NCBI GenBank assembly: GCA_003140895.1
Contig: PLLH01000059.1
Location: forward strand, 20,389-54,349
Direction of reading: 5' to 3'
Length of the DNA stretch: 33,961 nt
From: Elusimicrobiota bacterium
GTDB lineage: Bacteria; Elusimicrobiota; Elusimicrobia; F11
Shown: positions 1 through 33,961 of the stretch, piece by piece
How positions within the stretch are numbered: the stretch's first letter is position 1
Layout: the number at the start of each line of letters is the position of its first letter
Position numbers and translations under genes: made by a program
Notes under the pieces: generated by a model
The model's input: only the letters and a program-made list of their open reading frames with translations
What the model was told of the DNA's origin: nothing
The model's database searches: none

Positions 1-1900
1 CCAAATGGGGTCTGATGTGGTCGATGGATTGATGGAGGATTTTCTCCATGTCGCCAAGCCCGTTGTTGAGAACGTCTTGCGAGGCCGGCATGACACCCCG
101 TTCTTCCGCTTGTTTAATAATGTTGGTGGCCCGTTTGATGGCGGTTGAGAGGGAATCGAACTCCGGTTTTTCCCGGATGGATTTAAGGCCGTTCAGCTTT
201 TCATAGACGGTCGTGAGCGGTTCATTCCGGTTTGAGAGAACGGCTTCCATTTCATCCGTCCGATATCCTTGATTCCCGAACCAATTCAGAAAGCGTTGAA
301 CGAAGAAGTCTTCCAGCGCGGTTTTCTGCTGTTGCGATTTGTCGTGGGAGGGAAGTCCGTCAAAGGCGCTCGTGATCAGGTGAGCCAAGGAAAGCGACCA
401 TTTTTTCTCAATGAGAATTCGGATAATACCGACAGCCAAACGCCGTTGCCCGTACGGGTCCGCTGATCCGGAGGGGACCAGTCCCACCGAAAAATTTCCG
501 GCCAACGTGTCCATCTTGTCGAGGAGGGCGACCAAGGCGGCTTCATCGGTTTTGGGCAGCGCTCCGTCGGTTGTGAGCGGCCAATAATGTTGTTCAATGG
601 CCTCCGCCACCTGGGCCGGTTCCTGCTTCTCGGCGTAGAAACGGCCGGCCACGCCTTGTAATTCCGGCAATTCTCCCACCATGTGGGTCAATAAATCTGT
701 TTTGGCCAAGGTCGCCGCGCGTTTGGCATGGGAGAGGATCAAAGGATCCAGTCCCAGCGAAGGGCCGATTTTCTCAATGAGGTGGACGACCCGGTTCGTT
801 TTGTCCAATAAAGACCCTAGTTTCTGATGGAAGCCCACTTCGGCCAGACGCGGCACCAGTTGTTCCAAGGGGGTCTGAGAATCTTTTTCAAAAAAGAATT
901 GGGCGTCGGCCAAACGGGCGTTCGTGACCCGTTCATATCCTTCCCGGACGATGTCTTGATGTTCGGAGAGGCCGTTGCGAACCCCGATGAACGCGTTGGT
1001 CAATTTTCCTTTCTGTATTTCGATCGGGAAAAATTTCTGATGTTTACGGAGAACGACCGCGAGCACTTCCTTCGGCAGTTTCAAGTAGGATTCCGGGAAA
1101 GATCCGAGAACGCTGACCGGATATTCAGTGAGTTGCACCACTTCTTCAATATGGTCCTCGGTGGTCACGGCCGTTCCTTTAACCCGTTTGGCCGTCGATT
1201 CAAGTTGAGCTTCAATTTTTTTTCGGCGCTCCGCCGGATCAACCAGGATACATCGGGTCTGAAGAATGGATTTGTAGCGATCCGGTTTTTGAATGGGAAT
1301 TTTTTTGCCGCCCAACGCCAGGAGGCCCATGGTGGCCCGGTCGGATTGGACGTGGGCGATGGTAAAACGAATGATTTTCGTGTGATAGAGCGCCACGATC
1401 CAGCGAAGCGGCCGAGCGAATCGAAATTGATCTTCCTCCCAGATCATCGATTTCGGGAAGACCAGTTTCCTGATGACCGAGGGGAACAGCTCCTTTAAAA
1501 TGAGTTCCGTTTTTTGGCCGGGGATATGGCGCACCGCGACCAGGCGTTCTCCTTTCGCCGTGGATTGAATTTCAAGTTTATCCACGGAGACTTTTTGCGC
1601 CTTGGCGAATCCAAGGGCGGTTTGTGTCCAGGCGCCGCTCGCGTCTTTGGCGGCCGCCGGAGGCGGGCCGATGGCGATGTCCGTTCGGTCGGCTCCCTTG
1701 GGGGCCACGTCTCTAATGAAGGCGACCAGCCGGCGAGGCGTTCCCCAGACCTCCACCTCCGCGTACGGAAGATTGTTGGAGGTGAGCCCCGAGGCGATTT
1801 CTTTTTTTAGTTGAACGAGCGCGGGCGAGATAAAACGCGCGGGCAGCTCTTCAACGCCGATTTCCAAAAGGGCGTTTCGTCCGATGAGGGTCGGTTTCAT
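1..1900 (-). CDS. glyS: Glycyl-tRNA synthetase beta subunit, C-terminus cut by window edge
   Basis: Beta subunit of the bacterial alpha2-beta2 glycyl-tRNA synthetase; it binds tRNA-Gly and is needed for charging, while the alpha subunit carries the active site. I translated the minus strand from the ATG at 1900. The N-terminus reads [20 protein letters not shown], which is the standard GlyS opening (LLEIGxEELP), and it continues without a stop through [28 protein letters not shown] and [19 protein letters not shown] to base 1. About 633 residues are visible; the family is usually about 690, so roughly 50-60 C-terminal residues (part of the anticodon-binding region) lie outside. The start overlaps the glyQ stop by 4 nt (ATGA), implying coupled translation of the two subunits. 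No internal damage was seen. Confidence 0.95.
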
Positions 1901-2790
1901 GAGGCGCCTCGCGGATCGGCCGGAAGAGATTGAACGTGGGCTTCGGCCACTTGTTTGGCCAACGATCGGATCCGGCCGATGAAACCGGTTCGTTCTGAAA
2001 CGGAGATGGCGCCTCGCGCGTCGAGAAGATTGAAGAGATGCGAACATTTCATGGTGGCGTCATAGGCCGGGCGCGGAAGATTTTTTTTGAGCAGCTTTTC
2101 TCCCAGCGCTTCGTAATCGCTGAAATGCCGGCGAAGAACATCCGGCTCGGTGAGGGAGAAGTTGAATTCAGAAAATTGTTTTTCATCTTCTTTATGGACG
2201 TCCCCGTAGGTGACGCCTTTGGTCCATTCGACGTCGTAGACGTTGTTTTTTTTCTGTGAAAACATGGCCAGGCGCTCAAGCCCGTAGGTGATCTCAACGG
2301 AGATGGGATTTAAATCTTGTCCGCCCATCTGCTGGAAATAGGTGAACTGAGTGATTTCCATTCCGTCCAGCCATACTTCCCATCCCAGGCCCCAGGCGCC
2401 GAGCGTTGGCGATTCCCAGTCGTCTTCCACAAAGCGAATGTCGTGACGTTTGGCGTTGATGCCGATGTGAGCCAGCGATTCCAAATAAAGATTTTGAATC
2501 GTGGCCGGCGCCGGTTTCATGATGACCTGAAATTGATAATAGCGTTGGAGGCGGTTGGGGTTGTCTCCGTAGCGGCCGTCGGTGGGCCGGCGGGAGGGTT
2601 CCACATAGGCGGCGGCCCAGGGGTGGGGTCCCAGGCACTTTAAAAAGGTCGCGGGGCTAAACGTCCCGGCGCCTTTTTCCAAGTCATATGGTTGGAAAAT
2701 GAGGCATCCGCGTTTGGCCCAGAATTTCTCCAGAGAAAAAATAATTTCCTGGAAGCTTAAGGATCGAAGAGAGGAGTCCGCTTTAGACAT
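1897..2790 (-). CDS. glyQ: Glycyl-tRNA synthetase alpha subunit
   Basis: Catalytic alpha subunit of the heterotetrameric class II glycyl-tRNA synthetase; it makes glycyl-adenylate and transfers glycine to tRNA-Gly in the cytoplasm. The 297 residues match the usual family length (about 290-300). Family-typical stretches are visible: [17 protein letters not shown] near the N-terminus, [19 protein letters not shown] (around 64-82), [18 protein letters not shown] and the [20 protein letters not shown] segment near residues 155-175. It overlaps recO upstream by 8 nt and glyS downstream by 4 nt. The split GlyQ/GlyS enzyme is the ordinary bacterial type, in contrast to the single-chain enzyme of archaea, eukaryotes and some bacteria. 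Confidence 0.97.
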
Positions 2791-3445
2791 GGAGGGCGGG
2801 GATCCTTTCCGCTTTAAGTTTAGCGGGGAGAATCAGGCTGAGGCGATCTTCCAAAAAGGTGAGGCATCGGTTGAGCGACGCGTCCGATAGAGACTCGGGC
2901 CCGGAAGGGAGGGCTTTTGCGCGGATTCCCAACATCGAGGTGAACGGGGACACGGAGGGGGCGCTTCCCGCTAATTTCAAAATGTTCATTGAGTGATCAC
3001 CATGCCCTAATTTTTTCAACATGTTCAATAAAAAAACCATCCATTCGATTCGTGGTTCAGTTGTGTTTTGCAGATTTTGGAGAGAGATCCGGAGGATATC
3101 ATAAACGTCAGCGGATGGGGCGCGGTAGGGGAGGAGCGCATCGACCACTTCGCAGCAGCGGGAGGCGGTTTCAAACGCGGGATACGACGCGCGCAGATGT
3201 TGATGGGAATCGATGAGGCGGCCGCCGATGAGCCGGGCAAAGGTTCCGTGAGGAGGGAGAAAGAGGTGAAAGTCCGCTTCGGTAAACGGTTCCGCCACCG
3301 CCCTCAATTTGGAGCCCATTTTTTGCCCGCCTTTGAGCGTGGCGATGACTTTCCCTTGATCCTTGAGAAAAAGGGTGAGCCGCGTGTCGGCCTCCAGATG
3401 GCGCGTTCGTTTTAAAACGATGCCGATGCCATTTTGAATCATCAT
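2783..3445 (-). CDS. recO: DNA repair protein RecO
   Basis: RecO helps RecR load RecA onto SSB-coated single-stranded DNA in RecF-pathway gap repair. The 220-residue protein has the typical N-terminal OB-fold opening ([20 protein letters not shown], then [20 protein letters not shown] around residues 40-60), followed by an alpha-helical C-terminal part with poorly conserved sequence. It is slightly shorter than the E. coli protein (about 240). No four-cysteine zinc site of the kind found in some RecO proteins is visible; only an adjacent CC pair (around 94-95) occurs. There are two adjacent ATG codons at the start; the first overlaps the stop of the upstream CNNM gene (ATGA), which favours it. 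The assignment rests on the N-terminal domain and length. Confidence 0.88.
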
Positions 3446-4431
3446 AGTTCATCCTTAATTTCGCCGACGATCGCTTCCAGGGCGTCTTGAAGCGTCACAA
3501 GGCCGATGACGTGAAAAGGAGTGGCGTCGTCCTTGACAAGGGCCATGTGATGCCGGCCGCTTTTGAAAACCCGGATTAAATCCGCCAGAGGCAGATCCGG
3601 GTGAACGAAATGAACCGGTCGCAGTAAGTCGGACAACACGACAAGCGAATCATTTCTCCAGGCCAAAAGAAGATCTTTGGAGTAGAGAAGCCCCGCGATT
3701 TTATCAATTGAGGAGGAGTAAACGGGAATTCGCGATAGTCCCGAGGCGATCGCTTTTTCGATAATTTTATTCATGGGTTCCAGCATTGAAACGCCAAAGA
3801 TTTCAGATCGCGGGATCATGACCGCGCGCACGGACAATTTTGCAAAGTCCAAAACATTATCCATAATTTTTTTTGAGTTGGAGGAAAGAACCGAATGGGT
3901 GAAGATTCTCCGCAATTCCGTTTCATGGAGAGTGAGAGGGTTCTTGCGCTGGCCTTGAACGCCATGGATGAGGAGGTTCGTTATCCATACCGAGGCCCGC
4001 GCGATGGGAGCCATGAGCCGGTTCCAGGCGTTCATCCAGGGCGTGATGCGAAGAGACCAGGAAATCGTGTGGTGTTTGGCCCAGACTTTGGGGAGAATTT
4101 CGCCGAAGAGAAGAATGAGGGACGCGGAGATCAGGCCGATGCCCAACGTGACGACAGATTGGCTCAACGGGATTTTTTTGGATAGGCCCAGGGCGGTGTC
4201 CGCCGCGATCACACCCACGGCGGCGTTGACGGCGTTGCCGGAAATGAGCAGAGTCGCCAGAACCAGGTCTGAATTTTTTTCCCATAACGCGAGAGACAGA
4301 GGTTTGGTTCGCTTCACTCGTTTAATTTGGGAGACGGTCAGTCCCGTGTAGGCCACCTCCGTCGCCGAAAAGAACGCCGCCAGAAGGACCAGGAGGCAAA
4401 AAGAAAAAAGTTGAAGGGTCAGCCAGTTCAT
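3442..4431 (-). CDS. CNNM/DUF21 and CBS-pair membrane protein (second paralog)
   Basis: Inner-membrane protein of the CNNM/CorC (HlyC-like) family, whose members are linked to Mg2+ or Co2+ efflux. The 329-residue sequence starts with a DUF21 membrane domain: a first helix ending in FFSATEVAYTGLTVSQIKRV, a second segment with LLISGNAVNAAVGVIAAD, and a third with LILLFGEILPKVWAKHH (the FGEI-PK motif is characteristic). A CBS pair follows, with VMIPRSEIFGVS, LSRIPVYSSSIDKIAGLLYSKD and the closing VIGLVTLQDALEAIVGEI. The protein ends directly after the second CBS domain, so the C-terminal CorC_HlyC domain usual in about 430-residue family members is missing. It lies in tandem with a related gene upstream (4-nt ATGA overlap) and overlaps recO downstream by 4 nt. 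The transported ion cannot be told from sequence. Confidence 0.88.
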   Translation of the reverse strand: MNWLTLQLFSFCLLVLLAAFFSATEVAYTGLTVSQIKRVKRTKPLSLALWEKNSDLVLATLLISGNAVNAAVGVIAADTALGLSKKIPLSQSVVTLGIGLISASLILLFGEILPKVWAKHHTISWSLRITPWMNAWNRLMAPIARASVWITNLLIHGVQGQRKNPLTLHETELRRIFTHSVLSSNSKKIMDNVLDFAKLSVRAVMIPRSEIFGVSMLEPMNKIIEKAIASGLSRIPVYSSSIDKIAGLLYSKDLLLAWRNDSLVVLSDLLRPVHFVHPDLPLADLIRVFKSGRHHMALVKDDATPFHVIGLVTLQDALEAIVGEIKDEL

Positions 4432-5462
4432 TTGGGTTGGAGGGCGACGTCGTATTCATCCAGGATTTCGCCCGTTATTTCCTCCAATACGTCTTCGAGG
4501 GTCACGAGGCCCACGATGTGGTTGTCCTGGTCATGAACAAAACCAGCGTGGACTTCGCTTGTTTTAAAATCTTGAAGGAGGTCGTTCACGGAGCGGTCGG
4601 CTCGCACGTTCATGGCTTTTCGAATGAGCGTGAGAAGGTCTCTTCCGTCGTCTGTGGCGATCAAGGGAAGAACGTCGGCCGTGTGAATAAATCCGATGAT
4701 GGTTCCGTTGAATTTGATCGGGGTCCGGGTGTGGCCGTTTTCGACGATCAGGTCCAGAACGGTGTCTCGGTCCCGCCCCGGTTTTCCAGGGGGGTCCAGC
4801 TCGACAACGTCCACGGCCGAAAGTTTCGTCATGATGCTCTCGGCTTTCCGGTCATTGATTTCAAGAACGCGTTGCATCATGCCGAGGGAGTCGGGCGAAA
4901 CGCTGGCATTCCCCTGCCCTTCATCGAGGAGTCCTTTCAATTCGTTTATGCTGAAAGTGAGCCCCGGCGCGGCGCGCGGCGTTTTCCAGCGTTCGGAGAA
5001 GAAGTCCATGAATCCGTTGATGGCCGGGAGAAGCGGCGCCATCGGTTTTTTTATAACGAACAAGAGAGGGAGAACGAACAGGCTGGCTTTTTCCGGGCTG
5101 GAACGGGCGATGAGTTTCGGCACCATCTCGCCGAAGATGACGATCAAGAAAGTGATGGCAAGCCAGACGAGGAGTTCGATCTGAGAGAAAATCTGGGTGC
5201 CGACGAACTTCACCGTCCATGAGGTGACAAGGGAAGCGAAGAGAATGTTGATGATCGTGTTGCCGATGAGGATGGTGGTCAATAGCTCGTGCGGTTTGTC
5301 CAGCCACCTTAGGAGGACAGCGGACAGTTTGGGGTTATGGAGGGCGAGCCGTTTCACTTTTTGGACGGAAAGAGAAACAAGAGCTGTTTCCGATAGGGAA
5401 AAAAAGGCGCTTCCCAAAAGAAGCGTCATCGCCAGGGCGATTTCAATGGATAGGATCGTCAT
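4428..5462 (-). CDS. CNNM/DUF21 and CBS-pair membrane protein (first paralog)
   Basis: A second CNNM/CorC-family inner-membrane protein (344 residues), paralogous to the gene just downstream. The DUF21 domain shows FFSLSETALVSLSVQKVKRL near residues 19-38, ILIGNTIINILFASLVTSW and FLIVIFGEMVPKLIARSSPE (FGEM-PK). The CBS pair begins around ESIMTKLSAVDVVEL and ends with HIVGLVTLEDVLEEITGEI before a short tail. As in its neighbour, no C-terminal CorC_HlyC domain follows. It overlaps ybeY upstream by 4 nt and its paralog downstream by 4 nt. Family members act as dimers, so two tandem co-translated paralogs could form a heterodimer; that is inference. This gene next to ybeY, a PgpH-type gene and phoH matches an arrangement common in many bacteria. 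Confidence 0.9.
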   Translation of the reverse strand: MTILSIEIALAMTLLLGSAFFSLSETALVSLSVQKVKRLALHNPKLSAVLLRWLDKPHELLTTILIGNTIINILFASLVTSWTVKFVGTQIFSQIELLVWLAITFLIVIFGEMVPKLIARSSPEKASLFVLPLLFVIKKPMAPLLPAINGFMDFFSERWKTPRAAPGLTFSINELKGLLDEGQGNASVSPDSLGMMQRVLEINDRKAESIMTKLSAVDVVELDPPGKPGRDRDTVLDLIVENGHTRTPIKFNGTIIGFIHTADVLPLIATDDGRDLLTLIRKAMNVRADRSVNDLLQDFKTSEVHAGFVHDQDNHIVGLVTLEDVLEEITGEILDEYDVALQPK

Positions 5463-5905
5463 GTGTTAGGAAACAGGATTGAAAAGACGCGCTCTTGAAT
5501 TTTCCACAGCGCTTTTTTTTCTTTCGGCGTTTTGTCGGAATACCCCAGGATGTGAAGCGTTCCGTGAATAACAAGCCGGGCGCACTCCTCGGCCGGCGAT
5601 TGGTTATACCGCGCGGCGTTCTTTTTGGCTTGCGGGAGAGAAATGAAGATATCTCCATTAAGCCGCGTTCTCTTTTTCCCTTGTTTTTCAAGGTAGGGGA
5701 ACGCAATAACGTCCGTATCATTTCTCTTTTTAAGGAAGGCCCGGTTGAGCGCGCGGATTGTTTTCGATTCCAGAAAGACAATGTTCAGTTCGTTAAGAGG
5801 GCCGCGGCGGGCGGCGCGGAGAGCTTCTCGAACGGTTCTTTTGATATGCAGGGGAGAGAGCGGGACCCGGCCGAGTCGCCCCCGTTTGTGGACCTGAACG
5901 TTCAC
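5459..5905 (-). CDS. ybeY: Endoribonuclease YbeY, rRNA maturation factor
   Basis: YbeY is a single-strand-specific metallo-endoribonuclease involved in 16S rRNA 3'-end maturation and 70S ribosome quality control. The 148-residue protein has the family core: the NELNIVFLESKTIRALNRAF region, TDVIAFPY (around 64-71), GDIFISLPQAKKNA and the metal motif HGTLHILGYSD at 114-124. The first two ligands, H114 and H118, are present, but the third position is Asp (D124) instead of the usual His; from memory, a GYxDKTP variant of this motif is also common in Bacteroidetes. Four-nucleotide overlaps link it to the PgpH-type gene upstream and the CNNM gene downstream. Neighbourhood with phoH is typical of ybeY. 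Confidence 0.93.
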   Translation of the reverse strand: MNVQVHKRGRLGRVPLSPLHIKRTVREALRAARRGPLNELNIVFLESKTIRALNRAFLKKRNDTDVIAFPYLEKQGKKRTRLNGDIFISLPQAKKNAARYNQSPAEECARLVIHGTLHILGYSDKTPKEKKALWKIQERVFSILFPNT

Positions 5906-7440
5906 TGTGGAGATAGTTCGTCTTCCCGGCCTTTGGGGAGAGAAGAGCCCGCGTCCGGATAGGCCACCCGCGCGTGATGGAGCGTCGTGAGCGTTTGAGT
6001 GAATCGTTCCGCCACCGTGTGGAGGTCTTTGAGGGTGAGCGAAGTTTCGTCCAATTGGCCATCAAAGAGTTTCTTGTTGATAATTTTATAGGCCAAGTCC
6101 TGAAACCGTTGGTGGTTCGGTTCCTCAAGGCTCCGGCTCGCGGCTTCGACAGAGTCGGCCATCATGACGATTCCGCTCTCTTTGGTCTGAGGTTTCGGGC
6201 CTGGGTACCGGTATGTTTCTTCGTTCACCTCAAGTTGGTCTTGTTCAGCTTCTTCTTTGAGCTCCAACGCTTTCCGATAGAAATATTCGATTTGGGATGT
6301 TCCGTGATGCTGGGGAATAAAATCAACAACCTGTTGGTCCAATTTGTGTTGTTGGGCTAAGGCCACCCCCTCTTTGATATGCGACGTGATGACCAATTTT
6401 GAGAGAGACGGGCTCACCTGGTCGTGCGGGTTGGGAAACGTCCCTTGATTTTCAATGAAATATTCTGATTTCACGATTTTCCCAATGTCGTGAAAATAAG
6501 CGCCCACGCGGCAGAGAAGTCCGTTGGCCCCGATGGCGTTCGCGGCGTCCTCCGCCATGGAGGCGACGATCAGGGAATGGTGGTACGTCCCCGGCGCTTC
6601 CAGGCTCATTTTTTTAAGAAGGGGATGGTTCACGTCCGCCAGGCCCAACAAGCGTAAGTTGGATGTTCGAGAAAAGAAACTTTCGAGAAAAGGAAGCGCT
6701 CCCAAGCAAAAGAACGCGGCCAGGAAACCACTGCCGAAGGCCGAAAGGGCGGCAACGAGCGTGGTGGGCTTGTCCCATTTCAGGCTGACAGCCAGAAAAA
6801 CAACCGTGGCCATTTGAATCACCCCCACGTAAAAGCCGGTGCGGGAAACGTCATGGGAGGTGCGGGAACGGCTCCCGGCGGCCACGGCCATGACGCCGCC
6901 GATGGTTCCGAAAAGAGCCAAGGGGAGAGAAAAGCCGTTGCTGATGCCGCAGATGATCGCCGTGACAACCGCCACCACGACGGCCATGCGCTGATGAAGA
7001 AGGAGAGCGGTGAGAAGCGGCGCGATGCAGACCGGCGTGAGATAAGGAGAGACCCATTTGAACTGATGAGAGAGAAACGTGATGCCGACGATCCAGAAAA
7101 GGGTTGTGATGATGGAAACCGAGAGGAGGGCCATGGCGTCGTCATTTTTGGCCAGATCGGCGTGGTCTTTGATGAGGTAGAAAATAAACAGCCCCATTAA
7201 AATGAGGATGAACAAAGACATGGCCAGGATTTGAGTGAAAGACAAATCGAGGCTGAATGAAATGGCGGTGGTGATAATGACGGCGGAAACAACGCCGACG
7301 ATCACCGGGGGAATGTGGATTTCGGTTCGATACCAGGGGCGTTTTTGGAGCCGCGGCGTTTGCTTTTCGATGGCGTCGAGCCAAAGAAGCGTGTGAGCGA
7401 GACATTTTTTACAGAGGTCGATCACGGTTTGCGTCATCAT
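5902..7440 (-). CDS. PgpH-type membrane HD phosphodiesterase, short form (predicted c-di-AMP hydrolase)
   Basis: Membrane protein with six or more hydrophobic helices between about residues 45 and 255, followed by a cytosolic HD hydrolase domain. The HD domain begins at NHPLLKKMSLEAPGTYHHSL (271-290) and includes the metal motif YFHDIGK (HD at 317-318), ITSHIKEG, QHHGTS, then IVMMADSVEAASRSL, an arrangement seen in the 7TM-HD family. PgpH of that family hydrolyses the second messenger c-di-AMP. At 512 residues it is about 200 shorter than typical PgpH: the N-terminal extracellular HDED sensor domain is absent, leaving membrane helices plus catalytic domain. It sits 3 nt after phoH and overlaps ybeY by 4 nt, the usual phoH-pgpH-ybeY order. 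Two adjacent ATGs exist at the start. Family membership is firm; substrate is inferred. Confidence 0.9.
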   Translation of the reverse strand: MMTQTVIDLCKKCLAHTLLWLDAIEKQTPRLQKRPWYRTEIHIPPVIVGVVSAVIITTAISFSLDLSFTQILAMSLFILILMGLFIFYLIKDHADLAKNDDAMALLSVSIITTLFWIVGITFLSHQFKWVSPYLTPVCIAPLLTALLLHQRMAVVVAVVTAIICGISNGFSLPLALFGTIGGVMAVAAGSRSRTSHDVSRTGFYVGVIQMATVVFLAVSLKWDKPTTLVAALSAFGSGFLAAFFCLGALPFLESFFSRTSNLRLLGLADVNHPLLKKMSLEAPGTYHHSLIVASMAEDAANAIGANGLLCRVGAYFHDIGKIVKSEYFIENQGTFPNPHDQVSPSLSKLVITSHIKEGVALAQQHKLDQQVVDFIPQHHGTSQIEYFYRKALELKEEAEQDQLEVNEETYRYPGPKPQTKESGIVMMADSVEAASRSLEEPNHQRFQDLAYKIINKKLFDGQLDETSLTLKDLHTVAERFTQTLTTLHHARVAYPDAGSSLPKGREDELSPQ

Positions 7441-7443
7441 GGG

Positions 7444-8391
7444 TTAACTCAATCCTTTCCCGTTTTCGTGGGTTTCGTACGCTTCGATGATTTTTTGAAC
7501 GAGTTTATGCCGGACCACGTCATCTCCATTAAACCACGTGAAGTGGATTCCGTCGACATTTTTCAATATCGCTTCAAGCGTTGAAAGCCCTGACTTCTTT
7601 TTGTTGTCCAAATCGATTTGGGTCAAATCGCCGTTGATGATCATTTTGGAATTGTTGCCCATCCGAGTGAGGAACATTTTCATTTGTTCCGGGGTCGTGT
7701 TTTGCGCTTCATCCAGGATGATCACCGACCCATCCAACGTGCGCCCCCGCATGTAGGCCAAGGGGACGATTTCGACGATATCATCTTCCCGCATGAGCCT
7801 GAGCCGTTCCGGCCCCACGATCGTGAAAAAAGCGTCATAAAGCGGACGAAGATACGGATGGACTTTTTCGTACAGGTCGCCCGGTAAAAAACCCAATTTT
7901 TCTCCCGCTTCAACGACGGGGCGGGACAACACGATTTTGCTGAACCGTCCCGAATCGAGCTCCGCCAGGGCGTAGGCCACGGCCAAAAATGTTTTCCCGG
8001 TCCCCGCCGGCCCGATACCGATCACCAGATCGTGCCCGCTCATGGCGTTCACATAATCTTTTTGATTTTGAGTGCGGGGAGAAATATGGGCGCCGGTGAT
8101 CGCTCGGATAATGACGTCTTTTCGCCGATCCTCTCCTTTGTCTTCGAAATCACTGAAGAGCGGATTCGCCGGGAATTGGCGTTTCGTTTCAAGGGCGGAG
8201 ACGGCCTTGTCGATTTGCGGAGGGCGTCCCCGGATGGCCAGCGTCAGACCTTCGCCCGATGGAAGCGACGAGGGCCGGACGAAAAATTGCACATGGTGGC
8301 GTCGTTCGAGTTCTCTGAGATTTTGATCGTTTTGTCCAAACAGGGACAGCGCTTCTTCCTGGCTGTTTAGATGAATCCGTTTGGTCGTCAT
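7444..8391 (-). CDS. phoH: PhoH-family P-loop ATPase
   Basis: PhoH-like protein, a cytosolic P-loop NTPase related to superfamily 1 helicases and commonly encoded next to ybeY; its exact role (probably RNA metabolism) is not settled. The sequence shows a Walker A motif GPAGTGKT at 127-134, RPVVEAGEKLGFLPGDLYEK, a Walker B GSVIILDEAQNTTPEQMKMF, and SKMIINGDLTQIDL, all PhoH hallmarks. The reading frame stays open upstream to 8520, but I chose the ATG at 8391 because it overlaps the aspS stop in an ATGA and gives a 315-residue protein of normal length; the extra 43 upstream residues (arginine-rich, low complexity) are the out-of-frame end of aspS. The pgpH-like gene starts 3 nt downstream. Confidence 0.94.
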   Translation of the reverse strand: MTTKRIHLNSQEEALSLFGQNDQNLRELERRHHVQFFVRPSSLPSGEGLTLAIRGRPPQIDKAVSALETKRQFPANPLFSDFEDKGEDRRKDVIIRAITGAHISPRTQNQKDYVNAMSGHDLVIGIGPAGTGKTFLAVAYALAELDSGRFSKIVLSRPVVEAGEKLGFLPGDLYEKVHPYLRPLYDAFFTIVGPERLRLMREDDIVEIVPLAYMRGRTLDGSVIILDEAQNTTPEQMKMFLTRMGNNSKMIINGDLTQIDLDNKKKSGLSTLEAILKNVDGIHFTWFNGDDVVRHKLVQKIIEAYETHENGKGLS

Positions 8392-10253
8392 TGAGGCGGA
8401 GATTCCTTTGTCGGGAGGGGAACGTTTTTGGGGACCGGCGCCGTCGGGCGAGGTTGAGCGATTCCCAGTTCTCTCAATTGTTTTTGTTCCGCGAGTCCTG
8501 GCGCCCCGCTCACGAGGCACGTTCCCTTGGCTGTTTTCGGGAACGCGATGACGTCCCGAATCGACGGTTCGCCCACCAAGAGGGCGATCAACCGGTCCAG
8601 TCCGAGCGCGATCCCGGCGTGAGGCGGCGCTCCCGCTTCAAGCGCTTCCATGAGAAACCCGAATTTCTCGTCGGCGCTCGTTTTGTCGTGGCCGATGAGT
8701 TCCAAAATGGTTCGCTGAACGTCCGCCTGATGGATACGAACGCTGCCTCCGCCCAGTTCGGTGCCGTTGAGAACGAGGTCATAGGCGCGCGCGCGGAATT
8801 GCCCCAGCGGGGACGCGGGGTTGGTGACTTCGGTTTTGGCGTTCAGTGTTTTGAGCGTGGAGAGATCGTCCGGATGCGGGGACGTGAACGGATGATGGAC
8901 GCTCACCCATTTTTTCTCCTCATCGCTCCACTCAAAGAGCGGGAAATCCGTTATCCAAAGCATGTGCGCTTCATCTTTGAGCGCCGGCGGATTGTTTTTG
9001 ACGACAAAGGTGTTCCAGAGATGAAGACGAAGCGCTCCCAGAACATTTTCCGCCAGGATTTTTTTGTCGGCCACGATGAAAATGATATCTCCCGGCTCCA
9101 CTTTAAAGGCGGCTTTGAGCTGATCCATTTCTTCCGGCGAGAGGAATTTGGCGATCGGCGATTCAACCTGCCCCTTCGGATCCATCTTCAGCCAGGCCAA
9201 GCCTTGAGCGCCGACCGACTGCGCGAACTTGGTGAGGTCGTCCACTTCTTTGCGTGAGAAGGACGCGCCCCCTTTATGGAGAAGGCCCTTGACCACGCCG
9301 CCGTCGGACAAGTTCTTCTTGATCCGTTCAAAGCGGGTGTTGGCGAAGATGGCGCTCACGTCTTGAATTTCCGTTTTGATGCGCAGGTCCGGCTTGTCGG
9401 AGCCGTACTTCGTCCGGGCTTCATTATAAGAGAGTCGAGGAAGCGGGAGTTTGATGTCCATCCCAATGGCTTTTTTGAATACGTGAGCCACGAGCTTTTC
9501 AATCAGCGCCATCACATCGGCTTCTTCAACGAACGACATTTCAAGATCGATTTGGGTGAATTCCGGTTGCCGGTCGGCTCTTAAATCTTCATCCCGAAAA
9601 CAGCGCGCTATTTGGAAATACCGGTCAAACCCGCCCACCATGAGAACTTGTTTAAAGAGTTGAGGCGATTGAGGGAGCGCGTAGAAATGGCCGGGAGAGA
9701 GCCGGGATGGGACGAGAAAGTCTCTGGCTCCTTCGGGGGTTGATTTCGTGAGCATGGGCGTTTCGATTTCCAGGAATCCTTCGTCGCTCAACGTTTGCCG
9801 GACAGCTTGACTCACGTCGTGCCGGAGGCGCATGTTCCGTTGAAGCTGAGGCCGGCGGAGATCGAAATAGCGGTATCTCAGCCGGACCTCTTCGGACGCC
9901 TGCGTGTATTCGGATATTTCAAAGGGAGGCGTTTTGGCTTCGTTTAAGAGAACCAGCGTCTCGGCCACGACTTCGATGAGGCCGGTCGATAAATGCGCGT
10001 TTTGGGTTCCTTCCGGCCGAAGGCGGACTGTGCCTGAAACGTGAATGACAAATTCGCTTCGGAGTTGCTCGGCGCGTTTAAAAAGATCCGCCGGTTCCGG
10101 GTTAAACACGAGTTGAACCAAGCCTGTCCGGTCCCGGAGGTCGATAAAAAGAACGCCCCCGTGGTCCCGACGGGCGTGCACCCACCCGGCCAGGGTGACC
10201 TGTTGGCCGACCCGGTTTTTGTCGATATGGCCGCAATACGATGTTCTCATCAT
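8388..10253 (-). CDS. aspS: Aspartyl-tRNA synthetase (bacterial type, predicted non-discriminating)
   Basis: Class II synthetase that attaches aspartate to tRNA-Asp. The 621 residues include the N-terminal OB anticodon-binding domain (GWVHARRDHGGVLFIDLRD, 23-41), the catalytic core (RYRYFDLRRPQLQRN; FLVPSRLSPGHFYALPQSPQ; FRDEDLRADRQPEFTQIDLE), the bacterial GAD insertion (about 290-430), and motif 3 (GIALGLDRLIALLVGEPSIRD). His31 and Gly82 are the residues reported to relax tRNA specificity in the non-discriminating AspRS of Pseudomonas aeruginosa, so this enzyme may also charge tRNA-Asn with aspartate, to be amidated by GatCAB. Neither asnS nor gatCAB is in the window. Two ATGs lie at the start. 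The gene starts 17 nt after panC and overlaps phoH by 4 nt. Confidence 0.97.
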   Translation of the reverse strand: MMRTSYCGHIDKNRVGQQVTLAGWVHARRDHGGVLFIDLRDRTGLVQLVFNPEPADLFKRAEQLRSEFVIHVSGTVRLRPEGTQNAHLSTGLIEVVAETLVLLNEAKTPPFEISEYTQASEEVRLRYRYFDLRRPQLQRNMRLRHDVSQAVRQTLSDEGFLEIETPMLTKSTPEGARDFLVPSRLSPGHFYALPQSPQLFKQVLMVGGFDRYFQIARCFRDEDLRADRQPEFTQIDLEMSFVEEADVMALIEKLVAHVFKKAIGMDIKLPLPRLSYNEARTKYGSDKPDLRIKTEIQDVSAIFANTRFERIKKNLSDGGVVKGLLHKGGASFSRKEVDDLTKFAQSVGAQGLAWLKMDPKGQVESPIAKFLSPEEMDQLKAAFKVEPGDIIFIVADKKILAENVLGALRLHLWNTFVVKNNPPALKDEAHMLWITDFPLFEWSDEEKKWVSVHHPFTSPHPDDLSTLKTLNAKTEVTNPASPLGQFRARAYDLVLNGTELGGGSVRIHQADVQRTILELIGHDKTSADEKFGFLMEALEAGAPPHAGIALGLDRLIALLVGEPSIRDVIAFPKTAKGTCLVSGAPGLAEQKQLRELGIAQPRPTAPVPKNVPLPTKESPPQ

Positions 10254-10270
10254 GTTCGTTTAAGGTGTGT

Positions 10271-11125
10271 TCAGCGAGTTACGAGAATATTGTCAATGAG
10301 TCGCGTCGTTCCCAGTCTAATGGCCGCCGCCAACAACGCGGGAGCTCTGGGCGATTCGCATTTATGGAGCGTTTTGGGATCCACCAACTCAATGTAATCG
10401 ATCTTAACGTTTGGAATGGTTAATAGAGTGGATTTGATCTGGTGGCGAAACTCACGGAGGCTCATTTTGCGGGGTGATCTTAAGAGTTTTCGCCCCCGTT
10501 GTAAAGCCGCATAAAGCAGAGGGGCCACCTTCCTTTCCTGCGGGGATAAGAGGGTGTTCCGGCTTGAACGGGCGAGGCCGTCGGAATCTCTCACGGTGGG
10601 ACACCGGATGATGGTAATCCCCATGTTTAAATCCTCGTTCATTTGCTCGATGATGCGGACTTGCTGATAGTCTTTGAGTCCGAAATAGGCTTGGGTAGGC
10701 CGGACCAGATTAAAAAGCTTGGCGACCACGGTGGCGACGCCGGAAAAGTGCGCGGGACCCCGGGACGAGGGAGCCCCGCAGAGCGTGTCCGTGAGATCCT
10801 TGACGATGACGCTGGTGAGAACGTCGTTGGGATACATGGCCTTGGTGTTGGGGGCGAACAAGACATCCACGCCGGTCTTTTTCAATAGAGCCGTGTCTTT
10901 CCTGCGGGGGCGGGGGTAACGCGCAAAGTCTTCTTTGGGGCCGAATTGAATGGGATTGACGAATAGGGAGACGACGGTGAGGGCGTTTTCCTTTTTAGCT
11001 CTCTTGATCAAAGACAAATGTCCGTCGTGCAAAGCGCCCATCGTGGGAACAAAGCCGATGGACCCGCGAGCCGGAAGGCGTTTTCGCCAGGATTGGATTT
11101 GATGGGGGGTTGTTAACGTGATCAT
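10271..11125 (-). CDS. panC: Pantothenate synthetase (pantoate--beta-alanine ligase)
   Basis: Joins pantoate to beta-alanine with ATP to give pantothenate, the last step before coenzyme A synthesis. The 284-residue length is normal. Signature segments: GFVPTMGALHDGHLSLIKRA with the HIGH-like HDGH at 33-36, VSLFVNPIQFGPKEDFARYP, HFSGVATVVAKLFNLVRPT, YFGLKDYQQ, and the KMSKS-like loop DSDGLARSSRNTLLSPQER. The loop has Arg where many homologs have Met (AMSSRN), a minor change. It lies 19 nt after panB, as in many pan operons, and 17 nt before aspS. PanD, which supplies beta-alanine, and PanE are not in the window. Confidence 0.96.
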   Translation of the reverse strand: MITLTTPHQIQSWRKRLPARGSIGFVPTMGALHDGHLSLIKRAKKENALTVVSLFVNPIQFGPKEDFARYPRPRRKDTALLKKTGVDVLFAPNTKAMYPNDVLTSVIVKDLTDTLCGAPSSRGPAHFSGVATVVAKLFNLVRPTQAYFGLKDYQQVRIIEQMNEDLNMGITIIRCPTVRDSDGLARSSRNTLLSPQERKVAPLLYAALQRGRKLLRSPRKMSLREFRHQIKSTLLTIPNVKIDYIELVDPKTLHKCESPRAPALLAAAIRLGTTRLIDNILVTR

Positions 11126-11144
11126 GGGATCCGGCCGGCGATGA

Positions 11145-11942
11145 TTAATGATAGGAGTGGTCCGGCGTTGGGAAACGGCGGGTCAGAACGTCGGAGCGGT
11201 AACGGGACACGGCCCCTTTCATCAGAATTCTCAGATCGGCGTATTTTTTGACAAATTTCGGCGGCTGCTGAGAAATTCCCAGGAGGTCGTCTAAAACAAG
11301 GATTTGTCCATCGCAGCCGGCGCCGGCGCCGATGCCGATGGTGGGGATGCGGAGGCGTTTCGTGATGGTTTTCCCCAGCGCGGCCGGAATTCCTTCAAGA
11401 ACGAGAGCAAAGACGCCCATGTTTTGAAGGGCGAGCGCGTCTTCCAAAATGGTTTTGGCGTCCGCGGAGGATTTGCCTTGAACGCGGAACCCGCCGAATT
11501 TGTTCACCGATTGGGGCGTCAGTCCCAAATGTCCCATGACAGGGATGTTGGCGTTCAAAATCGCTTTGATGGAGGCGCCGACCCGTTTTCCTCCTTCCAG
11601 TTTGACGGCGTTCGCCCCGCCTTCTTTAATGAAGCGTCCCGCGATGGTGGCGGCTTCCCAGGGGGCGGCCTCATAGGACATGAACGGCATGTCGGCGACC
11701 AGAAGCGCTCGTTTCGTGCCGCGGGAGGAGGCTTTGACGTGATGAAGCATTTCAACGACGGTCACCGGCAGCGTGTTGGCATATCCCAAACGCGTATTGG
11801 CGAGCGAATCTCCAACCAACGCGATATCGATTCCACTTTCATCAATCAACTGGGCGGTGGAGGCGTCGTAGCAGGTCAGCGCGGTGATGGGGATTTTTTC
11901 CTGTTTGTGTTTTTGAAGCGATAAAACGGTAACTTTTTCCAC
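11145..11942 (-). CDS. panB: Ketopantoate hydroxymethyltransferase
   Basis: Transfers a hydroxymethyl group from methylene-tetrahydrofolate to 2-ketoisovalerate, giving ketopantoate, the first committed step of pantothenate synthesis. The 265-residue TIM-barrel enzyme shows LTCYDAST (22-29), LVGDSLANTRLGY with the Mg2+ ligand Asp45, VADMPFMSY with Asp84, KLEGG with Glu116, and catalytic Glu183 in LVLEGIPA. The start is GTG at 11942, chosen because the N-terminus EKVTVLSLQKHKQEKIPITA aligns with ordinary PanB starts; no strong Shine-Dalgarno precedes it. The first 67 nt overlap the end of folK in another frame, so translation may be coupled. PanB uses the folate cofactor made by the pathway of its neighbour folK. 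Confidence 0.96.
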   Translation of the reverse strand: MEKVTVLSLQKHKQEKIPITALTCYDASTAQLIDESGIDIALVGDSLANTRLGYANTLPVTVVEMLHHVKASSRGTKRALLVADMPFMSYEAAPWEAATIAGRFIKEGGANAVKLEGGKRVGASIKAILNANIPVMGHLGLTPQSVNKFGGFRVQGKSSADAKTILEDALALQNMGVFALVLEGIPAALGKTITKRLRIPTIGIGAGAGCDGQILVLDDLLGISQQPPKFVKKYADLRILMKGAVSRYRSDVLTRRFPTPDHSYH

Positions 11943-12445
11943 GGTATGGAAATCGTAACTCTTTGGCCCTCAGGCGTCAATCGACGAAGAAGCGTTCTGT
12001 TTTGACGGCGGAGAACGGGGTGGATGAAGCGGGGGGCGATTTCAGAAAAGGGGGCCAGCACAAACTGTCTCCTATGATAATAAGGATGGGGGGTGGACAA
12101 GCGCCGGTCTTTTATTCGGCGGCGGCCATAGGTCAGAATATCCAAATCAATGGTCCGCGGGCCCCATTTGATGCCCCGTGTCCGGCCCAAACTGATTTCG
12201 ATTTTTTGGAGCGCTTTGAGGAGTTCGGCTGGCCGGAGACGTGTTTCTATCTTGACGACGCCGTTAAGAAAATTCGGTTGCGTCGGTCCTCCAACGGGAT
12301 CCGTGTTATACAGCGAGGATATCTGTTTGATGGACAGGCGTGGGTCCGCGGCCATGTGTTGGAGAGCGTTGAGCAACATTTTTTTGGGATTCCCTTTGTT
12401 GGAACCCAACGCGATGAAGCAAATATGCTTTTTTATGTTTGTCAT
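11876..12445 (-). CDS. folK: HPPK, 6-hydroxymethyl-7,8-dihydropterin pyrophosphokinase
   Basis: Transfers pyrophosphate from ATP to 6-hydroxymethyl-dihydropterin in folate synthesis. The 189-residue protein shows CFIALGSNKGNPKKML (9-24), LYNTDPVGGPTQPNFLNGVV, and the catalytic GPRTIDLDILTYG with metal ligands Asp100 and Asp102, then the STPHPYYHRRQFVLAPFSEI segment. The C-terminus is about 20 residues longer than usual (basic tail), and that extra part is what overlaps panB by 67 nt. This is the first gene of the 12-gene minus-strand run. A perfect TATAAT on the minus strand lies about 30 nt upstream of the ATG; no clear Shine-Dalgarno is seen. Confidence 0.95.
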   Translation of the reverse strand: MTNIKKHICFIALGSNKGNPKKMLLNALQHMAADPRLSIKQISSLYNTDPVGGPTQPNFLNGVVKIETRLRPAELLKALQKIEISLGRTRGIKWGPRTIDLDILTYGRRRIKDRRLSTPHPYYHRRQFVLAPFSEIAPRFIHPVLRRQNRTLLRRLTPEGQRVTISIPWKKLPFYRFKNTNRKKSPSPR

Positions 12446-12474
12446 GGTCGCTTCGTTTCTGTGCGCATCGCGTT

Positions 12475-12480
12475 ATTATA
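12475..12480 (-). promoter_or_regulatory. Candidate -10 box for the folK operon
   Basis: On the minus strand these bases read TATAAT, a perfect -10 hexamer, 30 nt upstream of the folK ATG. The -35 match at the right spacing is poor (GAAACA at 18 nt, bases 12499-12504). It is the only obvious promoter element for the long minus-strand operon. Sequence match only. Confidence 0.5.
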
Positions 12481-12545
12481 TTTTTTCTTGAGGCATCATG
12501 TTTCCCGTCGATAAATTAAAGGTGCGCGAGAGGCGAAACGCGAAG

Positions 12546-12562
12546 TCCGTCGAGTCGACGGA
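12546..12562. promoter_or_regulatory. Perfect palindrome TCCGTCGA-g-TCGACGGA, possible operator
   Basis: An exact 8+1+8 inverted repeat lies in the divergent intergenic region, about 40 nt upstream of the TTGACA box at 12602 and about 66 nt upstream of the folK -10 box. The half-site CCGTCGA also occurs singly at 12505-12511 and 12577-12583. The symmetry and position fit a regulator-binding site; no protein can be assigned. Confidence 0.45.
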
Positions 12563-12601
12563 AGTCCTGTTTTTTACCGTCGAAGAAAAATGATTTTTTT
12601 C

Positions 12602-12629
12602 TTGACAGGAAATTTCCCCTTAGTGTACT
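12602..12629 (+). promoter_or_regulatory. Sigma-70-type promoter of the small duplicated-motif gene
   Basis: A consensus -35 box TTGACA (12602-12607) is followed after 16 nt by TGTACT (12624-12629), a 4/6 match to the -10 consensus. Transcription would start near 12636, giving a leader of about 130 nt before the ATG at 12766. The perfect -35 with an AT-rich upstream tract suggests a strong promoter. Confidence 0.6.
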
Positions 12630-12639
12630 CTGCTTATGA

Positions 12640-12765
12640 TGTTTGATTGTGTCCGTGTGTTGAACATGTGACACGCGGTGGCCGAGAGGGCAATTTGTCC
12701 TAACCCGTCATCGGAGAAATGGAGTAGAAGCAAGTTGTATTAAGACCTTAAGGAGGTCAAACCAT
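12640..12765 (+). promoter_or_regulatory. Structured 5' leader with Shine-Dalgarno inside a hairpin
   Basis: The leader upstream of the small protein gene can form at least two hairpins. One pairs GTGTC (12649-12653) with GACAC (12670-12674), extended inside by GTGT/ACAT. The other is GACCT (12744-12748) with AGGTC (12754-12758), whose loop and 3' arm contain the very strong ribosome-binding site AAGGAGG (12750-12756), 9 nt before the ATG. The short 5-bp stem could weakly mask the site or simply be breathing. No known riboswitch class was recognised. Confidence 0.4.
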
Positions 12766-12987
12766 ATGGCTCAGAAAGTTGCGAAAGCTGGCATCAAAAG
12801 AGAAGAAGGGTTCCTGTACTTCATCGACAAACAAGGTGACATAGCGAAAGCGAAAATGGCTCGCGGAGGAAAGAAAGGAGGCAAGCCGCAGAAAGTGTCC
12901 AAACTCGGAATTAAAAAAGAGAAGGGCTTCCTTTATTTCATTGACAAGCAGGGTGATGTCTCCCGGGCGAAAATGGTCCGCAGATAA
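12766..12987 (+). CDS. Small lysine-rich protein made of two tandem copies of one motif (unknown function)
   Basis: A 73-residue, strongly basic protein I do not recognise with confidence. Residues 3-33 and 42-72 are two copies of one motif (offset 39) that match at 23 of 31 positions, including the invariant core GFLYFIDKQGD, joined by a GGKKGGK linker. The core looks like a beta-hairpin, and both copies end in AKM-x-R. The DNA of the two copies differs at silent sites (6 of the 10 FLYFIDKQGD codons differ without changing the residue), so both copies have been kept by selection. Gene signals are unusually strong: TTGACA promoter, AAGGAGG Shine-Dalgarno, own terminator right after. This suggests an abundant monocistronic product, perhaps nucleic-acid- or ribosome-associated because of charge; that is inference. 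No signal peptide or membrane segment. Confidence 0.85.
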   Translation: MAQKVAKAGIKREEGFLYFIDKQGDIAKAKMARGGKKGGKPQKVSKLGIKKEKGFLYFIDKQGDVSRAKMVRR

Positions 12988-13015
12988 AATCAGTGCAGTC
13001 TGGTTGTTTAAAAAA

Positions 13016-13048
13016 GCTCTCATCTAGAAATGGATGAGAGCTTTTTTT
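13016..13048 (+). terminator. Rho-independent terminator of the small protein gene
   Basis: A 9-bp perfect stem GCTCTCATC/GATGAGAGC (13016-13024 and 13033-13041) with an 8-nt loop is followed by seven T. The A run before the stem also pairs with the T tract, so it could work on both strands. Confidence 0.95.
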
Positions 13049-13293
13049 ATGCCTCGCGTTCCGTGGGGCGTTTTTGTGAGATTTAAATGACATTTCGTTT
13101 GTTGGTCAACGGCTTTTTGATTTTGTATTGAAAACAAGTCCTGTTTATTGATGACCAAAGTCATTGCTGGATAATAAAGAAGTCGATGGACTTCCGGGAG
13201 TCCGGGATTTACACTATATTTCTTCTGAAATTCAGTATGATTTGCCCCAGTCTTTCGCTTGAGATGGCTGAGTCATCAAATAGGATAAAACGA
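13049..13293. other. Intergenic leader before the pilin-like operon
   Basis: No gene of its own is supported here. The frame of the next gene is open back to 13186, but that extension reads as an unlikely N-terminus. A candidate promoter is TTGATG (13148-13153), 16 nt, GATAAT (13170-13175); the match is moderate. No riboswitch motif was found. Confidence 0.35.
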
Positions 13294-14547
13294 ATGATCG
13301 TCAAGCACTTGCATCGGAATAAACGACAAGCCAGACGGAATGGCTCGATGATTTATATGGTGGTCATCTTTTTAGCCATGTTGGCGGCTATTCCGGTCAC
13401 CATGCAGTTTCTCATGGTTTCCAATCAAAGCACCGCCATGCAAGCCCATCAAGTGACACAGGCTCAAAACGTGGCGCGCGCCGGTTTAACCGAAGCCGTT
13501 TCCTGGTTCCGTCGACAAACGACTCAGCCGGTTCGCAGTTTTTCCGATCCCATCAAATATCCCTATCCCGATGCCGCTTTTTATCCTCGCGTCAGTACGA
13601 ATGCCGCCACCAGCGATACCCAGGATGAAACGATTGGATTGGTTAAAGAGTTCCAACTCTCCGAGGTCAATAGCCTGTGGGCCCGATATGAAGTGAAGAG
13701 GCAGAAAACCGCTGGAAACCCGGATCCCAGCGCCGTTCACGATGTGACGGCCAAGCGGATTGAGACCGCTCAGGCGGGGGAAGGTTTGGCGTGGTATTTG
13801 GAAAGCGCCGGCTATGTCTATCAAAAGAAGAGCGGGGCGGCGTATAACGTTCTGCCCAATGTCGTTGTCGGCAAGGCGCGCGTGGCCACGGAAATTCGCC
13901 GGTTGGCTTTGACGTTGCCGATCAACGCGGCGGCGATCGTGAATGCCCGAAACACGGTGAATGTTTTGGCTAACGGGAAACTCATCGGCGGGGCCAATAT
14001 CGGACTCGGATATTATACGGGGTCCTCCGGTCCGACGATATCGGGAAGCGGCGCCCAGGTGACGGGAACCACCGCCGCCAAATATGATATTGACGGCTCC
14101 TCAGCCGGGACGCTGAGCACCATCACCATTTTTGGCGTGACTCAAAATGAACTGAAGCTCATGGCCGATATCACCGTACAGAACTTATCTGATTTGCAAT
14201 CGGATTATCCATCTTTGGCGGTGGTCTACATCAATTCAGATGCGATATTTAATAATTCACGGGAACTTCGGGGCGGAGGAATCCTGTTCGTCAATGGGAA
14301 TTTGACGGTGGGTGCCGGTTCAAACGCATTGTTTAGCGGTTTTATTTATGTGACGGGGAACGCCACGATCAACGGAGACTGCTTGATTTCAGGGGGCATC
14401 GCCGTTCAGGGGAATTTGACCCTACAGGGATCGGGCGGAGTGGCTGAAGTCGACTTCGATGACAGTATTTTGAATTCCGTTCGCCAGCAAGTGGCTCAGT
14501 ATCGTGAAAACAAGGCCATGTATTACGTGTTCTCGGCGTTAAAATGA
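13294..14547 (+). CDS. PilX-like type IV pilus-associated membrane protein with beta-helical exterior
   Basis: First gene of a pilin-like operon. I chose the ATG at 13294 (417 residues) because AGGA lies 8 nt upstream and the N-terminus then has the PilX layout: a short basic stretch, RRNGSMIYMVVIFLAMLAA with one hydrophobic helix (about 19-41), and an amphipathic continuation ending in AQNVARAGLTEAVSWFRR (PilX proteins have a similar A-x-x-AGL/AE segment). No canonical prepilin G-[FI]-x-x-x-E cleavage site is seen. Near the C-terminus, glycine/asparagine-rich rungs such as LFVNGNLTVGAGS, FIYVTGNATINGDCLISGG and IAVQGNLTLQGSGG suggest a right-handed beta-helix. The next gene overlaps by 4 nt. 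Likely a minor pilus component facing the periplasm or outside; the exact role is inferred. Alternative starts are 13264 and 13186. Confidence 0.8.
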   Translation: MIVKHLHRNKRQARRNGSMIYMVVIFLAMLAAIPVTMQFLMVSNQSTAMQAHQVTQAQNVARAGLTEAVSWFRRQTTQPVRSFSDPIKYPYPDAAFYPRVSTNAATSDTQDETIGLVKEFQLSEVNSLWARYEVKRQKTAGNPDPSAVHDVTAKRIETAQAGEGLAWYLESAGYVYQKKSGAAYNVLPNVVVGKARVATEIRRLALTLPINAAAIVNARNTVNVLANGKLIGGANIGLGYYTGSSGPTISGSGAQVTGTTAAKYDIDGSSAGTLSTITIFGVTQNELKLMADITVQNLSDLQSDYPSLAVVYINSDAIFNNSRELRGGGILFVNGNLTVGAGSNALFSGFIYVTGNATINGDCLISGGIAVQGNLTLQGSGGVAEVDFDDSILNSVRQQVAQYRENKAMYYVFSALK

Positions 14548-17500
14548 TGATAAAAAAAATGCATTTCCTTCATCAGAAAGGCATCAGTTTGGTTGAGATC
14601 ATTATCGCCATGACGATTATGGCGATGGTGATGCTCTCTGTCGCTCGGGGATTTATGTTCATGAACCGCGCGACGGTGCAATCCAAGGAAAAATCGTTTG
14701 CCTCGCAGAAAGCCATCCAAATGATGGAGGAGTTGAGAGGTTTGATCGCCAACAAGAGCGACACCTCCATCGGCGTTCTCGACGATTACGATGACGGGGC
14801 CGTTTATAACACGATTCTGACGACGAAACGGGAAGTGACCAGTGCCGGCGATGTTCTGAGCGGCAATAACAAAGGAAAGTTCGTTCGCCGCGTGAACGTG
14901 ATCATGCTTCCGAACGAGCCTTTGGCGCGCCAGGTGTTTGTCCGTGTTTACCGAGCCAGCAACAAACAGGTGTTGGCGGAAACGGTCAGCGTGGTTCGAA
15001 CGATCAGCAACCAGTTTGTTAATACGCAGGTGTTCGACGTGTATATTCTGTCTCTCGAAAACGTGCCGGGGTGGTGGGTCTTGCTCTCTAGTATGAAGCC
15101 GATGTTCGACAACGTTATTCAGGATCTTCAAACGCGAAACCCCGGACTCGAATGGCGTCCCCATTGGGTGACGCGTTTGGCTTACGGCCGCGACCCGTTC
15201 TATACGCCTTACGTCAATGAAGATAAAAGAACCAATGAGGAAGTCATGCCGTGGATTTATTTTTATCCGGGGCTGACAGTACCGGATAGCACGGTGCCCT
15301 GTTTTTATTATGTTCCGAGCAGCATCGCCGGGCGCGTTAATATTGATGGCACGGTTCAAAATTCGTGGAGTTATTCGATCGCCGATCAGTACAATCACGC
15401 GGTTCGCTATCCCGATGAAGAAGCCATGTATACCGCCGCTGTGACGGCGGCGGAGGCGGCGGGAACGACGCCCCCGGAAATGAGCCTGCGGATGCTCCTT
15501 GAAAAAATGAATTCTCCAACGGGCGGCATGAACAACGCCATGATTGTTAATCTCCATGGCGAATTGATTCCTCTTCCTCCCATGCGCAATTACTCGGACC
15601 CGGCCAAAGATCCGGTTGGGCATGCCAATGTCCGCATTGTGACTCACCCGGAAAAGCTCCAATACGCGTCAGGTTCCGCAGTGAAGCTTCGCGCGTATGG
15701 TTATGTGACAAACCCGGGCAGTTGGGCTCAGGATGCCACGCTTTCAACCATGACGGTTCTTTTTCCCAGTACATTCATCAATCCCGGTAGCATCACGATC
15801 CGCAAAGCCGTCGGTAACGGGACGCTGGCCTACTCATGGCAAGCCACGACCGCCGGGGTAGGAAATGATTACACGATCACGAATCCCGGCGGAACGCAGA
15901 CCCTGATCACTCTTTTTAATACACCGCTTCGGACGGCGCTGAATGGAGGAAAAGGCTTGAACGCCACCAAGCGTCTTTATGGGTTGGAATATATCCCGTG
16001 TGATTTGAGCGCGGCGCCCGCATTCGTCGAAGGAACCCAGGATCTGACAACGACCGACGGCGGCACGGCCCGTCCCAAGAACACGGCGCGGTGGGGTATT
16101 CAAATCGCCGCTGGAGTCTTAAACGACGGGCAATACACCATTGAAACGCGGATGGATGATGATGTGACGACAGGGGTGTCCGGCAATGAGCCCACCAATT
16201 TATCCCGGACCTATGTGTGGGTGGGGCGAGCGCCGCCGGTCACGGAACAATTTCAATTCATGGGCGATCCGCGCCATATGCCTTATACGGATGTCAAAAT
16301 AAACATGGGGTACAACGTTTATTTCTCCACGATCGATACCGCCGATTATCCGGGGTTCACTGGCACCAGTAATCTCTGGAACGGCGGCCCCAATGTGGAC
16401 GTCCCGCGTTATTTTCAAATGTATCGGAGCGGCTTGCTCACGTCGTGGGGGCTCTGGACCAGTATTACCGGGTATTCGAATTATTATGTGGGGCTCGGCG
16501 GGGAGATGGGATACGACGCGTCGAATTCCTTCACGAACAGTCTTCCGATTATCCGAACGCCGTGGTTGCCGAGCAGCGCTGCTTCCGCGAACGTGAATGA
16601 AATTATTGATGGATTTACCGAGTCGTACCAGCGGGTTATTTCAAGCAATGACAATACCTGGTGGGGGCTCTTCTGGCTGGGAGAGTTGTATCCGGATTCC
16701 GCTTATGCGACGTGGAGCGTTAATGGGAATCTGCCGGTGGGAAGCGCTGCCACGAATTTTTATCGAGCTCGATATAATGCAAAAGGGTTTAGTTTTGATC
16801 CGATCAAAAGAACCAGTGACCGAGGGTGTTCTTCTTTCTTAAATGGGAATGCCACGGGGAATAATACAACCTATTTTAATCACGAATATTGGGATACGAA
16901 CAACGGGACCATCACCACGCCTGGATTAACGTTGGCTCAAGACTTTAACTTCCCCTTGTATGATTCCATGTTGGCCCGGCGTCCATTCCGATTAAATGCC
17001 ACCAATAACCAGCCTCCGGAATGGAACGTCGCGGCTTATTCCGGGACCCGCACGACTCTCACAACGCTTGAAACGTACTATGAAGCCCAGGGGAATGAAG
17101 CGACTCATGATTCCAGCGCGTTGCTTCGGATGAAACTGGGAACCAATGTGGCTACCATGGTTATGAATGGACTGTCCCCACAAGGGGTGGTGAGTAACGC
17201 GTTTATTTCAAAATTATGCGTTATTAACTTGACGCGGGGATTTTTGGCGGCGGGAGCGCCGGCCATCACGACGGCACGGATTCCTCAGCTTCCCACGGTC
17301 ACTATCACAGGTCCCTCCACGACCGATGCGTTTAACAATCCGAGCACCATCAACGTGGTGTGGAGCACGGCGTGGACGCGGTGGGATTCTCTGCCTTACA
17401 CAAGCGGGTATCCCGCGAGTTACTCGGAGTCAACGAGCCTTACCGGTAACGTCAAATATTCCAACGATAACGGCAAACATTGGTATTTTATCAATACGGA

Positions 17501-17672
17501 TGGGGTGGCGAAGGTCGGTGTCAAAAGCGCCGCTCAGGCGACGTTAAGCCCTATTTCATGGAACGTGTCGGCCCTGCCTCGCGGAACCTACGTCCTTCGC
17601 ATCGAAGTTTATCGGGATACGATTCCATTACATTACAGCTATGCCCAGCGCCAAGTTTATATTAAGCGTTAA
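14544..17672 (+). CDS. Giant prepilin-like protein (1042 residues)
   Basis: The N-terminus is a clear type IV prepilin signal: a 13-residue leader ending in K-G, cleavage before ISLVE (Glu at mature +5), then a hydrophobic helix IIIAMTIMAMVMLSVARGF. Pilins and minor pilins are normally 130-400 residues, yet this protein continues for about 1000 residues. After the helical segment (to about 80) comes a long, aromatic-, Asn- and Thr-rich region with no family I recognise. The last about 130 residues (from PTVTITGPSTTDAFNNPSTI) look like an Ig/FnIII-type beta-sandwich, with VKYSNDNGKHWYFI and SALPRGTYVLRIEVYRD. It overlaps the PilX-like gene by 4 nt and is followed after 3 nt by a second prepilin gene. 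A role as a pilus or pseudopilus tip protein, perhaps an adhesin, is inference from size, N-terminus and neighbours. Confidence 0.88.
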   Translation: MMIKKMHFLHQKGISLVEIIIAMTIMAMVMLSVARGFMFMNRATVQSKEKSFASQKAIQMMEELRGLIANKSDTSIGVLDDYDDGAVYNTILTTKREVTSAGDVLSGNNKGKFVRRVNVIMLPNEPLARQVFVRVYRASNKQVLAETVSVVRTISNQFVNTQVFDVYILSLENVPGWWVLLSSMKPMFDNVIQDLQTRNPGLEWRPHWVTRLAYGRDPFYTPYVNEDKRTNEEVMPWIYFYPGLTVPDSTVPCFYYVPSSIAGRVNIDGTVQNSWSYSIADQYNHAVRYPDEEAMYTAAVTAAEAAGTTPPEMSLRMLLEKMNSPTGGMNNAMIVNLHGELIPLPPMRNYSDPAKDPVGHANVRIVTHPEKLQYASGSAVKLRAYGYVTNPGSWAQDATLSTMTVLFPSTFINPGSITIRKAVGNGTLAYSWQATTAGVGNDYTITNPGGTQTLITLFNTPLRTALNGGKGLNATKRLYGLEYIPCDLSAAPAFVEGTQDLTTTDGGTARPKNTARWGIQIAAGVLNDGQYTIETRMDDDVTTGVSGNEPTNLSRTYVWVGRAPPVTEQFQFMGDPRHMPYTDVKINMGYNVYFSTIDTADYPGFTGTSNLWNGGPNVDVPRYFQMYRSGLLTSWGLWTSITGYSNYYVGLGGEMGYDASNSFTNSLPIIRTPWLPSSAASANVNEIIDGFTESYQRVISSNDNTWWGLFWLGELYPDSAYATWSVNGNLPVGSAATNFYRARYNAKGFSFDPIKRTSDRGCSSFLNGNATGNNTTYFNHEYWDTNNGTITTPGLTLAQDFNFPLYDSMLARRPFRLNATNNQPPEWNVAAYSGTRTTLTTLETYYEAQGNEATHDSSALLRMKLGTNVATMVMNGLSPQGVVSNAFISKLCVINLTRGFLAAGAPAITTARIPQLPTVTITGPSTTDAFNNPSTINVVWSTAWTRWDSLPYTSGYPASYSESTSLTGNVKYSNDNGKHWYFINTDGVAKVGVKSAAQATLSPISWNVSALPRGTYVLRIEVYRDTIPLHYSYAQRQVYIKR

Positions 17673-17675
17673 CCT

Positions 17676-18680
17676 ATGAAACGCCATCGCATCCATACGG
17701 TTTCCAAGAAAGGAATTTCCCTGGTGGAAATGATGGTCGCGGTGGCGGTGATGTCGATCATCGTTCTGGCCGTGTCTCCCATGTTCACGTTGACGCAAAA
17801 AGGGTATTCCTCCATGGAAGCGCACAACGCGCTGAAAATGAGCGGCCAGGAGACCATCAATCGGATTGGAAACAAGCTAACGCAATGCAAACGGTTTTTT
17901 GACGGCTCGGCGGCGTCAACCCCGTTTCTGGCGCGCGTGTCGATTGCCTCGCCCACGTTGTTGGCCGGAAGCAAATTGCCGATTGTCGAAGAAACGGGAA
18001 CGCTGTCCCCCAGTTCATCGACCTTCGTCGCCAGCAGCGTCGGGAACTCCGTTTTCTTTGCCAGTATTGAGGCCCCCTGCGATGTGTCGGTCGGCGCCGA
18101 ATCGGTTCGGATCGACAGCTATCAGTTTAACTATTATTTTCTGGCCGAAGACGGGACGGCGTCTTTGGGGCCCCAGCGAAAAATTGTTATTTGGGAATGG
18201 CACAGTAAATTTTATGTAGATTATATCCAGATCATGTCCATCTCGAATGTGACGAAACGAAATTCGGTGGTGTCGATTTTGTTCTCAAGCGGGACCACGT
18301 ACGCGTGGGATCCATCAGCGACAAACGTGAATTCGGCCTTCTACCTTCTCTCTGCCGGCGGGGGAATAACAGCCGAAGCCACTCATGTGATTCTTCAGGA
18401 TTCGTTGAAGCCGATGATCAAGATGATTACCGGGGTCACGGCCGGAGGGTTTCGTTACGGGGTTTCTCCCAATACGGGGAGTGCGTTTAAGTCGTCTCAA
18501 AAAGTCCCCAATTTCGCGACGGCCAACGCGAAATTTCCATCAGGATTTGAGCTTGTCGTCATCGGCCCCAATAGCTCCCGGCAGGTTTTTTTGCGGTTTG
18601 TCAGCGTCGCCCAGGGATCCTTTTCAGGTTATATTGCGGATGAAGAAGTGTTGTTGGCCACAGTTCGTGACCTTTGGTAG
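17676..18680 (+). CDS. PilW/PulJ-like prepilin
   Basis: A 334-residue protein with a type IV prepilin N-terminus: 13-residue basic leader ending K-K-G, cleavage before ISLVE, Glu at mature +5, then the helix MMVAVAVMSIIVLAVSPMF. The leader length and the GISLVE site are identical in kind to those of the giant prepilin upstream, so the same prepilin peptidase (PilD type) should process both. The segment ALKMSGQETINRIGNKLTQC (around 50-69) resembles the PilW/GspJ region after the helix. The remaining globular part has no recognised domain. The gene starts 3 nt after the giant pilin gene with no good Shine-Dalgarno of its own, so it is probably translated by coupling. Neither the pilus motor ATPase nor the prepilin peptidase is in this window. 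Confidence 0.87.
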   Translation: MKRHRIHTVSKKGISLVEMMVAVAVMSIIVLAVSPMFTLTQKGYSSMEAHNALKMSGQETINRIGNKLTQCKRFFDGSAASTPFLARVSIASPTLLAGSKLPIVEETGTLSPSSSTFVASSVGNSVFFASIEAPCDVSVGAESVRIDSYQFNYYFLAEDGTASLGPQRKIVIWEWHSKFYVDYIQIMSISNVTKRNSVVSILFSSGTTYAWDPSATNVNSAFYLLSAGGGITAEATHVILQDSLKPMIKMITGVTAGGFRYGVSPNTGSAFKSSQKVPNFATANAKFPSGFELVVIGPNSSRQVFLRFVSVAQGSFSGYIADEEVLLATVRDLW

Positions 18681-18696
18681 GTTTTAAGGAGGGACT

Positions 18697-19293
18697 ATGT
18701 TAGAAGAATCGAAAAATGTTTCAGGTGAAGTGAGCGTGAAACCGTCGGTAAGACCCCCGTTTAAACGGCGCATTATTCTGATTAAACGGTCGCTCCAGAT
18801 GAAATACGCGGCGGTGATGTTTATCTTGTTCGCGCTGGCGGCCTTCACGGTGTGGTGGGAGGTGTACCAAAGCCTCTCGGGGCTCTCGGACAGCGGTTTG
18901 ATCACGGATCCAAATCTTATGACGATGGTGACCAAGATCAGCACGGTCGTTTTCATGAAAGTGGGGGCGCTCCTGATTTTGGTGTGGATTTTGTCGATCG
19001 CTCTGTCTCATTTCGTGGCGGGGCCGATTTATCGGTTTGAGACGAGTTTAAAGACGTTACGAACCGGTGATTTAACCCATCGCGTTTTTCTTCGAAAACG
19101 GGATGAGCTGAAAAACCTCGCTCAAGAGTTTAACGACACGATCAATGTCCTGCAGACCAACGTGCTTAACGATCGCAAGAAAATTGAAGGGCTTGCGGCG
19201 CGGCTTCAGGGGTTGGCGGGGAAAGTGGATTCAGCGGAGTTGCAATCCATTATCGCTGAACTGAAATCCGTCACAGCCTCTTTTAAAGCGTAA
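18697..19293 (+). CDS. Two-helix membrane protein with HAMP domain, no output domain
   Basis: A 198-residue inner-membrane protein. Two hydrophobic helices (about 36-56 and 84-108) flank a short periplasmic loop of about 28 residues. A HAMP-type linker follows at 109-153 (GPIYRFETSLKTLRTGDLTH, then DELKNLAQEFNDTINVL), and then a helical coiled-coil-like tail to the C-terminus. HAMP domains normally carry signals to kinase, cyclase or chemotaxis output domains, but none is present, so it may act by binding a partner. A strong AAGGAGG Shine-Dalgarno lies close to the ATG. It is 16 nt after the PilW-like gene and ends the operon before a terminator, suggesting a role with the pilin proteins. This position and domain make-up are seen; the function is unknown. 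Confidence 0.82.
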   Translation: MLEESKNVSGEVSVKPSVRPPFKRRIILIKRSLQMKYAAVMFILFALAAFTVWWEVYQSLSGLSDSGLITDPNLMTMVTKISTVVFMKVGALLILVWILSIALSHFVAGPIYRFETSLKTLRTGDLTHRVFLRKRDELKNLAQEFNDTINVLQTNVLNDRKKIEGLAARLQGLAGKVDSAELQSIIAELKSVTASFKA

Positions 19294-19311
19294 CGGAAAC
19301 GGCTTTTATCT

Positions 19312-19374
19312 CTCCCTCTTCTGTCGCGGCGTTTCGCCGACAGCGTTTCGCTGACAGGGGAGGGAGTTTTTTTT
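19312..19374 (+). terminator. Rho-independent terminator closing the pilin-like operon
   Basis: An outer 14-bp stem (19312-19325 with 19353-19366, including two G-T pairs) encloses two small hairpins, GGCG-TTT-CGCC (19328-19338) and AGCG-TTT-CGCT (19342-19352), and is followed by eight T. The unusual branched form is still a clear terminator. It stands only 10 nt before the tmk start. Confidence 0.85.
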
Positions 19375-19384
19375 ATTTGATACC

Positions 19385-20029
19385 ATGTGGGCCATGCCAA
19401 CGAAACGTTTGTTTATCACATTGGAAGGGACCGACGGAGTCGGCAAATCAACCCACGCCCGCCTTCTCAAAAGATGGCTTCAGAAAAAAGGCGTCCGTGT
19501 CCTCCTGACGCGTGAGCCGGGGGGGGGCGCCTTGGCTGAAAAGATTCGCGGCTTGCTTCTTAACCCGGCGATCCGGATGGCCCCTCTCGTTGAATTATTC
19601 CTCTACGAAGCGGCGCGGGCCGATCATTTGAAAACGGTCATTCAGCCCGCTCTTAAGAAAAAACGGGTCGTGATTTGCGACCGCTTTACCGATGCCACTC
19701 TCGCTTATCAGGGGTTTGCCCGAGGCCTTTCTTTAACGGATATCGCGGCTCTTAACGAGGTGGCCTCCGAGGGGCTTAAGCCCGATTTAACTCTGCTTCT
19801 CGACCTCTCTCCCAAAGAAGGGCTGGCCAAGGCCCGGGCTCGAACGACGTCCGGATCGGGAGATCGCCTGGAGAACGAGGGGCTTGCCTTTCAACGCCGG
19901 GTTCGTCACGGATACCTGTCCGTCGCCAAGCGGGACAAGAAGCGTATCCGGGTTGTTCCCGTGCAATCCACCATTGAAGCGACGCAGGGCTTGATTCGGG
20001 ATATCGTTGCCTCCGTTCTGAAACGATGA
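19385..20029 (+). CDS. tmk: Thymidylate kinase
   Basis: Phosphorylates dTMP to dTDP with ATP, an essential step of dTTP supply. The 214-residue protein shows the P-loop LEGTDGVGKSTHARLL (GTDGVGKST at 15-23), LTREPGGGALAEKIR, the DRFTDATLAYQGFARGL segment (the usual DR-Y/F motif) and GDRLENEGLAFQRRV near the LID region. Length is normal. ATG codons at 19385 and 19394 are both possible; the second gives MPTKRLFITLEG, closer to the usual start. No Shine-Dalgarno is visible before either, and the first lies 10 nt behind the terminator of the upstream operon. The tmk stop overlaps the holB start by 4 nt, a common tmk-holB pair. Confidence 0.95.
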   Translation: MWAMPTKRLFITLEGTDGVGKSTHARLLKRWLQKKGVRVLLTREPGGGALAEKIRGLLLNPAIRMAPLVELFLYEAARADHLKTVIQPALKKKRVVICDRFTDATLAYQGFARGLSLTDIAALNEVASEGLKPDLTLLLDLSPKEGLAKARARTTSGSGDRLENEGLAFQRRVRHGYLSVAKRDKKRIRVVPVQSTIEATQGLIRDIVASVLKR

Positions 20030-20970
20030 AGATCCTCGGCCAGAAACCGGCTCTCACCTATCTCATGCGCGGGTTAGCCCATGGCACCCTGTCTCCCAGT
20101 CTGATTTTTGTCGGTCCGGCAGGCGTGGGCAAAAAAACCGTCGCGGTTGAATTGGCCAAATCGTTTTCTTGTTTGAATCCGGTGCGGTTAAAAAAGAATG
20201 ACGTCGACCTCCCTCGATGTCATCGGTGTTCATCGTGCGAGCGAATCGGCCGCAATAATCATACGGATGTGTTGCTCATCGATCGGGCCGCTCAGGCGGC
20301 CGTGTTGAGAGAGAAAGAGGAAACGCAAACCGCACTCAAGATTGAAACGATCCGGCAGGTGGATAAGTTTTTGCGGATTAAACCGTTGGAAAGTCCGCGG
20401 CGCGTGGCGATCATTGATGAGGCGGATCTCCTGACGATTGAGGCCGCCAACGCCATGCTCAAAGTGTTGGAAGAACCTCCCGCCAACGCCCAGATCATTC
20501 TGCTGGTTGAGCGCCTGCGGAATATTCCTCCGACGGTACAGTCCCGGTGCGCGGTCCTTCATTTTAAACCCGTGGCCTCCGGCGACCTGGCTCTCTGGCT
20601 TCATGAGGAACAGGGAGTGTCCATGGATCACGCGTTGGAAGTGGCGCAGCGTTCCGGCGGGTCTTTTTCCAAAGCGCTGGCCCTCAAAGATGACGATGCG
20701 CCGGAGGTGGATCTTTCTTCTTTCGACATGGACGAGTTTTTTAGTTGGTTGGGAGAAGCGTCGTGGAGAAAGGAAGGTCGCAAGCGGGCCGAGCGGGTTC
20801 TGACGGCGTTGATTGAGGAAGCGGAGCGCCAGCTGTCTTCTGGCGATTTAGAACAAGCCGGGCGGATCAAACTGTTGCTCTCGGCCCGTCGATGCCTGGA
20901 TCATCACGTGAATCCTCGGTTGGTTCTGGAAGATCTTTTTGTCAAAATGAGAGTTCCGGTCGGATCATGA
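20026..20970 (+). CDS. holB: DNA polymerase III delta' subunit
   Basis: Clamp-loader subunit delta' of the replicative polymerase. The 314-residue protein has GPAGVGKKT (30-38, P-loop), a zinc module made of Cys49 and the cluster Cys65-x2-Cys68-x2-Cys71, an IDEADLLTIEAANAMLKVLEEPP stretch (Walker B and box VI region) and TVQSRCAVLHFKP (SRC motif). These are typical of the DnaX/HolB group; the short P-loop form with Lys at the Ser/Thr position and the pairing with tmk favour delta' over tau/gamma. Overlaps of 4 nt link it to tmk and to metG. Confidence 0.93.
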   Translation: MKILGQKPALTYLMRGLAHGTLSPSLIFVGPAGVGKKTVAVELAKSFSCLNPVRLKKNDVDLPRCHRCSSCERIGRNNHTDVLLIDRAAQAAVLREKEETQTALKIETIRQVDKFLRIKPLESPRRVAIIDEADLLTIEAANAMLKVLEEPPANAQIILLVERLRNIPPTVQSRCAVLHFKPVASGDLALWLHEEQGVSMDHALEVAQRSGGSFSKALALKDDDAPEVDLSSFDMDEFFSWLGEASWRKEGRKRAERVLTALIEEAERQLSSGDLEQAGRIKLLLSARRCLDHHVNPRLVLEDLFVKMRVPVGS

Positions 20971-22520
20971 AAAAATTTTACATCACAACACCGATTTATT
21001 ACGTGAACGATGTCCCTCATATCGGTCACGCTTACACCACCATCGCCGCCGATGTGTTGGCGCGGTGGAAACGCCTGTCCGGCCAGCCGACGTTCTTTCT
21101 CACCGGGACGGACGAACACGGGGCCAAAATCGCCCAGGTGGCTGAGGCCGCGAAGATCTCTCCTCAACAGTTGGTTGATCAAGTCTCCCGAAAATTCAGC
21201 GACCTGTGGACGACCCTCACGATATCCAACGATGATTTTATCCGGACCAGCGAAGAACGGCATGTGAAGGTGGTCCAGGCTATTTTTGAAACCCTGAAAA
21301 AGAAGGGGGATATCTACAAAGGGTTTTATGAGGACTGGTACTGCTTGTCGGATGAAACCTATTTCTCTGAAGCGGATCTGGTTGATAAGAAATGCCCCCA
21401 GTGCGGCCGGGACGTTAACAAGCTAAAAGAAGAGAGCTATTTTTTCAAACTGTCAAAATATGAGAAGCCGCTTTTGGATTTTTATGCCGCTCATCCCGCG
21501 TTTCTTTCGCCTAAAAACCGGGCCAATGAAATCATCAACTTCGTGAAATCCGGGCTCAGAGATTTGTCTGTTTCCCGTTCCCGCGTGAAATGGGGCGTTC
21601 CCGTCCCCTCTGATCCGGCTCACGTGGTTTATGTGTGGTTTGACGCTCTTATTAATTACGTCACGGCGGCCGGATTTAAGGCGGAGAGGGGATCCTCAAA
21701 GCCGGATTTCGCCGATCTTTGGCCGGCGGATGTGCATTTGGTGGGCAAGGAAATCTTCCGGTTTCACGCGGTTATCTGGCCCGCGATGCTCATGGCGTTG
21801 GAGTTGCCGCTCCCGCTCAAAGTGTTCGCGCATGGGTGGTGGACGGTGGAAGGAACCAAAATGTCCAAATCCCTTGGGAATGTCGTTGACCCCCATACAA
21901 TGGTGGCGGAATACGGCGTGGATCCCTTCCGTTATTTTCTTTTCCGCGAAGTGCCGTTTGGTTCCGACGGCGACTTTTCTGAAAAATCTCTTCTGGGGCG
22001 GTATAATTCAGAACTGGCCAATAATTTGGGGAATCTCGTCCAGCGGTCCGTGACGATTTTGGTCAAAAATTTTGACGGGGTGATTCCGGTGACGTCTCAC
22101 ACCTCGGTTCTGATGGGGGACGGCAAAGCCTGGGTTGCCGGCATCCGCCGGGATTTCGAGGCGCTCGCTTTCGGGGACGTTTTGGAGAGCGCTTTCTCTT
22201 TGATGATCAAAACAAACAAATTTATCGACGAGAAAGCGCCATGGAAGCTGGGGATTGATCAAAAGAAAGAGTTGGCGCAGGTTCTTGTCGAATGCGTGGC
22301 CGTGTTGAAAGTGTTGTCCGTTGTCCTTTCTCCGTTTATGCCAACGAAGATGCAGGAGTTGTGGGTTGGCTTGGGCGAGAAGGGGCTTATTGAGCAGGAA
22401 GGCGGGGCCCTTCTGGCGGCCTTGGAACGAGAGCCCGCTTTTTCTATTTCCTTCGAAGCAGGTCAGACCGTCAAAAAAGGGGACCCTTTATTTATGCGAA
22501 AGGGTGGACGGTGGAAGTAA
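20967..22520 (+). CDS. metG: Methionyl-tRNA synthetase (short form)
   Basis: Class I synthetase charging tRNA-Met. I chose the ATG at 20967 (517 residues) because it overlaps the holB stop in an ATGA and begins MKKFYITTPIYYVNDVPHIG, the standard MetRS opening; the frame is open upstream to 20892 only inside holB. Motifs: HIGH at 18-21, FLTGTDEHGAKI, and KMSKS at 298-302. The connective-peptide zinc site has Cys126, Cys143 and Cys146, but the position of the second ligand is Asp129 (CLSD rather than CxxC). It lacks the C-terminal tRNA-binding (EMAP-II-like) extension of long MetRS forms. The response-regulator gene begins 23 nt downstream. Confidence 0.96.
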   Translation: MKKFYITTPIYYVNDVPHIGHAYTTIAADVLARWKRLSGQPTFFLTGTDEHGAKIAQVAEAAKISPQQLVDQVSRKFSDLWTTLTISNDDFIRTSEERHVKVVQAIFETLKKKGDIYKGFYEDWYCLSDETYFSEADLVDKKCPQCGRDVNKLKEESYFFKLSKYEKPLLDFYAAHPAFLSPKNRANEIINFVKSGLRDLSVSRSRVKWGVPVPSDPAHVVYVWFDALINYVTAAGFKAERGSSKPDFADLWPADVHLVGKEIFRFHAVIWPAMLMALELPLPLKVFAHGWWTVEGTKMSKSLGNVVDPHTMVAEYGVDPFRYFLFREVPFGSDGDFSEKSLLGRYNSELANNLGNLVQRSVTILVKNFDGVIPVTSHTSVLMGDGKAWVAGIRRDFEALAFGDVLESAFSLMIKTNKFIDEKAPWKLGIDQKKELAQVLVECVAVLKVLSVVLSPFMPTKMQELWVGLGEKGLIEQEGGALLAALEREPAFSISFEAGQTVKKGDPLFMRKGGRWK

Positions 22521-22543
22521 AGGCGTCAAAGGAGGCGGTTCAT

Positions 22544-22945
22544 ATGGCAGGTAAAAAAACTATTTTAGTTATTGATGATGAGCAGGCGATTTGCGACACG
22601 ATGAGCGACATGCTCGATGAAAAAGGTTATGGGGTTCTCGTGGCCACGAACGGCGTGGATGGCCTTAAGATTGTGGCGGAACAGCCGGTGGACCTCATTA
22701 TTCTGGATTTGAATATGCCACGAATGGATGGGTATATGTTCATGGAGCATCTCCAGGAACGATGGACAAAAGAATCGCGCCGGGAGCCCATTCCTCCGAT
22801 CATTGTTCTTAGCGCCGTGGATATGAAAAAAGATTTCGGTCTCGCCAAGAATTTGGGGGCCACCCGGTATATGCAGAAGCCTTTTAAATCGTGGGAATTT
22901 TATGCCGCCGTTCAAGAGAGCCTCGGCGACACCGATACGCCGTAA
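22544..22945 (+). CDS. Single-domain response regulator (CheY-like receiver)
   Basis: A 133-residue stand-alone receiver domain. The acidic pair Asp11-Asp12 (VIDDEQ), the phospho-acceptor Asp55 (LIILDLNMPRMDGY), the Ser/Thr switch position in IIVLSAVD and the conserved Lys in MQKPF are all present. The ATG at 22544 is preceded by AAAGGAGG with 8-nt spacing, which decides it over an upstream in-frame GTG at 22511 that overlaps metG. No output domain or kinase is nearby, so the partner is unknown; it could act by protein contact like CheY or PilG/PilH. Twenty-three nt separate it from metG, and the yceI gene converges 14 nt after its stop. Confidence 0.93.
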   Translation: MAGKKTILVIDDEQAICDTMSDMLDEKGYGVLVATNGVDGLKIVAEQPVDLIILDLNMPRMDGYMFMEHLQERWTKESRREPIPPIIVLSAVDMKKDFGLAKNLGATRYMQKPFKSWEFYAAVQESLGDTDTP

Positions 22946-22959
22946 AGAGCCCCCCTACT

Positions 22960-23550
22960 TTATTTTTTCTGAACCGCTTCGATATCCAGCTGCAAAGCGA
23001 CCTCATCCCCGATCATAAGGCCGCCCCTGTCCAACGCTATGTTGTAGTTCATTCCAAAGTCTTTCCGGTTGATCATCCCCGTGATTGAAAATCCAGCTCG
23101 TGTCTCTCCTCCAGGGGCGTTCATAAGACCTCCCACCTCCACATCGAGCGTGATTGGTTTTGTGATTCCCAGCATGGTGAAGTCGGCGGTGATGCGAACC
23201 TTGTCTTTTTCGATCACTTGCGCGCCTGTGGTTTTAAACGAAATGGTCGGGAACTGGTCGCATTTGAAAAAATCCTTACTTCTCAGATGCGCATCCCGTT
23301 TCTCGTTGTCGGTGTTGATGCTGATGGTTTGAATGGTTCCTTCGGCTGTCGATTGTTTCGGATGGTCGGGGTCGAAATTGATGGTACCGACAAAGGTCCT
23401 GAATTCGCCGTTCACCTTGGAGGTGAAATGGCGGATCCGAAAGCCGACATGCGAATGGACGGGATCGACGTCATAGACAGCGGCCAGCGCCCGTCCCATC
23501 GATAGATTAAGGATGACTCCCGCTAGAAGTAAAATGGTTGTTCGTCTCAT
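22960..23550 (-). CDS. YceI-family exported lipid-binding protein
   Basis: A 196-residue protein with a signal peptide (MRRTTILLLAGVILNLSMGR, cleavage probably after ALA near residue 23) and a YceI domain: YDVDPVHSHVGFRIRHF, GEFRTFVGTINFDP, RDAHLRSKDFFKCDQFPTIS, DFTMLGITKPITLDV and NRKDFGMNYN. YceI proteins are periplasmic lipocalin-like barrels that bind polyisoprenoids. The gene is on the minus strand, convergent with the response regulator, and has a good Shine-Dalgarno (GGGAGG) 4 nt before the ATG. Its upstream region holds repeated AT-rich elements shared with the divergent PilZ gene. Confidence 0.93.
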   Translation of the reverse strand: MRRTTILLLAGVILNLSMGRALAAVYDVDPVHSHVGFRIRHFTSKVNGEFRTFVGTINFDPDHPKQSTAEGTIQTISINTDNEKRDAHLRSKDFFKCDQFPTISFKTTGAQVIEKDKVRITADFTMLGITKPITLDVEVGGLMNAPGGETRAGFSITGMINRKDFGMNYNIALDRGGLMIGDEVALQLDIEAVQKK

Positions 23551-23580
23551 GAAACCTCCCTTTTCCCTTTATTTCACTTT

Positions 23581-23615
23581 TATATTAAAACAGTTTTGTT
23601 TATATTAAAACAGTT
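23581..23615. repeat. Direct repeat TATATTAAAACAGTT x2, 20-nt period
   Basis: Two exact 15-nt copies at 23581-23595 and 23601-23615 lie 31-65 nt upstream of yceI. On the yceI strand they read AACTGTTTTAATATA. A related ATTAAAAC occurs again at 23654. Tandem copies two helical turns apart fit an operator or duplicated promoter element. Confidence 0.6.
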
Positions 23616-23669
23616 CCGTTCTTGAATTAATTCCCGTTTTGGGTTAATTAATCATTAAAACGTCAAAGG

Positions 23670-23690
23670 TTTGTCACAGCTTTGTCACAG
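23670..23690 (+). repeat. Direct repeat TTTGTCACAG x2, 11-nt period
   Basis: Two exact 10-nt copies at 23670-23679 and 23681-23690, one helical turn apart, 70-90 nt upstream of the PilZ gene. A regulator site is possible; no known consensus was matched. Confidence 0.55.
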
Positions 23691-23759
23691 GAAAAAGGTA
23701 TCTAACGAGCAGCAGCCGGGTGGGTCACGCCAGGCTTTTAAAGGAGAGAACCGGGGCAC

Positions 23760-24284
23760 ATGACGATCGAGAGAAGAAAACACAAACGGTTTAGCGCCAC
23801 GGCCTTTTTGAAGATGCCGGTACGACTCACTCCGTTGGCTCCCTATTTCGGCCGAGAGGTTAAGGGGGAATTGATTGATTTGTCGGCCGGCGGAATGGCG
23901 CTCTTGATCAGCGATATTATTCCGCAAGGGACCGCTCTTAAAATAACCCTTTTATTTCCGGATCATTCAAAGATCGATTCCATCGTTGACGTGAGGCGGG
24001 TGGTGCCTCATGGAAAGAAGTTCCTTATCGGAATTGAGTTCCTCGATTTGCCGGGGGCGATGGAGCAAAAGATCGAGAAAATGTCGTCCGACTATATCGA
24101 TTGCGAGGGCCGGATTCAGAAGGCGGAGAAGGACGTGTGCCATACCGATTGCGCCTTTTTCTCCATGTGCACCAAAAAACAAAAATGCGATCCTGTCTTT
24201 AATCCAGACACGGCCCTTGAAATAAGCTTTTCGGAGTTGGAAAAATCCTCTCAGAGAACATCGCCACCTACCCCGTTTCGCTGA
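23760..24284 (+). CDS. PilZ-domain protein with cysteine-rich tail (predicted c-di-GMP receptor)
   Basis: A 174-residue cytosolic protein. The N-terminal PilZ domain has both c-di-GMP-binding motifs: ERRKHKR (4-10, RxxxR type) and DLSAGG (40-45, DxSxxG), followed by the beta-barrel strands to about residue 98. The C-terminal part is unusual: Cys115, then Cys127-x3-Cys131-x5-Cys137-x5-Cys143, a spacing that could bind a metal or sense redox state. The last about 25 residues look disordered. The gene stands alone between yceI (divergent) and the FKBP gene. The Shine-Dalgarno AAGGAGAG lies about 13 nt before the ATG, rather far. Binding of c-di-GMP is predicted from the motifs; the partner is unknown. 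Together with the GEMM-type RNA at 25846 it supports c-di-GMP signalling in this organism. Confidence 0.88.
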   Translation: MTIERRKHKRFSATAFLKMPVRLTPLAPYFGREVKGELIDLSAGGMALLISDIIPQGTALKITLLFPDHSKIDSIVDVRRVVPHGKKFLIGIEFLDLPGAMEQKIEKMSSDYIDCEGRIQKAEKDVCHTDCAFFSMCTKKQKCDPVFNPDTALEISFSELEKSSQRTSPPTPFR

Positions 24285-24327
24285 AAACGCGATCCTTCAC
24301 TCTTCTCATTTATCCTCAAGGCGCTCG

Positions 24328-24356
24328 TTCACTGAAACCTTATTTTGGTATATATA
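24328..24356 (+). promoter_or_regulatory. Candidate promoter of the FKBP gene
   Basis: TTCACT (24328-24333), 17 nt, TATATA (24351-24356). A start near 24363 would leave room for the Shine-Dalgarno AGGAGG at 24400-24405. The TATATACG context is shared with the promoter at 25791. Confidence 0.45.
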
Positions 24357-24409
24357 CGGCATCAGGTCATTGATTGGTTGAGTGTCTTATAATGAATTTA
24401 GGAGGACGT

Positions 24410-24916
24410 ATGAGTAAGGCTAAACTTCTGTTGGGTTTTTCGCTTCTTTTGGTCAGCGGGATGGTTGTTGCGGCGAACACCGGTGATAAACCGTCCGCTC
24501 CCAAGGTGGAGGCGGCAAACAAGGCGACTCTCAAAATGGGGGCGTCGACTAAAAATAAAATGGAACAAAAAGGAGCCGTTGTGAAGACACCGTCAGGACT
24601 GAGTTACATTGATCTTAAAGTGGGGACAGGTCCGTCGCCCATTAAAGGGCAGCGCGTTACCGTTCATTATGTCGGGACGCTCAAAGATGGAACAAAATTT
24701 GACAGTTCAAAAGACCGCGGCCAGCCGTTCCAATTTATCATTGGCGTGGGCCAAGTCATTCGTGGTTGGGATGAGGGCGTTGGAACAATGAAGGTGGGCG
24801 GAATTCGCCAGTTGATTATTCCTCCCGCATTGGGGTACGGCGCCAGCGGGGCCGGAAATGTGATTCCACCCAATGCCGAGCTTCATTTCGACGTCGAACT
24901 TCTCTCCATTCAATAG
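24410..24916 (+). CDS. Exported FKBP-type peptidyl-prolyl isomerase
   Basis: Prolyl cis-trans isomerase acting on exported proteins. I chose the ATG at 24410 (168 residues) because AGGAGG precedes it closely and it gives a clean signal peptide, MSKAKLLLGFSLLLVSGMVV, with cleavage near A-A-N. A basic, Lys/Ala-rich linker (about 25-55) leads to one FKBP domain: GLSYIDLKVGTGPSPIKGQR, VTVHYVGTLKDGTKFDSSKD, GVGQVIRGWDEGVGTMKVGG and the closing IPPNAELHFDVELLSI. The FK506-pocket residues Tyr, Phe, Asp, Val-Ile, Trp and the Tyr of ALGYG are kept, so an active enzyme is likely. It precedes tatD by 14 nt. No lipobox Cys is seen, so it should be periplasmic. Confidence 0.94.
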   Translation: MSKAKLLLGFSLLLVSGMVVAANTGDKPSAPKVEAANKATLKMGASTKNKMEQKGAVVKTPSGLSYIDLKVGTGPSPIKGQRVTVHYVGTLKDGTKFDSSKDRGQPFQFIIGVGQVIRGWDEGVGTMKVGGIRQLIIPPALGYGASGAGNVIPPNAELHFDVELLSIQ

Positions 24917-24930
24917 GTTTTCGCTCACCC

Positions 24931-25740
24931 ATGTCCGGTCACGCTTGGTTTGAAACGCACGCCCATGTGTGCGACGCCAAGTTTGACTCGGACCGGGCCG
25001 AGGTCTTGGAGCGCGCCTTCCAGAACGGCGTTAAAACTCTCGTCGAAATCGGCGAGGGTCCGGCCGAATGGGACAAGGCCCTTCAGTTGTCTGATGCGTA
25101 TGCTCCCTCCGTCTTTTGGGCGTTAGGCCTCCATCCGTATTATGCCGATCAGTTGGATGAGAAGCTTTGGGCCCGCCTGAAACAGATGTCCACGCATCCA
25201 CGCCTTGTCGCCGTCGGAGAAATCGGGTTGGATTACGCGAAGTGTTCCATCCCGCCGGAAACCCAAAAGAAATCTCTTCGTTCGATGATTGAATTCGCCT
25301 TGGAAATAAAAAAACCATTGATCATTCACTGCCGAGACGCTTACCCCGATCTGTTGCCTCTCCTTCGGACCTACTTTCAAGAGCATAAAATGGAGAAAGA
25401 TCGTCCCGGGGTGATTCATTGTTTTTCCGGCGACAAAAACGAGGCCGAAGAATTGGTAAACATGGGTTTCTTCTTGGGGATCGATGGCCCGCTGACGTAT
25501 CCGAATTCGAAGAAGCTACGCGAGGCGGTGGCCGACATCCCTCTCGATCATCTTGTTCTCGAAACGGATTGCCCCTATTTGCCTCCACAGGATTTTCGGG
25601 GGCAGCGCAATGAACCCGGTTATATTCCGTTGATTGGCCGGTTTTTGGCGAGTTTGAGAGGAATCTCCGAAGAGGAGTTGGCTTCCACGTTGACCCGCAA
25701 TAGTTTTTCTCTTTTCCGTCTTAAACCCCTCTCAAATTAA
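24931..25740 (+). CDS. tatD: TatD-family metal-dependent deoxyribonuclease
   Basis: A 269-residue amidohydrolase-fold nuclease. The metal ligands are visible in order: THAH (His10, His12), AVGEIGLDYA (Glu), IHCRDA (His), IHCFSGD (His) and LETDCPYLPPQ (Asp), followed by RGQRNEPGYI, which is typical of TatD/YcfH. Length is usual (about 260). Family members act as 3'-5' exonucleases or DNA-repair and quality-control nucleases; TatD is not part of the Tat translocase. It lies 14 nt after the FKBP gene and just before the long leader of the FecR operon. In many genomes tatD follows metG; here three other genes lie in between. Confidence 0.94.
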   Translation: MSGHAWFETHAHVCDAKFDSDRAEVLERAFQNGVKTLVEIGEGPAEWDKALQLSDAYAPSVFWALGLHPYYADQLDEKLWARLKQMSTHPRLVAVGEIGLDYAKCSIPPETQKKSLRSMIEFALEIKKPLIIHCRDAYPDLLPLLRTYFQEHKMEKDRPGVIHCFSGDKNEAEELVNMGFFLGIDGPLTYPNSKKLREAVADIPLDHLVLETDCPYLPPQDFRGQRNEPGYIPLIGRFLASLRGISEEELASTLTRNSFSLFRLKPLSN

Positions 25741-25767
25741 GCGTGTTTTTTTATAACTAAAATCCTC

Positions 25768-25796
25768 TTGAAAAACCAGGTCCCATCCCATATATA
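25768..25796 (+). promoter_or_regulatory. Promoter upstream of the riboswitch
   Basis: TTGAAA (25768-25773, 5/6 match), a 17-nt spacer, and TATATA (25791-25796, 4/6). Transcription would begin near 25803, just before the structured leader. From 25803 to 25845 a GCCAGC/GCTGGT hairpin is possible. Confidence 0.65.
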
Positions 25797-25845
25797 CGAT
25801 TATGTAGGAATGGGGCTATTTATGCCTCGACAAAGCCAGCCTCGC

Positions 25846-25950
25846 TGGTCATCCGCGTAGGCGGATGGGCGAACCCTTCGAAATAAGGGGGCGCAAAACC
25901 ACGGCACCGACTTCCTCTTCACGCTGGAGGAAAGGTGGGCCGGGTCACCG
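25846..25950 (+). ncRNA. Class I cyclic-di-GMP riboswitch (GEMM) aptamer
   Basis: I aligned this by eye with the Vibrio cholerae Vc2 aptamer. GGGCGAACC (25867-25875) matches GGGCAAACC. P2 is CCCTT/AAGGG around a GAAA tetraloop (25880-25883). GGGGCGCAAAACC (25888-25900) matches GGGACGCAAAGCC, the ligand-binding junction and receptor. P3 is CACC..TTCCTC/GAGGAA..GGTG, and the 3' strand GGGCCGGGTCACCG (25937-25950) matches AGCGGGGTTACCG. P1 pairs GGT-x-A with T-x-ACC, even keeping the internal pyrimidine mismatch of Vc2. A 14-nt hairpin-forming insert (CCGC/GCGG) lies between P1 and the GGGCGAACC strand. The Gs at the ligand-contact position are kept, favouring c-di-GMP over cGAMP; this is a visual call. 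The FecR gene starts 19 nt downstream. Confidence 0.82.
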
Positions 25951-25968
25951 AAACAAAAAGAGGATTAT

Positions 25969-27801
25969 TTGGACCACACGAGTTCAAGTTCCACAGGAAT
26001 AAACCCGCGGATGTATTGCGTCCGTCGGCTTTTTTATGCCCTGACACTCTTTTTTGTTGGATTTCCACTCCTTCTTTCCGCTCAAGATGCTTCTCTTCGA
26101 GAAAAAGCGACCTCTTCCTCCACCGCGTCAACACGTCGGAAACGCCCCTTATCGCTTCAACGGCGGCAGGCTCGTGCTCAAAAGACGACCAGAAACGAAT
26201 CCCGGGCTGTGTCGTCGGCAACGCCGGCAGAACCGTCTGCGACGGAACCGTCCGCGAAACTCGAGGGGGTTCGTCAAAAAGTTGACGTTCAGTCGGTCAA
26301 CGCCACGTCGTGGGTTCGGGGCCGGGATAAAATGGCGTTGAGCGAGAAAGACAAGATCCGGACCGGTCTTCGCTCAACGGCGCGCGTGAGTCTGGAAGAC
26401 GGCTCCAAAATCCTTTTGCTCCAAAATTCCCAGGCTGAACTCGAAAACCTGTCTTCTGTTCAGCGGGCCATTAAGCTTTTGAAGGGCCGCGTGCGCGCGG
26501 TCGTGAAGAAATTACGGGGGCCGGGTTCCTTTAAGATTAAGACGCCGGTGGGCGTGGCCAGCGTGCGCGGGACCGAATTTGAAGTGGAATTCTCCGAAGA
26601 AGGCCAGGAGATGGCCGTGGACGTCTTGAGCGGGAGCGTCGGGGTTTCCAAGTTGGGTGAGTTGGCGGATGAAGTGGTTCTGCAGCCGGGGGAGCGGATT
26701 AAGTTCGGCCTTGAAGGGGTTATGGGGGATCCGATTCGTTCGGGCGCGATTCCCTTGAACCGGCAAGATATCCGGCAAGAGATCCAGATCGCGAGCGTCA
26801 AAAACGGGATCATCGCCCAAGCGGCGGAAGAATCCCGAAACGCGGATTATCAGGTCGGGAAAACGATGATGGACGTGGACGGAAAAAGAGTCCGCATCGA
26901 AGAGTACATCATGAGGCCCGCGGCGGATCAATTTAAGTTGGTTGTCCTTAATCACCGGGATTCCCGTTTTGATTATTTCACGTACAAAGGGACGTTCAAT
27001 AAAGATTTGCCGGCGGACCTCTCGGTGGCGCTCAAAGAAGTCGGAGGGAAGTTGGGGGCGACCGCTCCTGATTATTACCTCACGGGTTACGAGATGGTGA
27101 TGTCCAACACAAAGGACAATATCACCGACACCGCGTCCGGCGGGCATTTGGTCCAAATCCGAATTGATGGAGACCAATATGTTCTCACGAACACGGATTC
27201 CAGCGGGGTGACGACGGAAAAACGCGTGGACATCGCGGCGGGACAGGCCGATGGGTCGTATCGCGTGTACGATCCTCTCTCTGATAATTTCAAGCTCGTC
27301 ACGGCGGCCAACCTGACGGAGGCCAAAAAACTATCCATCCTGGATCCGGTGACCGATAGTTATCGTGATTTGGCCTCATCCGATTCCTATTGGAAAACAC
27401 GGTTTAACGACTACTCCTATAGGATCAATCAGACGCTCAAACAGACGTTTTCAAAAAAGTCGACGATGTCGAATACGCTGGCCATCGATTTGGACGCCAC
27501 CTGGACCAATTCTCCCGTGACGAGCATCTCGGAATATCCGTCCGGAACGGGGACGCTTTATAACCGGTTGAGCCTGTATTATCAGGACGGTTCCAAAACC
27601 GTTTTCGACAACTACATCATCAATGACAACGGAGACGTGGCGCCAGCCAGCCGTTTCGACGGGCTTTCCACCAGCACGGCGTATAAAAATGAGCTTCTGA
27701 AATGGAATTATCAGCAGAAAGTGAAATCGACGGAGATGAGCGATGAAATTAATCTGGTGGTGGATCCGCGGATCGGCACCATGTCGGGGTTGATGAAATG
27801 A
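25969..27801 (+). CDS. Exported FecR-domain protein
   Basis: First gene after the riboswitch. A Shine-Dalgarno AAGAGGA (25958-25964) ends 4 nt before the TTG at 25969, giving 610 residues; an ATG at 26011 (596 residues) is the alternative and gives a more compact signal peptide (MYCVRRLFYALTLFFVGFPL, cleavage near LSA-Q). Residues of about 45-100 are a Ser/Arg/Ala-rich, low-complexity linker. A FecR domain follows at about 105-245 (VNATSWVRGRDKMALSEKDK, RVSLEDGSKILL, KIKTPVGVASVRGTEFEVEF, QPGERIKFG). The remaining about 360 residues have no recognised domain. FecR domains occur in anti-sigma regulators and in surface-structure proteins; with a signal peptide, no transmembrane helix after it and no sigma gene nearby, the second is more likely. 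It overlaps the beta-barrel gene by 4 nt. Confidence 0.9.
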   Translation: MDHTSSSSTGINPRMYCVRRLFYALTLFFVGFPLLLSAQDASLREKATSSSTASTRRKRPLSLQRRQARAQKTTRNESRAVSSATPAEPSATEPSAKLEGVRQKVDVQSVNATSWVRGRDKMALSEKDKIRTGLRSTARVSLEDGSKILLLQNSQAELENLSSVQRAIKLLKGRVRAVVKKLRGPGSFKIKTPVGVASVRGTEFEVEFSEEGQEMAVDVLSGSVGVSKLGELADEVVLQPGERIKFGLEGVMGDPIRSGAIPLNRQDIRQEIQIASVKNGIIAQAAEESRNADYQVGKTMMDVDGKRVRIEEYIMRPAADQFKLVVLNHRDSRFDYFTYKGTFNKDLPADLSVALKEVGGKLGATAPDYYLTGYEMVMSNTKDNITDTASGGHLVQIRIDGDQYVLTNTDSSGVTTEKRVDIAAGQADGSYRVYDPLSDNFKLVTAANLTEAKKLSILDPVTDSYRDLASSDSYWKTRFNDYSYRINQTLKQTFSKKSTMSNTLAIDLDATWTNSPVTSISEYPSGTGTLYNRLSLYYQDGSKTVFDNYIINDNGDVAPASRFDGLSTSTAYKNELLKWNYQQKVKSTEMSDEINLVVDPRIGTMSGLMK

Positions 27802-29030
27802 GAACGTTGAACCTCTCCTCCCGATGGGCGGCGTCTTTGGCCTTGATCCCGGCTCTCGCGGCCGTCATCTCGGCGGGGCCGACCTATATTCCCGTCGCCA
27901 GCGGGCAATTTTATACCGGTCAATATTATTTCGACGGGAAGAAGAGCGCCCTGGCCGGAAACGCCGGGCTCACCTTTGTCCCCGCCCTTCGATATTCAAG
28001 CCGTTTTAGCCTTATCCCAACGATCGAGAGCCGGTACCGGGGAACCCGTTCCGCCGAAGAGTTGGCCGGAGGAACGACGTTGTTCCAGGATACATGGGAG
28101 AACGGGCTCAGCATCAAAGCCGTTCACGGGTTGGACCGCCACTGGAAAATCCGTGAAAACCTTGGCGTTCGAACGAAATGGTTCCGGGAAACAACGAACG
28201 AAACGTGGCGCAAAGGACTTTATGACTACCGGACGTTTGACGCCGGCGGCGAAGTGGAGCATAAATGGAGCCCGTCACTTTCGGTGGCGGGCGGGTATGA
28301 TTATTCGTTCCTGATGTTTCCCAATTATGAGTCGTTGGAATCCAATCAAAACAGCGATTTGGCTCGGGAGTATGCCGGGAAAGATGTGTTGAACGAGCAT
28401 ATCCATCTTTTCTCCCTTCGTTCCGAGACCCCGTTTTTCTTCGGACTTCATACGCAGACTCAACTCTACTATTCCCCGCGAAATTACACGGATCAACACG
28501 TTGTGGTATTGACCGGGCTTCTGACGGCGGAAAAACGGACCGACAGCGTGGTGGGAGGATCTTTGTCATTTGGACGGCCTTTCAAACTCAGCCAGCGCGC
28601 TTCTTTGGTCACCAATCTTGAATACGGCTATACGGGACTTAACTCCAATCAAAATCATTACGACGCGCGGCTCACCACCTTCATCGGCGATTTTTACGAC
28701 TACGTTCAAAACCAGGGGAGCCTTCAGTTGACGTGGGGTTTAAATGTGGGCGAGTCCGGACCTTTGACGTTTGAGACCGGAGTGTCTTATTCGAAGCGGA
28801 ACTATTCTCATCGGCCCATTCAATCGGCGGACGGAAATTATCTCAGTGAAAAGCTCAACGTGACGGAGACGGACATCAACATCGGCTTTGGATACCCGCT
28901 GTCAAAGAGTCTTCGTTTAAGGGTGATCTCGAATTTTGGACGAAGCCGCTCCAATAACCACTACGAGGCGCTGTACCGGTACAATTACTCGAACGCCAAT
29001 TACCTTTTCGGATTTACGTATGAATATTAA
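27798..29030 (+). CDS. Predicted outer-membrane beta-barrel protein
   Basis: A 410-residue protein with a signal peptide (MRTLNLSSRWAASLALIPAL, cleavage near ISA-G). The mature part is a run of alternating, aromatic-edged strands such as SLSVAGGYDYSFL, HTQTQLYYSPRNY, SLVTNLEYGYTGL, LTFETGVSYSKRNYS, DINIGFGYPL and LRLRVISNFGRS, and it ends in YLFGFTYEY with a terminal aromatic residue, as outer-membrane proteins recognised by BamA do. I estimate about 14-18 strands. No known porin or usher family was recognised. ATGA overlap with the FecR gene and an 11-nt overlap with the giant gene downstream indicate one operon and probably one complex. A role as anchor or export channel for the giant protein is inference. 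Confidence 0.85.
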   Translation: MRTLNLSSRWAASLALIPALAAVISAGPTYIPVASGQFYTGQYYFDGKKSALAGNAGLTFVPALRYSSRFSLIPTIESRYRGTRSAEELAGGTTLFQDTWENGLSIKAVHGLDRHWKIRENLGVRTKWFRETTNETWRKGLYDYRTFDAGGEVEHKWSPSLSVAGGYDYSFLMFPNYESLESNQNSDLAREYAGKDVLNEHIHLFSLRSETPFFFGLHTQTQLYYSPRNYTDQHVVVLTGLLTAEKRTDSVVGGSLSFGRPFKLSQRASLVTNLEYGYTGLNSNQNHYDARLTTFIGDFYDYVQNQGSLQLTWGLNVGESGPLTFETGVSYSKRNYSHRPIQSADGNYLSEKLNVTETDINIGFGYPLSKSLRLRVISNFGRSRSNNHYEALYRYNYSNANYLFGFTYEY

Positions 29031-32000
29031 CGTTGGATTAAAAAAGAGTGTTGGACTTCTTGGGGCGGTGGCCCTGGGGTTCCTCTTCGTTTCTTCGGCG
29101 AAGGCGTCTTCGTTTGACGGGGAAGGCTCGGCGGCGTTCGCCTCGAGTGATTCGATTCGCTCAGGCGCTGTGACGTTGACAACCATGACGTTCACCGTGG
29201 GGGCTCATGGGATTTTGACCGGAGGAGAAATTTCCCTTCGCGTGCCCGATTCGTGGGGGTGGCCCACTATCAGCCAGGGGAACATCGGGACTGTTTATTC
29301 TGGTTATGTGGATATCTCAACGGCCAATATCTCCGCGGGGCTCACTCTCTACACAACGGGGCCGGCCCTGGTGATTCAAGTGTTCAGCGGCAATTTGCCC
29401 AGTGGGGCCACATTCCAATTTCATTATGCCGTCATGACGTGTGATGCGGGAACCACGGCCCCTTTCCGACTGTTTACAAAACAGAATTCCACGGGAACGT
29501 TGACGGCGATAGCGACGTTTCCGACGTTGACAACGGCCATCGGCCCCGCCAACAATCTTTCGTTTGACTCCGTGGGAGAATTGGTTGTTCCCATTGGAAG
29601 CACGGTTCCCGTCACGATCACGGTCCGGGATACCTGTTGGCATCTCGCGAGTTTTAATACGAATACCGATGTGTCGATCAGCGCCAGTCGGTACGATCAA
29701 GTTCTCTATAAGGATGTTGTCGATGAAGATGCCGAATTGTCATTATTCAGCAGCTTTTCTCCGACAATTCCTTTGTCATCTGGGACCATTTCAATTTCTA
29801 CTGGAGTTTCCTTTAAGCGCGTGTTTTATCGCATTAACTCGGCTGGACTACCGGCGGGCAATTCCTCGCATCAAATTAAGATGACGTATTCCATTCCGAA
29901 TGAACCCTGGTTGCATCAGAGCATGGTTATGGTTCGTCCGATCACCGGCGGCATCACCAACGCGTCGGTCGATACAGGCGTTATCATGCCGGGTCAGACG
30001 CAGGTTGAATTCACGCCGGACAACGATGGGGTGAGCGACAGCGTCTTTGTGAATTTCACCACCCCTGAAAACATGGGATGGAAAGTACAGTTCTCGTCTA
30101 ATAACTTTTCAACCATCGTGAAAACAATTTGGGGATATGGAACGTTGGGCCGTGTATCGTGGGATGGATACAGCGATGATTTGCGCGCGACGGCCCCTCC
30201 GGGGATCTATCGGATACGAATTGCGTTGTCCGGCGACACGATTGTGGATACGTCGCTCACCGCCACGTTGGCTTCGAATGGGGTTGTCGGTCGCGTGATT
30301 GAAGCCGTGGGCGGAAGCGGTGTCGAAGGCGCCGAAGTCAATGTCTTTGGTCCATCCGGACGAATGGTTCGAAGCGATGCGAACGGATATTTCTCCATCT
30401 ACGGACTTCAACGGGGGTCCTACAGCGTTCAGGTCCGCAAGGTCGGTTATGACACGGCCCAGACGTCCAACATCGCCGTTAATGGAGTCACAACCATCCC
30501 CGATATCCAAATGTTGTCCGGGTCCGTCCTGAAAATTTACGCCACCCGCCTCGCGGTCGGCCAGGAAATTTGGGGGAACATCAACGCTCATTCCAGCGAT
30601 TGGGTGAAACAGGCATGGGGATCAATCCACTTCGCTTCTTCCAGCGCGACGTCCGATTCCGGAAATAATTATGATGGCCTGGCATCCACTTTTACGGCGT
30701 TGACGTTGGCTCCCGGCGTGAGCTACGTCGTTCATTTCGACGTTCCGGGACTCGGCATCTCCGATTTTAATGTCACCTTGGCCACCGGAGAGACGAGAAG
30801 TATGTCGGTTGAGCTTAGTCGGCGGGCCGATATTTATGGAACGGTTTGGTTGCCGTCGACGGCGTCCAATCCCAACGGACTGTCCATCTCGGTGGAAGCG
30901 GGGATCGACAATAACAACGACGGCATTTATGACAATTCCGACACCTCTCAACGGTTCTGGGGCGGTCTTTATATAAATCCCAACCAATCCTCCGGCACGT
31001 ATCGGATCTATGGCGTCGTTAACGGGAAGTACCATTTGGAAGCGCGGGCCCCTGGATACTCCAGGTCGGTGGCTCAGGCCGAGGTTACGGGTCCGGATGT
31101 CAGGGTTGATTTTTCTACGTTTACTGTCGGCGGAACATTGTCCGGGACGATTACAGTTGAAGGAGATTCGTCGAGTTTGGATTCGAACGATGGGACGCTG
31201 GATGGGAAATTTTCGATTCCGATTAACGCGTGGTCTGCTGCCACCAATAATGGCGCCTGGATGCAGATTCAGATGGCGACGAACAGCGTGTCGGTCAGCA
31301 GCGCGTACACGTTGACGGGGTTGGATGACGGCGTTTATGACGTGTGGGTTTACCTCCCGGGATTCGAGACGCTTCCACCGGGCTCTAAGCGGGGTGTCGT
31401 CAGAAATAAAACAGGGACCCTCGATATTACCTTTAAGCAATATTCCGGAACGTTAAGCGGGAGCATCACCCTTCCCGGGACGAGCAGCGACTACAGCAAC
31501 GTCAGAATTGAGGTGCTTTCCTACGACTATTCAAACCAAAGTTATTCCACTGTCCCGACGGGCAATACCTACGTGTTTCACGGATTGGGCACCAATTTCT
31601 ACACGGTGCGCGCTTATTACGCGACCACGGGGATGGTGGTGGAGAGAAGTATTCAGGTGGTCAATGGGCGGCCTTCCGTCCTCAATCTGAATTTGAGCGG
31701 GGGGACCTATGCTATATCCGGCCGCGTCACCTCCTCCGCCGGCTCGCCCTTTGATTCGCTCTCCTATATTATTAACAACAGCACTCCGACCAGTCTTTAC
31801 AATCTCGCGAATTCAACACAGATTCCGGCCAATCGCATCGTGGCGACGAAACTTCAGAATCGCAACTTCAGCGGCAATATGGACACATCCGCGGCGGCGA
31901 CTATGTCGTATGACCCCTTAACGACCTTCTTTGGATTTTATGACGCCAACGGCAATTACACCATTGATCGGCTGACCCCGGGGACCTATCTCCTTAAGAA

Positions 32001-33961
32001 CAACGCCGAGATGAACAACGATAGCTCCGGCAAGGAAATCGCCGAGGTGTCGCGGGTGGTGAGCATCGTGAGTTCCAATCTGACCAATGAGGACATCGCG
32101 TTGACGGACGGTTATGATGTCACGGGAACGCTTCAGGTGGCCAGCGGGGAAGCGGAAGCCGGACGCGGATTGATGGTGAGTTTAAAAGATAAGAGCGGCG
32201 AGAAAGTGGCGAAAGATTACGAGTACCTCTCGGGCACGTCCGTCGGTTTCACGTTGAAACGCATTCCTCCCGGGTCTTATGTTTTATCCGCCGAAGACAA
32301 TCAAATACCGAAGAAATATTCGGCCAAGGACGTGAGCGTTGAAGTCGCCGCCTCGAGCGTGACGAACAAAGAGATTCTCCTTCTCCAGGCGGCCAAAATT
32401 CAAGGACAGCTCCGGCTGAAAGCGTCTGGCGTTTTGCTGACCAATAACAACTATTCCCAGTATCTGCCCAGTAATTTTTATATCCAAGCCAACGCCAACC
32501 CGTGGTTCCAGGGAGGCTACGCGCAGGCCAACCAATCTCCGTCTCTGATTGATTCCACCGGGCGGTTTGTGATCCAACCGAATCCGGGAACCTATGATGT
32601 GATGTTTCAGTCATCAGGATTTATCGGCGATGAAAATATCGCGAAGGGACAAATACAATTCGCGCCGGTCACGATGAGCGGTATTCAGGTGGAAGCCGGC
32701 CAGACGTACGATATGGGCGTTGTCGACTTGATCGAAGGGGCGGATGTCACGGGAACGATCACCAATAAAAAGAGAGAGCCTCTGCCGAATATTTTGGTTT
32801 ATTCGTATCCAACGGAAGAGGGCAACGCGAAGAATCAAAGCTCGCTGGAGGGGTTGACCGATCAATCGGGGCATTATGTCCTGCACGGCGTCGATCAAAT
32901 GGGGAAGCGGTATTACGATATCAAGGCGGCTCCTCGGCCCGATAGCGGCGATCAGCGGTTTTCATTTGGATTCAACGGGGTTCGTTACGGGGAGGTGTTG
33001 AAGACGCAAGTCGACACGCAGAAAATTAATTCCTCCACGACCACGATCGACTTTGTTTTGGAAGCGGCCGCCGGGAGCGTGAGCGGAACCGTGGTCACGC
33101 CCGACGGCGGAAAGCTGGAGCTGCCGTTCGACGATAAGGCAGATTATACGTTGGGAGCCTTTGTCATTATGAACAAGCGGGGAAATGTGCCGCAGGGCAA
33201 TCCCCTCGGGAATATTGAGCAGAACACCTCGCCCAACGGGGATTTTCAGGTGGCGGGGCTCACTCCCGGCCTTTACGATCTCTGGATTTTGGCCAAAGGA
33301 TATCGGAGCGGCGTCCGTCGGAATATCACCGTTGGAGAAGGCAATACCGATTTGCAGGCCATCACGCTTTCGACGGGAGCGACGCTCTCGGGAAAACTGT
33401 CCAAAGCGGACGGGAGCGCGCCGAACACCAGCGAGATTGATGTGATTTTGGCCGTCCGAAATGGGTTTGAAGAACTGATCATCGGGAACGTCTCGGCGGA
33501 CGCGGCGGGAACCATTTCGGGTTATTCCATCACCGGCTTCCAGCCCGACAAGGCGTATTCCATTCTCCTGTTCACGACGAGTGATGATGTCTTTTCGTTG
33601 GCGTCCAACGTGGTTGTCGGCAATAACACGGAGCGTAACTTCACGATTGAGGAAAAGCAGCCGGAGATCTTCACGCAGGCGGCCAAAGGCCGGGATGGAA
33701 AAATGACCGTTCAGTTTGAATTCACGAAGCCTCTTCGAAATTCCAGGGTGGATATTGATGGAAACGGAGAGGCGGACGATTCCGAGATGGTCAAAATCAT
33801 TAAGGTTAAAACCGGGAAAGGGGATTTGGCCAAGCCGGCGTCGGGTGTTTGGCTGTCGTCGGATCGAAAACACGCCAGCATGGTTTATACGCCGGCCTCC
33901 CGGGAATCTTCTTTTGAGCTCACGGTGAACGCCGTCTTTAATTCCATCGACGCGGCGACGG
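29020..33961 (+). CDS. Giant exported surface protein with FlgD-like and repeated carboxypeptidase-regulatory-like modules, 3' end outside window
   Basis: The frame is open from the ATG at 29020 to the window edge (at least 1647 residues). A signal peptide of about 30 residues ends near SSAKA-S. Residues of about 30-320 form an unrecognised beta-rich region; about 328-407 resembles an FlgD-like Ig domain (FTPDNDGVSDSVFVNFTTPE and PPGIYRIRIAL). From about 419 on, repeated beta-sandwich modules of the carboxypeptidase regulatory type follow. The first is classic (VGRVIEAVGGSGVEGAEVNV, SDANGYFSIYGLQRGSYSVQ). Others begin near 704, 808, 895, 1031, 1125, 1241, 1351 and 1454 with V-x-G-T-like strands and close with L-x-PG-x-Y motifs. 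Such arrays are typical of extended stalks of surface proteins. No cleavage or sorting signal can be judged because the C-terminus is missing. It overlaps the beta-barrel gene by 11 nt. Confidence 0.9.
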   Translation, partial: MNINVGLKKSVGLLGAVALGFLFVSSAKASSFDGEGSAAFASSDSIRSGAVTLTTMTFTVGAHGILTGGEISLRVPDSWGWPTISQGNIGTVYSGYVDISTANISAGLTLYTTGPALVIQVFSGNLPSGATFQFHYAVMTCDAGTTAPFRLFTKQNSTGTLTAIATFPTLTTAIGPANNLSFDSVGELVVPIGSTVPVTITVRDTCWHLASFNTNTDVSISASRYDQVLYKDVVDEDAELSLFSSFSPTIPLSSGTISISTGVSFKRVFYRINSAGLPAGNSSHQIKMTYSIPNEPWLHQSMVMVRPITGGITNASVDTGVIMPGQTQVEFTPDNDGVSDSVFVNFTTPENMGWKVQFSSNNFSTIVKTIWGYGTLGRVSWDGYSDDLRATAPPGIYRIRIALSGDTIVDTSLTATLASNGVVGRVIEAVGGSGVEGAEVNVFGPSGRMVRSDANGYFSIYGLQRGSYSVQVRKVGYDTAQTSNIAVNGVTTIPDIQMLSGSVLKIYATRLAVGQEIWGNINAHSSDWVKQAWGSIHFASSSATSDSGNNYDGLASTFTALTLAPGVSYVVHFDVPGLGISDFNVTLATGETRSMSVELSRRADIYGTVWLPSTASNPNGLSISVEAGIDNNNDGIYDNSDTSQRFWGGLYINPNQSSGTYRIYGVVNGKYHLEARAPGYSRSVAQAEVTGPDVRVDFSTFTVGGTLSGTITVEGDSSSLDSNDGTLDGKFSIPINAWSAATNNGAWMQIQMATNSVSVSSAYTLTGLDDGVYDVWVYLPGFETLPPGSKRGVVRNKTGTLDITFKQYSGTLSGSITLPGTSSDYSNVRIEVLSYDYSNQSYSTVPTGNTYVFHGLGTNFYTVRAYYATTGMVVERSIQVVNGRPSVLNLNLSGGTYAISGRVTSSAGSPFDSLSYIINNSTPTSLYNLANSTQIPANRIVATKLQNRNFSGNMDTSAAATMSYDPLTTFFGFYDANGNYTIDRLTPGTYLLKNNAEMNNDSSGKEIAEVSRVVSIVSSNLTNEDIALTDGYDVTGTLQVASGEAEAGRGLMVSLKDKSGEKVAKDYEYLSGTSVGFTLKRIPPGSYVLSAEDNQIPKKYSAKDVSVEVAASSVTNKEILLLQAAKIQGQLRLKASGVLLTNNNYSQYLPSNFYIQANANPWFQGGYAQANQSPSLIDSTGRFVIQPNPGTYDVMFQSSGFIGDENIAKGQIQFAPVTMSGIQVEAGQTYDMGVVDLIEGADVTGTITNKKREPLPNILVYSYPTEEGNAKNQSSLEGLTDQSGHYVLHGVDQMGKRYYDIKAAPRPDSGDQRFSFGFNGVRYGEVLKTQVDTQKINSSTTTIDFVLEAAAGSVSGTVVTPDGGKLELPFDDKADYTLGAFVIMNKRGNVPQGNPLGNIEQNTSPNGDFQVAGLTPGLYDLWILAKGYRSGVRRNITVGEGNTDLQAITLSTGATLSGKLSKADGSAPNTSEIDVILAVRNGFEELIIGNVSADAAGTISGYSITGFQPDKAYSILLFTTSDDVFSLASNVVVGNNTERNFTIEEKQPEIFTQAAKGRDGKMTVQFEFTKPLRNSRVDIDGNGEADDSEMVKIIKVKTGKGDLAKPASGVWLSSDRKHASMVYTPASRESSFELTVNAVFNSIDAAT

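Follow-up and report, generated by a model that had tools for sequence, protein, structure and literature searches.

What kind of protein is a prepilin of 1042 residues, and where would so large a subunit be carried? The question is raised by an open reading frame, here called BIG, in a 33,961-nt window of an Elusimicrobiota bacterium (GCA_003140895.1, contig PLLH01000059.1, positions 20,389 to 54,349, forward strand); the coordinates in Table 1 are positions in this window. The original prediction gave the frame a type IV prepilin N-terminus, and the frame, its length and its strand are as claimed. BIG begins with a basic leader, followed by the prepilin motif KG/ISLVE with Gly-1 and Glu5 and a hydrophobic helix; residues 10–33 match N_methyl (PF07963) at 23.6 bits, above the Pfam cut-off of 21.2. 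Beyond N_methyl no Pfam family was matched at E ≤ 1, and the best sequence match to a solved chain had an E of 2, nothing meaningful, with likeness confined to pilin N-termini; the large region said to belong to no recognised family remains one in both searches.

Among NCBIfam models the best N-terminal likeness was to PilV (TIGR02523), at 25.3 bits over residues 11–66 only and short of the equivalog score of 52.2; GspI (TIGR01707) gave 17.3 bits, below its equivalog score of 44.35, and sub-threshold N-terminal likeness to ComGE and HpsB was also seen. No NCBIfam model of the Verru_Chthon cassette, a set comprising TIGR02599 and further models that we take to be its members, matched BIG or four of its relatives.

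Table 1. The BIG locus: features and their positions in the window.
Feature	Position	Strand	Basis
X, GspK/PilX-like membrane protein, 453 aa	13186..14547	+	Hydrophobic start without Glu5; glycine-rich beta-repeat-like C-terminus (by eye)
BIG, 1042-aa prepilin, I/V-type	14544..17672	+	1042 codons plus stop; N_methyl, NCBIfam N-terminal likeness, AlphaFold2 model
Class III leader of BIG, residues 1–13, cleavage expected after KG	14544..14582	+	N_methyl; Gly-1/Glu5 rows
BIG pilin module, residues 14–155 (helix 16–69 and antiparallel sheet)	14583..15008	+	AlphaFold2
BIG residues 156–352, small alpha/beta domain	15009..15599	+	Model; most conserved part of the head; no clear fold match
BIG residues 353–568, beta-sandwich (cohesin/MSCRAMM/shaft-pilin type arrangement)	15600..16247	+	VIA-align
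BIG residues 569–916, loop-rich conserved middle with WLGELYPD	16248..17291	+	Model, conservation
WLGELYPD motif, BIG residues 711–718	16674–16697	+	
BIG residues 917–1042, beta-rich C-terminal domain	17292..17669	+	Model
Asp-box, BIG residues 973–980	17460–17483	+	
W, PilW/GspJ-like prepilin, 334 aa	17676..18680	+	N_methyl over cut-off
HAMP-domain membrane protein, 198 aa, last gene of the run	18697..19293	+	Pfam

An AlphaFold2 model of BIG, built on a 53-row alignment (pLDDT 89.6, pTM 0.83), gives the N-terminus a pilin-like helix and sheet, with a single helix at residues 16–69 followed by strands at 113–122, 125–137, 143–152 and 161–169 arranged much as in a pilin sheet. Residues 353–568 aligned with 7wwn at a VIA-align Z of 8.4 (rmsd 3.5, 127 residues aligned) and with other chains at Z 6–8; as modelled, this sandwich is matched by many beta-sandwiches of surface and pilus proteins, a common arrangement that indicates no function. 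Set against the definition of a modular pilin, a pilin module joined to one or more domains that are not confined to pilins, BIG shows the pilin module and a sandwich with matches at Z 6–8; the remainder belongs to no recognised family. The C-terminus, earlier described as Ig-like, would on the model be better called beta-rich with an Asp-box, which is found near the C-terminal end in 44/53 rows.

Two candidate likenesses were set aside. A vWA domain, which occurs in PilB and in some PilY1 proteins, was suspected from the string DVY(L)LAIEN..NLHGE, resembling a degraded vWA, and was dropped as unsupported. Residues 155–356 folded alone (pLDDT 84) gave no Foldseek match at E ≤ 0.001; the best VIA Z was 5.2, to a natriuretic receptor lobe, and no vWA chain was among the matches listed. 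Kinship with Complement C3 or S-layer proteins was put forward by Foldseek E-values down to 4.9e-6, but with TM-scores of 0.07–0.11 and rmsd above 20; these matches are taken as repeated beta-sandwich likeness in the model and not as kinship.

The operon partners of BIG were thought clear from the outset, and this is borne out both by tight spacing and by the recurrence of homologs of X and W beside BIG in other genomes. The stop of X and the ATG of BIG overlap by 4 nt, 3 nt separate the stop of BIG from the start of W, and 16 nt lie between W and the HAMP gene. Profiles grown from the window proteins placed an X homolog directly upstream of BIG at 36 of the 53 loci with room, and a W homolog directly downstream at 52 of 58; X does not adjoin BIG at 17/53 loci with upstream room, and in L078 and L096 it is placed elsewhere. 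X matched no pilin model in Pfam or NCBIfam, and W reached 19.1 bits against 256.5 for TIGR02599, at the N-terminus only. We take X to be of the GspK/PilX type and W of the GspJ/PilW type, from the N-terminal pattern and the gene company. GspK lacks Glu5; a glutamate at +5 of X was found in 0/26 aligned rows, and W had both Gly-1 and Glu5 in 26/26 (each alignment comprising 25 relatives and the window protein, from 34 and 54 relatives extracted for X and W respectively).

One locus (L029) carries two complete copies of the trio, one after the other, with X at 5058, BIG at 6437 and W at 10045 followed by X at 11432, BIG at 12703 and W at 16044. At 29 loci, and with no correction for common descent, pairwise distances correlate between BIG and X (r 0.90) and between BIG and W (r 0.77), which is a sign of joint inheritance and not of contact; mean identity is 40% for BIG, 36% for X and 27% for W. 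The HAMP gene is no conserved partner, with four profile matches in the 63 loci described below; a similar small HAMP-only gene follows W in L051, and few are found elsewhere. A fourth partner of about 1200 aa downstream of the trio in Planctomycetota was considered and rejected, as by eye four of five frames resemble serine/threonine kinases with additional parts and one resembles fused metabolic enzymes. Elsewhere in the window, a FecR-domain protein of 610 aa (25969–27801, +) overlaps a 410-aa protein that looks like an outer-membrane barrel by eye (27798–29030, +), and two adjacent CNNM-CBS membrane proteins (3445–5462, −) are ordinary.

A scan of named genomes, seeded with the patterns W[LI]GELYPD and FA[SAV][QE]K[AV][IA]Q[ML], gave 63 loci with BIG relatives, in Elusimicrobia, Endomicrobiales, Acidobacteria including Mor1, Thermoanaerobaculia, many Planctomycetota, candidate division FCPU426, one genome labelled Eisenbacteria and unplaced MAGs. 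Among 60 relatives searched, clear homologs were present in G003, G023, G022 (two copies), G032, G001 and G045, with best pieces of 39–63% identity. The 53-row alignment (A2) includes the window BIG; a near-copy, L056 (of L055), was dropped, and 10 of the 63 loci were excluded for masked letters, contig ends or broken frames (L048, L079, L098, L099, L102, L103, L104, L106, L107 and L109). Homologs above 800 residues with prepilin N-termini, which it had been proposed to seek, thus exist, with lengths of 1033–1414 (median 1173), Gly-1 in 52/53 rows and Glu5 in 51/53; L057 is gapped at its start and L068 has Asp in place of Glu5. A chance architecture is ruled out because the layout of BIG recurs in other phyla, and on this sequence evidence BIG genuinely belongs to the prepilin superfamily and carries a very large head that is conserved. 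BIG could instead be a prepilin-type anchor that remains lodged in the inner membrane without entering a filament; against this, Glu5, a residue tied to pilin assembly, is kept in almost every row and pilin-like partners are encoded alongside, and we consider an anchor role quite improbable.

Searches with a BIG profile (E ≤ 1e-30) found the protein in 9/147 genomes of its own class and in 17/149 from the phylum to which a Planctomycetota carrier belongs, and 5/60 genomes from that of an Acidobacteriota carrier had it at full length; the first of these counts shows that BIG is not a core machine part. Fifteen profile-chosen regions were taken and four repeats of earlier loci set aside, leaving 11 new relatives, all with a prepilin-like start (nine with Gly-1, two with Tyr) and with matches to the X profile in 10/11 and to the W profile in 11/11. 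The two with Tyr replacing Gly before the cleavage site (YFTL.E), L148 (G250; about 2118 residues) and L149 (G261; about 1462), carry large insertions. No description of the family was found in open-licence PMC literature, as judged by title and abstract among the matches listed.

Columns conserved at ≥ 90% number 20/155 in the pilin module, 47/197 in residues 156–352, 36/216 in 353–568, 47/348 in 569–916 and 19/126 in 917–1042; by this measure conservation in the head at least equals that in the pilin module. Such conservation across phyla would also fit a structural or an enzymatic role. Many polar residues are invariant or nearly so, including R205, H207, R216, N336, H338, H368, D575, E714 and D718, and the invariant His, Arg, Asp, Glu and Trp of the head might make up a catalytic site directed at a surface polymer; modular pilins bearing peptidase modules have been published (PMC8179133). 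However, searches with BIG yielded neither an enzyme family nor a convincing fold match, and the invariance of WLGELYPD is biased by seeding: W.GELYPD is present in 53/53 rows, partly built in as a search seed (the second seed pattern occurs in 6/53), by comparison with exact WLGELYPD or WIGELYPD in 3/11 profile-found proteins and variants in others. We hold a filament-borne enzyme to be a slim prospect.

The premise that prepilins rarely exceed 400 residues stands as a general rule, but long ones have been published (modular pilins of up to 860 residues, PMC8179133) and are present in this genome and class. At four loci (L034–L037), class members that lack BIG encode other long prepilins, with CarboxypepD_reg and lamin-tail-like domains, amid similar genes, an indication that large tips borne by pilins are common in this group. 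The similar operon place of these prepilins could also be read to mean that BIG is a species-specific adhesin with a fast-changing head, as the wording of the original prediction may imply. Host-specific adhesins do not usually show head conservation across phyla, however, and the BIG head is collinear across phyla, with the whole protein 33–63% identical to the query and the head as well kept as the pilin module; we regard this reading as very improbable. In the genome under study, a second long prepilin of about 1127 aa with CarboxypepD_reg is encoded on contig C44 (L033; 17–3430, −), and beside it an open frame (3533–10504, −) of 2323 aa or more looks by eye to be rich in fibronectin-like repeats. 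Further minor-pilin-like gene groups lie on C15 (L115) and C16 (L116), with one long frame of at least 926 aa at a contig end, which suggests that one machine is served by several tip cassettes as alternatives.

That machine appears to be encoded on contig C30. Seven N_methyl matches, including BIG, W and the long prepilin on C44, were found in the genome (2.53 Mb, 118 contigs), along with one complete T4aP gene set comprising PilB, PilT, PilC, PilA, PilD, PilM, PilN, PilO, PilP and PilQ, of which Pfam backs the ATPases, one pilin and the secretin; PilC, PilD and PilM–PilP were named by eye. Secretins were present in 29/30 carrier genomes (30 of the 63 loci were taken for this count and that of PilY1). 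A K-I-J trio without PilY1 is the situation of the T2SS (PMC10191384), and the secretins, with a high head conservation that suits a fixed partner, could likewise indicate a short secretion-type pseudopilus in whose tip complex the BIG head would recruit a secreted substrate, or push it, rather than act as an adhesin. Yet the one complete machine of this genome includes PilT and PilM–Q, and the second secretin match, on C109, is a 277-residue frame with no T2SS neighbours recognised by eye; we judge a pseudopilus unlikely.

PilY1 (PF05567) had no match in BIG or its genome and was found in 0/30 carriers and in 0/147 genomes of the class, which seems generally to lack it. As 14 control genomes were also negative, a second control was drawn from the phylum of G077, where 23/60 genomes had matches (18 over the cut-off); here PilY1 was present in 0/5 BIG carriers versus 23/55 non-carriers, a difference that is not significant (Fisher p 0.146). 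The proposal that BIG is a built-in adhesin replacing PilY1 thus agrees with the absence of PilY1 from the genome and class, but the exclusion test gives it no significant backing and few class genomes carry BIG; since most of the 147 without PilY1 are also without BIG, replacement is only compatible with these data. No ligand-binding domain family was recognised in BIG by the Pfam and solved-chain searches; an adhesin role is possible, as are a conserved ligand, substrate handling and catalysis.

Several known systems resemble the locus in part. At the T4aP tip, H-I-J-K minor pilins are capped by PilC/PilY1 (PMC10191384), and the GspK-GspI-GspJ/PilHIJK complex described there shares with the trio one Glu5-less and two Glu5-bearing pilin-like proteins; here, by contrast, the I/V-like member is enlarged, and no H/FimU-like gene was seen in the operon. 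PilC/PilY1 is a large tip-borne binding protein with a function like the one proposed for BIG, but is no pilin, and its C-terminal beta-propeller domain (PF05567) is the one absent from BIG. Modular pilins such as PilB of Streptococcus sanguinis present grafted domains and combine, like BIG, a small N-terminal pilin module with a large, likely tip-exposed extra part; the largest named in PMC8179133 has 860 residues in all, whereas BIG has a head of about 890 residues of no recognised family, cross-phylum conservation and a fixed gene trio. CofB of ETEC (PMC8179133) is a comparable case, a tip-located minor pilin of large size that contains beta domains, but it hands over to a secreted partner, and BIG matches solved chains by sequence only in pilin N-termini.

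On balance we favour, with moderate confidence, BIG as a giant I/V-type minor pilin, the enlarged subunit of a K-I-J tip complex with a binding head of its own. Judging from the motif, prepilin peptidase would remove the 13-residue leader; the helix and small sheet would join X (K type, no Glu5) and W (J type) in a K-I-J complex as in the T2SS and T4aP, as protein type and gene order suggest. This complex would prime and then cap the filament of the T4aP set on C30, and the head, shown at the tip, would bind a ligand much alike in all carriers, so that a pilin-borne head would do the job of the separate tip protein PilY1. Within a type IV pilus the tip is the probable place of BIG, a prepilin-type subunit with conserved pilin-like partners, and it is where the original prediction most easily put the large remainder. 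More tentatively, and with some doubt, X-BIG-W may be a distinct type IV filament tip, present in several phyla that have been little studied, in which priming complex and PilY1-like head form one pilin set. The head would then be joined to the I subunit, and its near constancy would reflect binding of a universal ligand or gating of the machine.

BIG would offer a concrete protein with which to study, in Planctomycetota and Acidobacteriota, how assembly begins and surfaces are bound in type IV pili that lack PilY1. Among modular pilins it would represent a new variant, whose large head has been kept across phyla.

Follow-up and report, generated by a model that had tools for sequence, protein, structure and literature searches.

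The window analysed here is a 33,961-nt stretch from an Elusimicrobiota metagenome-assembled genome (MAG) of 2.5 Mb in 118 contigs (G000). Within it, an operon on the forward strand begins with a gene (25969–27801) for an exported FecR-domain protein of 610 residues (PF04773, 67.4 bits), whose closest named relatives lie in other Elusimicrobiota MAGs, including Candidatus Obscuribacterium magneticum; among NCBIfam models, leptospiral surface adhesin/lipoprotein families come nearest, though far under their cut-offs. The second gene (27798–29030) encodes an outer-membrane β-barrel of 410 residues and about 16 strands (AlphaFold pLDDT 89), resembling porin-, AlgE- and FadL-type barrels in the PDB with modest TM-scores. 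The third (28936–33961) encodes a very large secreted protein of about 1650 residues with CarboxypepD_reg-type β-sandwich repeats (PF13620, 126.9 bits) and, read on the contig, ends 5 nt beyond the window. The first-pass annotation had described a three-gene surface-protein operon 3′ of the riboswitch; domain matches and the AlphaFold model bear out the FecR, barrel and giant genes, but the set was too small, and the operon runs past the window into closely spaced genes for a FlgD-Ig/T9SS-tail-like protein, a PorV-family protein (NF033709, 152.8 bits against a cut-off of 90) and a PilZ protein. Genes for PilZ, a c-di-GMP receptor, flank the operon on both sides (23760–24284 of the window and 11781–12299 of locus L073), and the downstream one may be the operon's last gene. 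The promoter previously placed ahead of the aptamer could not be confirmed: a promoter scan found none there, and the possible sigma-70 promoter that can be picked out by eye on the forward strand (25768–25796, TTGAAA-17-TATATA, 9/12 consensus matches) is weak.

Directly upstream of the FecR gene lies a c-di-GMP-I (GEMM-I) riboswitch aptamer of the G20/A47 type (25858–25952, forward strand). An Rfam scan of the whole window matched it to RF01051 at 50.2 bits (cut-off 35, E = 4e-7), aligned over the full length of the model (1–87/87), and this was the sole family above its gathering threshold in the window. The GEMM-I identification made earlier thus passes the covariance-model check that had been named for it. 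A class-specific model built from 29 sequences, the window aptamer among them, scored it at 63 bits, and the transcript of positions 25800–26050 folds 4.3 standard deviations better than shuffles. The RNA is confirmed as a real class I c-di-GMP riboswitch, well beyond a chance match; as an aptamer, it adds one more member to a known class. The conserved blocks GGGCGAACC, GCGCAAAACC and GGGTCACCGAA are present, as are the GNRA loop of P2 (GAAA) and, in the 3′ strand, the conserved CC that is invariant in the class alignment. The blocks and loop on which the annotation had relied therefore stand, but its compatible pairings include two imperfect ones, a C-U mismatch closing P2 and an A-C as the outermost pair of P3. 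P3 is longer than the RF01051 consensus. The annotated span, 25846–25950, had captured the right element but began about 10 nt early.

In the class-specific alignment, position 20 of the window aptamer is G and position 47 is A. Changing A20 to G in a Geobacter GEMM aptamer shifts selectivity from cGAMP to c-di-GMP (PMC6456294), and with its G20 the window aptamer falls outside the A20-defined, cGAMP-selective GEMM-Ib group. The window genome has 14 GGDEF matches, and in every domain that could be read the selectivity site is the canonical Asp. Because of the G20/A47 core and these Asp-type GGDEF domains, c-di-GMP is the expected ligand, and the aptamer almost certainly senses it; the earlier assignment from family membership is thereby strengthened, while remaining a prediction. 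Across the class Elusimicrobia, a search of 60 genomes yielded 97 aptamers after one fragment was set aside, of which about 71 are G20/A47 and 23 are A20. Two others carry G47 (L187, 255–370, in G026; L200, 501–617, in G021), a change that we take to mark the c-di-GMP-I-GGC variant family. Aptamers of the A20 (cGAMP) type also precede FecR orthologs in G007 (L010, L080) and G013 (L099). A Hypr-type (Ser/Thr) GGDEF partner for them was sought by motif reading and not found in either genome; a few domains were off-pattern, and G013 is 74% complete.

The order FecR then barrel is widely conserved in the class, yet an aptamer was found at only 4 of the roughly 35 FecR loci examined; there it lies directly upstream of the orthologous gene in G000, G003, G007 and G013, representing three families. 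At most of the other FecR loci examined, including that of the same-family genome G001, we did not find one. The control of the operon that had been proposed from position is thus backed by synteny in four genomes, but most orthologous FecR operons do without the aptamer. The aptamer-less FecR gene of G001 (L077, contig C17) carries a terminator-like hairpin of −12.1 kcal/mol in its signal-peptide codons, perhaps left over from a riboswitch since lost.

What the first-pass annotation had overlooked is the expression platform, located within the first gene. All of its features lie on the forward strand. A Shine–Dalgarno (SD)-like AAGAGGA (25958–25964; anti-SD duplex −5.8 kcal/mol) lies 5 nt 3′ of the aptamer and is followed 4 nt later by TTG (25969–25971), the probable start codon of the FecR-domain gene; an alternative ATG occurs at 26011–26013. 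In this open frame, downstream of the TTG, an intrinsic-terminator hairpin (26005–26028, −12.8 kcal/mol) that includes the ATG in its stem is followed by the U-tract TTTTTT (26030–26035), which is read as Leu-Phe-Tyr where the signal-peptide core begins. The TTG and the ATG are the sole starts before the hydrophobic core LFYALTLFFVGFPLLL, and the FecR frame contains no start codon between the U-tract and the end of that core. Since the only starts precede the U-tract, the terminator is signal-peptide coding sequence if the FecR protein is exported. The hairpin begins 52 nt past the aptamer end, pairs with itself only and forms in the free transcript with a mean pair probability of 0.92. Tested alone against synonymous shuffling, the locus gives p = 0.065 by permutation and 0.025 by resampling; taken singly, its terminator barely exceeds chance expectation, and the evidence from this locus is modest.

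The case for the in-gene terminator rests on its recurrence in the class. A terminator of −8 kcal/mol or better lies within 200 nt of 77 of the 97 aptamers, and at 35 loci, from 21 genomes and 11 families, the hairpin falls inside an open reading frame that begins near the aptamer. The start codon at such loci is mostly 0–18 nt past the aptamer, which puts the terminator in the signal-peptide codons, and mostly there is no separate SD between aptamer and start. An ATG within 20 nt followed by a frame open through the terminator was observed at 31 of 65 loci, against 2.8 expected from dinucleotide shuffles of the leaders. In-gene terminators of −10 kcal/mol or better occur in 34/58 aptamer-adjacent reading frames and in 14/179 other signal-peptide reading frames from the fetched loci (Fisher p = 7e-15); as related genomes count as independent in the class-wide p-values, these are to be taken as strong and not literally. 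Among FecR orthologs, the in-gene terminator is present in 4/4 genes with an aptamer and 3/29 without (p = 9e-4). In G003, the hairpin and U-tract lie at +82, compared with +77 in the window, despite a quite different N-terminal protein sequence. At L004 and L005, where the genes are of the FFYVQVAYG type, the aptamer is followed by a leader terminator and then by a second one within the signal-peptide codons. Tandem GEMM-I aptamers precede a single gene at L003, L022, L179 and L183.

We lean, by a modest degree, towards reading the window locus as a c-di-GMP riboswitch that acts on a terminator in the signal-peptide codons of its first gene, with the ribosome as antiterminator and the whole working as an OFF-switch. 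Fast initiation beside the aptamer would let ribosomes cover codons 10–25, and RNA polymerase would read through; the ligand-stabilised aptamer would hinder initiation, the terminator would fold and transcription would end after about 230 nt, so that c-di-GMP would lower expression of the operon. From this anatomy we infer that the antiterminator would be the first ribosome and not an RNA strand, because the start abuts the aptamer and most siblings have no separate SD. We are least sure of the OFF direction, because c-di-GMP usually promotes attachment to surfaces, and an ON-switch would fit that role. The window start, TTG at +16, has its own SD outside the aptamer, and occlusion by the bound aptamer is therefore less obvious here than at those siblings that have an ATG at +3 to +8. 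Sequestration of the SD by UCCUCUU in the P3 strand, the complement of AAGAGGA, was considered and is unlikely; the free fold holds UUCCUC in P3 and leaves most bases of AAGAGGA unpaired. An absence of Rho was likewise considered and discarded: PF07497 gave no match in G000, but TIGR00767 finds Rho in the class, with pieces at contig ends in G000.

Could the terminator be a by-product of coding, arising from the U-rich Phe and Leu codons of hydrophobic segments, or the result of a misassigned start codon? Signal-peptide cores are indeed U-rich and many of the assigned starts have no SD, but we regard this as very improbable. When codons were permuted synonymously, preserving both protein and codon content, 19/58 aptamer-adjacent loci reached p ≤ 0.05 compared with 9/185 controls, in which hairpins weaker than −8 kcal/mol were scored as p = 1. 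Misassignment is opposed by 30 loci at which the stretch between U-tract and hydrophobic core offers no start codon, leaving only an upstream start, and by the FFYVQVAYG-type proteins, whose N-termini are comparable whether the terminator lies before or inside the gene. The in-gene hairpins are thus stronger than the encoded protein requires, and both the shuffles and the aptamer-free orthologs support selection on them. The same observations weigh on a purely translational switch, in which the aptamer gates ribosome access to the adjoining start and the role of the in-gene hairpin is confined to tuning translation or the stability of the mRNA. Such a switch would suit an SD-like site and start codon 6–19 nt from the aptamer and the position of ATG 26011 within the hairpin stem; it is nevertheless improbable, given that the hairpins abut U-tracts, which a hairpin serving translation alone would not need, that hairpin and U-tract jointly exceed synonymous shuffles, and that aptamer-free FecR orthologs mostly lack the combination.

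A more serious competitor, though still unlikely in our estimate, is an ordinary transcriptional riboswitch of the type of Clostridioides Cd1, in which the ligand frees an RNA strand and the terminator forms (OFF), the coding overlap reflects a short leader and ribosomes have no regulatory part. Many loci of both the in-gene and the leader type (gene start past the terminator) do have their terminators at comparable distances, about +50 to +100, and some leader-type loci have a clear antiterminator made from the aptamer 3′ strand: this strand pairs with the 5′ arm of the terminator at p ≤ 0.01 in 4/35 of them and at p = 0.015 in a fifth. The second riboswitch of G000 is one of these five. In contrast, such pairing at p ≤ 0.01 occurs in 0/39 in-gene loci, and the pairing tests disclosed no RNA antiterminator general to all loci. 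The window gives p = 0.76 and is absent from the best in-gene pairings, and its free transcript already forms the terminator. A terminator stem that uses the aptamer-stabilising 3′ strand, as in pilM, was not found at the window either. The clustering of start codons just past the aptamer also speaks against a purely RNA-based switch. The missing antiterminator at in-gene loci is not decisive, as only 5/35 leader-type siblings show a clear one. The second G000 riboswitch itself (L002, 1432–1581, contig C77) has its GEMM-I halves split by a hairpin-forming insert of about 70 nt between GACG and CAAAG, followed by a strong leader terminator with matching antiterminator and then a PorV-family TPR gene; the insert is single-copy, which rules out a repeated mobile element.

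Against this background, the favoured reading, with the terminator in codons and the ribosome as antiterminator, can be set beside known systems. The window riboswitch shares with RF01051 members such as Vc2 and Cd1 the full-length model match, the G20/A47 core, surface-related genes downstream and an intrinsic terminator 3′ of the aptamer, but differs in having its terminator within signal-peptide codons of the gene it controls. In Cd1, the ligand frees an RNA strand so that the terminator forms, and the antiterminator is derived from the aptamer (PMC9262584); we found none of this kind for the window. The Geobacter cGAMP riboswitches (GEMM-Ib), such as that of pilM, have the same fold and share A20 with the FecR operons of G007 and G013, whereas position 20 is G in the window. 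The terminator of pilM is built with the aptamer-stabilising strand (PMC9262584), unlike that of the window. The proposed ribosome step has parallels outside the GEMM family. In the Rho-coupled translational riboswitches (E. coli thiC and btuB, M. tuberculosis leaders), as these systems are known in outline, the ligand would likewise block initiation and the untranslated mRNA would be terminated in the coding region; at the window, an intrinsic terminator in codons 10–25 would take the place of Rho. In leader-peptide attenuators such as bmrCD of Bacillus subtilis, again in outline, ribosome position would similarly decide whether the terminator folds; the window has no leader peptide, and its attenuator lies in the structural gene, where the aptamer would set ribosome entry.

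The in-gene terminator appears to be an undescribed riboswitch platform, a new variant of which the window locus is one instance. Full-text search, which leaves most subscription papers outside its reach, returned no paper joining Elusimicrobiota with c-di-GMP riboswitches, and at the level of titles and abstracts none described a riboswitch whose platform is an intrinsic terminator placed in signal-peptide codons, so that novelty is claimed provisionally. Among 83 proteins encoded downstream of the class aptamers, 20 matched PorV/PorQ families, 4 FecR, 3 SprA and 3 PorU-type models (E ≤ 1e-5). Because such matches recur, the cyclic-dinucleotide riboswitches of the class seem to control surface and type-IX-secretion-like genes. 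The SprA match of G000 is weak and under its cut-off, leaving type IX secretion in this genome a candidate only. For the class as a whole, we advance tentatively, at somewhat less than even chance, a platform in which the signal-peptide codons also form an intrinsic terminator, with the initiating ribosome as antiterminator, so that a cyclic dinucleotide binding beside the start would cause premature termination of surface and type-IX-secretion-like genes.

What is new is therefore the platform and not the aptamer: a recurrent terminator written into protein codons, found in 11 families of one class. Should ribosomes indeed serve as antiterminator, the platform would be a counterpart, working without Rho, to riboswitch termination coupled to translation, and would offer a single-gene test bed for transcription–translation coupling. 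The finding also connects cyclic-dinucleotide signalling in Elusimicrobiota with type-IX-secretion-like genes, among them PorV/PorQ and SprA-like ones.

Follow-up and report, generated by a model that had tools for sequence, protein, structure and literature searches.

A c-di-GMP riboswitch-led operon in an Elusimicrobiota bacterium as the candidate front of a T9SS-like pathway for a giant surface protein

The stretch of DNA analysed here (the window, 33,961 nt; C87:20389-54349 of a 2.5 Mb genome in 118 contigs) carries on its + strand, in this order, a c-di-GMP-I (GEMM-I) riboswitch aptamer (25858..25952; Rfam RF01051), a FecR-domain gene (25969..27801), a gene for an outer-membrane beta-barrel of 410 aa (27798..29030) and a gene for a giant modular protein (29020..33961). 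An initial annotation made from the sequence had described three overlapping genes, and this is borne out: the stop of the FecR gene overlaps the barrel ORF by 4 nt, and the barrel stop overlaps the ATG of the giant gene by 11 nt. A PilZ-domain gene lies on the + strand three genes 5' of the FecR gene (23760..24284; PF07238, 47.7 bits), and a second one directly 3' of the PorV-family gene that follows the giant gene beyond the window (L005:11281-11799; PF07238, 46.3 bits). These two genes are possibly an extra link to c-di-GMP outside the conserved gene set; PilZ as a member of that set was rejected, the downstream copy being present only in this genome and in Candidatus Obscuribacterium magneticum (G002) among the sampled loci. 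Elsewhere in the window (14544-18680), large proteins of 1042 and 334 aa are encoded whose N-termini carry methylation motifs like those of type IV pilins.

The aptamer matches the Rfam model at 50.2 bits against a gathering threshold of 35 (E=4e-7) and is the strongest riboswitch match in its genome. Its end lies 16 nt from a TTG at 25969 and 58 nt from an ATG at 26011, the two candidate starts of the FecR gene; the TTG stands right behind the aptamer with GAGGA 4 nt upstream, and the ATG begins a standard signal peptide. In the leader fold, judged by eye, no terminator hairpin with a U-run was seen between the aptamer and the FecR gene. With a class-specific riboswitch model, an aptamer 5' of the operon was found in only three of 63 sources, namely the window, RA.bin92 (G003) and 59_12 (G007), at the same position in each. 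The custom-model scores of these three are not independent, because their sequences were part of the training set; the Rfam scores, which are independent of that training, are 34.8 bits for RA.bin92 and 66.9 bits for 59_12, beside the value given above for the window. The operon riboswitch is missing in most relatives, including one of the same family (G001), so the idea that every such operon carries it was rejected; c-di-GMP control therefore does not come with the gene set in every case. The earlier description of a candidate c-di-GMP-induced system stands for the window as far as the riboswitch itself goes, but does not extend to the gene set at large. A third, weak riboswitch match in this genome (27.9 bits, on C83) falls within the coding sequence of an MraY-like protein.

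The FecR domain of the first gene product is recognised at residues 128-224 (PF04773, 67.4 bits), and in the AlphaFold2 (AF2) model (pLDDT 82) this part matches 4m0n, 4m0h and 6ovk. Residues about 280-596 gave no convincing structural match when the model was compared with the PDB, while this C-terminal part is well conserved in relatives. An N-terminal signal peptide takes the place of the cytoplasmic anti-sigma part, and we recognised neither an ECF sigma factor nor a TonB-dependent receptor among the neighbouring ORFs read on both sides. Two claims of the initial annotation, that the protein is an exported FecR-domain protein with a large unrecognised C-terminal part and that it works outside the usual iron-signalling setting, agree with these results, and with neither of the two usual partners recognised nearby, iron signalling was rejected. 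The adjoining outer-membrane barrel, likewise proposed before, is backed by an AF2 model with pLDDT 88.4 and 16 long strands, in which no POTRA-like periplasmic part was seen. Its fold matches in the PDB (OmpT, AlgE, FadL, OmpG; TM about 0.3-0.47) are generic porins and channels, so that the fold gives no function, and a sequence-profile search of the PDB returned nothing relevant. A second FecR-barrel pair in the same genome (C75:15995-17161; L029:6182-9165) sits beside ABC transporter genes, with neither a giant gene nor a PorV gene as neighbour.

The giant protein starts at the ATG at 29020 (a TTG at 28936 is merely the mechanical start of the frame), has a signal peptide, and spans 1647 codons inside the window and about 1,960 overall. 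The stop of its frame at the window end coincides with a 2-N scaffold join (L005:9351-9352; C87:54350-54351) at which the frame is shifted, and a downstream ORF carries the protein on. Since the same protein is a single 2,112-codon ORF in G001 (L030), the apparent stop reflects an assembly gap. Five Pfam stretches of carboxypeptidase-regulatory modules (PF13620, 126.9 bits in total) and about ten module-like starts counted by eye make the previous estimate of about nine modules a fair one. The FlgD-like Ig domain that had been placed in this protein gave no match in the window part (E<=1) but is present at the C-terminus beyond the window (L005:9411-10313), where PF13860 scores 31.9 bits against a cut-off of 27. 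The same C-terminus reaches 20.1 bits with the T9SS sorting-domain model TIGR04183, below its cut-off of 23, and matches the tails of the PorU and PorZ models at sub-threshold level; we call it a FlgD-Ig/T9SS-type-A-like C-terminal domain (CTD). This tail is conserved across Elusimicrobiota.

The gene after the giant gene encodes a member of the PorV/PorQ family (NF033709, 152.8 bits against a cut-off of 90), which phmmer matches to the PorV chain (6h3i_F) of the SprA-PorV structure 6h3i at 1.4e-7. The co-occurrence of the three window genes in relatives, which had been suggested as a check that they belong together, was found, and the conserved set has PorV as a fourth member. Thirty-five of 60 relatives have the barrel family, and all of the 51 barrel loci in the genome contig collection that carry a phylum-level name belong to Elusimicrobia/Elusimicrobiota; the other carriers in the contig scan are Candidatus Obscuribacterium magneticum and a few records titled just 'bacterium'. 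The former, a member of the window genome's own family, has the nearest barrel (68%). Around 50 distinct barrel loci, a FecR gene was found in 38, a CTD-bearing giant in 28, PorV in 28 and all four genes together in 27, all of which are minimum values because contig ends truncate many of the loci; none of the FecR, CTD or PorV neighbours lies on the strand opposite the barrel. Two main orders occur, FecR-barrel-giant-PorV and giant-PorV-barrel-FecR, often accompanied by another FecR-barrel pair. The barrel stands alone at some loci, mainly in family f4, and several others have the FecR-barrel pair without the cargo.

The window's genome holds 29 PorV-family and 25 FlgD-Ig matches, and comparison of coordinates places seven CTDs directly 5' of a PorV gene. 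It also encodes an SprA-like protein (C32, 1875 codons), which matches TIGR04189 in three stretches at 111.5 bits, below the curated cut-off of 200. A PDB search with the single sequence gave no match, but a profile of eight homologues matched SprA chains only (6h3i, 6h3j; 2.5e-19). SprA-like matches, none above the curated cut-off, occur in 57 of the 60 genomes against 0 of 14 controls. The PorU-type (C25-type) peptidase PF01364 is absent from the window's genome and from 59 of the 60, the sole match being in G002, a genome listed at 14% contamination; GldL (TIGR03513) is absent from the window's genome, with very weak sub-cut-off matches in two of the 60. As the PorU-type peptidase and GldL are missing, we name the system T9SS-like; from its predicted gene content, it would be no standard T9SS.

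Riboswitches of the c-di-GMP-I class were found in 35 of the 60 genomes. Half of those inspected (22 of 44) are followed on their own strand, at a distance of no more than 9 kb, by PorV, a CTD or SprA, where 1-2 would be expected by chance (an estimate from a PorV density of about 18 per 2.4 Mb); the PorV cases are not independent of one another, because many of them are one orthologous locus, and the other half of the targets are other genes. In G029 (L094), G050 (C153:45228-45304) and G010 (L101) the riboswitch is directly 5' of the SprA-like gene, the first SprA match beginning some 0.65-0.8 kb further on. The start codon is often no more than about 10 nt away from the aptamer, which suggests that the riboswitches of this class may act at translation. 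A second recurrent class of riboswitch targets (L106, L109, L111, L112, L113, L114) comprises genes for proteins of only about 170-190 aa, among them several with LRC as their last residues, and genes for giant proteins of roughly 1,200-3,000 codons in which no CTD was recognised within the stretch read.

We propose, at a probability of about two in three (0.68), that the window holds the front of a T9SS-like surface-protein operon with one cargo and one carrier, in which the FecR-barrel pair holds or gates the giant protein and c-di-GMP exerts control. The giant would be a stalk or adhesin-type protein of the cell surface that uses its signal peptide to pass the inner membrane, presumably through Sec. 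The PorV-family barrel encoded next door would then recognise it through its CTD, and by homology the protein might leave the cell through the SprA-like translocon encoded elsewhere. The periplasmic FecR protein and the 16-strand barrel, made together with the cargo, would most likely hold or gate the exported giant at the outer membrane; this probable role, the weakest step of the model, is deduced from gene order. In this species, the level of c-di-GMP would set production of the gene set in either direction, probably at translation because only a short distance separates the aptamer's end from the first gene's ribosome-binding site.

The initial annotation had seen here a dedicated export/anchor and adhesin or sheath system. 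A surface system and the co-occurrence of its genes find support in our results; export by the adjacent barrel does not. If the 16-strand barrel itself exported the giant with FecR as a periplasmic gate, the three genes would form a dedicated exporter resembling two-partner systems, and their tightly overlapping, co-occurring arrangement would fit, as would the presence of AlgE, a secretion-linked barrel, among the fold matches. However, the cargo has a T9SS-like CTD and an adjoining PorV of its own, the SprA-like translocon is present, and these together make the T9SS-like route far likelier. In addition, the barrel also occurs where the cargo does not, in the f4 lineage and in the C75 copy, which has FecR but no giant; its model lacks a POTRA-like part, and the folds it matches are those of generic porins. 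We therefore regard the barrel as an improbable exporter, and export most likely proceeds by a shared machine of SprA/PorV type, as far as homology can indicate. Somewhat less improbable, though still unlikely, is the notion that the likeness of CTD and PorV to their T9SS counterparts is superficial, the FlgD-Ig-ended proteins and PorV/UPF0164 barrels of Elusimicrobiota serving something other than T9SS-type export. The missing PorU-type peptidase and GldL, and the failure of any sorting-domain match to exceed its cut-off, would be expected in that case, but not an SprA homologue in nearly all genomes whose profile finds no PDB structures other than SprA, nor PorV paralogues and FlgD-Ig domains similar in number and repeatedly side by side.

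Of more weight, and possible if less likely than our model, is that the FecR-barrel pair forms an envelope module in its own right, for instance a channel for one particular substrate coupled to a FecR-type sensor, sharing the operon because both parts serve life at a surface. The pair standing alone at C75, the several loci where FecR has no CTD or PorV neighbour, and the likeness of the barrel to ordinary channels are all consistent with this. The full set, on the other hand, is kept at more than half of the barrel loci, in at least two gene orders and always on one strand, which argues for a joint function of pair and cargo.

Placed beside known systems, the T9SS-like operon proposed here shares with the Bacteroidota T9SS, where the CTD docks on PorV inside the SprA pore (PMC10994853), an SprA-like translocon, PorV-family barrels and signal-peptide-bearing cargo with a conserved C-terminal Ig-like domain. 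Apart from the absent peptidase and GldL, it differs in a CTD that is nearer to FlgD-Ig, in the FecR-barrel pair included in the cargo operon, and in the c-di-GMP riboswitches that precede some of the operons. A carrier gene adjoining its cargo gene is also a feature of the specialised carriers of Flavobacterium johnsoniae, where PorP/SprF-like proteins serve type B CTD cargo (PMC12618676), whereas the Elusimicrobiota carrier is PorV-like and its cargo CTD type-A/FlgD-Ig-like. The window protein has a FecR domain in common with FecR/FecI systems and with leptospiral Lsa33 and LipL45, the last two being its closest NCBIfam models, far below their cut-offs; unlike these, it comes without a recognised sigma factor or TonB receptor and has another long C-terminal domain and a barrel partner. 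LapA is a c-di-GMP-regulated giant adhesin, secreted by a type 1 system and controlled by LapD/LapG. Shared with it is a tie between c-di-GMP and the presumed surface exposure of a repeat protein of great size, but here control would be by a riboswitch and the route T9SS-like, and no RTX protein, LapD/LapG or type 1 exporter was recognised.

A survey of secretion systems detected T9SS in Bacteroidetes only (PMC4793230), and our literature search, which reached few of the subscription papers, found no paper on T9SS or c-di-GMP riboswitches in Elusimicrobiota. Such an SprA/PorV/CTD system, spread across this group with neither the customary sortase nor the customary motor but with c-di-GMP riboswitches before cargo, translocon and FliG-MotAB genes, would, if real, tell us what T9SS cannot do without, and it would give an initial view of how the cell surface is assembled and controlled in bacteria most of which have not been cultured.

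A candidate for a motor is offered by a further riboswitch-led operon. FliG_C occurs in 36 of the 60 genomes but FlhA in only two, so that FliG is mostly not flagellar here. In the window's genome, the C77 operon (L007:11552-17322, L186:679-8960) consists of a riboswitch followed by genes for PorV-TPR, FliG, a coiled-coil protein, a 968-aa protein, MotA and MotB; that of G059 resembles it, and similar loci with a riboswitch and PorV-TPR, FliG-like, MotA-like and MotB-like genes are L093, L095, L098, L102, L103, L104, L105, L115 and L121, the Pfam check of MotA/MotB covering the window's genome and L102. The spacing from riboswitch to FliG gene is 2.9-3.4 kb in 19 genomes. We consider this a candidate non-flagellar motor operon, which could drive the T9SS-like system or gliding. 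More speculatively, FliG-MotA-MotB might stand in for the PorL/PorM motor of a T9SS-like system whose translocon, motor operon and cargo operons are all under riboswitch control, with the window operon as one cargo branch and the FecR-barrel pair as a new type of surface anchor; this wider scheme is possible but less likely than not. A FliG-MotAB operon under a c-di-GMP riboswitch would, if this role is true, open another type of energising motor to study. Directly 5' of the C77 riboswitch and its PorV-TPR gene, a 3,756-codon ORF (L007:30-11300; open frame 7,765 codons) ends in a FlgD-Ig CTD.
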